Of a DNA stretch of 64,000 nt, positions 1 through 64,000 are shown piece after piece; the first letter of the stretch is position 1, and every line of letters starts with the position of its first letter. The position numbers were made by a program, and so were the translations under genes. Under the pieces are notes generated by a model that saw nothing but the letters and a program-made list of their open reading frames with translations, was not told the DNA's origin and searched no databases. This DNA comes from Pseudothioclava arenosa (GTDB taxonomy: Bacteria; Pseudomonadota; Alphaproteobacteria; Rhodobacterales; Rhodobacteraceae). The stretch spans positions 186,001 through 250,000 of the forward strand of contig NZ_NTJD01000003.1 in NCBI RefSeq assembly GCF_002358085.1. Direction: 5' to 3'.

Positions 1-235
1 TCGAGGTCACCTTGGTGTCGACCACCTGATACAGCGGCACCAGAAGCGGCGGGATCGCCACCAGCCCCGCAAGAAAGGCGAAACGCTCCGAGGTGGAATC
101 GCGCCCGCTGCCGTCCACCAGCCCGCCCAGAATGCCGCTTGCGCCCATGATCCGGCCATTGACCAGCAGATAAATCGCCGCGCCAAGGCCGATCATCAGG
201 CCTCCGACGAGGCCCCAGATCCAGTCCTGTTCCAT
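1..235 (-). CDS. YeeE/YedE (DUF395) family membrane protein, N-terminal part
   Basis: The reading frame starts at 235 and runs off the left edge, giving 78 residues. It has a hydrophobic first segment (GLVGGLMIGLGAAIYLLV), then NGRIMGASGILGGLVDG. The asparagine/glycine-rich NGRI-G-SGI-GG pattern is typical of the YeeE/YedE family, inner-membrane proteins implicated in uptake of thiosulfate or other sulfur compounds. A second membrane segment begins near residue 56. The gene is divergent from the TraR/DksA-like gene, and the FNR-type site at 321-334 lies between them. Substrate and full length cannot be judged from this fragment. Confidence 0.7.
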   Translation of the reverse strand, partial: MEQDWIWGLVGGLMIGLGAAIYLLVNGRIMGASGILGGLVDGSGRDSTSERFAFLAGLVAIPPLLVPLYQVVDTKVTS

Positions 236-320
236 CGTGATATCCCTTGTCGCGGCGCGTCTCCCGGCGCCGCAGTTCCGGGGCTACCGTATCGGGGCAG
301 GTGTATGATCGGCAAGCGGT

Positions 321-334
321 TTGACCTGTATCAA
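321..334. promoter_or_regulatory. FNR/DNR-type box upstream of TraR/DksA-like gene
   Basis: TTGAC-CTGT-ATCAA is a full-match dyad of the FNR/DNR/NNR class. Its centre is about 58 bp upstream of the start at 386 and about 92 bp from the divergent YeeE-like start. The spacing to 386 resembles that of the boxes before nirS, norC and nirE in this window. Confidence 0.6.
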
Positions 335-385
335 GGCCACCGGGCGCGGCTCGCTTCTAGATGAAATGATCAGAGGAGGACCGCC

Positions 386-709
386 ATGAAATCGGACGAT
401 ATCCGCCGCGAAGAGCTTCAGGCGCGCAAGGCGCAGCTGCTGGGCCGCATCGACCAGATCGAGGCCGAGTTGGAAAGCCATGAGGCCAAGGATTGGGAAG
501 AGATGGCGACCGAGCGCGAAGGCGACGAGGTGCTCCATGATCTGGGCGACTCCGCGCGCAACGAGCTGCGCATGATCGAGGCTGCACTCGCGCGTCTGGA
601 CGAGGGCGAGTATGGCTATTGCGTCACCTGCGGCGAGCGGATCGACGAAGCGCGCCTCGACCTGCTGCCGGCGACGCCTTTCTGCCGCAAACACGCGCCG
701 GGCGCCTGA
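386..709 (+). CDS. TraR/DksA-family zinc-finger protein
   Basis: This 107-residue protein has a charged helical (coiled-coil-like) region at about residues 1-75. A C-terminal zinc-binding motif follows: CVTC, 17 residues, then CRKH. The last ligand is His rather than the Cys of the classic C4 DksA finger. DksA/TraR proteins enter the RNA polymerase secondary channel and modulate transcription with or without ppGpp. At 107 residues this is shorter than DksA (about 150) and longer than TraR (about 73), like many short alphaproteobacterial paralogues. AGAGGAGG precedes the ATG. An FNR-type box lies about 58 bp upstream, suggesting induction at low oxygen. The family call is solid; the exact role is unknown. 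Confidence 0.85.
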   Translation: MKSDDIRREELQARKAQLLGRIDQIEAELESHEAKDWEEMATEREGDEVLHDLGDSARNELRMIEAALARLDEGEYGYCVTCGERIDEARLDLLPATPFCRKHAPGA

Positions 710-843
710 TCCGCGCCCGCCAAACCCCTGCCAAGCTTTGATCTTTGGCGTTGCCTCGCAGCGCCAAGCTCGTAAACTTGGGCGAACTGGGCCTGCCGTG
801 CGCCGCGGTCTCGCGGTGCCGCCGCAGGGAAGAGGAGCGGGAG

Positions 844-2865
844 ATGACCAGACGCGTAAAGCTGCAACGACGCGAGGGTGTGGCCCTGATCACGATGAGC
901 GGTCGGGGGCGCGATGGCGCGCGGGCGGGTTTCGACGCTGATCTGCGGGGCGCGCTTGGCAATGCGCTCGAGCTGGCGCTGGCCGAGCCGGGGGTGCGCG
1001 CGATCATTCTGCGCGCCGATCCCGAGGCGGGCGGCTGGCCGTTTTCGCCCGACCCTTTGATCGAATACGAGGCGCTGCAGGCGCCGGGCGACCCCGCCCG
1101 GGGGCTCGCGCCGGGGTTGGCGCCGCTCTGTGATCGCGTGGCCGGGGCGCCCCTGCCGGTGGTGGCCGAGCTTTCCGGGCTGGTCTCGGGGGCGGGGCTG
1201 GCGCTGGCGCAGGCGGCGGGGTTGCGGATCGCGGCGGCGGGCACGGTGTTTCTCGCGCGGGAATATGCGCTTGGATATTGTCCGGCCGGGGGTGCCGTGG
1301 TGCGCCTGGCGCAGCGCGCCGGGGCCGCCAGCACCATAGATTTCCTGCTGTCCGGGCGACGTGTGGCGGCGGCTCAGGCGGTCTCGCAGGGGCTGTGCGA
1401 CCTGGTGGTGCCCGCGCAGGATCTGGATGCGACGGCGATGGCGCGGGCGCTGGACGCGGCCGGTGGTCAGGCGCCGGGTTTGCCCGATCGTCGCAAGGCG
1501 CTGGCCGAGGTCGGGCGGTTCTTTGACGAAGTCTCCGAGATGCGCGCGCGGGTCGCCGAGGGGCGGCGCCATGATGCCGGGCAGCGGCTGATCGGTGTGG
1601 TCGAGGCGGCCGCGCTTTTGCCGATCCGCGAGGCACTCGATTTCGAAGCGGTCGCGCATCATGATCTGCTTGGCGCTTCGCTGGCGCAGGGGCTGATCCA
1701 TGCCGACCGGGTGCGCCGTCAGGCGCAGCGCCTGCCAGACGAGCCTTTGGCGGCCCCGCGCCCCGAGCGCGTCGCGCTTTGGGCGATGGGCGACCGGCTG
1801 GCGCTGGAGCTGGCCTCTGCCGGGCATCAGGTTATTTTCGGCGGTCCCGAGGATCGTGTCGCGCGGGCGCATGACCGGATCCTGAAGGAAATCGCGCTGC
1901 GTGCGGCCTCTGGCCGGATCGACGCGGCGCAGGCCGAGGCGCTGACGACGCGGATCGCCTTTGGCCGCAAGCTCCACGATCTGGCTGCGGCGCGGCTGGT
2001 CTATGCCGAGCCGACGGCGCCGGGCGAGGCGGATCTTGCCGCGCTGCGGGGCATCGTCGCGGGGCATCGCGTGCTGATGGTGGTCGCGGGGGCTGCGGCC
2101 GGGCCGGGCGAAATCCGGCTGCATCGCTCGGCGCGGTTGCGCGAACTCGCCCCCGAAGAGGGGATCGGCGCCGAGGCACTGTCCCGGGCGGCTGCGCCGC
2201 TGCGGCGGGCGGGTTCGGTGGTGATTTTTGGCGACGGGGTGGCCGACCGGCTGGAGGGCGCGTTTTTCGCCGCGGCCGAGCGCTGCGTCATGGCGGGGGC
2301 CTTGCCGGATGCCGTCGATCACGCGCTGGAAGACTTCGGCTTTGCGATCGGTCCGTTCCGGCGGATCGACGAGCGCGGCCTTGCTGGCGCCTTCGAGCGG
2401 CTCGCGGCGGCGCATCGCGCCCCCGGCCCCTATCTGAGTTACCTTGACCTTCTGGGCCAAAGCGGGCGCGAGGTCGGGCAAGGGATCTATCGTCATGCCG
2501 AGGGGCGCGCGCCGGAACTCCTGCCTGAAACCGCGGAAACTCTCGCCGCGCTGCGCCTTGAAGCCGGGATCGAGCCGCGCCGGATGTCCGCCTCAGAGAT
2601 CGTCACGCGGGTTCTGGCCGAACTGGCGGGGGAGGGGGCGGCCTTGCTGCATTCGGGGGCGGCGCTGCGGGCCGGCGATGTCGATCTGGCGGCGGAACTG
2701 GCGCTTGGCTTTCCTGCTGCACAGGGCGGGCCGCTTTATTGGGCGGACCGGATGGGGGCGCTGGCGGTGCGCAAGCGCCTGCGTCAGTTGATCGACGAGG
2801 GCGGGCCGAAGCCGGTCGCCCTGTGGGATGAACTGGTGCGCGATGGCGGCAAATTCGGGATCTGA
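844..2865 (+). CDS. FadJ/FadB-like fusion protein with degenerate active sites
   Basis: The 673-residue protein has the layout of a multifunctional beta-oxidation enzyme: an N-terminal crotonase fold (about 1-190), then a 3-hydroxyacyl-CoA dehydrogenase-like half (about 290-673). The crotonase core SGAGLALAQAAGLRIAAAG...AREYALGYCPAGG aligns with FadB. The second catalytic Glu (in REY) is kept, but the first, in GGGCE of FadB, is Ala here. The dehydrogenase nucleotide-binding motif GxGxMG reads VALWAMGDRLA and lacks the glycines, and the HFFNP motif is not recognisable. I chose the ATG at 844 because GAAGAGGAGCGGGAG precedes it and the crotonase fold starts directly. Fatty-acid oxidation activity is doubtful; a single remaining activity or a binding role is possible. 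Confidence 0.75.
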   Translation: MTRRVKLQRREGVALITMSGRGRDGARAGFDADLRGALGNALELALAEPGVRAIILRADPEAGGWPFSPDPLIEYEALQAPGDPARGLAPGLAPLCDRVAGAPLPVVAELSGLVSGAGLALAQAAGLRIAAAGTVFLAREYALGYCPAGGAVVRLAQRAGAASTIDFLLSGRRVAAAQAVSQGLCDLVVPAQDLDATAMARALDAAGGQAPGLPDRRKALAEVGRFFDEVSEMRARVAEGRRHDAGQRLIGVVEAAALLPIREALDFEAVAHHDLLGASLAQGLIHADRVRRQAQRLPDEPLAAPRPERVALWAMGDRLALELASAGHQVIFGGPEDRVARAHDRILKEIALRAASGRIDAAQAEALTTRIAFGRKLHDLAAARLVYAEPTAPGEADLAALRGIVAGHRVLMVVAGAAAGPGEIRLHRSARLRELAPEEGIGAEALSRAAAPLRRAGSVVIFGDGVADRLEGAFFAAAERCVMAGALPDAVDHALEDFGFAIGPFRRIDERGLAGAFERLAAAHRAPGPYLSYLDLLGQSGREVGQGIYRHAEGRAPELLPETAETLAALRLEAGIEPRRMSASEIVTRVLAELAGEGAALLHSGAALRAGDVDLAAELALGFPAAQGGPLYWADRMGALAVRKRLRQLIDEGGPKPVALWDELVRDGGKFGI

Positions 2866-2870
2866 GGGGC

Positions 2871-3086
2871 TCAGCCCAGCATGATCCCCGCGACCACCAT
2901 GATCAGGCCGAGCGCCGAAAGGAAAAACGCCCCGAGGTTCACGGTGACAGCGCGCTGAAGGCGCGCGCGCAGCGTTTCGTCGTCGAGGCCCGCGCGTTTC
3001 GCCTTCACGATCTCAAGGATCGACCACAGGATCACGGCGAGGCCGACCAGCGTGACGACGGCTCCGATCCAGATCAGAATTTGCAT
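2871..3086 (-). CDS. Small two-helix membrane protein, function unknown
   Basis: A 71-residue protein starting MQILIWIGAVVTLVGLAVILW. It has a membrane helix at about residues 3-23, a charged loop (EIVKAKRAGLDDETLRARLQRAV), and a second helix at about 47-70. The start at 3086 was preferred over longer ones because GGAGAG sits about 8 nt upstream and the first helix begins there. It is convergent with the FadJ-like gene, 5 bp away. I do not recognise a family function. Confidence 0.7.
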   Translation of the reverse strand: MQILIWIGAVVTLVGLAVILWSILEIVKAKRAGLDDETLRARLQRAVTVNLGAFFLSALGLIMVVAGIMLG

Positions 3087-3242
3087 GGGCAGGCTCTCCG
3101 GCATGACAGGGCGATTGCTGCCGGGGTAACGCGGCAAAACCCTGCTGACAAGCCCCGGAGCCCGCGCCACGCACCACTGGGCGCTTGAAGCCCGCGCCGG
3201 AACCGCTTAGCAAAGCGACGAACAGAGCCGAGGAGTGCGCCC

Positions 3243-3494
3243 ATGCCCAACGATGCCGTCTATTCCGTCGCCGCCGACGAGCTGCGCCAGTTCATCGAGC
3301 AATTCGAGAGCCTCGAAGCCGAGAAGAAGGACATCGCCGAGCAGCAGAAGGACATCATGTCCGAAGCCAAGGCGCGCGGTTACGACACCAAGGTGATGAA
3401 AAAGATCATCGCCCTGCGCAAGCGCGACAAGAACGACGTGGCCGAGGAAGAGGCGATCCTCGAGACCTACAAGGCCGCGCTCGGCATGCAGTAA
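3243..3494 (+). CDS. gapR: GapR-family nucleoid-associated protein (DUF2312/UPF0335)
   Basis: The 83-residue acidic and basic helical protein carries the characteristic core ELRQFIEQFESLEAEKKDIA, then KDIMSEAKARGYDTKVMKKI and IALRKRD. In Caulobacter, GapR binds overtwisted AT-rich DNA ahead of replication and transcription forks and stimulates type II topoisomerases. Length and sequence match the family, which is nearly universal in Alphaproteobacteria. A purine-rich AGGAG lies before the ATG. A strong intrinsic terminator follows directly. Confidence 0.92.
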   Translation: MPNDAVYSVAADELRQFIEQFESLEAEKKDIAEQQKDIMSEAKARGYDTKVMKKIIALRKRDKNDVAEEEAILETYKAALGMQ

Positions 3495-3514
3495 GGCGCC
3501 CTGCCGCGCCCGAC

Positions 3515-3544
3515 AGCCCCGGCCCCGCGGCCGGGGTTTTTTCA
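3515..3544 (+). terminator. Rho-independent terminator after gapR
   Basis: The GC-rich inverted repeat CCCCGGCC/GGCCGGGG is followed by a run of T and lies about 20 bp after the gapR stop. It also separates gapR from the convergent gene ending at 3555. Confidence 0.85.
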
Positions 3545-3554
3545 TTTTCGGGGG

Positions 3555-4430
3555 TCAGGGCGCGATGAAGGTCACGCCGTCCATCGCCGCGATCTCGGCC
3601 ACGTCGAGGTCGTAAAGCGCGGTGATGTCGTCGATCAGTTCCTCGGTCCAGCCGGGCAGGTCGGCCTCGACCTCAAGCGCCTCCGGGCGGGCGAATTTGT
3701 CGAGGAAGGCGGTGTGGATCTTGCGCCGCTGCGCAACCGACTGCGGCGGGTGCGTGGCGACATAGGCACGCAGCCGCTCGATCCCCTCGGGGCGCATGAT
3801 CTCGGTCAGGATTTCCTCGTCGCCGCGCAGCGCCGCCTCGGGCGGCAGGCCCGCGACGGCGCGGATCACCTCGGGCCAGATCAGTGGCAGGTCTTCGTTG
3901 CACCACAGCACCAGCTTGCGGCCTTCGAGCGCGTGGACCATCTCGCGCACCAAGGGCGCCCAGCGCAATTCGCGCGGGTCATGTTCGCACATAGTTTCGC
4001 GATAGGTGCGGTTCGGCTGGCTAGCGCGCAGTTGCGGGATCAACGTGGCCGGATTGATCAGCGCCATGTGAAACTCGGTCTCGTCCTGCGGGAAGAGATT
4101 GGCCATCGGGCGCAGCTTGTCTGGCACCATCGCGTAGAAGCCCTGCGGCGTGATGACGCGATCGGGGATGCACAGAAAGAATTCATGGCTGAAGATCAGC
4201 CGCTCGACATTGTCCTGATCCGAACAGGCGGTCAGGATGCGCTGTTGCGTCTCGGGGTCGGCGGTCGATCCGCGCAGCGCCAGCAGCGTGTCGCGCAAAA
4301 CCAGCCGATAGCGCTGCGGATGCGGCACGATCACGCCTTCGCGGCGCAGGCTGCGGAAGTTCTGCGAAAGGGTGCGCACGATCCGATCCTGATCGGTCAT
4401 ATGCGCGCCCATGTGAAAAACGACCTGCAT
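3555..4430 (-). CDS. Conserved hypothetical protein, weakly sulfotransferase-like
   Basis: A 291-residue soluble protein starting MQVVFHMGAHMTDQDRIVRTL. The opening resembles the FHxGAHKTG(S/T) P-loop of PAPS-dependent sulfotransferase-like proteins, but the Lys and Ser/Thr that bind phosphate are missing (GAHMTDQD). The rest has no motif I can name. The start at 4430 was chosen over 4520 because the fold begins there and the longer form would overlap the divergent permease gene. The 88-bp divergent gap to the ABC permease at 4519 suggests shared promoter DNA, not a shared function. Confidence 0.65.
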   Translation of the reverse strand: MQVVFHMGAHMTDQDRIVRTLSQNFRSLRREGVIVPHPQRYRLVLRDTLLALRGSTADPETQQRILTACSDQDNVERLIFSHEFFLCIPDRVITPQGFYAMVPDKLRPMANLFPQDETEFHMALINPATLIPQLRASQPNRTYRETMCEHDPRELRWAPLVREMVHALEGRKLVLWCNEDLPLIWPEVIRAVAGLPPEAALRGDEEILTEIMRPEGIERLRAYVATHPPQSVAQRRKIHTAFLDKFARPEALEVEADLPGWTEELIDDITALYDLDVAEIAAMDGVTFIAP

Positions 4431-4518
4431 CAGCCCCCGTCGGTGTTCTTGTCGATTGCGGGCGACAATATCGGCGCTTTTCTGGACAGGCAAACCTCTT
4501 TCGGGGTAAGCCGCTGTC

Positions 4519-6213
4519 ATGGTTTCCGATTCAAAGACTCAAGAAATCCCCGTTCCCCTGCCGCGCCGCTCGTCGGGTCTGCGGCAATCGGGCGGTGGCA
4601 TCTGGTCTTTGGGGGCGGTGGTGATCGCGCTACTGGTGGTCGCGCCGATCCTGTCGGTGGTCTGGATCGCGCTGAACCCGACCGAGAATATCTGGCCGCA
4701 TCTGATGTCCACGACGCTGCCGCGCTACCTGACCAACACTGCGATTCTGGCGCTGGGCGTGGCGGTTCTGTCGGCGGCAAGCGGGGCGGGGGCGGCCTGG
4801 CTGATCTCGATGTACAGCTTCCCCGGCGCGCGGGTTCTGGAATGGCTGTTGCTGTTGCCGCTGGCGATCCCGGCCTATGTCGGCGCCTATGCGCTGGTGG
4901 ATTTTCTCGATTATTCGGGGCCGGTGCAGGTGGCCCTGCGCGAGGCGTTCGGCTGGAGTTCGGCGCGCGACTACTGGTTCCCGCAGGTGCGCACGCGCTG
5001 GGCGGCGGTGGTGGTGCTTGCGGCGGCGCTTTATCCCTATGTTTACCTGCTCGCGCGTTCGGCCTTTCGCGAGCAATCGGGCGGCAGCTATGAGGTCGCG
5101 CGGGCGCTGGGTGCGGGGGGCTTCGGGCTGTTCTGGCGCGTGGGCCTGCCGCTGGCGCGCCCCGCGATCGCGGCGGGCGCGGCGATCGCGATGATGGAGA
5201 CCGTCGCCGATTTCGGCGTGGTCGATTATTTCGGCGTGCAAACCCTGACCACGGGCATCTTCACCACCTGGCTCGAAGCGGGCAACGCGGGGGGCGCGGC
5301 GCAGATCGCGGTGGTGATCCTTGGTATCGTCTTCGTGCTGCTCGCGCTTGAGAAAACCTCGCGCCGGCATTCGCGCTATTATCAATCTGCCCGTCAGCCG
5401 CGCCCGATCCAGCGGGTGCGGATCAAGGGCGGCTGGGGCTGGGGGGCGACGCTCTTGTGCAGCCTGCCGTTTGCGATGGGCTTCGTGCTGCCGGTCGCGG
5501 TGATCTCGGTGCATGCGCTGCAGAACCCCGAGGCCTGGTTCGGGCCGGGCCTGCTGCGCGCGCTGTGGCATACGGTGGCCGTGGGCGGCACGGCGGCGGT
5601 GCTGACGGTGGGGGCGGCGCTGTTCATGGTCTATGGCGTGCGGATGACGGGCCGGCGCCTGCCGCGCTACCTGCTGCCCTTCACCACGTTGGGCTATGCG
5701 GCGCCGGGCGCGGTGCTGGCGGTCGGGATCCTGTTGCCGCTGGCCGCGCTCGATCATCGGGTGGCTGATACGATCCTCGCGCTGACCGGCTATGATCCGG
5801 GGCTGGTGCTGACGGGCTCGGCGCTGGCGATCGTGCTGGCCTATATGGTGCGCTTCTTCGCGATCGCGCAGGGCGCGGCCGATACCGCCTTCGGGCGGGT
5901 GTCGCCTTCGCTGCCGATGGCGGCGCGCTCGCTGGGGCGCACCGCGGGCGGCGCCCTGCGCGAGGTCTATCTGCCGCTGATGCGCGGCTCGGTCGGGTCG
6001 GGGTTGCTGCTGGTGTTCGTCGATTGCGTCAAGGAGCTGCCCGCGACGATGCTGCTGCGGCCCTTCAACTACGAGACGCTGGCCACGCGCGTGCATGAAA
6101 AGGCGAGCCTCGAGAATCTGGGCGACGCGGCCCCGCCCGCGCTTCTGGTGATGGCGGTGGGGCTGTTGGCCACGGCCTTCCTCGCGCGCGCCAACCTCGC
6201 CAAGCGCCGCTGA
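4519..6213 (+). CDS. Iron(III)-type ABC transporter permease (FbpB/SfuB-like)
   Basis: A 564-residue polytopic protein formed by two fused binding-protein-dependent permease domains, about 12 membrane segments in all. Each half contains an EAA loop for contact with the ATPase: EVARALGAGGFGLFWRVGLP in the first and MAARSLGRTAGGALREVYLP in the second. This duplicated single-chain design is typical of FbpB/SfuB/AfuB ferric iron permeases; thiamine and 2-aminoethylphosphonate permeases share it, so the substrate is inferred. No periplasmic binding protein or ATPase gene lies next to it in this window, so partners must be encoded elsewhere. A tRNA gene follows 55 bp downstream. Confidence 0.85.
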   Translation: MVSDSKTQEIPVPLPRRSSGLRQSGGGIWSLGAVVIALLVVAPILSVVWIALNPTENIWPHLMSTTLPRYLTNTAILALGVAVLSAASGAGAAWLISMYSFPGARVLEWLLLLPLAIPAYVGAYALVDFLDYSGPVQVALREAFGWSSARDYWFPQVRTRWAAVVVLAAALYPYVYLLARSAFREQSGGSYEVARALGAGGFGLFWRVGLPLARPAIAAGAAIAMMETVADFGVVDYFGVQTLTTGIFTTWLEAGNAGGAAQIAVVILGIVFVLLALEKTSRRHSRYYQSARQPRPIQRVRIKGGWGWGATLLCSLPFAMGFVLPVAVISVHALQNPEAWFGPGLLRALWHTVAVGGTAAVLTVGAALFMVYGVRMTGRRLPRYLLPFTTLGYAAPGAVLAVGILLPLAALDHRVADTILALTGYDPGLVLTGSALAIVLAYMVRFFAIAQGAADTAFGRVSPSLPMAARSLGRTAGGALREVYLPLMRGSVGSGLLLVFVDCVKELPATMLLRPFNYETLATRVHEKASLENLGDAAPPALLVMAVGLLATAFLARANLAKRR

Positions 6214-6268
6214 CGCCCTTGCGCCACCGCTTGCGCAGACCCATTTCCGCCTGTATCTCGGCAGCGAG

Positions 6269-6344
6269 GCCGGCGTAGCTCAGTTGGTAGAGCGTCTGAT
6301 TTGTAATCAGGGGGTCGGGGGTTCGAGTCCCTCCGCCGGCACCA
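6269..6344 (+). tRNA. tRNA-Thr (anticodon TGT)
   Basis: 76-nt cloverleaf with acceptor GCCGGCG paired to CGCCGGC, discriminator A and encoded CCA. The D arm is GCTC-AGTTGGTA-GAGC. The anticodon stem TCTGA/TCAGG encloses the loop TTTGTAA (anticodon TGT). The T arm contains GGTTCGAGTCC. All stems pair. Confidence 0.97.
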
Positions 6345-6368
6345 TTCCCCGCGACATCTGCGTTTCGA

Positions 6369-6382
6369 TTGAGAAAAGTCAA
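6369..6382. promoter_or_regulatory. FNR/DNR-like box upstream of ubiE-menA
   Basis: TTGAG-AAAA-GTCAA has one mismatch from the TTGAC/T-N4-GTCAA dyad. Its centre is about 71 bp upstream of the ubiE/menG start at 6447, close to the distance seen for nirS, norC and nirE. Confidence 0.45.
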
Positions 6383-6446
6383 AGCTCGCGGCATCTTGGC
6401 GGTGCTAGCTCGCGGCAAGGCGGTTTGGCCTCATCCTGGGAATTCG

Positions 6447-7199
6447 ATGACCCGCGCGACCCGACTTGATGAATTGCGCACCAGCTTTGGTGAACGCTCG
6501 CTGGAGGAAACCCAGCGGCGCCGCGAGGTTACGGCGCTGTTCGACCGCATCGCGCCGCGCTACGACCTGATGAACGACCTGATGAGCTTTGGCACGCATC
6601 GGCTGTGGAAGCGCGCTTTCGTGCGCCGCGCGGTGCGGCGGCTGGGGCCGCGCACGGGGACCGTGGTCGATCTGGCGGGTGGCACGGGCGATATTGCGCG
6701 GGCGCTGCGGGCGCGCTTGCCAGGCCAGAAAATCGTGGTGACAGACCCGTCTGAGGGCATGCTGGCCGAGGCGCGGCGGCGTTCGGGCGCGGCGCTCGAC
6801 TATGTGCAGGCGCCGGGCGAAGACCTGCCCTTTGCCGATAATTCCGTGGCGCTGCTGACGCTCTCGTTCGGGCTGCGGAACATGACCGACCCGGCGGCGG
6901 GCCTGCGCGAGGTGGCGCGGGTGCTGGAGCCCGGCGGGGTCTTTGCGCTGTTGGAATTTTCGCGCCCCGATCCCTGGTTCGCGCCGCTTTACGGGCTGCA
7001 TGCGCGCCATGTGATCCCGCGTCTGGGTGGTGCGGTGGCGCGCGATCCGGGCGCTTATCGCTATCTTGTGGAATCGATCGAGCGCTTCCCCGCGCGTGCC
7101 GATATGCAGCGCGAAATCGCCGCAGCCGGGTTGAAACTTGTCGAGGAACGCGCTTTCGTGTTCGGCGTCGCTCGCATGCAGATCGCGGAAAAAACATGA
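6447..7199 (+). CDS. ubiE: UbiE/MenG-type demethylquinone C-methyltransferase
   Basis: The 250-residue class I SAM methyltransferase contains the UbiE signatures FDRIAPRYDLMNDLMSFGTHRLWKR near the N-terminus, SAM motif I VVDLAGGTGDIARAL, and FGLRNMTD...LREVARVLEPGG. It methylates the ring of demethylmenaquinone and/or the 2-polyprenyl-6-methoxy-benzoquinol in ubiquinone synthesis. The ATG at 6447 was chosen because homology starts there. The gene overlaps menA by 4 bp (ATGA), so the two are translationally coupled. Pairing with menA, and not with ubiB, suggests that demethylmenaquinone is the relevant substrate here. This could be a second copy of a housekeeping ubiE located elsewhere. Confidence 0.88.
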   Translation: MTRATRLDELRTSFGERSLEETQRRREVTALFDRIAPRYDLMNDLMSFGTHRLWKRAFVRRAVRRLGPRTGTVVDLAGGTGDIARALRARLPGQKIVVTDPSEGMLAEARRRSGAALDYVQAPGEDLPFADNSVALLTLSFGLRNMTDPAAGLREVARVLEPGGVFALLEFSRPDPWFAPLYGLHARHVIPRLGGAVARDPGAYRYLVESIERFPARADMQREIAAAGLKLVEERAFVFGVARMQIAEKT

Positions 7200-8092
7200 C
7201 TGGACAAAGCCTTGCACAGACCCGAGAGCGGTTGGCGGCGCTGCCGCGACTGGCTTTGTGGATTATCGCGGCGCGGTTCAAGACGGTGAGCCTGTCGCTG
7301 ATGCCGGTGCTGGCGGCGGGCTGGCTGGCGGCGGGGCAGGGCGGGTTTCGGCCTGATGTGATGCTCGCGGCGATGCTGGCGGCCAGCGCGATTCAGGTCG
7401 GCACGAACCTGTGGAACGATGCGGCCGATGCGGCGCGCGGCGTGGACCGTGACGACCGGCTCGGGCCGCCGCGGATGACGGCGCTCGGGCTTCTGGACGG
7501 GGCGCAGGTGCGCCGCGCGGCCTTGGCGGCCTTTGGCGCGGCGGTGCTGGCGGGGCTGTATCTGGTGGCTCTGGGCGGCTGGCCGATCGTGGCAATCGGG
7601 CTCATGTCGCTGTTGCTTGGCTACCTTTATTCGATGGGCCCCTATCCGATGTCGGGCCTGCCCTTCGGCGAGGTTCTGGTGATCGCTTTCTTCGGCTTTG
7701 TCGCGGTTTCGGCCACGGCCTGGCTGCAGGGTGTCGACCCGATGGCGGGGCGCACGCTTTTGACGGGGGCGATGATCGGCTTTCCGGCGGCGGCGGTGCT
7801 GTTGCTGAACAATCACCGCGACCGCGCGCAGGACGAACGTGCGGGGCGGCGCACCCTGGCCATCGTGATCGGCGAGCGGGCCTCGAAACTTCTCTATTTT
7901 GCGTTCCTGTTGGCGGCCTGCGGCTTTGCCGCGCTGATCGCGCCGAGCCTGTGGCTGGCACTGCCGGTGGGGCTGGTGCTCTGGCTCGGGCACGCGATGT
8001 GGCATTGGCAGATTTCGGCGAAACTCAACCGGTTGCTGGCACAGACTGCCGGGGCCCAGATGCTTCTGGTGCTTGCGGTGGTTCTGGCCTGA
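7196..8092 (+). CDS. menA: MenA-like 1,4-dihydroxy-2-naphthoate prenyltransferase
   Basis: A 298-residue UbiA-superfamily membrane prenyltransferase with about eight hydrophobic segments. The first Asp-rich motif is NLWNDAADAARGVDRDDRLGP (D75, D78 region), matching the MenA form NxxNDYxDxxxGxD-R-GP. The second is NNHRDRAQDERAGRRTLA (D209, D213), matching the MenA NNxRDxxxDxxxGKxTLA motif better than that of UbiA. It would attach the polyprenyl tail to DHNA at the membrane. No men or mqn ring-synthesis genes lie nearby. A terminator follows. The MenA call rests on motif style; a different UbiA-family prenyltransferase is less likely. Confidence 0.8.
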   Translation: MTGQSLAQTRERLAALPRLALWIIAARFKTVSLSLMPVLAAGWLAAGQGGFRPDVMLAAMLAASAIQVGTNLWNDAADAARGVDRDDRLGPPRMTALGLLDGAQVRRAALAAFGAAVLAGLYLVALGGWPIVAIGLMSLLLGYLYSMGPYPMSGLPFGEVLVIAFFGFVAVSATAWLQGVDPMAGRTLLTGAMIGFPAAAVLLLNNHRDRAQDERAGRRTLAIVIGERASKLLYFAFLLAACGFAALIAPSLWLALPVGLVLWLGHAMWHWQISAKLNRLLAQTAGAQMLLVLAVVLA

Positions 8093-8112
8093 TCGTCCCC
8101 GGAACGATCAGG

Positions 8113-8147
8113 AAAAAAGGCCGCCGGTTTCCCGGCGGCCTTTCTTT
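8113..8147. terminator. Bidirectional terminator between menA and the PCuAC gene
   Basis: The inverted repeat AAAGGCCGCCGG/CCGGCGGCCTTT has an A-run before and a T-run after it, so it can terminate both converging transcripts (menA ending at 8092, PCuAC gene ending at 8170). Confidence 0.85.
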
Positions 8148-8169
8148 TCGGGCGATGATGTGGGGACGC

Positions 8170-8631
8170 TTACTTCATCGCACCAGCAGATTTGACCGGC
8201 AGTGAGACCTCGATCTCGCCGGCCTTTTCGAAAATCAGGGTCACCGGGACGTTATCGCCTTCGGCGAGGGGCGCGGTGAGGTCGATGAACATCAAGTGCA
8301 GCCCGCCCGGCTCCAGCACGGCCTCGCCACCGGCGGGCACCTCGATCGCCTCGACCTGCCGCATCCGCATCATGCCGTTGTCCATGACATGGGTGTGCAG
8401 CTCGGGGCGGGCGCAGGCGGGCGAGCGGAACCCGATGAGGCGGTCGGCCTCGCCCTTCGAGCGGATCGTCACAAAGCCCGCGCCGATCTTGGCCGCACCC
8501 GGCGATGCGCGCAGGAAACCGCCCGAAATTTCGAGCGGGGCACCCTCTGCCCGGGCCGTGTGCAAGGGCAGGGCGAGGCTCAATCCGGTTGCCGCAAGGG
8601 CAGCCAGCACGGACCGGCGAGAGATCATCAT
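8170..8631 (-). CDS. PCu(A)C periplasmic copper chaperone with twin-arginine leader
   Basis: The 153-residue protein starts MMISRRSVLAALAATGLSLAL and ends its leader at about ALPLHTARA. SRRSVLA resembles a Tat signal. The mature domain has the PCuAC pattern: ELHTHVMDNGMMRMRQVEAIEV, then GGLHLMFIDL, supplying the His/Met copper(I) ligands (H-x-M...M...H-x-M type). These periplasmic proteins deliver Cu(I) to CuA and CuB centres, usually with Sco. The start at 8631 has AGGAG about 7 nt upstream. It is divergent from nosZ and shares the DNR-type box at 8696-8709, so delivery of copper to NosZ (whose CuA resembles that of oxidases) is a reasonable inference. Confidence 0.88.
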   Translation of the reverse strand: MMISRRSVLAALAATGLSLALPLHTARAEGAPLEISGGFLRASPGAAKIGAGFVTIRSKGEADRLIGFRSPACARPELHTHVMDNGMMRMRQVEAIEVPAGGEAVLEPGGLHLMFIDLTAPLAEGDNVPVTLIFEKAGEIEVSLPVKSAGAMK

Positions 8632-8695
8632 CGGGGCTCCTGATGCTTGGAAAGACAGTGTTTTTGGACCGTTACGGTATTTGCACATTCGGGCC

Positions 8696-8709
8696 TTAAC
8701 ATTTGTCAA
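8696..8709. promoter_or_regulatory. NNR/DNR-type box in the PCuAC-nosZ divergent promoter
   Basis: TTAAC-ATTT-GTCAA matches the NNR-box form found at denitrification promoters of Paracoccus. The centre is about 71 bp from the PCuAC start (8631) and about 104 bp from the nosZ start (8807), so one site may serve both directions. Confidence 0.7.
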
Positions 8710-8806
8710 GGCCGCGCTCTCATTCGCGTGAGAGGTAGGCTGTGCGCAGATTCTGGACCGCCTGCGCTTCCGGGATTCTCATGCGGTCTAAAAACGAGGG
8801 CAAACA

Positions 8807-11092
8807 ATGGTCAAGACCATTCAAAAAGGCCTGCTGGCGACGACGGCTTTCGTCGGACTCAGCGCGGCTCTGGGTGCTTCCGCCGAAACGCTTGACGACG
8901 TCATGGCGCGGCGCGGGCTGACCCAGCAAGACCTGGTCGCCGCGGCGAAAACCTATACGCCGACCGGCGGACGTGACGAGTTCATCGTCTTCTCCTCGGG
9001 CGGTCAGTCGGGCCAGATCATGGTCTACGGCGTTCCGTCGATGCGGATTCTGAAATATGTGTCGGTGTTCACGCCCGAACCGTGGCAAGGCTACGGCTTC
9101 GACGAGGAATCGAAGGCGATCCTGGAAGCTGGCAAGGTGGACGGCCGCGAGCTGCACTGGGGCGACACCCACCACCCGGCGATCACCGAAACCAACGGTG
9201 ACCTGGACGGCGAATACCTGTTCATCAACGACAAATCGGCGCCGCGCGTCGGCGTGATCTCGCTGCATGACTTCGAGACCCAGCAGATCGTCGTGAACCC
9301 GATCCTGCAATCCGAGCACGGCGGCACCTTCGTGACCCCGAACTCGGAATACGTGATCGAAGCCGCGCAATATCCGGGCGTTCTGGGCCGTGGCTACGCG
9401 CCGCTGTCGCAGTTCAACGAGAAATTCCGCGGTGCTGTCACCTACTGGAAGTTCGACCGCGAAGCCGGGCGCATCGACCCGTCGAAATCCTTCTCGCTCG
9501 AACTGCCGCCCTATTCGCAGGACTTGTCGGACGCGGGTAAACTCGTGTCGGACGGCTGGTCGTTCACCAACTCCTTCTGCGCCGAACGTTATGTCGGCGG
9601 GATCGAGTCGGGCCGCCCGCCCTTCGAGGCCGGCTGCTCGCAGAACGACACCGACTATCTGCACATCATCAACTGGCGGAAAGCCGAAGAGGTCTACAAG
9701 GCCGGCAAGGTTACCATGATCAATGACCACCCGGTCATCACCATGGAAACCGCGATTGCCGAAGGTCTCGTGCATCTCGTGGCAGAACCGAAATCGCCGC
9801 ACGGCGTCGATGTGTCGCCCGATGGCAAATTCATCGTGGTCGGCGGCAAGCTCGACACCCAGGCTTCGGTCTACTCGTTCGAGAAAATCCAGAAGGCAAT
9901 CGAAGAGAAGAAATTCTCGGGCGTTGACCCCTACGGTATCCCGGTCATCGCGATGGAAGACGCGCTGCACACTCAAGTGCCGCTGGGCCTCGGCCCGCTG
10001 CACAACCAGTTCGACAGCAAGCCTTGCGTCGTCTACACCTCGCTCTACGTGGACAGCCAAGTGGCGAAATGGGACTATTGCGAAGGCAAGGTCCTCGACA
10101 AGATTTCGATCCACTACAACATCGGCCACCTCGTTGCGATGGAAGGCGAGTCGGTTAACCCGGCTGGTAAATACCTGATCTCGCTCAACAAGCTGGCGAT
10201 TGACCGGTTCAACCCCGTGGGTCCGCTGCACCCGCAGAACCACCAGCTGATCGACATCTCGGGCGACAAGATGGAGCTCCTCTACGATATGCCGGTGCCG
10301 CTGGGCGAACCCCACTACGCCACCGCCATCGCGGCCGAGAAGCTCAAGCCGCTGGTCCGTTACAAATACGGCACCAACTCGCGCACCGGTGAGCGCCACG
10401 AAGGCGCGGTGCGTCCGGGTCAGGAGCGCATCGAGCGTGACGGCACGAACGTCAAGGTCTACATGACCGCGATCCGTTCGCACTTCACCCCGGAAATCGT
10501 GGAAGTGAACGAAGGCGATACCGTCGAGTTCATCATCACCAACTCCGAGCGTGCCGAAGACGAAACCCACGGCTTCTCGGTTTCGACCTATGACGTGAAC
10601 CTCTCGCTGGAACCCGGCAAGACGGCGACCGCCAAGATCGTGGCTGACAAGCCCGGCGCCTTCTCGTTCTACTGCACCGAGTTCTGCTCGGCGCTGCACC
10701 TCGAGATGACCGGCTACCTCATGGTCAAGCCGAAAGGCTATGTCGAAGAAGAGGGTGCGGTCAGCGAAGGCCAGGCCTACAGCAAGGAAGATTACGACCG
10801 GCAGACCGCGAACAACGTGGCCACGCAGGAAGTGATCGACTCGGTTGTGGTCTATATCACCGAGCGTAACTACGCCGACTTCCCCGAAGTCGTCGCTCTG
10901 GTGGAAGACGCGACCGACCAGCTGAACTTCGCGGCTGACGCGAAGGCCAAGGCCGAGGCCGCCGCCGCCAGCGAAGACTGGCAGAACGCGACCCTCTGGG
11001 CCGGTCAGTGGTGGCAGTACCAGGTCAAAGCCGCGGACATCGGTCTGCGCGCCAAGACCTTCCTCGACGAGCATGGCGCTGTGAAGAAATAA
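8807..11092 (+). CDS. nosZ: Nitrous oxide reductase, clade II (Sec-exported) type
   Basis: The 761-residue enzyme reduces N2O to N2 in the periplasm. The leader MVKTIQKGLLATTAFVGLSAALGASA has no twin-arginine and looks Sec-type, unlike classical clade I NosZ. A seven-bladed propeller follows, with CuZ ligands including DTHHP (H122, H123) and SEHGG (H171). The CuA cupredoxin domain carries CTEFCSALHLEM (about C623, C627, H631, M634). Residues 646-761 form an extra helical, Ala/Glu-rich C-terminal extension with no CxxCH. GAGGG precedes the ATG. Downstream genes (cytochromes, nosB, nosD, nosG, nosH, nosF, nosL, nosY) follow the clade II pattern, and no nosR or nosX is present. Control is probably by the box at 8696. 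Confidence 0.97.
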   Translation: MVKTIQKGLLATTAFVGLSAALGASAETLDDVMARRGLTQQDLVAAAKTYTPTGGRDEFIVFSSGGQSGQIMVYGVPSMRILKYVSVFTPEPWQGYGFDEESKAILEAGKVDGRELHWGDTHHPAITETNGDLDGEYLFINDKSAPRVGVISLHDFETQQIVVNPILQSEHGGTFVTPNSEYVIEAAQYPGVLGRGYAPLSQFNEKFRGAVTYWKFDREAGRIDPSKSFSLELPPYSQDLSDAGKLVSDGWSFTNSFCAERYVGGIESGRPPFEAGCSQNDTDYLHIINWRKAEEVYKAGKVTMINDHPVITMETAIAEGLVHLVAEPKSPHGVDVSPDGKFIVVGGKLDTQASVYSFEKIQKAIEEKKFSGVDPYGIPVIAMEDALHTQVPLGLGPLHNQFDSKPCVVYTSLYVDSQVAKWDYCEGKVLDKISIHYNIGHLVAMEGESVNPAGKYLISLNKLAIDRFNPVGPLHPQNHQLIDISGDKMELLYDMPVPLGEPHYATAIAAEKLKPLVRYKYGTNSRTGERHEGAVRPGQERIERDGTNVKVYMTAIRSHFTPEIVEVNEGDTVEFIITNSERAEDETHGFSVSTYDVNLSLEPGKTATAKIVADKPGAFSFYCTEFCSALHLEMTGYLMVKPKGYVEEEGAVSEGQAYSKEDYDRQTANNVATQEVIDSVVVYITERNYADFPEVVALVEDATDQLNFAADAKAKAEAAAASEDWQNATLWAGQWWQYQVKAADIGLRAKTFLDEHGAVKK

Positions 11093-11099
11093 GCGCCTT

Positions 11100-11127
11100 G
11101 GTGGCGGCGGCTCCGGCCGCCGCCACT
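11100..11127 (+). other. Stem-loop in the nosZ-cytochrome intergenic region
   Basis: A perfect 11-bp GC-rich stem (GTGGCGGCGGC with GCCGCCGCCAC) closes a TCCG tetraloop 8 bp after the nosZ stop. No T-run follows, so it looks like an mRNA 3'-protecting or processing structure and not a terminator. Confidence 0.6.
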
Positions 11128-11168
11128 AACCCTCTGAACATATTCAAACATTCGCAAGGAAACGCGAC

Positions 11169-11819
11169 ATGCGCCCGATCCTGAAAAGCCTTTTCGCCGC
11201 TGCGCTGGCGCTGACCACGCTGCCCGCCTTCGCCGACGATATCGCGGATGGCAAGAAGGTCTACATGACGAAGTCCTGCATGGCCTGCCACGGCATGAAG
11301 GGCGCCAAGCCCGTGCTGAGCTATCCGATGCTCGCCGGTCAGAATGAAAAATACCTGCTGCAGCAGCTGAAAGACATCAAGGCTGGCAAGCGCCTCGGCA
11401 CGGTCGATCCGGCCAATAACGCGCCCTATGTGCAGGGCATGGTCGACATCATGCACCTTGTCGATGAAAACGACCTGAAGAAGGTTGCGAAATACCTGGC
11501 CTCGCTGCCGCCGGGCGCCCCCAAGCCCGTCGATCCGCCGCATGATCCGGCGCTGGTCGAAGCCGGCGAGAAGGCCTTCAACAGCCTCGGCTGCAAATCC
11601 TGTCATGGCGTCGAGGGCAAGAAACCCACCGCCAAGAACTACCCCTTTATCGCGGGCCTGAATGCCGAATACCTGGCCCGCGCCATGACCGAGATGCGCG
11701 ACAAGGTCCGCGTCAATGGCCAGTCCAAGCTGATGTTCGGCACCATCAAGAAAGCCAAGGACGAAGATATCACCGCGATCGCCGCGTGGCTCTCGCAGAT
11801 CGACCGTTCCGCTGAGTGA
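11169..11819 (+). CDS. Dihaem cytochrome c (c4-like) of the nos cluster
   Basis: A 216-residue periplasmic protein with a Sec leader (MRPILKSLFAAALALTTLPAFA). It contains two cytochrome c domains, each with a haem motif: CMACHG near residue 38 and CKSCHG near residue 142. The repeated GQN/GLNAEYLxxxM pattern is cytochrome c4-like. By position it corresponds to the NosC-type cytochromes of clade II nos clusters and probably passes electrons to NosZ; those of Wolinella are monohaem, so the dihaem form is a difference. It is followed immediately by a second dihaem cytochrome. It could also receive electrons from the bc1 complex. Confidence 0.88.
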   Translation: MRPILKSLFAAALALTTLPAFADDIADGKKVYMTKSCMACHGMKGAKPVLSYPMLAGQNEKYLLQQLKDIKAGKRLGTVDPANNAPYVQGMVDIMHLVDENDLKKVAKYLASLPPGAPKPVDPPHDPALVEAGEKAFNSLGCKSCHGVEGKKPTAKNYPFIAGLNAEYLARAMTEMRDKVRVNGQSKLMFGTIKKAKDEDITAIAAWLSQIDRSAE

Positions 11820-11836
11820 CGAAAGGAAACGTCTTC

Positions 11837-12547
11837 ATGAAAACCCATCTTCTCTCTGCTGCCCTGATCGCGCTGGCGCTGCCGGCGTTGGCTGCGGGCA
11901 CTGTCGATACCTCGTCCTGGAACCAGGGCGGTGGCGAACAGGACGAGGCGCTGCACCTGACCCCGAACCACGAAAACGGGATCGAGGTCTATGAGGTCTG
12001 CTCGGCCTGCCACCAGCTCAATGGCTGGGGCCTCGACGACGGCACCTTCCCGCAGATCGCCGGGCAGCACTACAACGTCATCATCAAGCAGCTCGCCGAT
12101 ATCCGCGCGCTGAACCGCGACAACCCGACGATGTACCCGTTCGCGTTGCCGTCGGAAATCGGTGGTTCGCAGTCGATCGCGGACGTGGCCGAGTATATCT
12201 CGAACCTGCCTATGAATCCGAACCCGGGCCTTGGTGCGGGCGATGACCTTGAACACGGCGCGCAGCTTTACAAAGACAACTGCGTGCGCTGCCATGGCGA
12301 GAATGGCGAAGGCGACAACGAAAAGTTCTATCCGCGCATCCATGGCCAGCACTACAACTACCTCGTGCGCCAGTATCAGTGGATCAAGGAAGGCAAGCGC
12401 CGCAACGCCAACCCCGACATGGTGCAGCAGATCCAGACCTTCACCGAGCGTGATACGCTGGCGGTTCTGGACTATGTGTCGCGGCTGAAGCCGCCGGCGG
12501 AGATGGTGGCCGACCCGGATTGGGTCAACCCCGATTTCGACTGGTAA
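11837..12547 (+). CDS. Second dihaem cytochrome c of the nos cluster
   Basis: A 236-residue protein with leader MKTHLLSAALIALALPALAAG. Haem motifs CSACHQ (about residue 55) and CVRCHG (about residue 153) lie in two similar halves, each with GQHYNxxxxQ, so the protein arose by duplication of a cytochrome c4-type unit. I chose the ATG at 11837, with AAAGGAAA upstream, over a GTG at 11816 that would overlap the previous stop. It probably forms an electron-delivery pair with the preceding cytochrome. The C-terminus is acidic and aromatic (DPDWVNPDFDW). Confidence 0.87.
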   Translation: MKTHLLSAALIALALPALAAGTVDTSSWNQGGGEQDEALHLTPNHENGIEVYEVCSACHQLNGWGLDDGTFPQIAGQHYNVIIKQLADIRALNRDNPTMYPFALPSEIGGSQSIADVAEYISNLPMNPNPGLGAGDDLEHGAQLYKDNCVRCHGENGEGDNEKFYPRIHGQHYNYLVRQYQWIKEGKRRNANPDMVQQIQTFTERDTLAVLDYVSRLKPPAEMVADPDWVNPDFDW

Positions 12548-12558
12548 GAACGACCCGG

Positions 12559-12583
12559 CCGGGGGGCGCGGATCGCCCCCCGG
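12559..12583 (+). other. Stem-loop between the second cytochrome gene and nosB
   Basis: The inverted repeat CCGGGGGGCG/CGCCCCCCGG has a 5-nt loop and no T-run after it. It is a likely mRNA segmental-stability hairpin. Confidence 0.5.
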
Positions 12584-12614
12584 TCATCCAACATAAGCCG
12601 AAGGACCTCACCCC

Positions 12615-13802
12615 ATGGCTCAGGCTGCCTCTGACAAGCGTGGTATCGTTTACCGCGTCCTGACCCTTATTTCCGTTTGCCTCATTGCCGCTTCCTTCTT
12701 CAGCCCCGGCTGGTGGGTGTCGCTGACCGCGCCCAACTACCCGGAAGCGACCTTCCCGCAGGGGATCCGCATCCTGTTCCACATGGACTCGGTCCGGAAC
12801 GGCTGCACTATCCGCACCAGCGAAGAGGTCGAGGAAAACGAAGCCCTCGATTGCGTCCACGAGATGGACACGATCAACCACTATGTCGGCATGTACCCGA
12901 TCGCCTCGGGCGGCCCGGTCGAAAAGGCCTTCTCGCCCTTCCTCTTCGCGATGATGGGAGTGATGCTGCTGGCCTTCGCCGCGCCCGGTCGCAGCGCGCG
13001 CATCGGTGTGTCGGTCGTCGGTTACGGCGCGATCGCGGTCTGGATGTGGATGGCGATGTATGGCGAGAACGGGATTTCCAAGCACACGACCGGATATCTG
13101 AGCGGGCTGGTGGTTTCGCTCGGGCAGGACAGTAAGGAGAAGGTCGACGATTCAAACCTCTCGCCGATCGTGAAGATGCTCAAGCAGTCGCTGGCCGAAA
13201 GCGAAGAGGCCGAGAAACCGGCCGCCGCCGAGGGGGCGGGCGATGACAAGCTTGCGCTGATCGACAACCTGCGTGCCAACTACAATATCGACAATAACAA
13301 GCTCCCCGCCGATCAGCAGGAAGAGTGGACCGGCTCGGTGATGCAGGTGTTTAAGTGGCACTATGCCAAGTCGCTCGCGCGCTGGTTCAACGAGCCCGAG
13401 CGCAATGATCCGCTGGTGGCCACGATGTCCTCGATCGCGCAGATCCTGTTCGTCGTGATCCTGGCCTTCATGGCGTTGATGATCTTTGCCGCCTTCTCGG
13501 CGCGTTCGGTCTTCTACTGGCTGCTGGTGATCGTGCCGCTGGCGCTGCCGGTGGGCTTCCTCGCGGAATATGCGGGCTGGCTCTGGTGGTATGGCCACAG
13601 CCTGAACGAGATGGGGGCCTTTACGCTGAAGCCCTTCATGCCGACCGTGTTCGGCGACGGGAAAGTGGCGCAGTTCACCACGCACTCCTATCCGGCGCAG
13701 GGCTTCTTCCTTATGCTCGCCTCCTCGGCGGTGCTGGCGCTGGCCGCGCTGATCCGCTTCAAGCAGATCCGGCTTGCCGGGGATGCGGCGAGCAAGATGT
13801 GA
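12615..13802 (+). CDS. nosB: NosB-like membrane protein
   Basis: A 395-residue protein with about six hydrophobic segments: one near residues 13-33, two around 105-145, and three between about 275 and 390. A periplasmic loop near the N-terminus contains two Cys (GCTIRT and DCVHEM), and a long charged loop lies in the middle. Position between nosZ/cytochromes and nosD, and topology, match NosB, a membrane protein found only in clade II clusters. There it has been proposed to help electron transfer or assembly, but its function is not established. No haem or Fe-S motif is visible. Confidence 0.75.
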   Translation: MAQAASDKRGIVYRVLTLISVCLIAASFFSPGWWVSLTAPNYPEATFPQGIRILFHMDSVRNGCTIRTSEEVEENEALDCVHEMDTINHYVGMYPIASGGPVEKAFSPFLFAMMGVMLLAFAAPGRSARIGVSVVGYGAIAVWMWMAMYGENGISKHTTGYLSGLVVSLGQDSKEKVDDSNLSPIVKMLKQSLAESEEAEKPAAAEGAGDDKLALIDNLRANYNIDNNKLPADQQEEWTGSVMQVFKWHYAKSLARWFNEPERNDPLVATMSSIAQILFVVILAFMALMIFAAFSARSVFYWLLVIVPLALPVGFLAEYAGWLWWYGHSLNEMGAFTLKPFMPTVFGDGKVAQFTTHSYPAQGFFLMLASSAVLALAALIRFKQIRLAGDAASKM

Positions 13803-13811
13803 GCCTGACCC

Positions 13812-15101
13812 ATGCGTGCCCTTGTTGCAGCCCTCGTGCTTTGCCTCGCCGTCTTCGGCGGGGCCGCCATGGCCGAGACCTTGCAGGAGATGATCGACGC
13901 CGCCCCTGATGGCGCCGAGATCGACATCTCCGGTCAGGTCTTTGCCGGGCCGATCGTGATCCGTCGTCCGGTTGTTCTGGATGGCAAGGGCACGGGCGTG
14001 ATCGACGGCCATGGCGAGGGCACGATCGTCACCATCGAGAGTAACGGCGTCACGCTGAAAGACCTGACGATCCGCAACTCGGGGCGGCTGCATAACAAGG
14101 TCGATGCCGGGTTGCGCATCAAGAGCAGCTACAACGTGATCCGCGACGTGCGCATCGAGAACAGCTTGTTCGGGATCGACCTCACGCAGGCCAATAACAA
14201 CGTGCTGCGGCGCAACTACATCAGCTCCAAGGACATGCCTTTGGAGCTGCGCGGCGATAGCGTGCGGATCTGGTATTCGAACGACAATATCTTCGAGCAT
14301 AACCACATCGAGCACAGCCGCGATTTCGTGATCTGGTATTCGGGCGGAAATCACATCCGCAACAACCGCATCCAGCACGGTCGCTATGGCATCCACTTCA
14401 TGTATGCCCATGAGAATTTCGTCGAAGAGAACGAGATTTCCGACTGCGTCGTGGGCGTGTTCCTGATGTATGCCAATGACATCAAGGTCCGCGGCAACCA
14501 GATTCTGCGCGCCTGGGGCGCATCGGGGATGGGCGTGGGCTTCAAGGAGACCTCGGGCGCGGTGGTCGAGGACAACCTGATCCTCGGCAATGCGGTGGGC
14601 ATCTACCTCGATCCGTCGCCCTGGGACCCGGACAAGACCAACGAGTTCCACCGCAACCAGATCGCCTATAACGGCATCGGGATGGAGTTCCACACCGACT
14701 GGGTGGGCAACAATATCTCGAATAACAACTTCCTGTCGAACTTCACCCAGGTCTCGGTGCGCGGGCGTGGCACGGCGCTGCGCGAGGGCTGGCACGGCAA
14801 TTACTGGGACGATGCCGCCGGTTTCGACCGCGACGCGGACGGGATCAACGACGCGCCCTATGAAATCTACAATTACGCCGACCGGCTCTGGATGGACCTG
14901 CCGCCGGCCTCGTTCTTCCGCGGTGGGCTTGCGCTTTCGGCGCTCGATTTCGTCGAACGCCTCGCGCCCTTCACCGAGCCGCGCCTTCTGGTGCGCGAGG
15001 AAGCCCCCTTTGCCCATCCCGTCGATCACGCCGCTGCGCGCCTCGAGACCGCCGAGCAGGGCGCCAAACCGAAATCCGCACTGGAGCTGCTGACCCAATG
15101 A
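13812..15101 (+). CDS. nosD: NosD periplasmic copper-maturation protein
   Basis: The 429-residue protein has a leader (MRALVAALVLCLAVFGGAAMA) and then many imperfect right-handed beta-helix repeats (N-x-I/V-x-x-N steps, about residues 70-320). A conserved NosD tail includes GNYWDDAAGFDRDADGINDAPY. NosD works with the NosFY ABC transporter in building the CuZ site of NosZ. It overlaps nosG by 4 bp (ATGA). Length and repeats match the family. Confidence 0.95.
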   Translation: MRALVAALVLCLAVFGGAAMAETLQEMIDAAPDGAEIDISGQVFAGPIVIRRPVVLDGKGTGVIDGHGEGTIVTIESNGVTLKDLTIRNSGRLHNKVDAGLRIKSSYNVIRDVRIENSLFGIDLTQANNNVLRRNYISSKDMPLELRGDSVRIWYSNDNIFEHNHIEHSRDFVIWYSGGNHIRNNRIQHGRYGIHFMYAHENFVEENEISDCVVGVFLMYANDIKVRGNQILRAWGASGMGVGFKETSGAVVEDNLILGNAVGIYLDPSPWDPDKTNEFHRNQIAYNGIGMEFHTDWVGNNISNNNFLSNFTQVSVRGRGTALREGWHGNYWDDAAGFDRDADGINDAPYEIYNYADRLWMDLPPASFFRGGLALSALDFVERLAPFTEPRLLVREEAPFAHPVDHAAARLETAEQGAKPKSALELLTQ

Positions 15102-15880
15102 CAGACGGTTCTGACACCCCGAAACCCGCCGCCGCCCCGAAAAAGCGGCTGACCCGGCGCGAGCTGGAGCGCCGCCGCCTGCTGATCCGCAGCTTCGGCC
15201 TTGGCATCGCCGCCGTCACGGCCGGCCTGGTCGGCTGGTACCCGGTCTACAAACGCCTCTTCGACCGGCTGCGCCCGCCGGGCGCGCTGGACGAGCGCGA
15301 ATTCCTCGCGGCCTGCATCAAATGCGGCCAATGCGTTCAGGTCTGCCCGGTTGAGGCGATCAAGCTTGCCGATGGCGACGAAGGCTATGGCTTGGGCGTG
15401 CCCTATATCGACGCGCGCGCGCAGGCCTGCGATTTTTCCTGTGACGCGGTGCAATGCGTGCTGGCCTGCCCGACGGGCGCGCTCAGCCACGAGATCGCCC
15501 ATAAGGAAGAGGTCACGATGGGCTTTGCCCGCCTCTCGCGCCCGGAAAGCTGCCTTGCGATGAAGGGCGAGGGCTTCAAGGGGCTGGCGCGGGGCTATGA
15601 CTTCGAGGGCCTGCTGCGCTACGAGGAAATCGACCGCTGGGACCCGCAGCCGGTGGCCTCCTATCCCTACGATCTCGAAATCTGCGACCTTTGCGTGCGC
15701 GAATGCCCGATCAAGGGCGCGATCAGCCTTGAGCCGATGTCGGACGATCCGGCCGACAAGCGCCGCATCCCGGTCGTGCACGAGGCCTGCGTCGGCTGCG
15801 GCACCTGCGAAATGATCTGCCCGACCGAACCCGCCTCGATCATCATCGACACCGAACTGACGCTGGAGGCACAGGCATGA
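15098..15880 (+). CDS. nosG: NosG ferredoxin (NapG-like, multiple 4Fe-4S)
   Basis: The 260-residue protein has one membrane or signal segment (about residues 31-47) preceded by many basic residues (KKRLTRRELERRRLLIRSF). Four cysteine clusters suited to 4Fe-4S centres follow: CIKCGQCVQVCP, CDFSCDAVQCVLACP, CDLCVRECP and CVGCGTCEMICP. This is the NapG/NosG pattern. With NosH it is thought to form a quinol-oxidising route feeding periplasmic cytochromes or NosZ in clade II organisms. Translational coupling exists on both sides (4-bp overlaps with nosD and nosH). Confidence 0.9.
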   Translation: MTDGSDTPKPAAAPKKRLTRRELERRRLLIRSFGLGIAAVTAGLVGWYPVYKRLFDRLRPPGALDEREFLAACIKCGQCVQVCPVEAIKLADGDEGYGLGVPYIDARAQACDFSCDAVQCVLACPTGALSHEIAHKEEVTMGFARLSRPESCLAMKGEGFKGLARGYDFEGLLRYEEIDRWDPQPVASYPYDLEICDLCVRECPIKGAISLEPMSDDPADKRRIPVVHEACVGCGTCEMICPTEPASIIIDTELTLEAQA

Positions 15881-16854
15881 AGTGGTTTCTGCACAAGCTG
15901 GCGATGATGTTCGGGGCCGAGGGGCGCAAGGCCTCCGCGTCCGAAGAGACCGAAGCCGCGCGCGAGATGAAGAAATTCAAGAAGACGCCCGAGCAGGTCA
16001 TCAAGCGCAAGGAAATCATCGACCACGAGCATCAATACCCGCTGGTCAGCAACAAGTGGCGCAACCTGCGCTGGCTCTCGATCATCGTGATCAACGCGAT
16101 GTTCATCGTGTCGTTTGCCTGGGACGTGCAGTTGGTTGAAGGCTCGATGTCGGCGTCGCGCTTCCTCGGGTTCCACATGGCGGACCCGAACGCGGCGCTG
16201 CAGGTCTTCCTGGCGTTCAAGGAGCTGGTGCTGAACCTCGTGATCGGCACGGTGACGGTGGTCTTGCTGTGGTGGATCGTTGGCGGGCGCGCCTTTTGCA
16301 GCTGGGCCTGCCCCTATCACCTGCTGGCCGAATGGGCCGAGGCGATCCACCTGTTCCTCGCCCGCAAGGGCTGGGTCAAGGATCACCCGTTCCATCGCGG
16401 GCTGCGCGTGGTGCTCTGGGTGATCTTCATGGCGCTGGCCTTTCTGTCGGGCTACACGGTGTTCGAATATATCAACCCGGTGGGCATCGTCAGCCGCGCG
16501 CTGATCTACGGGCCGACGGTGGCGCTGGTCTGGGTGATTTTCCTGCTCGGCTTCGAGATCTTTTTCTCGCGTCGGTTCTGGTGCCGTTATGTCTGCCCGA
16601 TCGGGCTGACCTATGGCATCACCGGGGCGGTGGCGCCGGTGCAGATCAAGTATGACCTCGAGAAATGCGTTCACGAAGGCGAGTGCCGGGCGGTTTGTCT
16701 GGTGCCCCATGTTCTGGAAATCACCAAGATGGGCTATGCTTCGGATACGACTGAATATATCGGTCCCGACTGCACCCGCTGCGGGCTTTGTGTCGACGCT
16801 TGCCCGCAAGAGGCGCTGACCTTCACCGTTCGCGGTCTCGACAAGATCATCTGA
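15877..16854 (+). CDS. nosH: NosH (NapH-like) membrane ferredoxin
   Basis: The 325-residue protein has about four membrane segments (residues about 65-85, 110-135, 185-205, 215-235). Two conserved CxxxCP motifs (CSWACP and CRYVCP) are followed by two C-terminal 4Fe-4S-like clusters (CVHEGECRAVCLVP and CTRCGLCVDACP). The NapH/NosH family works with NapG/NosG in quinol oxidation, and the CxxxCP motifs are essential in NapH. The N-terminal 60 residues are a charged cytoplasmic stretch. The role in electron supply to NosZ is inferred from family and position. Confidence 0.9.
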   Translation: MKWFLHKLAMMFGAEGRKASASEETEAAREMKKFKKTPEQVIKRKEIIDHEHQYPLVSNKWRNLRWLSIIVINAMFIVSFAWDVQLVEGSMSASRFLGFHMADPNAALQVFLAFKELVLNLVIGTVTVVLLWWIVGGRAFCSWACPYHLLAEWAEAIHLFLARKGWVKDHPFHRGLRVVLWVIFMALAFLSGYTVFEYINPVGIVSRALIYGPTVALVWVIFLLGFEIFFSRRFWCRYVCPIGLTYGITGAVAPVQIKYDLEKCVHEGECRAVCLVPHVLEITKMGYASDTTEYIGPDCTRCGLCVDACPQEALTFTVRGLDKII

Positions 16855-16863
16855 GGAGCCATC

Positions 16864-17739
16864 ATGATCACCATCGACCGCCTGTCCAAGCGCTTCGACC
16901 GCCGCGCGGTGCTCGACGAGCTGACGCTCTCGATCGACGCGGGCGATCGCATCGCGCTGATCGGCTCGAACGGGGCGGGCAAGACGACGCTGTTTCGCTG
17001 CCTTCTGGGCCATTACGGCCACGAGGGGCGCGTGGGGTTCGACGGCAGCGCGGGCCAGCGCCGCGATGCGGGCGCGCTGGCGCGGGTGGCCTTTGTGCCG
17101 CAATTGCCGCCGCCCCTGCGGATGCCCGTTGGCGAATTGCTGACCTTTGCCGAGAAGGGCGCGGGCGCCGACCCGGCCTTGATGCGCGACATCGCGGGCA
17201 AGATGGGCATCGACCTCGACGAGGTAAAGAAACGCCCCTTCTACCGGCTCTCGGGCGGGCAGAAGCAAAAGATCCTGGTGACCGTGGCGCTCGGGCGCAA
17301 TGCCGATCTGATGATCTTCGACGAGCCTTCGGCCAACCTCGACCCGGCGGCGCGGGCGGTGTTCATCGACCTTCTGGCCGCGCGCACCGATGCCTCGATG
17401 CTGATCGCCTCGCACCGGCTCGAAGAGGTGGCGCCGCTGGTGAACCGTGTGATCGAGATGGATCGTGGCCGCGTGGTGCTGGACGATTCCGTGGCCGACC
17501 GGCTGCGCGCGGGCGATTTCCGCCGCGCCGAGATCGAGATTTCCGCCCCGCACGAGCCTTTCGCGCGCGCGCTCGAAGGCTGGGGCTTTGTCACCGATGC
17601 GTCGGGGCTGCGCTTCAGCGGCCCGGTGCCCGCCGCCGAGACCTTCCGCTTCCTCGGCGTTCTCGCGCGTCACGGCAGCCTGATCGAGCGGCTTTCGCTT
17701 GAAGAAGTGCCCCAGGCCGCGCCCGAAAAGGTCAACTGA
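16864..17739 (+). CDS. nosF: NosF ABC transporter ATP-binding protein
   Basis: The 291-residue ATPase has Walker A GSNGAGKTTL, a Q-loop near FVPQLPPP, signature LSGGQKQK, Walker B LMIFDEPSANLDP, and a switch His in ASHRLEE. It pairs with the membrane protein NosY to supply a sulfur species or copper-site building block to NosD in the periplasm. AGGAG precedes the ATG. nosL begins 1 bp after its stop. Confidence 0.95.
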   Translation: MITIDRLSKRFDRRAVLDELTLSIDAGDRIALIGSNGAGKTTLFRCLLGHYGHEGRVGFDGSAGQRRDAGALARVAFVPQLPPPLRMPVGELLTFAEKGAGADPALMRDIAGKMGIDLDEVKKRPFYRLSGGQKQKILVTVALGRNADLMIFDEPSANLDPAARAVFIDLLAARTDASMLIASHRLEEVAPLVNRVIEMDRGRVVLDDSVADRLRAGDFRRAEIEISAPHEPFARALEGWGFVTDASGLRFSGPVPAAETFRFLGVLARHGSLIERLSLEEVPQAAPEKVN

Positions 17740-17740
17740 G

Positions 17741-18232
17741 ATGTGCTGTCGCTGCCCTCATCCCAACCGTCGCCAGACCCTGGTGCTTTTGGCCGGGGCG
17801 CCGTTACTGGCGGCGTGCAAGCCGCAGAACGAGGGCCCCGAGGATATCCGCTGGGGCCGCGAGACCTGCGCGATCTGCGGCATGATCATCTCGGACCCGC
17901 ATTACGCCGCCGAGATCCGCGGCGGCACCGACAAGCACCTGTCGAAATTCGACGATATCGGCGATGCGATCATCTGGCTCGAGGCGCAGGACTGGAAGGA
18001 CGATCCGGCGATCGAATTCTGGGTGCGCGATTACGATACCGGCACGAAATGGCTCGATGCGCGCAAGGTTTTTTACCGCGGCGGCATGGTGACGCCGATG
18101 GATTACGGCTTTGCCGCGGTCGAGCTGCCGGCCTCGGATACGGTTGGTTACGACGACATGAGAATTGCGGTCATCAAGCACGGGCTCACGCTCGGTTGCT
18201 TGCAGGGCGCCGAATACGAGCAGTATAGATGA
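17741..18232 (+). CDS. nosL: NosL outer-membrane copper chaperone lipoprotein
   Basis: A 163-residue lipoprotein. A leader with RRQTLVLLAGAPLLAAC gives a lipobox ending in LAAC. The conserved CAICGMII motif follows, the NosL Cu(I)-binding region, with FDDIGD and conserved Met residues later. NosL delivers Cu(I) to apo-NosZ. The start lies 1 bp after the nosF stop, and its end overlaps nosY (ATGA). The leader begins with an unusual Cys-rich stretch (MCCRCPHP). Confidence 0.93.
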   Translation: MCCRCPHPNRRQTLVLLAGAPLLAACKPQNEGPEDIRWGRETCAICGMIISDPHYAAEIRGGTDKHLSKFDDIGDAIIWLEAQDWKDDPAIEFWVRDYDTGTKWLDARKVFYRGGMVTPMDYGFAAVELPASDTVGYDDMRIAVIKHGLTLGCLQGAEYEQYR

Positions 18233-19134
18233 ACGCCATGAGCTCTGATCCCCTGTTTCCCCAAGGCGGCGACCGTATCGCCGCGCGCAAGAGCGGCGCT
18301 GTGCCGCGCACCGGGCTTGGCCTCGTGATGCGCCTCGAACTCTCCGAGAGCCTGCGCTCGCGCTGGTTCCATTTCTATTCGATTGTGGTGGTGGGGCTGA
18401 TGCTGTTGCTGATCACCACCGGGATTTCCGAAAGCCGCGTGCTGGGGTTCACCGGCCTGTCGCGGCTTCTGGTGACCTATATCCAGATCGCGATGGCGGT
18501 GCTGCCCCTGTTCATCGTGGTCTCGACGGCGCGCTCGATGGTGGGCGACCGCGAGGCGGGCAACCTCGAATACATGTTGTCCTTCCCGGTCACGCTGCGG
18601 GTCTGGTATTGGGGACGCTTCCTTGCGCGCCTCGTGCTGGTGCTGTCGCCGGTGCTGCTGGCGCTGGGGCTTGCGGCGGTCTACGGGCTGGTGCGCGGCC
18701 ATAGCGTGCCCTGGTGGCATTTCGGGCTTTATTCGGGGCTGGTCGCGGCGCTTGCGGCCTGTTTCCTCGGCATCGGCTTCCTCGTGTCCTCGATTTCGCG
18801 CTCGACCGAGGTGGCGCTGGGGGCGAGCCTGTTGATCTGGCTGACGTTGGTTGCGCTTCTGGACCTGCTGTTGCTGGCGATCCTGATCCAGCAGCATTTC
18901 ATCCCCGAGTTCGTGATCGGCATCGCGCTCGCGAACCCGCTCCAGGCCTTCCGCACGGCTTCAATGATCCTGTTTGACCCGCAGCTGATCCTGCTCGGCC
19001 CGGCGTCCTACGTGATCCTCGATCACTTCGGGGTCACCGGCTATGTCGCTTGGGCGATGGCCTATCCGACGGCGCTGGGGCTGGTTCTGGCGGCGCTTGG
19101 CTACTGGCGGTTCTCGCGCACCGATCTGGTCTGA
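18229..19134 (+). CDS. nosY: NosY ABC transporter permease
   Basis: A 301-residue inner-membrane protein of the ABC-2 type with six hydrophobic segments, preceded by a cytoplasmic N-terminus. The sequence STARSMVGDREAGNLEYMLSFP is the typical NosY/ABC-2 loop after the second segment. It is the partner of NosF. It is the last gene of the nosZ transcription unit, and a terminator follows. The start could also be the Met at 18238. Confidence 0.93.
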   Translation: MNAMSSDPLFPQGGDRIAARKSGAVPRTGLGLVMRLELSESLRSRWFHFYSIVVVGLMLLLITTGISESRVLGFTGLSRLLVTYIQIAMAVLPLFIVVSTARSMVGDREAGNLEYMLSFPVTLRVWYWGRFLARLVLVLSPVLLALGLAAVYGLVRGHSVPWWHFGLYSGLVAALAACFLGIGFLVSSISRSTEVALGASLLIWLTLVALLDLLLLAILIQQHFIPEFVIGIALANPLQAFRTASMILFDPQLILLGPASYVILDHFGVTGYVAWAMAYPTALGLVLAALGYWRFSRTDLV

Positions 19135-19152
19135 GGCCACGCGCCTGATGTC

Positions 19153-19184
19153 GAAAGGCCGCCCCGAGGGGCGGCCTTTTCGTT
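19153..19184. terminator. Terminator between nosY and the tlpA-like gene
   Basis: AAAGGCCGCCCC-GA-GGGGCGGCCTTTT forms a perfect stem with T-runs usable in both directions. It closes the nos operon and the convergent sco-tlpA unit. Confidence 0.88.
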
Positions 19185-19206
19185 TGATCCGGGGCAGGGC
19201 AGGGGT

Positions 19207-19749
19207 TCAGAGGCTCAGCAGCCATTCCTGCGTCGGCTCGTCGTCCCAATGCGCTTCGCCCTCGATCAGCGCCAGCGTCTGGCCCGCGCGATCCAGGATC
19301 ACCGTCGTCGGCAGGTTTTCGATGCCGAGCGTCGCATTCAGGTTGTCGCCATCGCCAATCAGGATCGGCAGATGCGCGATCTCGGTCTCGCGGTAGAAGC
19401 GCCGCACGCCCGAGGCGCCGCGCCAGTCGAAGGCCAGCGGCAGGACCGTGACGCCCTTGCCATCAAGCGCCGTCGCAAGCCGCGCCAGCGAGGGCATCTC
19501 GCGCCGGCAAGGCACGCACCACGGCCCCCAGAGGTTCAGAACGACGATCTGCCCGGCATAGTCGGAGAGGCTGCGCGGCGTGCCATCGGCATCGACCATC
19601 TGCAGCGGCGTCGCATCGCGCGATGGCGCGGCCGTGCGCGCAAGTGTTGCGGCCGAAGGGGCGAAATGCGTGTCGGCCCGCGCAAGCCCGGGCACGAGCA
19701 TCGCCGCGCCAAGGCCGGTCAGAAATTGACGCCGCTCGATCAGGCTCAC
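19207..19749 (-). CDS. TlpA-like periplasmic thioredoxin
   Basis: The 180-residue protein has a twin-arginine-like leader (MSLIERRQFLTGLGAAMLVPGLARA) and a thioredoxin fold with active site WCVPC (C78, C81) after VVLNLWGPW. A later cis-Pro region reads IENLPTTVILD. TlpA/DsbE-like proteins reduce Cys pairs in apo-Sco, CuA sites or apocytochromes c. It overlaps the sco gene by 4 bp, so it is the second gene of that unit. The likely role is to keep the CuA or Sco cysteines reduced for copper loading. Confidence 0.87.
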   Translation of the reverse strand: MSLIERRQFLTGLGAAMLVPGLARADTHFAPSAATLARTAAPSRDATPLQMVDADGTPRSLSDYAGQIVVLNLWGPWCVPCRREMPSLARLATALDGKGVTVLPLAFDWRGASGVRRFYRETEIAHLPILIGDGDNLNATLGIENLPTTVILDRAGQTLALIEGEAHWDDEPTQEWLLSL

Positions 19750-20366
19750 TGCATCGCCTCGGTCATGATCTTGTCCATGTCCGCCGCAATCGCCTCGGCC
19801 GAGGTGCCGTGCGGATAGCGCTTGATCAGGAAGCCGCCCGGATCGAGGAAGGCGATCGAGGCGGTGTGGTCGATCGAGTAGAGATCGGGCTGGTTCGGGT
19901 CAGGGATGTGCTTTTCGTAGCGCGCGTTGAAGGCCTTGACCATGTGGTCGGTATAGGCCACCGGCCCGCGCAGCCCGACGATCCGCGGATCGAAGAATTC
20001 GAGGTAGTCGCGCATCAGCTTGGCGGTGTCGCGATCAGGGTCGACCGACACGAAAAGCGGCGCGATGCCCGCGGCTTTCTCTTCGCCCAGACGCTCCAGC
20101 ACCTCGGCCATCGTCGAGAGCGAGGTCGGGCAGACATCGGGGCAGCCGGTATATCCGAAATAGACCAGCACGAATTTGCCCTGGAAATCCTCGTTGGTCA
20201 TGACGTTGCCGTAGAGGTCTTCCATCATGTAGCGGCGCGGCATTTCCTGCCGCACATCCGTCGCCGGATCGGGTTCAAGAGCCGCATGTTGGGCCAGCCC
20301 CAGTCCGGGGGCAGCCATGAGAGAGGCCAGTGCGGCACCGGCCAGAAGAACGCGTCGGGTGAGCAT
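19746..20366 (-). CDS. Sco/SenC-type copper chaperone
   Basis: The 206-residue protein has leader MLTRRVLLAGAALASLMAAPGLGLA, which may use Tat (TRRVLLAG). The thioredoxin-like fold carries the Sco copper motif CPDVCP (C75, C79) and a C-terminal His in YSIDHTASIAFLD. Sco proteins insert copper into CuA centres. In this position the target may be the CuA of NosZ as well as cytochrome oxidase. The start at 20366 was chosen because the leader begins there and AAAGGAC lies upstream. It is transcribed with tlpA, with a DNR-like box about 63 bp upstream. Confidence 0.9.
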   Translation of the reverse strand: MLTRRVLLAGAALASLMAAPGLGLAQHAALEPDPATDVRQEMPRRYMMEDLYGNVMTNEDFQGKFVLVYFGYTGCPDVCPTSLSTMAEVLERLGEEKAAGIAPLFVSVDPDRDTAKLMRDYLEFFDPRIVGLRGPVAYTDHMVKAFNARYEKHIPDPNQPDLYSIDHTASIAFLDPGGFLIKRYPHGTSAEAIAADMDKIMTEAMQ

Positions 20367-20422
20367 GGTCGTCCTTTCAGCAGTGTTTGATCGCAACCTA
20401 GGACTGCGAAGTTGCGCAAGCC

Positions 20423-20436
20423 TTGACTTTGATCAG
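20423..20436. promoter_or_regulatory. FNR/DNR-like box between sco and the BASS transporter
   Basis: TTGAC-TTTG-ATCAG has one mismatch from the dyad. The centre is about 63 bp from the sco start (minus strand) and about 70 bp from the transporter start at 20500, so it could serve either. Confidence 0.5.
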
Positions 20437-20499
20437 GGCGGGCGCAAGAGGCGAACGGCAACTCTCTCCGGAACGTGTTCAGAACTCAGGGGAATTGGG

Positions 20500-21366
20500 A
20501 TGGCTGGCTTTCTGGCGGCGTTTCTGCCGGTCGCGATGATGGTGCTGATGTTCTCGCTCGGGCTGCGCCTGCGGTTGGGCGAGATCGTCGGCGAATTGCG
20601 CGCGCCCAAGGCGCTGGGACTGGGGCTGATGGTGCAGATGCTCGGCCTGCCGGTGCTGGCCTTCGGGGTGGCGCGGGCGATCGGGCTCGACCCGATGCTG
20701 ACTGCGGGGCTGATGCTGGTCGCGGCATCGCCGGGGGGGGTGACCTCGAATTACGCGGCGCATCTGGCGCGGGGCTCGATCGGGTTGTCGGTGGCGATGA
20801 CGCTGGTGACGAGCCTCCTGGCGCCGGTCACGCTGCCCCTCGTGCTGGTCGCTTCGGGCGTCAGCGCGCCTGAGCCTGCCGGGCTGCTCAAGATCTCGCT
20901 CGGGATGAGCGCGGTTGCGGTGGCGCCGATGGCGCTGGGGATGGTGCTGGCGCGCTATCTGCCGCGCCTTGCCACGCCGCTCGCGCGGGGGGTGGACCCG
21001 CTGGCGAAGCTTCTGTTCCTCGCCATGGTGATCGCGACCTTCGTGCAGAACTGGGGCGCGATGCAGGGCGCGGTGAGCGATGTTGGCGGTGCGGTTCTGG
21101 TGCTGGCGCTCTTGGGCCCGGCTCTGGCCTTTGCTGTGGCGCGTCTGGGGCGGCTGGACGGCACGCGGCTGCGCACCGTGATGACCGAAGCCGCGTTGCA
21201 GAACGTCGCGATCACGATCTTCGTCGCCAGCCAGTTGCTGGGCCAGCCCGAGCTTGCGATCCCCGGCCTGATCTACGCGGTTCTGATGAACTTCGTGGCG
21301 CTCCTGATCATCGGCTCGGCCGCGCTTGGCGGTACGCGCGAGGCGGTTCCCGCGCCGCGCTCCTGA
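20500..21366 (+). CDS. BASS-family (bile acid:sodium symporter-like) transporter
   Basis: The 288-residue polytopic protein (about nine or ten segments) starts MAGFLAAFLPVAMMVLMFSLGLRLRL. It has the family-type stretch LMLVAASPGGVTSNYAAHLARG followed by SVAMTLVTSLLAPVTLPL. BASS proteins are Na+-coupled importers or exporters of organic anions; the substrate is unknown. The ATG at 20500 has CAGGGG upstream and begins directly with a membrane helix. It is placed between sco and the DNR-like regulator, and an intrinsic terminator follows. Confidence 0.85.
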   Translation: MAGFLAAFLPVAMMVLMFSLGLRLRLGEIVGELRAPKALGLGLMVQMLGLPVLAFGVARAIGLDPMLTAGLMLVAASPGGVTSNYAAHLARGSIGLSVAMTLVTSLLAPVTLPLVLVASGVSAPEPAGLLKISLGMSAVAVAPMALGMVLARYLPRLATPLARGVDPLAKLLFLAMVIATFVQNWGAMQGAVSDVGGAVLVLALLGPALAFAVARLGRLDGTRLRTVMTEAALQNVAITIFVASQLLGQPELAIPGLIYAVLMNFVALLIIGSAALGGTREAVPAPRS

Positions 21367-21397
21367 TCCGCGCCGATCTGTCGCAGCGTCGCCATAT

Positions 21398-21430
21398 CCC
21401 GCAGGTTGTGAAACGACCTGCGGGTCTTTT
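21398..21430 (+). terminator. Terminator after the BASS transporter gene
   Basis: The stem CCCGCAGGT/ACCTGCGGG with a 9-nt loop is followed by TCTTTT, 32 bp after the stop at 21366. Confidence 0.85.
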
Positions 21431-21475
21431 GCCTGCCCGGGAAATGTGAAAGAGTCCCCCGGATCGGAGGGATGA

Positions 21476-22177
21476 ATGCTGAGCGAATACGCAGATCTGG
21501 CACGGCGTTGCCTGCTTTTGGCGAACGTTCCGCGCGAATCGCAAGATGCGATTCTCGCGACGGCCCGCGCGCGTCAGCTTGAGCGCGGCGCGACCGTGTT
21601 CCTGCAAGGCGAACGGGCGAGCGCGGTCTATATCGTGGTCGAAGGCTGGGTGAAGCTCTATCGCATCGCGCCGAGCGGCGCCGAGGCGGTGGTGGGGGTG
21701 TTCACGCGCGGGCATTCCTTTGGCGAGGCCGTGGCCTTCACCCATGACACCTATCCGGTCTCGGCCGAATGCGCGACCGATTGCACGCTGTTGCGTCTGG
21801 AAACCGACTCGATCCTGCGTCTGATCCGCGAAGAGCCGGGGCTGGCGCTGTCGCTTTTGTCGGCGACCTTCGCGCACTTGCATCGCCTTGTGGCGCAGAT
21901 CGAGCAACTCAAGGCGCAGACCGGCGCGCAGCGCGTGGCGGAATTCCTGCTCGAACTCGCGCCCTGCGGTGAAGGCCGCTGCGAGGTGACCTTGCCTTAT
22001 GACAAGGTGCTGATCGCGGGGCGTCTGGGGATGAAACCCGAAAGCCTCAGCCGTGCCTTCGCCAAGCTGCGCCAGCAGGGTGTGACGGTGAAGCAGAACC
22101 TTGCCGTGATCGAGGATATCGACGCGCTGCGCGTCTATGCCGAAGAGGACCCGGCAGAGGCCTGGACCAAGCACTAA
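21476..22177 (+). CDS. DNR-like Crp/Fnr-family regulator
   Basis: A 233-residue regulator with an N-terminal cyclic-nucleotide-binding-type beta-barrel (about 20-130; GRG-HSFGEAVAF), a long dimer helix (about 135-160), and a C-terminal helix-turn-helix. The recognition segment KVLIAGRLGMKPESLSRAFAKLRQ keeps E-x2-SR, the residues that read TTGAC/T-type half sites in FNR and DNR. There is no N-terminal Cys cluster, so it is not an oxygen-sensing Fe-S FNR. Similarity of the HTH to Pseudomonas DNR, and its place next to nor and nos, point to a haem/NO-responsive activator of the boxes in this window. GGATCGGAGGG precedes the ATG. Confidence 0.88.
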   Translation: MLSEYADLARRCLLLANVPRESQDAILATARARQLERGATVFLQGERASAVYIVVEGWVKLYRIAPSGAEAVVGVFTRGHSFGEAVAFTHDTYPVSAECATDCTLLRLETDSILRLIREEPGLALSLLSATFAHLHRLVAQIEQLKAQTGAQRVAEFLLELAPCGEGRCEVTLPYDKVLIAGRLGMKPESLSRAFAKLRQQGVTVKQNLAVIEDIDALRVYAEEDPAEAWTKH

Positions 22178-22189
22178 TTCGGCAGGGGA

Positions 22190-22471
22190 TCAGCCGATCA
22201 GGTAGAGCCCCAGCAACAGCGCCGCATAAAGCCCCAGCGTGATCCGAAACCCGCGGTGCCAGAACGGCGCCTGCGCCAGCCCGAGATAGCGGCTCAGGAT
22301 CACGTTGGCCTTGGCCCAGGCGAGGATCAGGATCGCCGCGCCGCCAATCGTCACACCGGCCCCGCTCAGCAAGCCTTTCGAGACCGCCACCGCAAGCGCG
22401 GTCGAAATCCCGGACAAAGCCAGAAGCCAGGCCCAGGCGCGGATCAGCGGATCGTGCAATGCGCGGGCCAT
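22190..22471 (-). CDS. norF: NorF small membrane protein
   Basis: The 93-residue protein has three hydrophobic segments, starting MARALHDPLIRAWAWLLALSG, with AILILAWAKANVILSRYLGL in the second segment. This matches NorF and COX4-like small subunits found after norE. NorE and NorF are not essential for NO reduction but improve it. The start lies 2 bp after norE on the same strand. A much longer frame on this strand (up to 22975) is only an upstream extension in the shadow of norE. Confidence 0.85.
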   Translation of the reverse strand: MARALHDPLIRAWAWLLALSGISTALAVAVSKGLLSGAGVTIGGAAILILAWAKANVILSRYLGLAQAPFWHRGFRITLGLYAALLLGLYLIG

Positions 22472-22473
22472 GG

Positions 22474-23061
22474 TTACCTCAGCAGATAGATGACGGGGAA
22501 CAAGAGCACCCAGACCAGATCGACCATGTGCCAGAAGGCGGCGCCGACCTCGACGGTGCGCGGCGTGCAGCGGATGCTGACCAGCCCGAGGATCACGATC
22601 CCCGCCACCACATGGGCGGCGTGAAACCCGGTCAGCAGGTAGTAGAAGGTGAAGAAGCTGTTGGTCTCGACGCCGATGCCATGGCTGGCCTTTTCGGCAT
22701 ATTCCATCACCTTGATCACCAGGAACACGATGCCAAGCGCGGAGGCGGCGGCAAGCCAGCCGCGGGTCGCGGCCTTGCGGCCATGCTCTGCCATGCGCAC
22801 TGCGAGCGCCGCAAAGAACCCCGAGGTGACCAGCACCACCGTGTTGATGCCCGCCGCGGTGCGGTGCAGCGCGTCCTGCGCCTCGGCAAAGCCCAGAGGG
22901 TCTGTGATGCGCACGCCCAGAAAGGCCGCAAGCCCCGCGCCGAAGACCAGCAGCTCCGACACGATCAGCACCCACATCATCAGGTCGCCCGGCAGTTCAT
23001 CAAGCACGGAGGGCGGTTCATAGGCTGCGGGGGCGGGGGGCTGTAGCTCGGTGTCGCTCAT
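22474..23061 (-). CDS. norE: NorE cytochrome oxidase subunit III-like protein
   Basis: A 195-residue membrane protein with about five segments. GDLMMWVLIVSELLVFG, INTVVLVTSGFFAALAV and FFTFYYLLTGFHAAHVVAGI are typical of the CoxIII/NorE superfamily. The family supports NO reductase activity or assembly. It overlaps norD by 4 bp and is followed by norF. Confidence 0.93.
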   Translation of the reverse strand: MSDTELQPPAPAAYEPPSVLDELPGDLMMWVLIVSELLVFGAGLAAFLGVRITDPLGFAEAQDALHRTAAGINTVVLVTSGFFAALAVRMAEHGRKAATRGWLAAASALGIVFLVIKVMEYAEKASHGIGVETNSFFTFYYLLTGFHAAHVVAGIVILGLVSIRCTPRTVEVGAAFWHMVDLVWVLLFPVIYLLR

Positions 23062-25019
23062 GCGCCTATCAGTTGCCGGTAGATCTCGGGCAGGGCCGAG
23101 GTCAGGTGATCGGCGTGGGGGATCAACGCGTGTCCGCCACGCCCGAAAATACGCGGGAACCAGGCCTTGGCCTCGCGGTCGATGGTGATGCCGAACACGG
23201 CATGGCCGGCGCGGCGTGCCTCTTGCACGGCCATGCGGCTGTCTTCGATGCCGTGGCGGCCCTCGTAATGGTCGAGGTCGTTGGGCTTGCCGTCGGTAAT
23301 CACCAGAAGCAGCCGGCGCTTGCGCGTCTGTTTCGCCAGATCGGCCGAGGCATGGCGTATCGCCGCGCCAAGGCGCGTGTAGAAGCCCGGCTTCAGCCCG
23401 GCGATACGGGATTCGACGGTCGTCGACATCGGCTCGCCGAAAGCCTTGCAGTTCAGCATGTAGACGCGGCTGCGTTTCAGCGAGGAAAAGGCGTTGATCG
23501 CGAAGTCGTCGCCGCAGGCGTCGAGCCCCCAGGCCAGCGCGGCCAGAGCCTCGTGTTCGATCTCGATCACCGAGCGCCCCGCCACCGCGCTTTCGGTCGA
23601 GCGCGAAACATCAAGCAGGATCGACACCGCGAGGTCGCGCTGCTGCGGGCGGGTCTGGCGCCAGATCCGTTCTCGGGCCTCGCCGGTGGCGCGCAGCTCG
23701 ACCTGCGCGCGCACGGTGGCCTCGATATCCAGCTCGTCGCCGTCGAGATGCCCGGTCGTCGTGACGCGCCCCGGACGCAGCGCCTCGAACTGGCGCTTGA
23801 CCGCGCGGATGCGCCGCCAGGCTTTGGGATCGGCGCGAAAATCGGGGATCGTGTCGCTGACCTCGGCCTCGCTCGCCAGCACGTTGCAATGATCGGGCAG
23901 ATAGGCGCCGGTGCGCACATCCCATTCGTGATAAAGAAACTTGCCCGAAACGCGTTCGCGATCCACATCCTCGGGCGCAAGGTCGAGGTGCAGCTTCAGC
24001 TTGGTTGCGGGCGCTTTCGACACCTGCCCCAGCCCCAGCTCTTCCTGATCGTCGGCGGCCTTTTTCGCATCGTCATTGTCGTCATCGTCAACGCGGCGGT
24101 TGAGGTTGATGAACTCGGCCCAGCTCAGGATCGCCTCGAACTTGTGCAGGATCAGGCTGTCCTTGCGCTCGACCTGATCGGCCTTGCGGCGCCGCGCGCG
24201 GTACATCTTTTTGTCATTGCCTTCGCTCTCGTCGCCCGAGGCTTCGGCATCGCGGGTCTCGACGGCCATCGAGGCCGAACTATGCGTGCCGCGCAGCACG
24301 GGCCAGAGCGCGATGGGGCGCGCGGGCTGATAGCCGCGCGGCTCTTCGAACCCCGAAATGTCGCCCGCGATCAGCGCGGCGCGATATTCTTCGGCCAGCG
24401 GGGGCAGGGGGGTGGTGTCGCCAAGCTCAGCGCGAATGAGCGCCTCGATCGCGGCCTCGGCGGCGGGCAGCTTCGGCGCCGGGCGCAGTTGCAGCGTCAG
24501 CGCGCTCAGATCGGCATAGAGGCTGCGGAACCCCGGCGCGTCGGCCAGCGTGTCGCGCACCATCCGGTTGGCTTGCGCCAGATGCGTCAGGTCCGCTTGC
24601 AGCAGATCTTCGGGCGTGTCGAATTCTTCGGGTGCATGCGCGGCCGAGGCGGCCAGCCAGATATAGGCGGCGGCATTGGCTTCGCGTGCGGGGAACAGCG
24701 CGAGCGAGACGGGCAGGCGCAGCGCCGCGCCGTCATAGCTCGTGCGGGCGGCCGATTCCGCCTCGGCGCCAAGACGGCGCAAAAAGCTCAGCCGGTGTCG
24801 GCTGACCTCTTCCGCGACTGGGCGGAACTCGCATTCCGCGGAACCGCCCAGTGCACGAAAAAGGACTGCCAGCCGTCCGCCGACCTCGGAGAGGTCGACA
24901 CGGGCTCCGTCATACGCCTCTGGGGCGTCAAGACGGCTGGCAAGGGCGTGCCACAGTTTCCCGACGGATTCCTCGGGTTCCCATGGCTCGAAGTCGATCC
25001 TGGACACGGCCTGCCTCAC
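23058..25019 (-). CDS. norD: NorD nitric oxide reductase activation protein (vWA domain)
   Basis: A 653-residue cytoplasmic protein. The C-terminal von Willebrand A domain (about 450-650) contains the MIDAS motif DVSRSTES and later VITDGKPND. The central region is acidic and low-complexity ([17 protein letters not shown]). NorD works with the MoxR-type ATPase NorQ to insert the non-haem iron into NorB. It is coupled to norQ by ATGA overlap. Length fits the family. Confidence 0.95.
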
Positions 25020-25822
25020 CCGAAAATGGCCGTTACAAGATCGCGGAGCCCGCGTTTCACATCCGCGTCGTCCGAGAGCGGCTCGATCATCGCGGTTTCG
25101 ATGGCGCGTTCGAGTTTCATGCCGTTCTTGATGAGCGTGGCGGCATAGACAACGAGACGCGTGGAGACGCCTTCCTCCAGATCCTGGCCCTTGAGCCCGC
25201 GCAGCTTGTTGGCAAGGCGCACGAGGTTGCGGACGAGGTCTTCGGAAAGGCCCGATTCCCGGACCACCACCGGCACTTCATGCTCGGGGCGGGGGAAGTC
25301 GAATTCCATCGCTACAAACCGCTGCCGGGTGGAGGGTTTGAGCGTCTTGAGGATGTTCTGGTAGCCCGGGTTGTAGGAGGCCACCAGCATGAAGCCCGGC
25401 GTCGCTTCCAGCTCTTCGCCGGTGCGGTCGATGGGCAGAATGCGGCGGTCGTCGGTGAGCGGGTGGAGCACCACCGTCACGTCCTTGCGCGCCTCGACCA
25501 CCTCGTCGAGGTAGCAGATCGCGCCTTCGCGCACCGCGCGGGTCAGCGGGCCATCGACCCAGACGGTCTCGCCACCCTTCAGGAGGTAGCGACCGATCAG
25601 GTCGGCGGCGGAAAGGTCATCGTGGCAGGCCACCGTATAGAGCGGGCGGCCGAGCCGGGCGGCCATATGGGCCACGAAGCGGGTCTTGCCGCAGCCCGTG
25701 GGGCCTTTCAGCAGGACCGGAAGATCGGCGGCGGCGGCGGCCTCGAAGATGGCACATTCGTCGCCTTGCGGGAGGTAGAAGGGGGCCTCGGCCCCCTCCT
25801 TCATGGTGTTGTGCGCGTTCAT
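25016..25822 (-). CDS. norQ: NorQ MoxR-type AAA+ ATPase
   Basis: The 268-residue ATPase has Walker A GPTGCGKT (about 40-47), Walker [12 protein letters not shown], and sensor-like ASYNPGYQ. NorQ/CbbQ/NirQ proteins act with the vWA protein NorD to activate NO reductase. It lies 26 bp downstream of norB and overlaps norD by 4 bp. Confidence 0.96.
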
Positions 25823-25848
25823 CCTGTTTGTCCTTTCGTCTTGCTGGC

Positions 25849-27246
25849 TTACTCGGCAGCGACGTGGTCAGCGTCAGTGTCGAGGCGGCGCTGCTCGATC
25901 GGACCCGGGCCGACCACTTCACGGCGCGGCATGGCCAGAGCGTAGATGAACAGCAGTGCACCCAGCACAACCGCGACACCCGAGCCGAAGCGCATCACAT
26001 AGAAGACCCAGAGTTGATCCTGGACGTCCATGTAATACTCGCCCATCACGCGCTGCAGGTGGGTTTGCACCGTGCCTGCGAAGGTCAGCGTGAAGGTCAT
26101 GAAGGTCATGCCGCCCGCCATCAGCCAGAACGAGGCCATGTTGAGGACCTGGTTGTAGGGGTCACGACCGCGCAGGATCGGCAGCGCGTAGGACATGATC
26201 GCGAGGTTCAGCGCGACATAGGCGCCGAAGAAGGCGAGGTGCCCGTGGGCGGCAGTGATCTGCGTGCCGTGGGTGTAGTAGTTCACCCCGTGCAGCGTGT
26301 GCAGGAAGCCCCAGACGCCCGCACCGAAGAAGGCCAGCGTGGCGCAGCCAAGGCTCCACAGCAGCGCGGCTTTGTTCGGGTGGTCGCGGCGGCCCTTCCA
26401 GACCATGACGAAGGCGAAGGCCATCATCGCGAAGAAGGGAATGATCTCGAGCGAGCTGAAGATCGAGCCGATCCACTGCCAGTAACCGGGGGTGCCGATC
26501 CAGTAGTAGTGGTGGCCGGTGCCCAGGATACCCGAGAACAGCGCGGCGGCGACGATGACATAGAGCCATTTTTCCACGACTTCGCGGTCAACGCCCGTCA
26601 GCTTGAGCATCAGGTAGGCGAGGATCGACGCCATGATCAGCTCCCACACGCCTTCCACCCAGAGGTGCACGACGTACCACCAGTACTGCTTGTCGAGCGC
26701 AAGGTTGCCGGGGTTGTAGAAGGCGAACAGGAACAGCAGCGCCAGACCCCAGAGGCCCAGAAGCAGGATGTTCGTGATCGCGGTCTTGCGGCCCTTGAGC
26801 ACGGTCATGGTGACGTTGAACAGGAAGATCAGCGCGGCAACGACGATGCCGGCCTTGACCCAGAGCGGCTGCTCGAGGAATTCGCGGCCTTCTTTGCCCA
26901 GCAGGATGTTCCCTTCAAACAGGTTGAAGGTGTAGGTGATAACTGCACCCAGCGTGCCCACCACCAGGATCAGAAGCTGCAGATAGGCCAGCTTTTCCGA
27001 GTGGATTTCACGCTCGGCCTCTTCCGGGATCAGGAAGTAGGCCGCGCCCATGAAGCCGGTGATCAGCCACACGACGAGCGCGTTGGTATGGAGCATCCGG
27101 CCGATGTTGAAGGGCAGGAGTTCCGACAGGAAGTTCGGCGAGACATAGATCCAGCCGATCACGAGGCCCATGGTCACCTGAATGAGGAACAGCGCAAGCG
27201 CGACCCCCATATAGGCAAGGGCGATTTTCTGACTTTGGTATTTCAT
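25849..27246 (-). CDS. norB: NorB nitric oxide reductase large subunit
   Basis: A 465-residue haem-copper-oxidase superfamily protein with 12 membrane segments. The active-site region shows HLWVEGVWE (FeB His and the NorB-specific Glu), GTGHHYYW (two further FeB His) and [16 protein letters not shown] (haem ligands). It reduces 2 NO to N2O with electrons from the NorC haem c. There is no N-terminal quinol-oxidase extension, so this is the cytochrome c-dependent cNor type, consistent with the norC gene 21 bp upstream. Confidence 0.97.
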
Positions 27247-27267
27247 GGTTCTACTCCAGTCCTTGCC

Positions 27268-27723
27268 TCAGCCCGCGTCGTTCGGCGGCCATTCCTGCGC
27301 GTCGATGCTGTCCGCCCACATCAGGAAGTCGGCGAGGTTCTGGTATTCCTCGTCGCTCAGGTTGAATTGCGGCATCTGGCGACGACCTTCGATACCCGTG
27401 GGCATCGCGTCCATCCACGCCTTCAGGGCATCTTTCGCGCCTTCATGGTCGCCCGGGTCGATGCCCCAGCGGGTCATCACGTTGACCAGTTCAGGGGCGA
27501 AATAAGCGCCTTCGCCCATGATCGTGTGGCAGTTGATGCAGGCATTCTCTTCCCAGACGCGTTTGCCCGCGCGCACCGAGTCGGTCAGCGTGGATTCATC
27601 CGTCGAGGTCGAGGTGATGTAGAGATGGCTGTGGGCCGAGAGACCCACGAAGATGATAATGAAGAACAGGGATCCGCCATAAAAGATATTGCGGGCCATG
27701 CTCTTGGTCATGACTTCGCGCAT
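27268..27723 (-). CDS. norC: NorC cytochrome c subunit of nitric oxide reductase
   Basis: A 151-residue protein anchored by one N-terminal membrane helix (about 13-30), with one haem c motif CINCH (about C62) and a distal Met likely in RRQMPQF. It carries electrons to NorB. The ATG at 27723 has AAGGAGAG upstream. It is the first gene of norCBQDEF, with a DNR-type box about 73 bp upstream. Confidence 0.96.
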   Translation of the reverse strand: MREVMTKSMARNIFYGGSLFFIIIFVGLSAHSHLYITSTSTDESTLTDSVRAGKRVWEENACINCHTIMGEGAYFAPELVNVMTRWGIDPGDHEGAKDALKAWMDAMPTGIEGRRQMPQFNLSDEEYQNLADFLMWADSIDAQEWPPNDAG

Positions 27724-27789
27724 GTGCGCTCTCCTTTTCGGAGCGGTTGATCGGTAGGCTCACAAGACCGTGACCGGGGGCGACTCGCC

Positions 27790-27803
27790 TTAACGAAAGT
27801 CAA
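27790..27803. promoter_or_regulatory. NNR/DNR-type box upstream of norC
   Basis: TTAAC-GAAA-GTCAA is a full-match dyad centred about 73 bp upstream of norC. The same 14-mer occurs before nnrS at 29152. Confidence 0.72.
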
Positions 27804-27834
27804 TCGTTTGCAATCGCATCGGTCCCGGGGCGCT

Positions 27835-29061
27835 TTAATTGGGGCGGCCGGAGCTGCCCGGGGTGGGGCCTGCGGGCGGGCGCGGCATGCGCGGAGCCAA
27901 TAAAATAGGGGCAACGGCGGCCAGGGCGAGGCCGAAAGCGGTGATCCAAAGAATTCCTGCAAAAAGAGTCAGAAAAGCTTCGCCATCGGTGGCCTGAGGG
28001 GCGATCCAGCGGATCAGCGCCGCGATCGGGACGATTCCATAGGCCAGCGCGACCGGGCGCGCGGCGATCAGCGGACGGCCGGTGTGGCCAAGGCTTGCGC
28101 GGCTCATCACCGAGAGCACCATGCCGCCCACCGCGCCGATCCCTAGCAGGTGCAGCGCCGGGATCTCGGCGCCAATCCCGAAGCCCGCCGCGCCCCAGGC
28201 GAGGTATCCCAGCCCCAGCAGCGCATAGGACAGATGCAGCGTCCAGATGATCGGGTAGGGGCGGCTCCAGAGGCCTTTCCAGCGGCTCAGCCGCGCCAGT
28301 GTCAGCCCGCCCGCGACCAGCGCGAGGAGCGCGGGAATCATCTCGGGCAGGGGCAGCACCGCCAGAAGCGCGAGCGCGACAGTCACGCCGATGCCCGCCA
28401 GATCGAGCCGCCCGCCGCTTTCGGGCAGGTCGGTCTCGCGGCCGGTACGAATCATCGCGTTGCGGGTGAAGGCGGGCACCACGCGCCCGCCGATCACCGC
28501 GATCATCGCGCAAAGCGCCAGAAGGCCCACGCGCAGCCCGCGCGCCTCGTCGCCCCAGCCAAGGCCCATCCAGTCGGCCTGCACCAGAACTTCGCCGCCC
28601 CACATCGCGGCGAGGATGCCGAGGAACATCATGTTCTGGGGTTTTGGGCGTTTCAGCAACTGCGTGGCGATTTTTGCGCCAAGGAAGGGCACGAACAGAA
28701 GCGAGGCCAGCGCGACGAGCCCGGCGGGCCAGAGCGCCGAGGTCCAGGCGGCAATCCGGCCCAGCAGCCACAGCCCCGCCGCGATCGCGATAAAGCTGCG
28801 TTGCGCCGCGGGCGCGCCCGTCCAGTTTGGCACGGCGGTCAGGAAGAACCCGCCCATCGCGGCGCCGGCGAATCCAAAGATCATCTCATGCGCATGCCAG
28901 CCGATCGGGCCGGGCAGAATCGGCAGGCTCCAGCCGCCCGAACCGAAGAAGTCATTCCACAACAGGCCTTCCCAGACCGAAAGGAACAGCACGGCGCTGA
29001 GCAGCGTGAGCAAAAAGAAGATTCGGAATCCTTCGGAAAACAGGCGCGCGAGGACGGGCAT
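27835..29061 (-). CDS. nnrS: NnrS haem-copper membrane protein
   Basis: A 408-residue protein with about 12 membrane segments. Family-typical stretches include FRIFFLLTLLSAVLF, IGWHAHEMIFGFAGAAMGGFFLTAVPNWTG and GLLALCAMIAVIGGRVVPAFTRNA, then SRASLGHTGRPL. The His residues in WHAHEM and GHTGR are conserved in NnrS. NnrS relieves nitrosative stress and is commonly found near nir/nor genes. Its stop lies about 30 bp before the norC box, and its own DNR-type box lies at 29152. The C-terminus is Pro/Gly-rich. Confidence 0.93.
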   Translation of the reverse strand: MPVLARLFSEGFRIFFLLTLLSAVLFLSVWEGLLWNDFFGSGGWSLPILPGPIGWHAHEMIFGFAGAAMGGFFLTAVPNWTGAPAAQRSFIAIAAGLWLLGRIAAWTSALWPAGLVALASLLFVPFLGAKIATQLLKRPKPQNMMFLGILAAMWGGEVLVQADWMGLGWGDEARGLRVGLLALCAMIAVIGGRVVPAFTRNAMIRTGRETDLPESGGRLDLAGIGVTVALALLAVLPLPEMIPALLALVAGGLTLARLSRWKGLWSRPYPIIWTLHLSYALLGLGYLAWGAAGFGIGAEIPALHLLGIGAVGGMVLSVMSRASLGHTGRPLIAARPVALAYGIVPIAALIRWIAPQATDGEAFLTLFAGILWITAFGLALAAVAPILLAPRMPRPPAGPTPGSSGRPN

Positions 29062-29151
29062 CGGGAAACTCCTCAGGGCACCGGCGGCATGGCCCCGGCG
29101 CCCGACATGACATGATTTGGGAAAGGATGCTGGGCACGCGCCGCGATAGCC

Positions 29152-29165
29152 TTAACGAAAGTCAA
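29152..29165. promoter_or_regulatory. NNR/DNR-type box upstream of nnrS
   Basis: TTAAC-GAAA-GTCAA, identical to the norC box, is centred about 97 bp from the nnrS start. It lies in the 278-bp divergent region shared with nirS. Confidence 0.65.
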
Positions 29166-29264
29166 TCTGCACCGGGGCGGCGCCATGAATTCGGCTTCAA
29201 GGATATGAAATATTTATGAAATTCTAATATCCGACGATTGCGATCACCAATGGCTCACAGAAAC

Positions 29265-29278
29265 TTGACTTTGGTCAA
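29265..29278. promoter_or_regulatory. FNR/DNR-type box upstream of nirS
   Basis: TTGAC-TTTG-GTCAA, a full-match dyad, is centred about 69 bp upstream of the nirS start at 29340. Confidence 0.72.
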
Positions 29279-29339
29279 TGCTCATCGGGGCCCGGCTTGG
29301 CAGGTTCAGCGTGCCTCATCGCCCCACAGGAGAGTGATC

Positions 29340-31019
29340 ATGTCACTTGAGAGAAAGAATAAACGCTTCGGACTGGTCCCGACCGCGGGTCTGGCCGTGT
29401 TCCTCGCCGGCGTGGCGCTTCCTGCGCTCGCCCAGGACGTTCCGACGCTGAGTGAAGAAGCTTTCGAGCATTCGAAAGAAATCTACTTCCAGCAGTGCGC
29501 AGGCTGCCACGGTGTTCTGCGCAAAGGGGCGACGGGTAAAAACCTCGAGCCGGCCTGGAAGAAAACCGCAGCCGACGGCACCGTCACCGAGGGTGGCACG
29601 CTGAAGCTGGGCCAGGAACGCCTTGAAAAGATCATCTCCTTCGGTACCGAAGGCGGGATGAACAACTTCTCGGACATCATGACCGAGCAGGAAATCAAGG
29701 ATATGGCCACCTATATCCAGATGACCCCGCCGAAACCGCCGGAATGGTCGCTGGAACAGATGAAAGCCTCGCGCAAGGTCTATGTTGACCCGGCCGACTA
29801 TCCGACCGAGCCGCTGCATGGCCGCAACTGGGAAAACTTCTTCGTCGTCATCGAGCGTGACGTCGGCAAGGTTGCCATCATCGACGGCGACACCAAGGAA
29901 GTTCTCGTCCATATCCCGACCGGCTACGCCGTGCACGTGATCAAGGCCTCCGAGCACCACAATGTGGAGCACATGGAGAACCCGGGTCGCTTCTGGTACA
30001 CTATGGGCCGCGACGGCAAGATGACCAAGATCGACCTCTGGCAGACGCCGGACAAGATGCTGGTTGCCGAAGTCGACATCGCCCACGACGCGCGTGACGT
30101 GTCGATCTCGGGCGACGGCAAATACGTGATCGGTGGGGGCTACTGGCCGCCGCACTTCGTGATCGCCGACGCCGTGACCATGGAGCCGCTGAAAGTGGTT
30201 TCGACCCGCGGCGTGAACGTCGACGGCAACTATGTCGAAGAGGCCCGCGTGGCCGCCATCTACACCACCCCGAACGAGCCGACCTTCCTGGTCGCCGTGA
30301 AGGAGCTGGGCCAGATGTGGCAGGTGGATTACACCGACCTCGACAACCTGCGCATCGAGATGATCAACTCGGCCAAGTTCCTGCATGACGGGTTCTTCGA
30401 CACCACCGGCCGTTACTTCCAGATCGCCGCGAACGCCTCGAACAAGATGGTCGTGGTCGACACCAAAGAGCGCAAGCTGGAAGCGATGATCGACGTGGGC
30501 GCGCTGCCGCACCCCGGCCCGGGCGCCAACTGGGATGACCCGAACTGCGGTCCGGTCGCCGGCACCACCCACCTCGGCGAAGGCACTGTGACGGTTTGGG
30601 GCAACGACCCCGAAGGTCATGCCGATCAGGCGTGGAAAGTCTGCTACACGGTCGAAACCGATGGCCCCGGCCTGTTCGTCCGCACCCACCCGAAGTCGAA
30701 ATACGTCTGGGCTGACCAGACCAAACACCCCGACCCGGAAGTGCAGCAGTCGATCCAGGTCATCGACAAGGCCACCGGCGAGATCGCCAAGACGATCCAG
30801 ATCACCGACGAGGAAGGCAGCGCCGCTGTCCACTTCGAGTTCAACGCGGATGGCACGGAAGTCTGGGTCTCCAAGTGGAACCTGAAGGACTCGAAAGAGC
30901 CGAACGGCCAGATGGTGATCTTCGACGCCGAGACGCTTGAAGAAAAAGCCCGCATCGACGGCCTCTTTGCCCCGACCGGCAAGTTCAACGTCTACAACCG
31001 CACCAACCACGTGACCTGA
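29340..31019 (+). CDS. nirS: Cytochrome cd1 nitrite reductase
   Basis: A 559-residue periplasmic enzyme. The leader has a basic n-region ([11 protein letters not shown]) and ends ALPALAQ. An N-terminal cytochrome c domain with CAGCH (C53, C56, H57) is followed by an eight-bladed propeller binding haem d1 (about 135-559). It reduces nitrite to NO. ACAGGAGAGTG precedes the ATG. The C-terminal [13 protein letters not shown] is the usual NirS ending. It is transcribed with the downstream NirT-like gene, but a hairpin after the stop probably lowers downstream transcript. Confidence 0.98.
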
Positions 31020-31032
31020 TAAGGTCTCGTCG

Positions 31033-31063
31033 CGGGCCGCCCCTTGCGGGCGGTCCGTATTTT
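31033..31063 (+). terminator. Attenuator-like hairpin after nirS
   Basis: An approximately 10-bp GC-rich stem (CGGGCCGCCC with GGGCGGTCCG, including one G-T pair) is followed by TATTTT, 14 bp after the nirS stop. The next gene continues on the same strand, so partial termination is more likely than a full stop. Confidence 0.55.
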
Positions 31064-31128
31064 CCAGCCCATTCTTTCCAGCAGGGCCGCCTTCGGGCGC
31101 TGGCCCGCTGTTGCGCAGGAGCCAGGAG

Positions 31129-32922
31129 ATGTCGGACGACACCCCGCAACCCAAACAACCCGCGTCCCTTTGGCGGCGCTATGTCTTCTTTGGCGTGCCC
31201 GTTGTCGGTGCCGCCGCCGCCTTCATCGCGGGGATCGTCTTCTGGGGCGGCTTCAACACCGCGATGGAAGCCACCAACACGATGCCCTTCTGTATCTCGT
31301 GCCACGAGATGGAAGATAACGTCTATGCCGAATACAAGGGCACGATCCACGACGTGAACCGCTCGGGCGTGGGCGCGGTCTGTTCGGACTGCCACGTGCC
31401 GAAGGACTGGACGCACAAGATCATCCGCAAGATCCAGGCCTCGCGCGAGGTTTGGGGCAAGCTGACCGGCTCGATCTCGACGCCCGAGAAATTCGATGCC
31501 AAGCGGCTTGAGCTGGCGATGCACGAATGGGAACGGATGAAATCCACCGACTCGCGCGAATGCCGCAACTGCCACGATTTCGAATCGATGCTGCCCGAGA
31601 AACAGCGCCCGCGTGCGCGTCAGCAGCACATGAACGCGATCGAGACGGGGCAGACCTGCATCGACTGCCACAAGGGCATCGCGCACCACAACGTGCGTGA
31701 CCGCGCCGACGAGGAATACCTCGCCGAGCTGGAAGCGCCGAACCCGAAATTCGCCCGCGAAATCCCGGCTGAATATCTGGAAAGTCTTGCGCGGATCGAA
31801 GCCAAGGAAGCCGCAGAGGCCGAAGCCGCCGCTGCCGCGACCAAGGCTGCCGAAGAGGCGGTGCAGGCACGGATCGCCTCGGCGGTCGACAAGGCGGTTG
31901 CCGAAGAGCAGGCCAAGGCCTCCGGCGCTCCGGTTCCGGCCGCTGGCGGCTCGGGCGACGGCCCGGATGCCGCGATCGACTGGAGCAAATCCTCGCCGCT
32001 GACCGTGACCATGTTCTACCCGGGTCAGGCGAGCTTCGAATGGGTGCAGAATGGCAAGACCCATGGCGGCGCGCGTCCGGTGACCAAGGGCGGCGACAAG
32101 TGCTCGACCTGCCACGCCAAGGAACTGGCCAACATGGGCCAGAAGATCGTGACCGGCGAAAAAGCCGAGCCGACCCCGATCCCGGGCAAACGCGGCTCGA
32201 TCGACGCCTCGCTTCAGGCCACGCATGACGGCGAGAACCTGTATCTGCGCCTGCAGTTCCAGGCTGGTCCGCACAACCCGGTCCCCTTCGTCGACGGCGG
32301 CAAGATGGACCCGGAAAACCCGGTGAAAGTCGCGATGATGATCCTGGGCAACGGCATCGAATACGGTGAACAGGCCGGGTGCTGGGTGACTTGCCACAAC
32401 GACAACCGCTATATGCCCGATGCGCCCGATGGCGCGGCCCTCGCGGCGGCGGGTGATGTGGCGGCACGTCTCGGGGCGACCGACTATGTCAGCAAATACA
32501 TCGCCGAAAGCCGCACCGAGATCGAGCTCAAGGGCCGTGGCGGCAAACCGCTCGGCGGCTGGGACAAGCTGAAAGCCGAAGGCGAGATCGCGGCCTACCT
32601 TGATGGCGGCACCTATATGGACCTGCTCCGCGCCAACCCGACCGGCAGCTCGAACGGCCATATCCTCGAAGCGCGCCACGGTGACGACGAGGCGCAGATC
32701 GAGACCTCGCTGACGCTTGACGGCGATACCTGGACCGCGGTGATCAAGCGTCCGCTCGACACCGGCGCTGCGGGTGACATCAAGATCGAACCCGGCAAGG
32801 TCTATACCGTCGGCTTCGCGATCCACGACGACTTCACCGCCGCACGCTTCCACCACGTGTCGATGGACTGGCGTCTGGGTCTTGATGACGCGGGGGTCGA
32901 AATCAACGCGGTTGCCCAGTAA
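31129..32922 (+). CDS. NapC/NirT tetrahaem protein fused to an EB_dh-type haem domain
   Basis: A 597-residue membrane-anchored protein. A membrane helix lies at about 18-40. A NapC/NirT domain with four haem c motifs follows: CISCH (C55), CSDCH (C85), CRNCH (C145) and CIDCH (C177). Next is a Glu/Ala-rich linker (about 210-275), probably a coiled coil. The C-terminal part (about 285-597) resembles the cytochrome c-552/ethylbenzene-dehydrogenase haem-binding family and adds CSTCH (C325) and a CX3CH motif, CWVTCH (C418). NirT proteins oxidise quinol and pass electrons to periplasmic reductases. Position between nirS and the d1 genes suggests electron supply to NirS. CCAGGAG precedes the ATG. Role of the extra domain is unknown. 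Confidence 0.85.
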
Positions 32923-32938
32923 GATGGGCCCGCAGGGA

Positions 32939-32972
32939 GGGCGGCAGGGCAACCTGCCGCCCTTTTTCTTTT
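32939..32972 (+). terminator. Intrinsic terminator or attenuator before the cupredoxin gene
   Basis: A perfect 10-bp stem (GGGCGGCAGG/CCTGCCGCCC) with a GCAA tetraloop is followed by TTTTTCTTTT. It lies only 18 bp before the cupredoxin start, so downstream expression depends on read-through or a separate promoter. Confidence 0.8.
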
Positions 32973-32989
32973 GGCAAAGGAGCTTTCCG

Positions 32990-33412
32990 ATGACCCGAAC
33001 CATCCTGAGCGTCCTGGCTGTGCTGGCGGCCGGCACCGGGCTCGCGCATGCCGAGACCGACCCCGAGAAGATCGCCAAGATCTGCCAGGAAGCCGAAGAG
33101 CGTTATGTGCAGATCTACGGCCACCCAAGCGCCGAGGAAGAGGGTGTCACCGTCGCGCTGATGTACAAATACACCTTCTGCCCGGTCACGCTGGAAGTGC
33201 CGCTGGGCACCACGGTGCGCTGGGTCAATGTCGACAAGCGCACCTCGCATTCGACCTGGTTCCGCGACGAGGGCCAGCCCGAGAGCGAGCGCCTCTTTCC
33301 CGAGGAAACCGCCGAGCAGACCTTCGATGTGCCGGGCGAGTGGGGCTATCTTTGCGGCCCGCATTGGGAAAGCCACGACATGATCGGCAAGGTGATCGTG
33401 CTGCCGCAATAG
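32990..33412 (+). CDS. Periplasmic cupredoxin of the nir cluster
   Basis: A 140-residue protein with leader MTRTILSVLAVLAAGTGLAHA. The mature part has a type I copper site: His in KRTSHSTW, then YLCGPHWESHDM, supplying Cys, His and Met. The domain follows an insertion of about 35 residues (ETDPEKIAKICQEAEERYVQ), probably helical. It could be an electron carrier to NirS in place of, or beside, pseudoazurin and cytochrome c551. Neighbours are the NirT fusion and nirE. CAAAGGAG precedes the ATG. Confidence 0.85.
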   Translation: MTRTILSVLAVLAAGTGLAHAETDPEKIAKICQEAEERYVQIYGHPSAEEEGVTVALMYKYTFCPVTLEVPLGTTVRWVNVDKRTSHSTWFRDEGQPESERLFPEETAEQTFDVPGEWGYLCGPHWESHDMIGKVIVLPQ

Positions 33413-33459
33413 CGGGCAGGTCCATCAATCTCCTTTTTGCGGCGCTGAATCACATAAGT

Positions 33460-33473
33460 TTGACTTCCGTCAA
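33460..33473. promoter_or_regulatory. FNR/DNR-type box upstream of nirE
   Basis: TTGAC-TTCC-GTCAA, a full-match dyad, is centred about 72 bp upstream of nirE (33539). It shows that the haem d1 genes have their own regulated promoter. Confidence 0.72.
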
Positions 33474-33538
33474 TATATGGGCGCGCCCGTTTTGGCAGAG
33501 TCGACGCATGACGCTGCCGAAAGAAAAAGGAGATTGGC

Positions 33539-34333
33539 ATGGGTAACATCGGGACAGTTACGCTTGTCGGCGCCGGCCCCGGCGATCCCGAGCTCCTGAC
33601 GCTGAAGGCGGCGCGCCTGATTCAGAGTGCCGAAGTGGTGGTGTTCGATCGGCTTGTGGCCCCTGAAATCCTGGCGATGATCCCGGCTGATGCCGAGCGC
33701 GTCGATGTCGGCAAGCGCACCCATCACCACCCCGTGCCGCAAGAAGAAATCAACGAGATTCTCGTGCGTTACGCGCAGGCCGGGCGCAATGTGATCCGGC
33801 TGAAAGGCGGCGATCCGTTCATCTTCGGGCGTGGCTGCGAGGAAACCGCGCGGCTGGCCGAGGCGGGCGTGCCCTTTGCCGTCGTGCCCGGCATCACCGC
33901 CGCGCAGGGCGCCTCGGCCTCGACTGGCGTGCCGCTGACGCATCGCGGAATCGCGCGCTCGGTGCGCTACATCACCGGCCACTGCAAGGCCGACGAGATG
34001 CTGAATCTGGACTGGGCCGGGCTGGCCGATCCGGAGACCACGCTGGTCTTCTACATGGGCAAGGCGACGATCCGTTTCATCGCGCAAAAGCTGATGGCGC
34101 ATGGGATGGCGGGGGCGACGCCGGTGATGGCGGTGGCCTCGGCCACGACCTCGCAGGAACGGCGCCTCAGCTCGCAGCTCGACCAGATCGAGGGCGACAT
34201 GGCCGAGGCGGGGCTGGAAAGCCCGGTGATCTTCATCATCGGCGAGGTGGCCGCGCTGGCCGATCGCACCACGCCCTTTCGCCTGATCGCCGAAGCGCGC
34301 GCGCAACGCCTTCAGGAGCGCTGCCATGCCTGA
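33539..34333 (+). CDS. nirE: NirE uroporphyrinogen-III C-methyltransferase
   Basis: A 264-residue SAM-dependent methyltransferase with signatures VTLVGAGPGDPELLTLKA, VRYAQAGRNVIRLKGGDPFIFGRGCEE and VPGITAAQGASASTGVPLTHR. It converts uroporphyrinogen III to precorrin-2, the first committed step to haem d1. The family includes CobA/SumT; location at the head of the nirCFDLGHJN genes favours NirE. It overlaps nirC by 8 bp. Confidence 0.94.
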   Translation: MGNIGTVTLVGAGPGDPELLTLKAARLIQSAEVVVFDRLVAPEILAMIPADAERVDVGKRTHHHPVPQEEINEILVRYAQAGRNVIRLKGGDPFIFGRGCEETARLAEAGVPFAVVPGITAAQGASASTGVPLTHRGIARSVRYITGHCKADEMLNLDWAGLADPETTLVFYMGKATIRFIAQKLMAHGMAGATPVMAVASATTSQERRLSSQLDQIEGDMAEAGLESPVIFIIGEVAALADRTTPFRLIAEARAQRLQERCHA

Positions 34334-34646
34334 TCCACGCGCCCTGGCGTCGATGCTCGCGCTGGTGCTGGCAATGCCCGCCGCGGCCGAGGGGATCGAC
34401 GCCGAGAAGCAGCATGAGCTTGAACATCTGGTGCTGCAGGATTGCGGCTCGTGCCACGGGCTGACCCGCAAGGGCGGCCTTGGCAGCCCGCTCACCCGCG
34501 AGGCGCTGGAGGGGATGGACCGGCAGGTGATCGCCGAGATTATCCTCGACGGAATGCCCGGCACGGCGATGCCGCCCTGGCGCCCGCTGATGACCGAAGA
34601 AGAAGCCTATTGGATCGCCGATTACCTGCTGGAGACCGAAGAATGA
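34326..34646 (+). CDS. nirC: NirC small cytochrome c
   Basis: A 106-residue periplasmic monohaem cytochrome with leader MPDPRALASMLALVLAMPAAA, haem motif CGSCHG (about C40) and a likely Met ligand in PGTAMPPW. NirC cytochromes are linked to haem d1 maturation or electron transfer to NirS. It overlaps nirE by 8 bp and nirF by 4 bp. Confidence 0.92.
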   Translation: MPDPRALASMLALVLAMPAAAEGIDAEKQHELEHLVLQDCGSCHGLTRKGGLGSPLTREALEGMDRQVIAEIILDGMPGTAMPPWRPLMTEEEAYWIADYLLETEE

Positions 34647-35791
34647 CCCGTCTGGCCGCCCTGTTCCTGTGTTCCGCCCTGGCGATGCCCGCGCTGGCCG
34701 ACGATCTGCGCGCAACCGGCGATCTGGGCGTCGTGGTCGAGCGCGCGACCGGCTCGGTGCTGATCGTCGATCAATCCGAACATGCCGCCATCGGCCGCAT
34801 CGAGGGCTTGGGCGACCTGTCGCATGCCTCGCTGGTGTTCTCGTCCGACGAGCGGTTCGCCTATGTCTTCGGCCGCGATGGCGGGCTGACCAAGATCGAC
34901 ATCCTGACCCAGAAAATCGTCAACCGCGTCGTGCAGGCGGGCAATTCGATCGGCGGCGCGATTTCCGACGATGGCAAGCTGGTGGCAGTGGCGAATTACG
35001 AGCCGGGCGGGGTCAAGATTTTCGACGCCGACACGCTGGCCGAGCTTTATCACATCCCCGCCGAGGGCAAGGCGCTGGGCCTTGAAGACGCGCCGGGCCG
35101 CCGTTTTGTCTTTTCGGTCTGGGAAACCGGCGAGAGCAAGATCGTCGATTTCTCGGGCGCCGAGCCCAAGGTCACCACGCTCGAAAACATCGGCGCCGAG
35201 CCCTATGACGCGCTGGTCACCGATGACGGGCGCACCTATATCGCCGGGCTTTTCGGCGAGGACGGGCTGAGCGCGATCGACCTCTGGGCCGAGGTGCCCG
35301 AGGCGAAAAAGATCCTGCCCCATTACGGGCGCGGTCAGGAGGAAATGCCGGTCTACAAGATGCCGCATCTCGAAGGCTGGGCGAAGGCGGGCGACCAGAT
35401 CGTGCTGCCCGCCGTGCATCACCACGAGGTGCTCTGGATCGACTCGCGCTCGCTGGAGGAAACCGGGCGCACGCAGGTGCATGGCCAGCCGGTCTTTGCG
35501 ATGGCGCGGCCGGGCGGGCGGCATGTCTGGGTGAACTTCGCCCATCCCGATAACGACACCGTGCAGGTCATCGACACGATGAGCCACGAAATCATCGGCG
35601 AGATGGTTCCGGGCCCGGCGGTCCTGCACATGGAATTCACCTCGCGCGGCACCGAAGCCTGGGTCTCGGTGCGCGACGCGAACAAGGTGGTGATTTACGA
35701 CACGACCAGCCTTCAACCCATCGGCGAGATCGCGGCCGAGAGCCCCTCGGGGATCTTCTTCACCGCGCGCGCCCACAGACTGGGACTTTGA
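34643..35791 (+). CDS. nirF: NirF haem d1 biosynthesis dehydrogenase
   Basis: A 382-residue periplasmic protein with leader MTRLAALFLCSALAMPALA and a beta-propeller resembling the d1 domain of NirS (GDLGVVVERATGSVLIVD; SPSGIFFTARAHRLGL at the end). NirF acts late in d1 synthesis, converting dihydro-haem d1 or an earlier intermediate. No lipobox is visible. The start at 34643 overlaps the nirC stop (ATGA). Confidence 0.94.
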   Translation: MTRLAALFLCSALAMPALADDLRATGDLGVVVERATGSVLIVDQSEHAAIGRIEGLGDLSHASLVFSSDERFAYVFGRDGGLTKIDILTQKIVNRVVQAGNSIGGAISDDGKLVAVANYEPGGVKIFDADTLAELYHIPAEGKALGLEDAPGRRFVFSVWETGESKIVDFSGAEPKVTTLENIGAEPYDALVTDDGRTYIAGLFGEDGLSAIDLWAEVPEAKKILPHYGRGQEEMPVYKMPHLEGWAKAGDQIVLPAVHHHEVLWIDSRSLEETGRTQVHGQPVFAMARPGGRHVWVNFAHPDNDTVQVIDTMSHEIIGEMVPGPAVLHMEFTSRGTEAWVSVRDANKVVIYDTTSLQPIGEIAAESPSGIFFTARAHRLGL

Positions 35792-35797
35792 TTTGAT

Positions 35798-36790
35798 ATG
35801 ACGCTCCTGACGCCGCTTGACCTGAAAGTCCTCGATGAGTTCCAGCGCGATTTGCCACTGGTTTCGCGCCCCTTCGCGGCCATGGCCGAAAAGATCGGCG
35901 TCACGGAAGATGTGCTGCTGGCCGATCTGGGCCGGTTGCGGGCCGCGGGCACGATGGCCCGGGTCGGCGCGACCTGTCGGCCGAATACGGTGGGCGTCTC
36001 GACGCTTGCTGCGATTGCCGCGCCGGACTGGCAGGTCGAGGAGGTGGCGCAGATCGTTGGCGCTGAACCCGGCGTCAACCATTCCTACCTGCGCGAGGAC
36101 GAGTGGAACATCTGGCTGGTGGCGACCGCCCCCGATGCCGAGGAACTCGCTGCGATGCTCGCGCGGATTTCCGAGCGCACCGGGCTGCGTGTGCTCAGCC
36201 TGCCGCTGAAACGCGCTTTCAACGTCGATCTCGGCTTCAAGCTGGCCGGGCCGCGCCACACGCTCAAGCTTGATCAGCCCGCCGATACCTCGGTGATCGA
36301 GCCGGGCGACCGCGCGTTGTTGCAATGTCTGACCGACGGCCTGCCGCTGGTCTCGCAGCCTTTCGCCGAGATCGGCGCTCGGCTTGGCATGTCCGAGGCG
36401 CAGGTGCTCGCGCGGATCGAGGTGCTGCTGGGCGCGCGGATCATCACGCGTCTGGGCGTGATCGTGCGCCACCGCGCGCTGGGCTGGCGCTCGAACGCGA
36501 TGGTCGCGTGGAAACTGCCGCCCGAGCGGATCGAGGCTGCTGGCAATGCGCTGATCCGTCATCCGGGCGTGACGCTGTGCTATGAGCGCCACCTCTCCGA
36601 AGGTTGGGAAAACGCGCTGTTCTGCATGGTGCATGCGAAAAGCCGCTCGGAGGCGCTGGCCGCGATCGAAAGCGCGCGCCAACTGCCCGAGATGGAAGGC
36701 GCCGAACCGCGCATCCTGTTCTCGGTGCGCTGCTTCAAGCAGACCGGCGCGATGATCGACCGCAAGCCTGTGCTGGAGGCTGCCGAATGA
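35798..36790 (+). CDS. nirDL: NirDL fused sirohaem decarboxylase subunit
   Basis: The 330-residue protein is built from two AsnC/Lrp-like units (about 1-150 and 165-330). Each has an N-terminal helix-turn-helix-like part and the family motif NHSYLRED-WNIW or CYERHLSEGWENALF. The fusion of NirD and NirL in one chain is known in some denitrifiers. With NirG and NirH it decarboxylates sirohaem to didecarboxysirohaem. It lies 6 bp after nirF and overlaps nirG (ATGA). Confidence 0.94.
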   Translation: MTLLTPLDLKVLDEFQRDLPLVSRPFAAMAEKIGVTEDVLLADLGRLRAAGTMARVGATCRPNTVGVSTLAAIAAPDWQVEEVAQIVGAEPGVNHSYLREDEWNIWLVATAPDAEELAAMLARISERTGLRVLSLPLKRAFNVDLGFKLAGPRHTLKLDQPADTSVIEPGDRALLQCLTDGLPLVSQPFAEIGARLGMSEAQVLARIEVLLGARIITRLGVIVRHRALGWRSNAMVAWKLPPERIEAAGNALIRHPGVTLCYERHLSEGWENALFCMVHAKSRSEALAAIESARQLPEMEGAEPRILFSVRCFKQTGAMIDRKPVLEAAE

Positions 36791-37260
36791 GACGCGCGCC
36801 GCTGCCCGACGATGCGCTTGATGCGACCGATCGTGCGATCCTGAACGCGCTGCAAGAGGGATTCCCGATTGCCGAGCGCCCCTTTGCCGAGGCCGGCGCC
36901 GAATTCGGCCTTTCGGAAGAGGCGCTGATCGACCGGCTGGCCCATCTGCGCGAGATCGGCGCGATCACCCGTTTCGGCCCGTTTTTCGACGCGGTGGCGA
37001 TGGGCGGCGCGTTCTGCCTCTGCGCGATGGAGGTGCCGCGCGCGCGTTTCGACGAAGTCATGACTTTGGTCAATGAGCATCCCGAGGTCGCCCATAATTA
37101 TGAACGCGATCACCGGCTGAACATGTGGTTCGTTCTCGCGGCGGAAACGCCCGAAGGGATCACCTCTATCGCCGATCAGATCGAGCAGGAAACGGGGCTG
37201 ACCGTGTTTCGGTTTCCCAAGCTCAAAGAGTTCTTCGTGGGCTTCAGGGTTGCGGTATGA
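36787..37260 (+). CDS. nirG: NirG sirohaem decarboxylase subunit
   Basis: A 157-residue AsnC/Lrp-type protein: DATDRAILNALQEGFPIAERPF, then HNYERDHRLNMWFVLAAE, ending FVGFRVAV. It belongs to the NirDLGH family of sirohaem decarboxylases. The start at 36787 overlaps the nirDL stop and its own stop overlaps nirH. A DNR-like sequence (37060-37073) inside it is probably chance. Confidence 0.92.
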   Translation: MRRAPLPDDALDATDRAILNALQEGFPIAERPFAEAGAEFGLSEEALIDRLAHLREIGAITRFGPFFDAVAMGGAFCLCAMEVPRARFDEVMTLVNEHPEVAHNYERDHRLNMWFVLAAETPEGITSIADQIEQETGLTVFRFPKLKEFFVGFRVAV

Positions 37261-37739
37261 GCATTGACGACATCGACAGACGGGTGATTGCCGCGACCCA
37301 GGCAGGGTTGCCGCTGTGCCCGCGCCCCTATGCGCAGATCGCGCGCCAGATCGGCATCGACGAGGCGGAGTTGCGCGCGCGCATGGCCGCGATGCTGGAA
37401 CGCGGCGTGATCCGGCGGATCGCGCTGGCGCCCAACCATTACGCGCTCGGCATGGTCGCCAACGGCATGTCGGTCTGGGATGTCGAGGATGCGCAGGCCG
37501 AGGCGCTGGGCGAAAAGGTCGGCGCGCTTGAATTCGTCTCGCACAGCTACCTGCGCCCGCGCGCCGAAGGCTGGCCCTACAACATGTTCGCGATGGTCCA
37601 CGGGTCCAGCCGCGAGGAAGTCGAGCGCAAACGCGCCGAAATCGCCGCTCTGCTTGGCCCTGCGTGCCGCGCGAGCGATATTCTCTATTCCACGCGCATC
37701 CTGAAAAAGACCGGGCTGCGTCTCAGAGGGGAGGGCTGA
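37257..37739 (+). CDS. nirH: NirH sirohaem decarboxylase subunit
   Basis: A 160-residue AsnC/Lrp-type protein starting [20 protein letters not shown], with [22 protein letters not shown] and [12 protein letters not shown] at the end, typical of NirH/NirL. Together with NirDL and NirG it removes the acetate carboxyls of sirohaem. It lies 4 bp before nirJ. Confidence 0.92.
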
Positions 37740-37743
37740 GCCC

Positions 37744-38955
37744 ATGTTCCGCCTCACGCAATACATGCGCGAACTGATCCATCCGACGCCGGTGCGCCGC
37801 CGCGAAGGCCCGGTGAAGCCGGTGGTGATCTGGAACCTCACGCGGCGTTGCAACCTCAAGTGCCGCCATTGCTACACCACCTCGGCGGATGTGCATTTTC
37901 CGGGCGAACTGAGCCATGAGCAGGCGATGGGGGTGCTTGACGACCTGAAGGCCTTCGGCATTCCCGCGCTGATCCTGTCCGGCGGCGAGCCGCTGTCGCG
38001 TTTCGATTTCTTTGAGCTGGCCGAGCGCGCCAAGGAACTGAACTTCCGCCATCTTTCGCTGTCCACCAACGGTACGCTGATTGATGCCTCGAACGCGCAG
38101 CGCATCGCCGATCTGGGGTTTGACTACGTCGGTATCTCTCTCGACGGGATCGGCAAGACCAACGACTGGTTCCGCGGCCTCGACGGCGCCTATGACGCGG
38201 CGCTGACCGGCGTGCGCGAGCTGCTGAAACGCGACGTGAAGGTGGGGCTGCGCTTTACCATCACCGAGGATAACGCCCACCATCTGCCCGAAATGATGGA
38301 CCTGTGCGACCGCGAGGGCGTCGACAAGTTCTATCTTTCGCATCTGGTCTATGCGGGGCGCGGCGACAAGCATCGCGGCGACGATACCGAACACAAACGC
38401 ACCCGCGAGGCGATGGACGAACTGCTCGACCGCGCCTGGGTCGCCGTGGCCGAGGATATGCCGCTGGAAATCGTCACCGGCAATAACGACGCCGACGCGG
38501 TCTATTTCCTGCGCTGGGTGGAAAAGAACTTCCCCGAGAAGGCCGATCATATCCGCGCCCATCTCGAAGCCTGGGGCGGCAACAGCTCGGGGCTGGGCGT
38601 GGCCAATATCGACACGCTCGGCAAGGTGCATCCCGATACCTACTGGTCGGATTACACCGTGGGTTCGGTCAAGACGACGCCCTTCTCGCAGCTCTGGACG
38701 GGCGAAGACCCGATGCTGGCCACGCTGCGCCAGCGTCCGCGCCCGCTCAAGGGCCGCTGCGGCGCCTGCGCCTATAAATCGGTCTGCGGCGGCAACACCC
38801 GTATCCGCGCCCTGCAACTGACGGGCGACCCCTGGGCCGAGGATCCGGCCTGCTATCTCGGCGCGTCCGAAATCGGCATCGAGGCCGAGGCCGAGCGCGT
38901 CGCCCTCACCCCCTTCCGTGGAAAGAGCCATGACCCCGAACACCGTTTCTTCTGA
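37744..38955 (+). CDS. nirJ: NirJ radical SAM haem d1 synthase component
   Basis: A 403-residue radical SAM enzyme. The SAM cluster is CNLKCRHC (about residues 39-46), with [13 protein letters not shown] nearby. A C-terminal SPASM-like cysteine cluster follows: [12 protein letters not shown]...C. NirJ removes propionate side chains of didecarboxysirohaem and introduces the keto oxygens. It overlaps the most likely nirN start by 26 bp. Confidence 0.95.
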
Positions 38956-40555
38956 CCGCCCCGCCGTTTCGATGCGCCAGAAGCAACCCCGCTTTCATCG
39001 AGCTGCAAATACTCCCGCCGGAGGCTTCCTCGGCATGGTGCTTGCGGCCACGATGGGGCTTGGAGCGCCCGCCGCGGCCGAGCCCGATGCCAAGGCGCTC
39101 TTTGCCGAGCATTGCGCCGAATGCCACGCCGAGAACCGCCTTGGCGGCGTCGGCCCCGCGCTGATCCCCGAGACGCTCGGGCGGATGTGGGGGCCCAAGC
39201 TCGAAGCGGTGATCGCAGACGGTCGTCCGGCCACGCAGATGCCCGCCTTCGCGGAAACCCTCGCCACCGATCAGATCGCCGCCATTGCGCGCTATCTCGA
39301 AGAACCGCTGCCCGAAACCCCGCGCTGGAGCGTCGAGGATGCGATGGCCACGCGCGAATTGTCGGCCGAGTACAAGCCCGCCGATGCCCCCGTCTTCACC
39401 GCCGACCCGATGAACATCACGCTGGTGGTGGAAACCGGCGACCACCATGTCTCGGTGCTTGATGGCGACACGTTCGAGGTGCTCAACCGCTTTCCGACGC
39501 CTTTCGCCGTGCATGGCGGGCCGAAATTCTCGCCCGACGGGCGCTATGTCTTCGTGATGAGCCGCGACGGTTGGGTGCAGAAATACGATATCTGGTCGCT
39601 GCAGATCGTCGGGCAGGTGCGCGCGGGCCTGAACAGCCGCAACATCGCCATGTCGGGCGATGGCAAATGGCTGGCGGTCGCGAATTACCTGCCGCAGACG
39701 CTGACCATCCTCTCGACCGAGGATCTGAGCGTGCAGAAGGTGATCGACGTCACCGGGCCCGATGGCACGCCGTCGCGCGTCTCGGCGGTCTATCAGGCGC
39801 CGCCGCGCGAAAGCTTCGTGCTGGCGCTCAAGGATGTGCCGCAGGTCTGGGAGGTGTTCTACGGCGCCAACCCGCCGCAGATGGGCTTTGCCCATGACTA
39901 CCGGATGGAGCCGCCGGTCAAGCCTGAGCCCTTCCCGGTGCGCAAGATCACCGTCTCCGATATCATGGACGATTTCTTTTTCGACCTCGATTACGAGCAC
40001 CTGATCGGCGCCTCGCGCGATGGCGAGCATGGCATCGTGCTCGACATGGTGATCGGGCAGGAGGTGGCCAATCTCGACCTGCCGGGCATGCCGCATCTGG
40101 GCTCCGGGATCACCTGGCCCTGGCATGACACCACGGTGATGGCGACGCCGCATCTCAAGGGCAACACGATCTCGGTGATCGACATGGAAAGCTGGAAGAC
40201 GGTCAAGGAAATCGAGACCCTCGGCCCGGGCTTCTTCATGCGCTCGCATTCGACCTCGCCCTATGTCTGGGCGGATGTGTTCTTTGGCCCGAACAAGGAC
40301 AAGATGCATATCATCGACAAGGAGAGCCTCGAGATCGTGAAAACGCTCGATCCGGCGCCGGGTAAGGTGGTGGCGCATGTCGAGTTCACCAAGGATGGCG
40401 AGGAGGCGCTGGTCTCGATCTGGGAGGATGACGGCGCGGTCATCGTCTATGACGCCAAGACGCTCGAAGAGATCAAGCGGCTGCCGATGCGCAAGCCCTC
40501 GGGGAAATACAATGTCTGGAACAAGATCAGCTTCGAAGCCGGCACCAGCCACTGA
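38930..40555 (+). CDS. nirN: NirN dihydro-haem d1 dehydrogenase
   Basis: A 541-residue periplasmic relative of NirS. A cytochrome c domain with CAECH follows the leader, then a d1-type propeller ending [17 protein letters not shown]. NirN catalyses the last step of d1 synthesis, forming the acrylate double bond. The start is uncertain: 38930 (used here), 38972 ([10 protein letters not shown]) and 39035 (MVLAATMG) are all in frame. The stretch 38991-39030 is a copy of the intergenic repeat seen at 57699 and 63896, so the leader [12 protein letters not shown] is partly repeat-encoded. If the last start is used, the repeat supplies GGAGG as a ribosome binding site. Confidence 0.92.
38991..39030 (+). 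repeat. Intergenic-type repeat copy inside the nirN leader
   Basis: Core AAATACTCCCGCCGGAGGC, preceded by TTTCAT. It matches the copies at 57699 (TTCATTTTGCC, then AAATATCCCCGCCGGAGGC) and 63896. The other two copies lie between genes. Confidence 0.65.
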
Positions 40556-40808
40556 GGCCGGGGCTGAGGGCAGAAAAGGGCAGGGGCCGCGGATTTCGCG
40601 GCTCGCGCTCCTGCTTTACCCGTTCGCGGCGGGGGCGGTGGCGATCAACCTGTTCATGCTGGGGCTGATGTGGCAATTCATCGGCCTGCCCGCGATCCCG
40701 CCGATGACGGCGCTGTACTGGTCGATCCCGCTGGGCGTGCCCGCGACCTTCCTCTTTGCGCGCTGGGTCAAGGGGCTGATCGACGAGGCCGAGGGCCGCA
40801 AGCGATAG
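40512..40808 (+). CDS. Small two-helix membrane protein at the end of the nir operon
   Basis: A 98-residue frame whose last 80 residues look real: a basic stretch, a membrane helix (LALLLYPFAAGAVAINLFMLGLMWQF), a short loop, a second helix (ALYWSIPLGVPATFLFARWV) and the charged tail KGLIDEAEGRKR. The only in-frame ATG near is at 40512, overlapping nirN by 44 bp; a later alternative start is possible. I do not recognise the family. Position suggests a role linked to NirS or d1 maturation or to the membrane electron donor, but that is inference. Confidence 0.6.
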   Translation: MSGTRSASKPAPATEAGAEGRKGQGPRISRLALLLYPFAAGAVAINLFMLGLMWQFIGLPAIPPMTALYWSIPLGVPATFLFARWVKGLIDEAEGRKR

Positions 40809-40821
40809 GCCCGCGCCGCGT

Positions 40822-42018
40822 TCAGTCGCGCGCGGCGACCTTGCCGCCATCCTCGACGCGGTTGCCCGGATAGGCCACCACCACATCGCCCGCGGAAAGC
40901 CCTTCGGTGATCTGGGCCGTCGCGCTGTTGCGCTGGCCTACCTCAACGGGGGTCAGAACGGCGCGTCCCTCGATCACGCGAAACACCGCCCAGTCCGCGC
41001 CTTCGCGAAACAGAGCGGATTGCGGGATTTGCAGCACGTCCTCCGCCTCCCAGACGGTGATCTTTGCATAGACGCGGAACTGGTCGCCCAGGCCCGCAGC
41101 GGCGCCGTTCGGTTCATCCAGATCCAGTTTCAGCCGCACGCGCTGCTCGTCGATGCCAAGCGCCGAGGTGCGGGTGAAGGCCGCGGGCTCGATCCGGCGC
41201 AACGTCGCGGCCAGAGGCGCACCGCCCCAGCGCTCGATCGTGGCGCTTGCGCCCTGTGCAAGCTTGACGGCATCGGCCGAGAGCAGGTCGACCTCAATCT
41301 CGAGGTCCTTCAGATCGCCCAGCCGCATCAGCTCTTCGCCCGCCCCGACAAGGCGCGCGGATTCGTCCGCGATCGTCAGCACCGTGCCCGAGATCGGCGC
41401 GGCGAGGCGCACACAGCAATCGCCCGTGGCCGCGCTGACCGCCTCGGGCGACAAGAGCTGCGCCTGCGCCTTGGCGAGCGTGGCATGGGCGAGGTCGAGA
41501 TCGGCGCGGGCGGCGGCGCGGGTCGCCTCGGCGGTGTCGAGCGTCTGCGCCGAGGCCTCGAGCGCGCGCGACGACAGCGTGCCGCGCGACGCAAGCTCGG
41601 TGTTGCGCACATGGTCCGAGCGGGCGAAGGCAAGGCTTGCCTCGGCCCGCGCGAGATTGGCGCCCGCGGCCTGCACGGCGGCTTCGGCTTCGGTCACGGC
41701 CGCCTCGGCCTGCGCGCGCGAGCGGGCATCCAGAAGGGCAGGTTCGGCGGGCCGGATCTCGGCCAGGACCGAGTTGCCGCGCTCGACCGCATCGCCCACC
41801 TCGACGCTCACCCGCGACAGCGTGCCCGCGATCGGGGCGGTGACAAGATAAGGATCGCGCACGCGGGTAACGCCCTCGGCCTCGACGGTGATCCGCATCG
41901 GCGCGCGCGAGGCGGTGGCCAGATCGACCAGCACCGGCTCGGGGCGGAAGGCCCAGGCCGCCAGACCGCCGATGGCCAGCAGCGTCAGCGCGGGAAGGGC
42001 AAGGCGTTTCAGATCCAT
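40822..42018 (-). CDS. Periplasmic adaptor (HlyD/MacA-type) of an ABC efflux system
   Basis: A 398-residue protein with an N-terminal membrane anchor (MDLKRLALPALTLLAIGGLAAWAF). Biotinyl-lipoyl-like halves flank a long Ala-rich coiled coil (about 95-190), followed by a beta-barrel domain (PISGTVLTIAD...VYAKITVWEAEDVLQIPQSALF). It is the third gene of a unit with an ABC ATPase and a FtsX-type permease, the MacAB-like layout. Substrate unknown. The CDCC-type pair (GDCCVR) is unusual. Confidence 0.88.
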   Translation of the reverse strand: MDLKRLALPALTLLAIGGLAAWAFRPEPVLVDLATASRAPMRITVEAEGVTRVRDPYLVTAPIAGTLSRVSVEVGDAVERGNSVLAEIRPAEPALLDARSRAQAEAAVTEAEAAVQAAGANLARAEASLAFARSDHVRNTELASRGTLSSRALEASAQTLDTAEATRAAARADLDLAHATLAKAQAQLLSPEAVSAATGDCCVRLAAPISGTVLTIADESARLVGAGEELMRLGDLKDLEIEVDLLSADAVKLAQGASATIERWGGAPLAATLRRIEPAAFTRTSALGIDEQRVRLKLDLDEPNGAAAGLGDQFRVYAKITVWEAEDVLQIPQSALFREGADWAVFRVIEGRAVLTPVEVGQRNSATAQITEGLSAGDVVVAYPGNRVEDGGKVAARD

Positions 42019-42029
42019 CTCGGTTCCTT

Positions 42030-44396
42030 TCAGTCACGCGCCTTGAGCGCCTGAACGATGTCGATGCGGTCCAGCCGACGGCGCACCGCCAGCGTCGAGA
42101 CCAGCGCCGCCGCCAGCGCGATCAGCGAGGCGGTGGCATAGGTGGCGCGCTCGATCACGAGGGGCAGCGCCACGAGGTCGGTGGTGAAGGCCTGTGTCAT
42201 CAGCGCGGCAAAGCCGTAGCCCGCGATCCAGCCCAGCGGGATCGCCGCCAGCGTCAGCGCCGCGGTCTCGCCTATCAGCACCATGCCGACCTCGGAGCGA
42301 TGAAAGCCCAGAACGCGCAGCGAGGCCAGCTCATGCGCGCGCTCCGACAGCCGGATGCGCGCGGCATTATAGACCACGCCGACCGTGATCAGAACGCCCA
42401 GCGTGGTGTAGACGATCACCGAGATCAGCACGTTTTCCCCGATCGTCGCTTCGAACTGTTCACGCACCGCGTCCCAGGCGGTCAGCCCGGCGATCTCGGG
42501 GCGGCGCTTGGCCTCGGCGTAAAGCGCGGGCAGGGCGGGCGCGTCGACCAAGAGGTCGATCCGGTTCACCTGCGGCACCTGCCGCATCAGCGCAAACAAC
42601 GCAGGCCGCGCCATATAGGCCTCCTGGCCGATGGTCTGGCGGATGGTGGCGGCGAGCGGCAGCTCCCATGTCTCGCGGGGCGGGGCGAGCGCCTCGACGC
42701 GCAGCCTGTCACCGGTGCGCAGCCCGAGCTTGTCGGCCAGCCCCTCGGGCAGCACCAGCCCCGCGTCGGGCAGGGCGACGGCGCGGCCTTCGTCGTCGAT
42801 CAGCCGCGAGAGGGTCGCGCCTTCGGAAAAGGCGGTGATCGAGGTCAGCTCTTCGCGGGGCCCGACGACAAGGCGCACCGGCAAGGAAAAACTGCCCTCC
42901 GCCACCAGCACGCCGGGCAGATGCACGGCATCAAGCAGCGCGCGATCGGTCTGCGCCTGGCTCAGCGTCAGCGTCACGTTCTGGCGGTTGGCCTGATAGA
43001 AGACCTCGTCGGTCATCAGCGCCATCGCGTCCGACAGGAAGAACGAGGCGATCAGCACCGAGACCGAGGCCGAGACGCCGAACAGCGTGATCGCCGCGCG
43101 GCCGGGCCAGCGGGTGATGCCGCGCAGGATCATCATCGTGGTCTGGCGCAGGCGCAGCGCCGTGCCCAGCCCATCCACGAGCCCGCGGCGGAAGCTGGGC
43201 GGCGCGGGCGGCAGCATCGCGATCGCGGGCGAAAGCCTGACGCTCGCGCCGACGGCCCGCCAGGCCCCCGCCAGCACGGTCAGCGCCGCCAGCGCCGCCG
43301 AAAGTGCGAAGGGCCAGCTCGAGGGGTTGTAGATCAGCACCGGCAGGCGGAAGAACTCGGCATACATGCGCGTCATGCCAAGGCTCAGCCGCGCGCCCGC
43401 GCCCCAGCCGATAAGCGTGCCGATCAGCCCGATGCCGAGGCTCAGCTTCAGGTAATGCGCGGTGATCGCGGCGGTGGTGTAGCCCACCGCCTTCAGGAGC
43501 CCGATCTGCTGGCGCTCCAGCGCGATCAGCCGCGACAGCACCATGTTCACGAGGAAGGCCGAGACGGCGAGGAAGATCGGCGGCAGCACCAGCGCCATCG
43601 TGCCGAGCTGGTCGATCTCGGAGGCGAGGAAGGCATGGCTGATCTGGCCGTCGCGGTCATGCGCCCCCGCGCCGCCGAACCGCGCGAGCCGGTCGTCGAG
43701 CGCGTCGATCACCGCCTGCGCATTGGCCCCGCGCGTCAGCCCCACCATCAGCGCATTGAACGCGCCCTGCATGTCGGCTGCGCCCGCCAGCGCCTCTTCG
43801 CCCATCCAGATCACGCCATAGCGGCGGTCGTCGGGCATCATCTGGCCCGGCCCGATCGTATAGACGAACTCGGGCGATAGCACATGGCCGGTGACCAGAA
43901 GGCTGCGCCGGGTGCCCCGGATCACCGCCTCGATCTGCGCGCCGGGCATCAGCTCATGCGCCTCGGCGAAGGGGGCGTAAAGCGCCACCTCGTCGGGATG
44001 CAGCGCCGAGGGCAGCCGCCCCGTCACCAGAAGCGGCAGGTTCAGCGCGGGCTCGCCCGAGGCTGGCAGCGAGAGGACCCGCGCCGAGACCGGCTCGTCC
44101 ATTTCGGGCAGGCCGATCAGCGCCGCCGCCTCGACCCGCGCGGTCAGGCTTGCCACCCCCTCGATCTCGGCCAGCTCGGGCAGGAGCGTCCGGGGCGCGC
44201 GCGTCAGCGTGGCGAAGACATCGGCAAAGCGCTGGCGCTCGTAATAGGTGTCGCGCGATTGCGCGAGCGAGCTTTGCAGCCCTTCGCCCAGCACCAGCAC
44301 CATCACCCCGCAGGCCAGCACCGCGGCAATCGCCAGCACCTGCGCCCAGAGCCTGCGCAGGTCGCGGATCAGCTTGCGGTCAAGCACGCTTACCAT
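42030..44396 (-). CDS. FtsX/MacB-type ABC transporter permease
   Basis: A 788-residue permease with two FtsX domains. It has an N-terminal helix (about 18-36), a periplasmic domain, three helices around 270-385, an internal helix near 430, a second large periplasmic domain, and three C-terminal helices. [23 protein letters not shown] is the typical FtsX-loop motif. The duplicated layout is like the LolCE or YknZ/DevC classes. It overlaps the upstream ATPase gene by 7 bp and is followed by the adaptor gene. Function is probably export of a small molecule or lipid; the substrate is not visible. Confidence 0.88.
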
Positions 44397-45121
44397 GTGA
44401 CCTCCGCAGGCAGGATCGGGGCCTCGTTGACCTCTTCGCGCGCGACCAGCCCGTCGGAGATATGGATCACCCGGTCGGCGATGCGGCGGATGCCGACGTT
44501 ATGGGTGATGATCGCGGTGGCGGTGCCCAGCTCGCGGTTGACCTGATGCAGCGCCTCCAGCACCTGCACGCCGGTGGTGCTGTCGAGCGCGCCGGTGGGC
44601 TCGTCGCACAGCAGCAATTCCGGGCGCTTGGCGATGGCGCGGGCGATGGCCACGCGCTGTTGCTCGCCACCCGAAAGCTCAGCGGGGAAATGGTCGAGCC
44701 GATGGCCCAGGCCCACCCGTTCCAGCGCCTCTTCAGGGCGCATGGGGGCGCGCGAAATCTCGGTCACCAGCGCCACGTTTTCACGCGCGGTCAGCGCGGG
44801 CATCAGGTTGTAGAACTGAAAGACGAAGCCGACATGCTCGCGGCGGAACTGCGTCAGTGCGCGTTCCGAGGCATGGGTCAAGTCATGCTCGCGAAACTGC
44901 ACCGTGCCCGAGCTTGGCCGGTCGAGCGCGCCAAGGATGTTCAAAAGCGTCGATTTCCCCGAGCCCGACGCGCCCAGAAGCACGACCATCTCGCCCTCGT
45001 GAAGCTCGACGCTGACGCCGCGCAGCGCCTGCACCTCGACGGAACCGGTGCGATAGATGCGCGTCACATCCTTCGCGACAAGCACGGGGGCGCTGGACAA
45101 TGAGCGGGCGGGCGGAGCCAT
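44390..45121 (-). CDS. LolD/MacB-type ABC ATPase
   Basis: A 243-residue ATPase with Walker [17 protein letters not shown]-loop [18 protein letters not shown], signature LSGGEQQR, Walker [16 protein letters not shown] and the switch His in IITHN. This is the MacB/LolD subfamily. It is the first gene of the three-gene efflux unit. No DNR-type box is present upstream. Confidence 0.93.
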
Positions 45122-45232
45122 GGCGAAGCCTTGATCGTCTCGGTCGCGGACATCCTAACGCGGCGGCGGCGAAACGCCATGATCTTGCGCAAGCCGCGCC
45201 GCTGTAGGATGGTCGCGCGACGGAGGTGCGCG

Positions 45233-46399
45233 ATGCCGATCAAGAACCGACTGGCCGAATGGCTGCCCGAGATCACCGCCTGGCGGCATGATTTCCATGC
45301 TCATCCCGAGCTGCTCTACGAGGTGCATCGCACCGCCGCGCGGGTGGCGGAGCTGTTGCGCGGCTTTGGTTGCGACGAGGTGGTCGAGGGCATCGGGCGC
45401 ACCGGCGTTGTCGGCGTGATCCGCGGGCAAGGGGGCGGCGCGGGCCGCGTCGTGGGGCTGCGCGCCGATATGGATGCGCTGCCGATCGAGGAGGCGACCA
45501 ATCTGCCCTATCGCTCGACCGTGACCGGCATGATGCATGCCTGCGGCCATGACGGGCACAGCTCGATGCTGCTGGCGGCGGCGCGCTATCTGGCCGAGAC
45601 GCGGGCTTTCGATGGCACTGTCGTGGTGATCTTCCAGCCCGCCGAAGAGGGCGGCGCGGGCGCGCGCGAGATGCTGCGCGACGGGCTGATGGAGCGCTTC
45701 GGCATCGACGAGGTCTATGCGCTGCACAACATGCCGGGGATCCCGGTGGGGCAATTCGCGATCCGCCCCGGCGCGATCATGGCGGCGGCGGACCAGTTCG
45801 ACATCGTGATCGAGGGCAAGGGCGGGCATGCCGCGATGCCGCAGCTTTGCGTCGATCCGGTGGTGGCCGCGTCGCATGTGATCCTGGCGCTGCAATCCAT
45901 CGCGAGCCGCGTGGTCGACCCGCTGGCGCAGGTGGTGGTCTCGGTCTGCACGGTAAAAACCTCGTCCGAGGCGCATAACGTGATCCCGGCGCGGGTGAGC
46001 CTGCGCGGCACGGTGCGCACGATGGATACCGGCGTGCAGGACGCGATCGAGGCGCGGCTGGTGCAGATTGTCGAGACCACGGCGCTCGCACATGGCTGCC
46101 GGGCCGAGGTGGACTATCGCCGCGGCTATCCGGTGACGATGAACGACCCGGTGGCGACCGAGGCGGCGGTGGCGGTGGCCGAAGCGATATCGGGCGCGCC
46201 GGTGCCGTGCGACACCGCGCCCCTGATGGGGGCCGAGGATTTCAGCTTCATGCTGAACGAGCGCCCCGGCGCCTACATGTTCCTTGGAAATGGCGATACG
46301 GCGGCGCTGCATCACCCCGCCTATGTCTTCGACGATCAGGCGCTTCCCTATGGCGCGAGCTGGCTGATCGGCATGGCCGAGGCGCGGCTGGCGCGCTGA
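45233..46399 (+). CDS. M20-family amidohydrolase (hippurate hydrolase-like)
   Basis: A 388-residue metallohydrolase with metal ligands in HACGHDGHSSM, QPAEEGGAGA and LHNMPG, and a C-terminal GAEDFSFMLNERPG. This is the M20D subfamily that removes N-acyl groups from amino acids (hippuricase, IAA-amino-acid hydrolase). The ATG at 45233 has GGAGG 7 nt upstream and starts the conserved domain. The gene is monocistronic, divergent from the ABC system. Substrate not determined. Confidence 0.92.
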   Translation: MPIKNRLAEWLPEITAWRHDFHAHPELLYEVHRTAARVAELLRGFGCDEVVEGIGRTGVVGVIRGQGGGAGRVVGLRADMDALPIEEATNLPYRSTVTGMMHACGHDGHSSMLLAAARYLAETRAFDGTVVVIFQPAEEGGAGAREMLRDGLMERFGIDEVYALHNMPGIPVGQFAIRPGAIMAAADQFDIVIEGKGGHAAMPQLCVDPVVAASHVILALQSIASRVVDPLAQVVVSVCTVKTSSEAHNVIPARVSLRGTVRTMDTGVQDAIEARLVQIVETTALAHGCRAEVDYRRGYPVTMNDPVATEAAVAVAEAISGAPVPCDTAPLMGAEDFSFMLNERPGAYMFLGNGDTAALHHPAYVFDDQALPYGASWLIGMAEARLAR

Positions 46400-46411
46400 T
46401 CGGCGCAAGGG

Positions 46412-46441
46412 AAAAGCCCGGCCGCAAGCGGGCCGGGCAGG
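46412..46441. terminator. Hairpin between the amidohydrolase and uspA genes
   Basis: GCCCGGCC/GGCCGGGC stem with a 7-nt loop. Reading the minus strand, TTTT follows, so it fits termination of uspA; it also closes the plus-strand gene ending at 46399. Confidence 0.65.
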
Positions 46442-46476
46442 CTGGGAGCATCTTGTGCGAAGCGCCCGGAGGAAAC

Positions 46477-46884
46477 CTAGCGCATCACCATCACGGCGCA
46501 GGGCGCATGGCGCACCACGCGCGAGGCGGTCGAGCCGATCAGGTAGTCGCCGATGCCCGGACGGTGCGAGGCGATAACGACGCAATCGGCACCGGCTTCA
46601 CGGGCATATTCGATGATCTCATGGGCGGCCTGCCCCTGACGGATCACCGCGACGCCGTTCTCGAACTCGTTGGCCGAGCGTTCGAGATTGGCCGCGATCG
46701 CGCGTTTCAGCTCGGCGTGATAGCCCTCGGGCATGTAGCTCATGGCGAAGCCCGGCACCTCGTCCATCACATGGAGCACGGTCACGCGTGCACCGGGCGC
46801 CGACAGCGCCCGCGCGACATTGAGCGCGGCATCGGGGTTGTGTTCGTCATCGAGGGCAAGCGGGACGATAATATTGGAATACAT
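46477..46884 (-). CDS. Universal stress protein (UspA family)
   Basis: A 135-residue protein starting MYSNIIVPLALDDEHNPDAAL. The C-terminal nucleotide-binding motif is ASHRPGIGDYLIGSTASRVVRHAPCAVMVMR, the G-2x-G-9x-G(S/T) type. UspA proteins respond to stress and energy limits. The start at 46884 has AAAAGGAG upstream. A degenerate FNR-like site lies about 60 bp upstream, which fits the common anaerobic control of Usp genes near denitrification clusters. Confidence 0.93.
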   Translation of the reverse strand: MYSNIIVPLALDDEHNPDAALNVARALSAPGARVTVLHVMDEVPGFAMSYMPEGYHAELKRAIAANLERSANEFENGVAVIRQGQAAHEIIEYAREAGADCVVIASHRPGIGDYLIGSTASRVVRHAPCAVMVMR

Positions 46885-46936
46885 CGCGGAACTCCTTTTC
46901 TTACCTGATTCATCGCGCCAATTCGCAGCCTGCGCC

Positions 46937-46950
46937 TTGATGCAAGTCAG
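46937..46950. promoter_or_regulatory. FNR-like box upstream of uspA
   Basis: TTGAT-GCAA-GTCAG deviates from the palindromic consensus at two positions in the right half. Its centre is about 60 bp from uspA. It overlaps the last codon of the upstream gene. Confidence 0.4.
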
Positions 46951-47408
46951 GTTGGTTGATGGTTGAGCCGTTTCAGCAAGGCGGCCTGCGCGACCAGTGC
47001 GCCGATCAGCAGGACGGGCGTCAGAAGCGGATCGAAAAAGGCCTGCGAAAAGGCCTCGCCCGGCAGCCAGTAGGCATTGAAATCCGCGGCAAAGCCCATG
47101 GTCAACCGGTCGGCCGCCCAATACCACCCGCCCGTCAGCACCAGAAGCGTGATCGCCCGGATCGGCCAGGGCCCGGACAGCGCCGACAGCACCACCATCG
47201 GCAGCGCCAGCGGCCAGCTTGCCCGCAGCGCCTCAAGGGCGAAAAGCACGGGCGTGTAGATCAGCGTCGGGCTACCTGCGCGGGGCTGGCCCAGCAGCCC
47301 GGCGGCAAAGCCCAGCCGCATGTGCAGCCAGAGGCTGGCCGCCACGATCAGCGCCGAGGCAATCCCGCCCAGAAGCGCCTTGATCAGCCGGGCCGGGGTC
47401 ATCCGCAT
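46947..47408 (-). CDS. Integral membrane protein, function unknown
   Basis: A 153-residue protein with four hydrophobic segments (about 8-30, 62-80, 84-100, 125-147) and few charged residues. It lies 6 bp after moaA on the same strand and ends within the FNR-like site before uspA. No family signature was recognised. Operon placement with moaA does not by itself imply a role in molybdopterin synthesis. Confidence 0.75.
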   Translation of the reverse strand: MRMTPARLIKALLGGIASALIVAASLWLHMRLGFAAGLLGQPRAGSPTLIYTPVLFALEALRASWPLALPMVVLSALSGPWPIRAITLLVLTGGWYWAADRLTMGFAADFNAYWLPGEAFSQAFFDPLLTPVLLIGALVAQAALLKRLNHQPT

Positions 47409-47414
47409 CGGCGC

Positions 47415-48425
47415 TCAGCCCCCGGTGTGGCTCATGTGGCGGCTCATCTGGCCGGCCACGCCCTGACGCGAATAGTCGAAGTCATGGCCCTTCGGCTTGC
47501 GCGAGATCGCGCCGCGGATCGCTGCGATCAGGGCGCTGTCATCGCTGGGATGGGCGCGCAGCGGCGCGCGCAGGTCGGCGTTGTCTTCTTGCCCGAGGCA
47601 CATGAACAGCTCGCCCGTGCAGGTCACCCGCACGCGGTTGCAGCTTTCGCAGAAATTATGCGTGAGCGGCGTGATGAAGCCGATCCGCTGCCCGGTTTCC
47701 TCAAGGCGGAAATAGCGCGCCGGGCCGCCGGTGGTCTCGTCGGTCTCGGTCAGGGTGAAGCGCTCGGCCAGCCGTGCGCGCAGCTCGGAAAGTGGCCAGT
47801 ATTGATCCAGCCGCAGCTCTTCGCCCATGTCGCCCATCGGCATGACCTCGATGAAGGTCAGGTCGTGACCCTCGCCGCCGCACCAGTCGATCAGCGAAAA
47901 GAGTTCATCCTCGTTAAAACCCTTCAGCGCGACCGCGTTGATCTTGACGCGCAGCCCTGCGCGTTTCGCCGCCGCGATGCCTTCAAGCACCTGATCGAGC
48001 CGCCCCCAGCGGGTAATCTCGGCGAATTTCTCGGGCACCAGCGTGTCGAGCGAGACATTCACGCGCTTCATCCCCAACGCGGCGAGATCCGGCGCAAACC
48101 GCGCCAGCTGCGAGCCGTTGGTGGTCAGCGTCAGCTCGCGCAGCGCGCCGCTGTCGAGATGGCGCGACATGCGTTGAAAGAACGTCATGATGTCGCGCCG
48201 CACGAGGGGCTCACCGCCGGTGATGCGCAGCTTCTGCACGCCCAGCCCGACAAAGGCCGAACACAGCCGGTCGAGTTCCTCGAGGCTCAGCAATTCCTTT
48301 TTCGGCAGGAACTGCATGTGCTCGGCCATGCAATAGGTGCAGCGGAAATCGCAGCGGTCCGTCACCGAAACCCGAAGGTAGGTGATCGGTCGGGCGAAAG
48401 GGTCGATGAGCGGCGCGTCTGTCAT
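47415..48425 (-). CDS. moaA: MoaA GTP 3',8-cyclase
   Basis: A 336-residue radical SAM enzyme. The N-terminal cluster is CDFRCTYC within [22 protein letters not shown], then [10 protein letters not shown]. The C-terminal cluster is [18 protein letters not shown]. It starts molybdopterin synthesis by converting GTP to 3',8-cyclo-GTP. The start at 48425 was chosen because family homology begins there; a longer upstream frame is not supported. The usual GG C-terminus is present (MSHTGG). Molybdopterin would be needed by a nitrate reductase not encoded here. Confidence 0.96.
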
Positions 48426-48536
48426 GGGGTGGCAAGGTAGGGCGCGGCCGGGGCGGGGGCAAGAGGGCGCGGGTGTCGCAGGCGATTGAAGCGCGCGGAG
48501 GCTGCGGCTAGGCTGGCCGCAAAACAGGAGGCGGCA

Positions 48537-48989
48537 ATGCGGATCATCTGGCAGGCAGGACTGGGACTGGGCCTCATCGCGCTGGCGGGCTGCGCGGAGC
48601 TTGGGCTGGTCGCGAAACCCGAGGCCGTGGCGCCCGCAGTGGCAACGCCCGCCCCGGCTGAGGGTGCGAATACGGCCGAGGCGCTCGATACCACCACCGA
48701 GGCCGAGCGCGCCGCGGCGCTTGCCGAACCCGAGCCCGCCGCCGAGACCGAGCTTGGCCGCACCATCGCGAGCCTCGGCGATCCGACCGATCCGGGGTTC
48801 TGGATCAAGACGCCTTTGGTCTCTGCCCCCGCGAAGGGTCGTGCCGAGGCGGCCAATGGGCGCTCGGTTCTGGTCGATCTGATCCCGCTCGATGGCGGGG
48901 CCGGGGGCAGCCAGATTTCGTTGCCCGCCCTGCGGCTGCTGGAATTGCCGCTGACCGACCTGCCCGAACTGACGCTCTATCGCTTGTGA
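48537..48989 (+). CDS. Putative lipoprotein
   Basis: A 150-residue protein with a lipoprotein leader ([19 protein letters not shown]; lipobox LAGC). A low-complexity Ala/Glu/Pro stretch follows (about 30-75), then a compact region with [26 protein letters not shown] and [22 protein letters not shown]. This tail resembles D-galactarate/SPOR-less lipoproteins seen in Rhodobacteraceae, function unknown. ACAGGAGG precedes the ATG at 48537. Confidence 0.8.
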
Positions 48990-48996
48990 GGCCCGG

Positions 48997-49437
48997 ATGC
49001 TGCGTGAGATCGAGATCCCGCCGCTTTGGCTTGCGCTCTGTGCGGCGCTCGGCTGGGGGGCGTCACGGCTGTGGCAGGTGCCGGTGCCGGGCGGGCAGGC
49101 GATCGGGCTGGTGCTGATCTTGCTGGGATGCCTGCTGATGGGGCTGGCCGCGGCGCAGATGCTGCTGGCGCATACCACGGTGATCCCGCGCCGCGATCCC
49201 AATGCGCTGGTCACCTCGGGGGCCTTCGCGCTGTCGCGCAACCCGATCTATGTCGCGGATGCGCTGATCCTCGCGGGGCTGCTGCTGTGGTGGCAGATTC
49301 TGTGGATGATGTGGCTCGTTCCGGCTTTCATGCTGGTGATAACGTTGCGTTTCATTCGCGGCGAGGAAGCCCGGCTCCGGGCCGGTTTCGGCGCCGAATA
49401 CGAGAGTTATTGCGCTAACACCCGGCGCTGGATCTAG
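48997..49437 (+). CDS. ICMT/phospholipid methyltransferase-like membrane protein
   Basis: A 146-residue protein with about four membrane segments. The C-terminal half has the ICMT/PEMT pattern: [25 protein letters not shown], then [24 protein letters not shown] (the RxEE...G..Y.Y motif binding SAM). Bacterial members methylate lipids or unknown small substrates. It lies 7 bp after the lipoprotein gene, so probably in the same transcript. Substrate unknown. Confidence 0.85.
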
Positions 49438-49726
49438 CGCGCGCAGAAAAATCTTGCTGCATTTGCAAAAGACTTTGCTGGTTTTGGGCGGGAAAACCCC
49501 CGGCAATGTCAGGATAAGTCCATGAAAAACATTGGACAATTTAGGGTTTTGCACAGTTTGCAAAGGTATACGATTGCATACCGTTTGGGATGCGACCTTT
49601 TAACAAGGTTTCAGAACGCATCGGTGCTTGTGAAACTTTATTGCGCGATGTTATTGAAGCTTTCGCTAATATGGCCCCGACGGGAGAGTTCTGTCCGGAA
49701 CGGGGTATGAGAAGGGGGAATGGAAC
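49438..49726 (+). promoter_or_regulatory. AT-rich regulatory region upstream of pntA
   Basis: A 289-bp region clearly richer in A/T than its surroundings. It has two TTTGCAAA palindromes, at 49462-49469 and 49557-49564. The first is followed after 4 nt by TTTGC, like the TTTGCAAA-N4-TTTGCAAA motif described for PccR-type regulators in Rhodobacter. An inverted repeat, GGTAT-N8-ATACC, lies at 49565-49582. No convincing gene is present. Confidence 0.45.
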
Positions 49727-51301
49727 GTGAAAATCGGCGCTCCTAAGGAGATTTTCGAGGGCGAGGCGCGTGTCGCCATGACGCCCGACTCGGCGCTGCA
49801 GCTGCAGAAACTGGGTCATGAATGCTATATCGAATCCGGCGCGGGTCATCTCGCGGGGCTTGACGACAGCGCCTATGAAAAGGCGGGCGTGACGGTGATC
49901 AAGACCGCTGCCGCGCTGTTCAAGGAGGTGGATTTCGTCGTCAAGGTCCGTCCGCCGACCGACACCGAGCTGAAGCGTCTGAAGGAAGGCCAGACGCTGA
50001 TCTCGTTCTTCTACCCGGCGCAGAACACCGAGCTGCTGGAGCAGGCTAAGGCCACCGGCGCGAGCGTCATCGCGATGGATATGGTGCCGCGGATCTCGCG
50101 TGCGCAGAAGATGGACGCGCTGTCGTCGATGGCGAACATCGCGGGCTACCGCGCGGTGATCGAGGCGGGCAACAACTTCGGCCGCTTCTTCACCGGTCAG
50201 GTGACGGCTGCGGGCAAGGTGCCGCCGGCCAAGGTGCTGGTTGTGGGCGCGGGCGTGGCCGGTCTGGCCGCGATCGGGGCTTCGACCTCGCTCGGCGCGA
50301 TCACCTACGCGTTCGACGTGCGTCCCGAAGTGGCCGAACAGATTGAATCGATGGGCGCCGAGTTCGTCTATCTCGACTTCGCCGAAGAGCAGACCGATGG
50401 CGCCGCCACCGGTGGCTATGCCGCGCCCTCGAGCCCGGAATTCCGCGAAGCGCAGCTCAAGAAGTTCCGCGAACTGGCCCCCGAGGTCGATATCGTCATC
50501 ACCACCGCCCTGATCCCCGGCCGCGACGCGCCGATCCTGTGGACCAAGGACATGGTCGAGGCGATGAAGCCCGGCTCGGTCATCGTGGACCTTGCCGCCG
50601 AGCGTGGCGGCAACTGCGAACTGACCAAGATGGACGAGAAAGTCGTGACCGCGAACCGCGTCACGATCATCGGCTACACCGACTTCCCGTCGCGCATGGC
50701 GGCGCAGTCGAGCCAGCTCTATTCGACCAACATCCGCCACATGATGCACGACCTCACGCCGGGCAAGGACGGCGTCGTCAACCACAACATGGAAGACGAC
50801 GTGATCCGTGGCGCGACCGTGGCCCATCACGGCGAGATCACCTTCCCGCCGCCGCCGCCCAAGATCAAGGCGATCGCGGCGCAGAAGCCGAAGGAAAAGG
50901 CCAAGGAGCTGACGCCCGAAGAGATCAAGGCGCGCGACCGCGCCGCCTTCCAGAAGCAGACCCGCAATCAGGTCGCGCTGCTGGGGATCGGGGGCGCATT
51001 GCTGCTGGGTGTGGGGCTTGTCGCGCCAGCCAGCTTCATGGCGCACTTCATCGTCTTCGTGCTGTCGTGCTTCGTCGGCTTCCAGGTGATCTGGAACGTC
51101 TCGCACTCGCTGCACACGCCGCTGATGGCGGTGACCAACGCGATCTCGTCGATCATCATCCTCGGCGCGCTGCTGCAGATCGGCTCGGGCTCGTGGCTCG
51201 TGATCGCGCTGGCGGGGCTGTCGGTCTTCATGGCCGGCATCAACATCTTCGGTGGCTTCATGGTCACCCGGCGCATGCTTGCCATGTTCCAGAAGTCGTA
51301 A
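49727..51301 (+). CDS. pntA: PntA proton-translocating transhydrogenase alpha subunit
   Basis: The 524-residue protein contains the NAD-binding dI domain (about 1-380; VLVVGAGVAGLAAIGASTSLGA), a charged linker (PKEKAKELTPEEIKARDR) and the C-terminal membrane part of dII (four helices, about 420-515). The enzyme couples NADH to NADPH hydride transfer to proton import. The start is a GTG at 49727 with GAAGGGGG upstream; a nearby ATG at 49720 is out of frame. pntB follows 15 bp later. Confidence 0.96.
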   Translation: MKIGAPKEIFEGEARVAMTPDSALQLQKLGHECYIESGAGHLAGLDDSAYEKAGVTVIKTAAALFKEVDFVVKVRPPTDTELKRLKEGQTLISFFYPAQNTELLEQAKATGASVIAMDMVPRISRAQKMDALSSMANIAGYRAVIEAGNNFGRFFTGQVTAAGKVPPAKVLVVGAGVAGLAAIGASTSLGAITYAFDVRPEVAEQIESMGAEFVYLDFAEEQTDGAATGGYAAPSSPEFREAQLKKFRELAPEVDIVITTALIPGRDAPILWTKDMVEAMKPGSVIVDLAAERGGNCELTKMDEKVVTANRVTIIGYTDFPSRMAAQSSQLYSTNIRHMMHDLTPGKDGVVNHNMEDDVIRGATVAHHGEITFPPPPPKIKAIAAQKPKEKAKELTPEEIKARDRAAFQKQTRNQVALLGIGGALLLGVGLVAPASFMAHFIVFVLSCFVGFQVIWNVSHSLHTPLMAVTNAISSIIILGALLQIGSGSWLVIALAGLSVFMAGINIFGGFMVTRRMLAMFQKS

Positions 51302-51316
51302 GAAAGGAAGAGGATC

Positions 51317-52753
51317 ATGGAAATCGGTTTCACCACCGCCGCTTACGTTGTCGCGGCCGTCCTCTTCATCCTGTCGCTCGGCGGTCTGTCGGGGCAGGAA
51401 AGCGCCAAGCGCGCCGTCTGGTATGGCATTGTCGGCATGGGGCTGGCTGTGGCCGCGACCCTGCTGGGGCCGGGCTCGGGCCTGTGGATCCTGTCGGCGC
51501 TGCTGATCGCCGCGGGTGGCATCATCGGCTGGATCGTCGCCAAGAAGGTCCAGATGACCGAGATGCCGCAGCTGGTTGCCGCGATGCACTCGCTCGTCGG
51601 TCTGGCGGCCGTGTTCGTGGGCTACAACGCCTATATCGAGATGGCCCGCGTGGGCGCGATGACCGAAGAGGCGCGCCATGCGCTGACCGGCTTTGCGGCG
51701 CTGATCGCGCATAAATCGCCGATCGAGCTGTCGATCCTGCGGGTCGAGCTGTTCCTTGGCGTGTTCATCGGTGCGGTGACCTTCACCGGCTCGGTGATCG
51801 CCTATGGCAAGCTGGCGGGCAAGGTCACCTCGAAGGCGATCAAGCTGCCGGGCGGCCATGCGCTGAACGCGGGCGCCGCTCTTGGCTCGCTGGCGATGCT
51901 GGTGCTGTTCATGAACGGGGCCGGCGCCTGGACGCTGATCGTGATGACGCTCCTGGCGTTCTTCATCGGCTACCACCTGATCATGGGCATCGGCGGCGCC
52001 GATATGCCGGTCGTGGTGTCGATGCTGAACAGCTACTCGGGCTGGGCCGCGGCGGCGATCGGCTTCTCGCTGGGCAACGACCTCTTGATCGTGGTCGGCG
52101 CGCTGGTCGGCTCGTCGGGCGCGATCCTCAGCTACATCATGTGCAAGGCGATGAACCGCTCGTTCATCTCGGTGATCCTCGGCGGCTTCGGCGGCACGAC
52201 GGGCCCGGCGATGGAGGTCGAGGGCGAGCAGATCGCGATCGACGCGCAGGGCGTCGCCGATGCGCTGAACGAGGCCGACAGCATCATCATCATCCCGGGC
52301 TACGGCATGGCGGTGGCGCAGGCGCAGAACGCGGTGTCGGAGCTGACCTCGATGCTGCGCGGGCGCGGCAAGAACGTGCGCTTCGCCATCCACCCGGTGG
52401 CGGGCCGCCTGCCGGGCCACATGAACGTGCTTCTGGCCGAGGCCAAGGTGCCCTACGACATCGTTCTGGAAATGGACGAGATCAACGACGACTTCCCGGA
52501 AACGGACGTCGCCATCGTGATCGGGTCGAACGACATCGTGAACCCGGCCGCGCAGGACGATCCGAACTCGCCGATCGCCGGCATGCCGGTGCTGGAGTGC
52601 TGGAAAGCCAAGCAGGTCTTCGTGTCGAAGCGCGGCCAGGGCACCGGCTACTCGGGCATCGAGAACCCGCTGTTCTTCAAGGAAAACACGCGCATGTTCT
52701 ACGGCGATGCGCGCAAGTCCATGGACGAACTGCTGCACCTGATCCGTACCTGA
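51317..52753 (+). CDS. pntB: PntB transhydrogenase beta subunit
   Basis: The 478-residue protein has about nine membrane helices (dII, about 1-275) and the NADP-binding dIII domain (about 290-478; [54 protein letters not shown]). It forms the proton-translocating transhydrogenase with PntA. AGAAAGGAAGAGG precedes the ATG. A terminator follows. Confidence 0.97.
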
Positions 52754-52769
52754 CGGGTCGCGAAACAAG

Positions 52770-52802
52770 CGAAAGCCCCGGTCCTAGTGCCGGGGCTTTT
52801 GC
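52770..52802 (+). terminator. Terminator after pntB
   Basis: The stem AAAGCCCCGG/CCGGGGCTTTT with an 8-nt loop lies about 18 bp after the pntB stop. Confidence 0.88.
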
Positions 52803-52919
52803 GTTGCAGATCGGGCACGCTTGGCGCGGTGCACCAATGTATGCCGATAAATGCCTGTTATTGCAGGGTTTCCTCGTGTAATTCACGCCTTCACGCTGGC
52901 TTTCGCCCCGGAGACGCGC

Positions 52920-54209
52920 ATGGCCCCGAGTTTTGACCACCCGCAGCGCTACGCGCTGGTGAACGAGCTTCACGCCCGGCCCTATCCCAAGATGGGGGTG
53001 CCTTCGCATGTGGTTTACGCCGCCTTCAAGGACCCGCGCGATGCCGCCAACCGCGACCGCGCGCGCGACTTTGCACATCTGACCGACCTGCTGACGCGCC
53101 ACGGTGCGCCGAACCTGCCGACCGAAGGTGCCAGCCATTTCACCGGCCAGATCGGGCGGCACGCGCTGAAATGGGAAAGCCACACCGAATTCGTGACCTA
53201 TCTGGCCCATGCGCCGGGGATCTCGACGCGCGCCTTTGACCCGGCCGAGGCCGATGTCTTTCCGGCCGATTGGCTGGAGGGCGCACCCGGCGGGCGGATC
53301 GCCGCGATCCATATCCGCATCGAGGAACTGCCCGAAGACCCCGAGGCAGTCGGGCCGATGCTCGATGACTGGTTCGTGCCCGAAAGCCTCGTCTGCACCT
53401 GGATTCTGGAAGGTGCGGCGGTGGTTGCGGGCGATTTCCGCCTCGATGCCGCCGGGCAGATGCGCTTTGCGCTGTTCGTGCGCAAGGGCACCGGGCAGGG
53501 GCGGGTCGGGCGTATCGTGCAGCGCGTCTGCGAACTGGAAACCTATCGCGCGATGTCGATGCTGGGCCTCGGGCGGGCGCGGGCATTGGCCAAGCGCCTG
53601 AACGAGCTGGAGCCGCGCCTGTCGGAGCTGGTCGAGGCGATGTCGCAGCCCCATCTCGACCCCGAGCGCACCTTGCACGAGCTTCTGCAGATCTCGGGCG
53701 AGCTGGAGACGCTGGCGGTGCAGCATAGCTTTCGCTTTGGGGCGACCGGCGCCTATGAGGCCATCCTGCGCGAGCGGGTCGAGGTGCTGCGCGAGCGGCG
53801 GTTCGAGGGGCGGCAGCTGCTTTCGGAATTCATTGCCCGCCGCTATGACCCGGCAGTGCGCACGGTGCATTCGGCCGAGGGACGGCTGCGCACGATGCTC
53901 GAACGGGCCGCGCGGACGGCAGAGCTTCTGCGCACCCGCGTCGATGTCGACCGTTCGGCGCAGAACCAGAAGTTGCTGGAAAGCATGGACCGGCGCTCGG
54001 ACCTGCAGCTGCGATTGCAGCACACGGTCGAGGGGCTCTCGGTGGTGGCGATCAGCTATTACGCGGTCAGCCTTGTCGGCTACCTGATCTATCCGCTGGC
54101 CAAGCAGATCGGCGCCAGCAAGGAACTGGTGCTGGCGGGCGCGACCCCTCTGGTGATCTTTGGCGTCTGGCTGATGGTCCGGCAGATCCGCAAGGGGATG
54201 GGGCACTGA
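52920..54209 (+). CDS. DUF3422 family membrane-anchored protein
   Basis: A 429-residue protein starting MAPSFDHPQRYALVNELHARPYP, the typical DUF3422 opening. A long helical region (about 190-385) is followed by two C-terminal membrane helices (about 370-390 and 400-420) and ends VRQIRKGMGH. The family is common in Alpha- and Betaproteobacteria and its function is unknown. I chose the ATG at 52920 with GGAGACG upstream over the longer frame, as homology starts there. Confidence 0.88.
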   Translation: MAPSFDHPQRYALVNELHARPYPKMGVPSHVVYAAFKDPRDAANRDRARDFAHLTDLLTRHGAPNLPTEGASHFTGQIGRHALKWESHTEFVTYLAHAPGISTRAFDPAEADVFPADWLEGAPGGRIAAIHIRIEELPEDPEAVGPMLDDWFVPESLVCTWILEGAAVVAGDFRLDAAGQMRFALFVRKGTGQGRVGRIVQRVCELETYRAMSMLGLGRARALAKRLNELEPRLSELVEAMSQPHLDPERTLHELLQISGELETLAVQHSFRFGATGAYEAILRERVEVLRERRFEGRQLLSEFIARRYDPAVRTVHSAEGRLRTMLERAARTAELLRTRVDVDRSAQNQKLLESMDRRSDLQLRLQHTVEGLSVVAISYYAVSLVGYLIYPLAKQIGASKELVLAGATPLVIFGVWLMVRQIRKGMGH

Positions 54210-54265
54210 GGGGCTTGCGCGGAGGGCGCGTTTTACGCTTTCCTGCGGCTTTCTGAGGCCCTTTT

Positions 54266-55843
54266 ATGCCCTATCATTATTCACCGCTCGACCAGAAGAA
54301 TTCAGCCTGGTTTAACAACGACAACACCCGCCAGTCGCTGACAGGGATTGAGCTTGCCGGGGGGCGGATGCGCGGGCTGACACCCTTCACGCTTGAAATG
54401 CGCTATCCGATCACCGCGATTGCCGGCAATAACGGCACCGGCAAGACAACCTTGCTGGCGTTGGCAGCCTGTGCCTTCCATGCCCCGCGCAAGGGGTTCC
54501 GGCTGCCGGCGCGTAAAACAGCCTATTACACGTTCCGTGATTTCTTCGTGCAGGCCGAGGGTGAGCTTGGCCCCGAAGGAGTGGAAGTCTGGTATACGAT
54601 CCGGCACGACAAGTGGCGGGGCGTGGCGCCGGGAGAGGCCAGACAGGTCCGCAAGAAAGCCAAAGGCGGCAAGTGGAATAATTACGACAGCCGCGTCAGC
54701 CGCACGGTTGTCTATTTCGGCGTGCAGCGCGTCGTGCCCTATTTCGAGCGCAGCGCGCATGTGTCCTATCGCGGGCGCTTTCAGCCTGCGGCCATGGCGC
54801 CCGAAATCCGCAGCCGCATCGCGCAGATTGCCGGGCGGATCATCGGCAAGACCTATGCCGAATTCGAAAGCTTCGAGCATGGAAAATACGCGCTGCCCAA
54901 GGTGAAGGTCGGGGCGCAGGGCTATTCCGGGTTCAACATGGGCGCAGGGGAAAGCGCGGTCTTCGAAATCCTGACGGCGCTTTTCGCGGCAGGGCCGGGA
55001 TGCCTGCTGGTCATCGACGAGATTGAACTGGGACTGCACGAGCGCGCGCAGACGCGTTTGGTCGAAGAACTCAAACTGCTGTATGAAGAGCGTAAATGCC
55101 AGATCATCTGCACCACACATGCCCATGCTGTTCTGGCAGCATTGCCGCCCGAGGGGCGAGTGTTCGTGGATAACCCTGCGGGCCAGACGCGGCTTTACCC
55201 GGGGATTTCCGCAGATTGCGCCTGCGGCAAGATGGGCCGGGACGGTGCGCAGGAGTTGGATATCTTCGTTGAGGACGAGGTCGCGGCGGCAATCCTGCGC
55301 TCGGCCCTTGATGGCGAGTTGCGCGCGCGCAGCAGGATTCTCGAGATCGGCTCGCATGGCAGTCTGAAGCGGGTGATGGCCGCACGGTTCATGGAAGGCA
55401 AGAAGGATTGCCTGTGCGTGATGGACGGCGATCAGCGCGCCGGGCATGAGGCGGCGAAAGCGGCGGTCGCCAATCATTGCGACGGAAAATTCGGACAGAA
55501 ACAGGCCGAAATCCGGGCTTGGGCTAACGTGCGGCTGACCTATTTGCCGGGGACTGGCTGGCCGGAGAAATGGCTGTTCGAACAGGCGCTGGCGCTTGAT
55601 GAAGATATCGTTGTCGGTTGGAAGACCTCTCCGGCAACATGCTGGGGCATCGAGGAGAATGTGCTGGGTGAGATGTTCGAAACGGCCCTTGCCGCCGGGA
55701 AGCACAGCGAATTCCACGCGCTTGCGAAAAGGCTTGAGCTGCCCGAGGCGCAGGTGCGCAGCGATCTGATCGCTGCCCTGCGCGAAACCCTGCCGAAAGA
55801 ATTCGAGGATCTCGCGGCAAGGGTTCGTGCGTGTCTTGCGTGA
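54266..55843 (+). CDS. AAA ATPase fused to a TOPRIM-like nuclease domain (OLD/PARIS-like candidate)
   Basis: A 525-residue protein. An ABC/SMC-type AAA domain spans about 1-315: Walker A GNNGTGKTT (54-62), a signature-like FNMGAGESAVFEIL (about 223-236), Walker B LLVIDEIELGLHERAQ (D251, E252), and switch His in TTHAHAVL (H285). A TOPRIM-like part follows (about 330-420): FVEDEVAAAIL (E336), then CVMDGDQ (D387, D389). OLD-family and PARIS (AAA15+DUF4435) antiviral proteins combine these parts. Its stop lies 2 bp before the 3' end of the opposite-strand tRNA gene. Base composition looks lower in GC than its neighbours. There is no second gene beside it. Confidence 0.72.
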   Translation: MPYHYSPLDQKNSAWFNNDNTRQSLTGIELAGGRMRGLTPFTLEMRYPITAIAGNNGTGKTTLLALAACAFHAPRKGFRLPARKTAYYTFRDFFVQAEGELGPEGVEVWYTIRHDKWRGVAPGEARQVRKKAKGGKWNNYDSRVSRTVVYFGVQRVVPYFERSAHVSYRGRFQPAAMAPEIRSRIAQIAGRIIGKTYAEFESFEHGKYALPKVKVGAQGYSGFNMGAGESAVFEILTALFAAGPGCLLVIDEIELGLHERAQTRLVEELKLLYEERKCQIICTTHAHAVLAALPPEGRVFVDNPAGQTRLYPGISADCACGKMGRDGAQELDIFVEDEVAAAILRSALDGELRARSRILEIGSHGSLKRVMAARFMEGKKDCLCVMDGDQRAGHEAAKAAVANHCDGKFGQKQAEIRAWANVRLTYLPGTGWPEKWLFEQALALDEDIVVGWKTSPATCWGIEENVLGEMFETALAAGKHSEFHALAKRLELPEAQVRSDLIAALRETLPKEFEDLAARVRACLA

Positions 55844-55845
55844 TC

Positions 55846-55922
55846 TGGTAGGCCCGGCAGGACTTGAACCCGCAACCAAGGCGTTATGAGCGCCCTGCTC
55901 TAACCAATTGAGCTACAGGCCC
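55846..55922 (-). tRNA. tRNA with anticodon CAT (elongator Met or Ile2)
   Basis: 77-nt cloverleaf: acceptor GGGCCTG with CGGGCCT, CCA encoded, anticodon loop CTCATAA, T arm GGTTCAAGTCC. CAT may be elongator Met or lysidine-modified Ile; it is not the initiator type, as the first acceptor pair is G-C type and the anticodon stem lacks GGG/CCC. The identity is unresolved. Confidence 0.93.
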
Positions 55923-56057
55923 ACCATTGCCTTTCCCCTATCGACGGGGCAGGCGGGCGTCAAGAATCCGCGTGATCGCCCGCACATGCCGTTGCCCCGC
56001 GCGCCCCCATGGGGTAACGCTCTGCGCAACCAGAATCCCCATTTCCGGAGAGCTGCC

Positions 56058-57104
56058 ATGAGCGAGAAGAAGAACGGTCTGACCTATGCCGATGCGGGCG
56101 TCGATATCGATGCGGGCAATGCGCTGGTCGAACGGATCAAGCCGGCGGCGAAACGCACCAAGCGCTCGGGCGTGATGTCTGGGCTGGGGGGGTTCGGCGC
56201 GCTCTTCGATCTCAAGGACGCAGGCTATAGCGACCCGATCCTGGTGGGGGCGACCGATGGCGTGGGCACCAAGCTCCGCATCGCGATCGACACCGGCAAT
56301 GTCGACACGATCGGCATCGACCTCGTCGCGATGTGCGTGAACGACCTTGTGTGTCAAGGTGCCGAGCCCTTGTTCTTCCTCGACTATTTCGCGACCGGCA
56401 AGCTCGATGTCGATCAGGCCACGCGGATCATCAACGGCATCGCCGAGGGCTGCGCGCAATCGGGCTGCGCCCTGATCGGCGGCGAAACCGCCGAGATGCC
56501 CGGCATGTATCACAAGGGCGATTTCGACCTCGCGGGCTTTGCCGTGGGCGCGATGGAGCGCGGCACGGACCTGCCCGCTGGCGTGGTCGAAGGCGACGTG
56601 CTCTTGGGCCTTGCCTCGAACGGGGTTCATTCGAACGGCTACAGCTTCGTGCGCAAGGTGGTCGAGCTTTCGGGCCTCGGCTGGGACGCGGACTGCCCCT
56701 TCGCCGAAGGCTCTCTGGGCGCGGCGCTGCTGGCACCGACGCGGCTTTACGTCACCCAATGCCTCGCCGCAGTGCGCGCGGGCGGCGTGCATGCGCTCGC
56801 CCATATCACCGGCGGCGGCCTGACCGAGAACCTGCCGCGCGTCCTGCCCGAAGGCCTTGGCGCGACCATCGACCTCGCCAGCTGGCAATTGCCGCCGGTG
56901 TTCCGCTGGCTCGCGGAAACCGCCGACATGGCGGAAGGCGAGCTTCTGAAAACCTTCAACTCGGGCATCGGCATGATCGTCGTGGTCGCGGCCGATCGCG
57001 CCGATGAAATCGCGGCACTCCTGGCCGCCGAGGGCGAAACCGTGACCCGCATCGGCACGGTCACCGCGGGCGCGGGCGTGGCCTACACGGGCAAGCTCCT
57101 GTGA
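56058..57104 (+). CDS. purM: PurM phosphoribosylformylglycinamidine cyclo-ligase
   Basis: The 348-residue enzyme (AIR synthetase) carries [52 protein letters not shown] and [11 protein letters not shown]. It makes AIR from FGAM in purine synthesis. The ATG at 56058 has CCGGAGAG upstream and the protein begins as usual for the family. It is followed by purN, overlapping by 4 bp (GTGA). Confidence 0.97.
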
Positions 57105-57694
57105 GCTTGCCGCGCGTCGCGATCCTGATCTCGGGCGGCGGGTCGAACATGCTCCGCCTCGTCGAGGACATGCAGGCGGGCGGCTATGCGACGCCCGTTC
57201 TGGTCGCCTCGAACGACCCGGGCGCGGGCGGGCTGGCCAAGGCCGCCGCCCTCGGCGTCGCGACGGCGGCGGTCGACCACAAGCTCTTCGGCAAGGACCG
57301 TGCCGCCTTCGAGGCCGAGCTGCTGAAGCCGATCCTTTCCGCCGAACCCGACGTGCTCTGCCTCGCGGGTTTCATGCGCGTGCTCACCCCCGAGTTCGTC
57401 ACCCGTTTCGCGGGACGGATGCTCAACATCCACCCCTCGCTCCTGCCGAAATACCCGGGCCTGCACACTCACGCCCGCGCGCTTGAGGCGGACGACGCCG
57501 AGGCCGGCTGCACCGTCCACGAGGTCACCCCCGTGCTCGACGACGGTCCGATCCTCGGTCAGGGCCGCGTGCCCGTCCTCGCAGGCGACACGCCCGAGAC
57601 GCTGGCCGCGCGCGTGCTCACCGTCGAGCACCGCCTCTACCCGGCCGTCCTGCGCCGCTACGTGGCGGGCGACCGCAGCCCCGTCCTGCTCTGA
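57101..57694 (+). CDS. purN: PurN phosphoribosylglycinamide formyltransferase
   Basis: The 197-residue enzyme has [18 protein letters not shown], the catalytic-site [40 protein letters not shown] (Asn, His, Asp triad), and length matching GAR transformylase 1. It starts with GTG at 57101 overlapping the purM stop, so translation is coupled. An intergenic repeat follows its stop. Confidence 0.96.
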
Positions 57695-57698
57695 TCCC

Positions 57699-57738
57699 CT
57701 TCATTTTGCCGAAAATATCCCCGCCGGAGGCTCCCCCG
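57699..57738 (+). repeat. Short intergenic repeat after purN
   Basis: CTTCATTTTGCCGAAAATAT followed by CCCCGCCGGAGGCTCCC. Related copies are at 38991-39030 (within the nirN leader) and 63896-63937. Confidence 0.7.
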
Positions 57739-57856
57739 GCCGCCACAGGCACGACCGCGCCTATTTCACGCGGCGTCCAAGGCTTTTCTTTCTGCGCGCG
57801 GATGCGTAAAGGAAGAAAACATGACAGCGGGATGACCCCGCGCCAAGGAAGCGTGC

Positions 57857-59020
57857 ATGAAGACCATCACCACCACCGAAGAACTGGCCGCCTTTTGCGA
57901 GAAGGCCAAGCAAGAGCCCTACGTCACCCTCGACACCGAATTCCTGCGCGAGCGGACCTATTGGTCCAAGCTGTGCCTCGTGCAGATGGCGCTGCCCAAC
58001 AAGGGCAAGCAGGAGGGCGAGGCGGTCCTCGTCGATCCGCTGGTCAAGGATCTCTCGCTCGAGCCGCTCTATGACCTGTTCCGCCACCAGGCGACGGTGA
58101 AAGTGTTCCACGCGGCGCGGCAAGACCTCGAGATATTCTTCATCGAGGCGGGCGTCTTCCCCGATCCGCTGTTCGACACGCAGATCGCGGCGATGGTCTG
58201 TGGCTTTGGCGAGCAGGTCGGCTATGAGACGCTGGTGAAAAAGATCGCGCGGCAGTCGCTGGATAAAACCTCGCGCTTCACCGACTGGTCGCGCCGCCCG
58301 CTGACCGAGGCGCAGGCGAAATACGCGATCGCCGATGTGACGCATCTGCGCGTGATCTACGAATTCCTCTCTGCCGAGCTGCAGAAATCGGGCCGCGAGG
58401 CCTGGGTCATGGAAGAAGAGCAGATCCTGCTTTCGCCCGAGACCTACATCACCCGCCCGGAAGAGGCCTGGATGCGGGTCAAGACGCGCACCACCTCGGG
58501 GCGCTTCCTCGCCATCGTGCGCGAGCTTGCGCGCTTCCGCGAGGGCTATGCGCAAAACCGCAACATCCCGCGCTCGCGCATCTTCAAGGATGACGCGCTG
58601 CTGGAGCTGGCCTCGACCAAGCCCACGAGCTTCGAAGAACTGGGCAAGTCGCGGCTCCTGCTGCGCGAGGCGCGCCGGGGCGAGATTGCCGAAGGCATCC
58701 TGCAGGCGGTGAAAGAGGGACTGGAGCTGCCGCAGGACGCGCTGCCGAAGGTGTCCGAGGCCAGCACGCATCTGCAGGTGAACACGGCGCTGGCAGATCT
58801 GTTGCGCGTGCTTCTGAAGGCGAAAAGCGAAGAGGCGGGCGTGGCCGCCAAGCTGATCGCCAATGCCTCGGATCTGGACCGGATCGCGGCCGGCAAGCGC
58901 GATGTCGCGGCCCTGACCGGCTGGCGTCACGAGGTCTTCGGCAAGGACGCGCTGCGGCTTGCGCAGGGCGAGATCGCGCTGACCGCCAAGGGCGGCTCGG
59001 TGCGCGTGGTCGGCGTGTGA
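57857..59020 (+). CDS. rnd: Ribonuclease D
   Basis: The 387-residue 3'-5' exonuclease of the DEDD family has motif I VTLDTEFLRERTYW, motif II KVFHAARQDLEIFF, and motif III with YAIADVTHLRVIYE, then HRDC-like helical domains. RNase D takes part in tRNA 3' maturation. The ATG at 57857 is preceded by CCAAGGAAGCG. It overlaps the next gene by 4 bp. Confidence 0.95.
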   Translation: MKTITTTEELAAFCEKAKQEPYVTLDTEFLRERTYWSKLCLVQMALPNKGKQEGEAVLVDPLVKDLSLEPLYDLFRHQATVKVFHAARQDLEIFFIEAGVFPDPLFDTQIAAMVCGFGEQVGYETLVKKIARQSLDKTSRFTDWSRRPLTEAQAKYAIADVTHLRVIYEFLSAELQKSGREAWVMEEEQILLSPETYITRPEEAWMRVKTRTTSGRFLAIVRELARFREGYAQNRNIPRSRIFKDDALLELASTKPTSFEELGKSRLLLREARRGEIAEGILQAVKEGLELPQDALPKVSEASTHLQVNTALADLLRVLLKAKSEEAGVAAKLIANASDLDRIAAGKRDVAALTGWRHEVFGKDALRLAQGEIALTAKGGSVRVVGV

Positions 59021-59343
59021 CGGGCGCCGCGCCCGCAAGGTTCTATCTCTCGGGGCGGCTGCTCTGTGCGTCGTCTGACGAGGCGGAGATCGTGGCGCGC
59101 CATTTGACCGAACATATCTGCCTGTCGCGGGCCGAGTCGGGCTGTCTTTCGTTCGAGGTCACGCAAGAGGGCGATCCGCTGGTCTGGCGGGTCGAGGAAT
59201 GTTTCACCGACCGCGCCGCCTTCGAGCTGCACCAAACACGCGCCCGCGCCTCGGACTGGGGCAGGGCGACGTCCGCGATCGCACGCGTCTATGAAAGCTG
59301 GGAAGCCCAAGCCGAAGACCCGGGCGCGGAGATCAGCGGCTGA
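59017..59343 (+). CDS. Antibiotic-biosynthesis-monooxygenase-like (ABM) protein
   Basis: A 108-residue protein resembling the ferredoxin-like ABM fold: FYLSGRLLCASSDEAEIVARHLTEHICLSRAESGCLSFEV, then RVEECFTDRAAFELHQTRARASDWG. Such small proteins include quinol monooxygenases and haem-degrading enzymes, and no assignment within the family is possible. The GTG start at 59017 overlaps the rnd stop. Its 3' end overlaps the convergent lipoprotein gene by 11 bp. Confidence 0.8.
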   Translation: MTGAAPARFYLSGRLLCASSDEAEIVARHLTEHICLSRAESGCLSFEVTQEGDPLVWRVEECFTDRAAFELHQTRARASDWGRATSAIARVYESWEAQAEDPGAEISG

Positions 59344-59821
59344 CCGAGCGGGCGTTATTCGCGCCTTCGACGACGATCTTGCTGACATCGGTAAGCCGCG
59401 CGTTGGTCAGGTAGGCCGCGACGGTCACCTCGCGCGAGGCTTCGGTCAGCACACGGTTCGCGGCGGGCGAGCCGGGCGGGGGTTCGGAAACCACGAAGCG
59501 ATAGGTCACCACACCGTCTACCGGATAGCCGCTGTTCGCCGCGACCAGCTCGGCATCCCACCAACCCTGCGTCGGCGGCAGGCCCGCAGCCGAGATCACC
59601 GCGCCGGAATTGGTCTGCTTGATTTCCAGCCGGGTCACCTGCGCCACCGCGATGCGGTTGTCGCCCGCGGCCTTGGCATAGCCCTCTTCGGGCTCCAGCG
59701 TCGTCATCTCTTCTTCGGAATCGCCGAACCAGTTGAACGGGTTGAGCTTCGTCGTCTGCATCCAGCCGCAGCCCGACAGGGCGACCGACAGGGCGAGCAT
59801 CGCAAGAAGAGGCGTGCGCAT
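59333..59821 (-). CDS. Putative lipoprotein
   Basis: A 162-residue protein with lipoprotein leader MRTPLLAMLALSVALSGC (lipobox LSGC). The mature part starts GWMQTTKLNPFNWFGDSEE and contains beta-strand-rich segments (VTRLEIKQTNSGAVISAAGLPPTQGWWDAELV). This resembles a conserved Rhodobacteraceae lipoprotein of unknown function. Transcribed away from sufE. Confidence 0.85.
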   Translation of the reverse strand: MRTPLLAMLALSVALSGCGWMQTTKLNPFNWFGDSEEEMTTLEPEEGYAKAAGDNRIAVAQVTRLEIKQTNSGAVISAAGLPPTQGWWDAELVAANSGYPVDGVVTYRFVVSEPPPGSPAANRVLTEASREVTVAAYLTNARLTDVSKIVVEGANNARSVSR

Positions 59822-59958
59822 GGAATCTCCGTCTCAAACGGCGCCGGATCGCGCCTGCCTCTTGGGTAGCCGATTGCCGGGCTTTTGAAAAGCCGCGACT
59901 GGACATCGCCCGCCCGCTGGCGCTAGGCAGGGGCCAAGACAGCACGAAGGAGACCCCC

Positions 59959-60387
59959 ATGGCCAGCGCCGCGTTCGAGGAAATCGCCGAGACCTTCGAA
60001 TTTCTCGATGATTGGGAGGATCGCTATCGCCACGTGATCGAGCTGGGCAAGGAGCTGCCGCGGCTGGATGATGCGGTGAAGGTGCCTGCGACCAAGGTCG
60101 AGGGCTGCGCGAGCCAGGTCTGGCTCCTGCCGCGGATCGAGGGCACGGGGCCTGCGGCGCGCTTCGACTTTCAGGGCGAGTCGGATGCGATGATCGTGCA
60201 GGGGCTGATCGCGATCCTGCATGCGCTCTATTCCGGGCTCAGCGTCACCGAGGTGGGGGTGGTGGATGCACCCGCCGAACTGGCGCGGCTTGGCCTGAAC
60301 GAGCATCTTTCGGCGCAACGCTCGAACGGGCTGCGCGCCATGGTCGAACGCATCCGCAAGCTCGCCAGCGAGGCGGCAGCTGCCTGA
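59959..60387 (+). CDS. sufE: SufE cysteine desulfuration protein
   Basis: The 142-residue SufE-family protein has FEFLDDWEDRYRHVIELGKELP and the sulfur-accepting Cys in VEGCASQVWL (about C50). It accepts sulfur from SufS for Fe-S cluster building. GAAGGAGAC precedes the ATG. It is adjacent to an unrecognised opposite-strand gene. Confidence 0.96.
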   Translation: MASAAFEEIAETFEFLDDWEDRYRHVIELGKELPRLDDAVKVPATKVEGCASQVWLLPRIEGTGPAARFDFQGESDAMIVQGLIAILHALYSGLSVTEVGVVDAPAELARLGLNEHLSAQRSNGLRAMVERIRKLASEAAAA

Positions 60388-60475
60388 CAACGGGGGCTGG
60401 GTCGCGGGCTTTGCGGACGGAGCTGCCGCCGAGCCATTGGTGGCGAATATCCGAAATGCGAAGTGATGAACCGCT

Positions 60476-61357
60476 CTATTCGCTTTCATTAAGGCTGATC
60501 ACCTGTACCAGCTTCGCGTCCCGCGCCGTTGAAGACATCTCTGCGACCAGTAGTCGGGTTAGCCGCACGGACGGGTATCGGATTTTGGGAGCGGGATCTC
60601 GATCAGGCAGGTCGCGGGGAGTGTCATCATAGTTAATCGGCGCGTACACCAAGTGACGCGTTGCCATTGAATAGGGTCTCGAGCGATCCGGTTCGGGCAG
60701 GTACTTGATAAGTGCCTCAAACATGGGTTTGGACAAAATCAAAGACAGACGAAAGTGGCGCCCGTCCACCTCTGCCTTGAGCGCGGTGTCATAGTTCTGT
60801 TCCTCGGAGAATGAGGCGTGGCTCCGGCACGGAAATTTGCGTGCGTCTTCCTGAATGGAGAGTGCGGTTTCTCGATGCGCACGACGTGACCCCAATGCTT
60901 CTGCCAGTCCATCAGAGATGGCAGGATGATACTTGGAAGTAACCACGTATTTGTCCTTGAACCTTGGATCATAGGCGTAGGGACTGGGTTCTTTGCTGAT
61001 GCCGGCTATCACGACCGCTCGTCCTTCGATGGTCGGGAGGTGTGTCGGCGTATGGTCAAATAGGGTCACCGTTGCCGGTGGTATCGCAGCTATGTCGGCG
61101 TCGATTTCCCGGATCGTCCTGTTCTTGTCGCTGATCCTCTGCTCGTCTTCAGTCCTCGGGCCCGGTAAGAACGCATCCCGCAAATATCCTCCCCAGCGTT
61201 CCTTAGTGGCCTGCTGTTCGGGTTTCGTGAAGCGCGACAAAATCGTGCTCCAGAAACGTCCCTTGTCGGGGCCATCTGTCAATCGAAGGTCTGGGATCTT
61301 TCGTGCAGCCAGCTCGCGCTCTCGCAGGAGGGAACTCAATCTCTTTTCATAATCCAT
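60476..61357 (-). CDS. Unrecognised protein, lower-GC accessory gene
   Basis: A 293-residue soluble protein with no signal peptide or membrane helix. A charged N-terminal helix region (MDYEKRLSSLLRERELAARKIPDLRL) is followed by WGGYLRDAFLPGPRTEDEQR, and a central part contains PTIEGRAVVIAGISKEP and DKYVVTSKYHPAISDGLAEAL. I recognise no catalytic motif or family. GC and codon use are visibly lower than in the neighbouring sufE and RACo-type genes, and it lies between sufE and a tRNA-Gly, suggesting acquisition. It is convergent with sufE, 88 bp apart. Confidence 0.6.
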   Translation of the reverse strand: MDYEKRLSSLLRERELAARKIPDLRLTDGPDKGRFWSTILSRFTKPEQQATKERWGGYLRDAFLPGPRTEDEQRISDKNRTIREIDADIAAIPPATVTLFDHTPTHLPTIEGRAVVIAGISKEPSPYAYDPRFKDKYVVTSKYHPAISDGLAEALGSRRAHRETALSIQEDARKFPCRSHASFSEEQNYDTALKAEVDGRHFRLSLILSKPMFEALIKYLPEPDRSRPYSMATRHLVYAPINYDDTPRDLPDRDPAPKIRYPSVRLTRLLVAEMSSTARDAKLVQVISLNESE

Positions 61358-61564
61358 GGCTGCATCTTGATTGAAGAATGTAGCAAATTTTGGACATGTG
61401 TGATTTGCGTGGCAACCGTTTGTTTGGGCTCAAAGCCGCCGTTCACGGCGTGCCGCGCGAAGGGGCGATTGGGGGATCGGCTCAGGCAGGCACCCGTTCA
61501 TTGCCAGCCGAATGGCAAACCGATGCCATCTGGTGATCTGTTCGGAATTTCTGGCGAGGGGGGA

Positions 61565-61638
61565 TGGAGCGGGTAGCGGGAATCGAACCCGCGCGTTCAG
61601 CTTGGGAAGCTGACAGGCTACCATTACATCATACCCGC
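61565..61638 (-). tRNA. tRNA-Gly (anticodon CCC)
   Basis: 74-nt cloverleaf with acceptor GCGGGTA/TACCCGC, CCA encoded, anticodon stem TCAGC/GCTGA enclosing TTCCCAA (anticodon CCC), and T arm GGTTCGATTCC. It lies about 60 bp downstream of the RACo-like gene on the same strand. Confidence 0.96.
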
Positions 61639-61696
61639 AATGGCGTGCGCATCAGGTATGCGAAGCGCCCGCGCTCGTCAAGTCGCCGAATGCGGC

Positions 61697-63724
61697 TTAG
61701 CCGCGCCGCCTGCGCCGCCCGCCGCCCGCGCCGCCGTCTCCGCCCGTGTTGAAGCTGACCTCGGGCAGGGTGACGACCTTGGAGAGCTCGGGGAACGGGT
61801 CGGTCGCGTGGGGCAGGGCGTTGGCGGCCACGAAATGCTCCTGAAAGCGGGGCTCGATCGCGGTCTCGATCTTGGTGATGCGCTTGACCTGCCGCTCGAT
61901 GTGGCGGCGCGCCTTGATCGAGCACAGCGCCATGCGCGCGCCCGTGCCCGCGGCATTCCCCGCCGAGCTGACCTGATCGAGCGGCACATCCGGGATCATC
62001 CCCAGAACCATCGCGTGTTTCGGGCTGATATGGGCGCCAAAGGCCCCGGCCAGCACCACGCGATCGACGCGCTCCACGCCCATCTCGTCCATCAAGAGCC
62101 GCGCACCCGCGTAAAGTGCCGACTTGGCCAACTGGATCGCGCGGATGTCGCCCTGCGTCACGGTGATGCGCGGGCCGGAGGGGCTGGCGTCGTGGATCAC
62201 GTATTCATGCGTGCGCCCGGTCGCGGTCATGCGCGGGCTGCCGACCTGCTCGGCCGAGCCGATCAGCCCGGAGGCATCGACGATCCCCGCCATCCGCATC
62301 TCGGCCACCGCCTCGATTATCCCCGAACCGCAGATGCCGGTGATCTCGGGCGTGCCGAACTCCGGCGTGTCCGACCAGTGGTCGTTGCCGATGATGCGGA
62401 AACGCGGCTCCTTGGTGACAGGGTCGATCTCGATCCGCTCGATCGCGCCGGGCGCGGCGCGCTGGCCCGAGGAAATCTGCGCCCCTTCAAAGGCCGGGCC
62501 GGTAGGTGAGGAGCAGGCCAGAACCCGTTGATTATTCCCAAGAATGATCTCGGCATTGGTGCCGACGTCGACGATCAGAGAGAGGTCTTCTCGCGTCTCG
62601 GGCGCCTCCGAGAGCGCCACCGCCGCCGCATCCGCCCCGACATGGCCGGCGATCAGCGGCAGGATGTAGACCCGCGCCGCCGGGGCGATGCTGGTCAGCC
62701 CGATCTCCGTGGCGGCGAGCGCCAGCGCCTCCGAGGTGGCCAGCGCGAAGGGTGCCTGGCCCAGCTCGACCGGGTCGATGCCCAGCAGCAGATGGTGCAT
62801 CACCGGATTGCAGACTACCGTCGCCTCGACGATCGCCTCGGGCTCGACGCCCGCCTCTTCGGCCAGGGCGCGCGCCAGATCCGCGAGCGCGGCCTGCACG
62901 GCGGCGGTCATCTCGGCCGCGCCGCCCGGATTCATCATCGCATAGCTCACCCGGCTCATCAGGTCTTCGCCAAAGCGGATCTGCGGGTTCATCAGTCCCG
63001 AACTCGCCAGCACCGCGCCATCCGTGAGGCTCACCAGATGCCCCGCGATCGTGGTCGAGCCAAGGTCGATCGCCAGCCCGTAAAGCGGCGCCTCGCGCAG
63101 CCCCGGCCAAACGGCCAGAACCTGCGGGGGGCGGCCATCGCGCGCGTCATGCACGGCCACGGTCGCCTGCCAGCCGCCCTTGCGCAGCACCGGCTGCAGC
63201 GTGCGCAACAGGGCGGGCGCGGCCTCGGCGCCTTCGATGCCCCAGTCGTCTTCGAGCACCCGCGCGAGGCGCTGGAAATCACCCGAGGGCTCGTCCATCC
63301 GCGGCTCGGGCACCTCGACGAACACCGCGCGCGTGGCCGGGTCCATCTCCATCGCGCGCTCGGTCGCGGATTTGCGGATCACCTGGCGATGCACCTGGCT
63401 TTCGGGCGGCACGTCGATCACCACATCGCTCTGGATGCAGGCCTGGCAGCCCAACCGCCGCCCCGGTTTCAGCCCGCGAATGCGGTCGTACCGCTCTTCC
63501 ACCGCGTTGATCGGGGAAAGCGCATCGGGCGCGACGCTGAGGCCATGCTTGGGAAACTCCCCCACGCCCGGCGCGACCTGACATTTCGAGCAGATCCCGC
63601 GCCCGCCGCAGACCGAATCGAGATCGACCCCGAGCTTGCGCGCCGCCGCCAGCACCGAGGTGCCCTTGGCCACGCGGCCCCGCTTGCCCGAAGGGGTAAA
63701 GATCACCAGCGCGTCGTCGCTCAT
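61697..63724 (-). CDS. RACo-like ASKHA/2Fe-2S corrinoid-protein activator (DUF4445)
   Basis: A 675-residue protein with an N-terminal 2Fe-2S ferredoxin domain (CGGRGICSKC, C39, C45, C48, then GCQAC at C93/C96), a linker, and an ASKHA ATPase-like C-terminal half (GLAIDLGSTTIAGHLVSL, SLIVDVGTNAEIILG, VLAGAFGAHISPKHAM). This matches the reductive activator of corrinoid enzymes (RACo/RamA type). It would reduce Co(II) corrinoid in methyltransfer systems, such as those for methylamine, glycine betaine or O-demethylation. No corrinoid protein lies within the window, though a gene may end at the right edge. The C-terminus is unusual: Gly-rich, then five Arg (GGGRRRRRG). Confidence 0.85.
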   Translation of the reverse strand: MSDDALVIFTPSGKRGRVAKGTSVLAAARKLGVDLDSVCGGRGICSKCQVAPGVGEFPKHGLSVAPDALSPINAVEERYDRIRGLKPGRRLGCQACIQSDVVIDVPPESQVHRQVIRKSATERAMEMDPATRAVFVEVPEPRMDEPSGDFQRLARVLEDDWGIEGAEAAPALLRTLQPVLRKGGWQATVAVHDARDGRPPQVLAVWPGLREAPLYGLAIDLGSTTIAGHLVSLTDGAVLASSGLMNPQIRFGEDLMSRVSYAMMNPGGAAEMTAAVQAALADLARALAEEAGVEPEAIVEATVVCNPVMHHLLLGIDPVELGQAPFALATSEALALAATEIGLTSIAPAARVYILPLIAGHVGADAAAVALSEAPETREDLSLIVDVGTNAEIILGNNQRVLACSSPTGPAFEGAQISSGQRAAPGAIERIEIDPVTKEPRFRIIGNDHWSDTPEFGTPEITGICGSGIIEAVAEMRMAGIVDASGLIGSAEQVGSPRMTATGRTHEYVIHDASPSGPRITVTQGDIRAIQLAKSALYAGARLLMDEMGVERVDRVVLAGAFGAHISPKHAMVLGMIPDVPLDQVSSAGNAAGTGARMALCSIKARRHIERQVKRITKIETAIEPRFQEHFVAANALPHATDPFPELSKVVTLPEVSFNTGGDGGAGGGRRRRRG

Positions 63725-63865
63725 TCAGCTCTCCTGTCCGTTCCGCCCTTTCTAGGACGGGCCGCGCGCAAGGCAAAGACCGCAAGCGACCGCCGACCAT
63801 GAGAAATCGTCATCAAGATGATGAAGGGCAGGGGGCGCTGCCCCCTCTGGCCTGCGGCCATTCAC

Positions 63866-63937
63866 CCCCGGAGTATTTCGGGCTCAGTGAAAGGGCCCCT
63901 TCATTTTGCCGCAAATATCCCGGGGGGAGGCCGCAGG
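63866..63937. repeat. Paired inverted copies of the short intergenic repeat
   Basis: CCCCGGAGTATTTCGGGCTC (63868-63887) is an inverted match to AAATACTCC; CTTCATTTTGCCGCAAATAT then CCCGGGGGGAGG (63898-63929) is a forward copy. Related to the copies at 38991 and 57699. Confidence 0.6.
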
Positions 63938-63963
63938 CCGGGGGGCCGCGCCCCCTCGCGCCC

Positions 63964-64000
63964 TTACCGCCCTTGCCGGCGCGCCATGAAGGCGAGGCGT
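63964..64000 (-). CDS. Possible C-terminal end of a gene running off the right edge
   Basis: On the minus strand a short open stretch ends RLAFMARRQGR-stop. Only 11 residues are visible, so function cannot be judged. It would be upstream of the RACo-like gene on the same strand, where a corrinoid or methyltransferase gene is often found. Confidence 0.3.
   Translation of the reverse strand, partial: RLAFMARRQGR

Follow-up and report, generated by a model that had tools for sequence, protein, structure and literature searches.

On the stretch of DNA analysed here (64,000 nucleotides; hereafter the window, to which all coordinates refer), Pseudothioclava arenosa has a complete nitrous-oxide-reductase island of clade II, the rarer type of N2O-destroying genes. 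A ubiE/menG gene and a menA gene lie directly upstream of the nos cluster, and a gene for a BASS-type transporter lies downstream. We lean toward reading the locus as an island for N2O respiration that brings along its own cassette for finishing menaquinone, supplied by imported 1,4-dihydroxy-2-naphthoate (DHNA). An earlier note on this DNA had placed the cluster at 8807-19134; it had the nos genes right, and the menA/menG genes and the transporter, which make the island unusual, fall outside those limits. The features, from gene lists made with a crude GC3-based caller and tblastn, are as follows.

6369..6382, plus strand: FNR/DNR-like box with one mismatch, before ubiE/menG
6369..7199, plus strand: ubiE/menG, second copy in the genome (TIGR01934, 228.8 > 158.35; likely start ATG 6447, past the box)
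7196..8092, plus strand: menA, predicted 1,4-dihydroxy-2-naphthoate prenyltransferase (TIGR00751, 120.2 > 102.15)
8170..8709, minus strand: PCu(A)C copper chaperone, divergent from nosZ (PF04314, 125.6 > 29.4)
8696..8709, plus strand: FNR/DNR-like box with one mismatch, before nosZ
8807..11092, plus strand: nosZ, clade II, Sec-type (models, tree, leader)
11169..11819, plus strand: cytochrome c (c1), two CxxCH motifs read in the sequence (PF00034)
11816..12547, plus strand: cytochrome c (c2), two CxxCH motifs read in the sequence (PF00034)
12615..13802, plus strand: nosB (position and synteny; no family match)
13812..15101, plus strand: nosD (TIGR04247, 388.2 > 300)
15098..15880, plus strand: nosG, NapG-like ferredoxin (TIGR00397, 135.6 < 178.85, under the cut-off)
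15877..16854, plus strand: nosH, NapH-like ferredoxin (TIGR02163, 240.3 > 213.05)
16864..17739, plus strand: nosF, ABC ATPase (PF00005, 76.4 > 25)
17699..18232, plus strand: nosL (position and synteny; no family match)
18229..19134, plus strand: nosY, ABC permease (PF12679, 76.6 > 27.2)
19207..19749, minus strand: TlpA/ResA-like thioredoxin (PF00578, 54.7 > 26)
19746..20396, minus strand: SCO1/SenC copper protein (PF02630, 133.6 > 22.8)
20423..20436, plus strand: FNR/DNR-like box with one mismatch, between SCO and BASS
20317..21366, plus strand: BASS (sodium/bile acid symporter family) transporter, candidate DHNA importer (PF01758, 89.1 > 24.3; likely start 20500)
21476..22177, plus strand: Crp/Fnr-family regulator, DNR-like (PF00027 and PF13545 over cut-off)

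NosZ scored 865.1 bits against the Sec-dependent model TIGR04246 (cut-off 625) and failed the TAT-dependent model TIGR04244 (390.9 bits, cut-off 625). It also grouped with clade II in a tree built by a quick method from 38 of the 62 distinct sequences, in which several branches are long. The leader, as read from the sequence, is Sec-type and lacks a twin arginine (RR). Since the reading frame starts only five codons upstream of the ATG, no Tat leader is obtained by moving the start. The gene order is nosZ-c1-c2-nosB-nosD-nosG-nosH-nosF-nosL-nosY, with the clade II markers nosB (by synteny only), nosG, nosH, and the cytochromes c all in the cluster. NosB and NosL had no Pfam or NCBIfam match and were named from position and from synteny conserved with other clade II loci. 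NosG fell under the NapG/MauM cut-off (136 < 179), NosH was over that of NapH/MauN (240 > 213), NosD was over that of its own model (388 > 300), and NosF and NosY exceeded the Pfam cut-offs for ABC ATPase and permease. The class, leader, and gene order given in the earlier note were thus all upheld. Its premise that clade II is unusual for the group was supported within the family: 3 of 292 Rhodobacteraceae genomes, P. arenosa included, had a clade II NosZ over the cut-off.

The same note had reported nosR and nosX as missing. This holds inside the cluster and not for the genome: another contig encodes, beside ApbE and amid PQQ alcohol dehydrogenase genes and not nos genes, a NosR-like protein of full length (NF046105, 425 bits, below the cut-off of 1000). 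NosR-like/ApbE matches were found in 208 plasmid records, and in the two plasmids examined (Paracoccus aestuarii and Gemmobacter fulvus) the pair adjoins a PQQ-dependent alcohol dehydrogenase and pedF. Although nosR and nosX were literally found, the outcome that the note had named as refuting its reading, the pair belongs to a PQQ-system neighbourhood here and in both plasmids. We therefore rejected it as grounds for undoing the clade II call.

The two genes upstream of nosZ are those of the last steps of menaquinone synthesis. MenA exceeded the equivalog cut-off, its aspartate-rich motifs were unchanged across 9 sequences, and a profile search among solved structures gave UBIAD1 as its single relative. 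It is predicted to prenylate DHNA. The linked MenG-type UbiE would methylate the MenA product to menaquinone, and menaquinol would then pass electrons to NosZ by way of NosGH and both cytochromes c. That this UbiE is the mere housekeeping copy was rejected: another copy lies on contig C21, and the second copies form one group, parted from the housekeeping ones by a branch with 100/100 support. The group includes the second UbiE of Rhodobium orientis and the UbiE of the G794 men region. Two UbiE over the cut-off were present in 14 of 16 genomes. The UbiE tree used 39 of 46 distinct sequences (L081, L084, L099, L105, L111, L116, and L137 omitted), and the MenA tree 32 of 35 (fragments L105, L116, and L129 omitted).

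The linkage to nos is conserved. MenA was found in 7 of 295 family genomes. NosZ (292 genomes) and MenA (295) were searched over different genome draws, so the co-occurrence figures draw only on genomes positive for MenA or for clade II NosZ; MenA adjoins nosZ, and BASS follows nosY, in all seven clade II family genomes found. UbiE-MenA precedes clade II nosZ at 17 of the 31 named MenA loci; at L116 it lies at the contig end. A synteny comparison, as the earlier note had proposed, recovered this cluster at 19 alphaproteobacterial loci, in which ubiE-menA immediately precedes nosZ. The linked men genes are not a constant companion of clade II NosZ, since MenA was not found in the stretches examined of four clade II genomes (G879, G628, G647, and G654). 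On plasmids, the search for MenA gave a single weak match, in Thermomicrobium.

The earlier steps of menaquinone synthesis were sought through menB and MqnA/D. Neither menB over the cut-off nor MqnA/D was detected in any of 9 genomes, and menB exceeded the cut-off in 1 of 30 further genomes, that of Rhodobium orientis, in which menF, menD, and menB lie in a row. With menB over the cut-off, or MqnA/D, as the mark of a complete classical or futalosine pathway, P. arenosa has neither; it has menA and menG without menB, the pattern of a partial pathway. DHNA would accordingly come from neighbouring bacteria and enter via the linked BASS transporter. Porphyromonas pasteri provides a precedent in the literature: five men genes are missing, the last two are kept, and DHNA is needed (PMC9704088).

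The BASS assignment is supported by the Pfam gathering score (89.1 > 24.3) and by solved BASS relatives (best E 1.2e-23). DHNA as its substrate is suggested by gene company: MenA-BASS or UbiE-MenA-BASS occurs at six further loci with no nos in the stretch examined, one of them adjoining narGH. At L125, no BASS was found as far as the contig end. Rhodobium orientis, which has menB, also encodes a protein of the same BASS group at a distance of 6.5 kb from MenA; BASS is therefore not limited to menB-less genomes. In a BASS tree of 20 rows, in which the majority of inner branches carry no star, the Rhodobium protein nests among the MenA-linked ones, which thus do not form one exclusive group. The MenA-BASS pairing singles out a specific protein as candidate DHNA importer; the titles and abstract openings searched, and passages on DHNA-dependent bacteria, name no such importer.

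The linked genes appear to share their control. Putative FNR/DNR-like boxes precede ubiE-menA, nosZ, and BASS. In a scan with approximate gene starts and a chance rate from single-base shuffles, a box preceded nosZ in all seven family genomes examined (0.2 expected), BASS in 6 of 9 cases (0.06 expected), and ubiE in 8 of 22 (0.18 expected); it was missing before the other 14 ubiE and before all three lone menA. Boxes of the same type precede nor and nir genes, and FNR/DNR-type control would bring the cassette under joint regulation with nos, nor, and nir. The DNR-type control of nos proposed earlier is thus supported, as predicted FNR/DNR-type control. Promoter-like (5 against 2.6 expected) and terminator-like sites (15 against 10.8) in 6200-21500 were not clearly over chance. 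One long stem lies past the BASS gene, at 21398-21424.

It is rather unlikely, in our judgement, that menaquinone made from scavenged DHNA serves general anaerobic respiration or redox balance and not NosZ in particular, the cassette being linked to nos because denitrification genes cluster. The shared box type before nor and nir would fit such a role. So would the MenA-BASS pairs that adjoin narGH in A. subalbicans and nor in L114 or occur in genomes without clade II nosZ, and the cassette of Aliiroseovarius crassostreae, in which UbiE-MenA neighbours nos genes of clade I and 38 kb contain no BASS. Yet in all seven family genomes with clade II nosZ the genes flank nos on either side, wherever nor and nir lie. 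Outside the family, too, the upstream men genes of two clade II hosts (G721 and G794) adjoin nos. Profile checks covered the narGH of G474 as well as the men genes of Rhodobium and G794.

We regard it as improbable that MenA and UbiE act on another acceptor, or receive DHNA from an undescribed route, while BASS carries something else. BASS proteins are carriers of many organic anions, and generic plasmid BASS proteins (32%) are about as near as the G637 protein (31%). Against this stand the MenA equivalog score and UBIAD1 match, the lack of MqnA/D and of a menB over the cut-off, and the recurrence of BASS beside MenA in several families.

Evolutionary rates bear on whether the genes are in use. 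Identity to the congener is 95% for NosZ, 72% for MenA, and 61% for UbiE, and dN/dS between the window and the congener is 0.085, 0.24, and 0.35, respectively. In the wider pairs, which are near saturation, NosZ evolves more slowly than either MenA or UbiE. In two close pairs, dN/dS was 0.056 and 0.078 for MenA, 0.109 and 0.028 for UbiE, and 0.067 and 0.064 for NosZ. The BASS pair L090-L041 was discarded, its ratio of 2.5 being impossible and probably the result of codons out of register; for one SCO pair no value was obtained. That ubiE-menA is a relic of an ancestor with a full men set, without present role, would suit the lower identities and the wide-pair ratios but is very improbable given close-pair ratios near that of NosZ, invariant MenA motifs, linkage kept across genera, and boxes before ubiE and BASS in several genomes.

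The earlier note had further proposed that the cluster was acquired and then integrated into host control. The control part is supported; recent transfer into P. arenosa alone was rejected on the 19 alphaproteobacterial loci, the 95% identity of the congener NosZ, the tree, and the third-position GC of the nos genes (0.81-0.87), which resembles that of most of the other genes in the window. The lineage may have received the cluster in an older transfer. We tentatively extend the menaquinone-cassette reading, as a possibility short of probable, to an ancestral island with a whole men set, partly kept in G721 and G794, that lost its DHNA-making half to a replacing importer; BASS would then be a dedicated DHNA importer, and these ubiquinone bacteria would reduce N2O on menaquinol made from their neighbours' DHNA.

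To our knowledge, the reason for the separate clade II electron route (NosG/H, NosB, NosC) is not settled. Rhodobacteraceae make ubiquinone, and the repeated linkage of menaquinone genes to clade II nos in such a family offers a testable answer: the route may call for menaquinol. For clade II, passages of PMC11539149 also mention electron supply through bc1 and cytochrome c, which counts against a sole need of NosGH for menaquinol. Should N2O reduction hinge on DHNA released by neighbours, such bacteria would be underestimated as N2O sinks in pure culture, and a greenhouse-gas sink would depend on vitamin-K cross-feeding. A link between clade II nosZ and menA was not found in titles and abstract openings from open-licence PubMed Central, preprints excluded, or in the parts consulted of PMC11539149, PMC10653820, PMC11102522, and PMC10390337; an absence of this scope is weak evidence of novelty.

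Known systems share parts of this arrangement. Porphyromonas pasteri and Lactiplantibacillus plantarum are not known to use ubiquinone. According to passages of PMC9704088 and PMC10746273, they likewise have menA and ubiE/menG without the DHNA-making genes, in their case without a link to nos. Rhodobium orientis, with a full classical pathway, resembles P. arenosa in its MenA and in a second, MenG-type UbiE that falls in the same clade; it has menF, menD, and menB, whereas P. arenosa lacks a menB over the cut-off. The clade I nosRZDFYLX clusters of Ruegeria pomeroyi and Rhodobacter capsulatus have N2O reductase and NosD, F, Y, and L in common with the island; they differ in a TAT-type NosZ, a NosR gene, and ApbE (in R. 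capsulatus), and the 13-14 kb examined of each carry no annotated men gene. Clade II (Sec-type) clusters such as that of Wolinella succinogenes comprise Sec-type NosZ, NosB, NosD, NosG/H, two cytochromes c, and NosFYL. P. arenosa has this same gene set and adds ubiE-menA before nosZ and BASS after nosY.

The earlier note's assignment of NosZ to clade II was borne out. In profile searches, NosZ of the window (C19:186001-250000 in the 2.79 Mb genome) exceeded the 625-bit cut-off of the Sec-dependent model (865 bits) and reached 391 bits with the TAT model. A 38-sequence NosZ tree placed it among 27 clade II sequences, with a full-support split from the 11 others (clade I plus one archaeal TAT sequence); long branches of several distant references blur their order, not the clade split. 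No Tat leader is hidden behind a misplaced start, as the nosZ frame opens only five codons 5' of the ATG. The ORFs at 8807-19134 confirmed the order nosZ, two cytochromes c, nosB, nosD, nosG, nosH, nosF, nosL, and nosY, in which the names NosB and NosL rest on position; neither had a match in the family searches.

The search for nosR elsewhere in the genome did recover, on contig C20, a NosR-like protein scoring 425 bits against a cut-off of 1000, with an adjoining ApbE protein. This pair does not point to a clade I nos system: on C20 it lies among PQQ-system ABC-transporter and beta-propeller genes, and plasmids of Paracoccus aestuarii and Gemmobacter fulvus carry the same pair next to pedF and a PQQ-dependent alcohol dehydrogenase. 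NosR-like protein and ApbE (L035, 9683-12612) form a standing pair in clusters of PQQ alcohol dehydrogenase genes; relatives were found in 208 plasmid records, some of them of a different kind.

The clade II cluster is real and, by itself, of a rare but already known kind. The clade II cut-off was passed in 3 of 292 Rhodobacteraceae genomes, the source genome included. Another 93 had long NosZ matches of 377-474 bits, below that cut-off and of the clade I kind; of these, only the ones included in the 38-NosZ tree had their clade checked that way. The new part is a predicted menaquinone-finishing cassette of the cluster, with a candidate precursor importer.

Features around the nos cluster (window positions)
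6269-6344: tRNA-Thr gene, just ahead of the ubiE-menA-nos island
Directly upstream of the nos cluster: UbiE/MenG (TIGR01934, 229 > 158)
Directly upstream of the nos cluster: MenA (TIGR00751, 120 > 102)
After MenA, ahead of nosZ: PCu(A)C copper chaperone, divergent
Downstream of nosY: TlpA-like protein, SCO, and BASS-family transporter
22474-40555, after the nos island: nor, nnrS, nirS, and the haem d1 genes nirE, F, DL fusion, G, H, J, and N
31111-32922, adjoining nirS: NapC/NirT-type cytochrome fused to an ethylbenzene-dehydrogenase haem domain (PF03264 + PF09459)

The island and the 22474-40555 genes form a single long denitrification region. Relatives of the NapC/NirT fusion were seen at four loci (L099, L104, L117, L125; 58-83% identity) and at L194 (41%).

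The linkage of the men genes and BASS with clade II nos is well supported. All seven family genomes whose NosZ passed the clade II cut-off (the source genome G000, its congener G305, G164, G245, G294, G340, and G462) carry UbiE, MenA, SCO, TlpA, and BASS, and six carry PCu(A)C. A MenA search over 295 family genomes was positive in seven, of which five have clade II NosZ, G435 has a clade I-type NosZ, and G474 has none; MenA was also present in G164 and G245, which came from a separate draw via NosZ. Among 31 MenA loci in a named collection, UbiE-MenA stood ahead of clade II nosZ in 17, five being the same genomes as in the family set; with G000 and G294, UbiE-MenA directly precedes clade II nosZ at 19 loci. 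At six loci, BASS accompanies MenA (L110, L114, L120) or UbiE-MenA (L115, L127, L128), and the stretch examined contains no nos. BASS lies 6.5 kb from MenA in Rhodobium orientis (L124), the stretch ends at UbiE-MenA in L116, and no linked UbiE, BASS, or nos surrounded MenA in five (L103, L107, L112, L126, L129). In L120 (A. subalbicans), MenA-BASS adjoins narGH. In one locus, of Aliiroseovarius crassostreae, UbiE-MenA precedes a clade I nos cluster; L200 and L201 of this species carry ubiE-menA, a partial PCu(A)C match, and then the clade I cluster, an arrangement that looks like replacement of clade II by clade I nos at one site. By eye, MenA of Tropicimonas, Rhodobium, and a Rhodobiaceae MAG (L112, L124, L126) lies among photosynthesis- or carotenoid-like genes, and menaquinone might serve the reaction centre in these hosts.

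Eight of 398 genomes drawn from the phylum, G000 included, passed the clade II cut-off. In G637 (another alphaproteobacterial family), UbiE-MenA-BASS lies about 7 kb past nosY. In G721 (another alphaproteobacterium), menC, menB, menD, menF, and menE genes adjoin nosZ (menB, menD, and isochorismate synthase above cut-offs; menC and menE below), with no MenA in the stretches examined. In G794 (another class), the genes beside nos are MenA and UbiE, menD and isochorismate synthase (both above cut-offs), and menE- and menC-like genes (below theirs); no menB was seen in this region. BASS was seen near nos in neither G721 nor G794, and none of these men/BASS genes was found in the stretches examined of G879, G628, G647, and G654. 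G794 (L184) also carries two nosZ of equal score, 4.7 kb apart; PMC10390337 reports two N2O-reducing bacteria from bioreactors whose duplicate nosZ are identical.

The linked UbiE is distinct from the housekeeping copy. Two UbiE were above cut-off in 14 of 16 genomes, and a single 100/100 branch separated 16 housekeeping from 23 second UbiE, the latter including the extra UbiE of R. orientis and that of the G794 men region. G435 and G474 have one UbiE each and MenA-BASS without a linked UbiE; a bifunctional housekeeping UbiE could serve there. In two close pairs, dN/dS was 0.056 and 0.078 for MenA, 0.109 and 0.028 for UbiE, and 0.067 and 0.064 for NosZ; in wider pairs, MenA and UbiE were under weaker constraint than NosZ.

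FNR/DNR-like boxes (TTGAY-N4-RTCAA, at most one mismatch) numbered 13 in the window versus 2.77 expected. Seven precede ubiE, nosZ/PCuAC, SCO/BASS, norC, nirS/nnrS (two), and nirE; six lie elsewhere, some within genes. In relatives, boxes were found ahead of nosZ (7/7 vs 0.2 expected), BASS (6/9 vs 0.06), and ubiE (8/22 vs 0.18), and ahead of none of three lone menA.

No menB above its cut-off (best 149 bits, cut-off 342.7) and no MqnA/D was found in any of nine genomes; in G000, the genome-wide search for the upstream pathway covered menB and MqnA/D. Of 30 genomes behind the named loci, several being MAGs of unknown completeness, only R. orientis had menB above cut-off (418 bits), in a row with isochorismate synthase and menD, each above its own cut-off. 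Thalassobius vesicularis gave a near miss (317 bits), perhaps a BadI-like enzyme, and the remainder scored at most 149 bits.

The biochemistry of the cassette is a proposal from sequence. In established chemistry, DHNA is converted to menaquinone by MenA and MenG, and the island pair would complete menaquinone from DHNA. Because menB and MqnA/D were not found, DHNA must be external or come from an undescribed route. BASS proteins are carriers of organic anions, and BASS stays beside MenA even at loci without nos; hence, the island BASS protein is proposed as a candidate DHNA importer. Porphyromonas pasteri, which has only menA and ubiE, has an established DHNA requirement (PMC9704088), and L. 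plantarum is described as using exogenous DHNA (PMC10746273). PMC11539149 gives two electron routes for clade II nos, one through bc1-cytochrome c and one through NosGH-NosBC2-NosC1; PMC11102522 cites a Wolinella route that starts from menaquinol.
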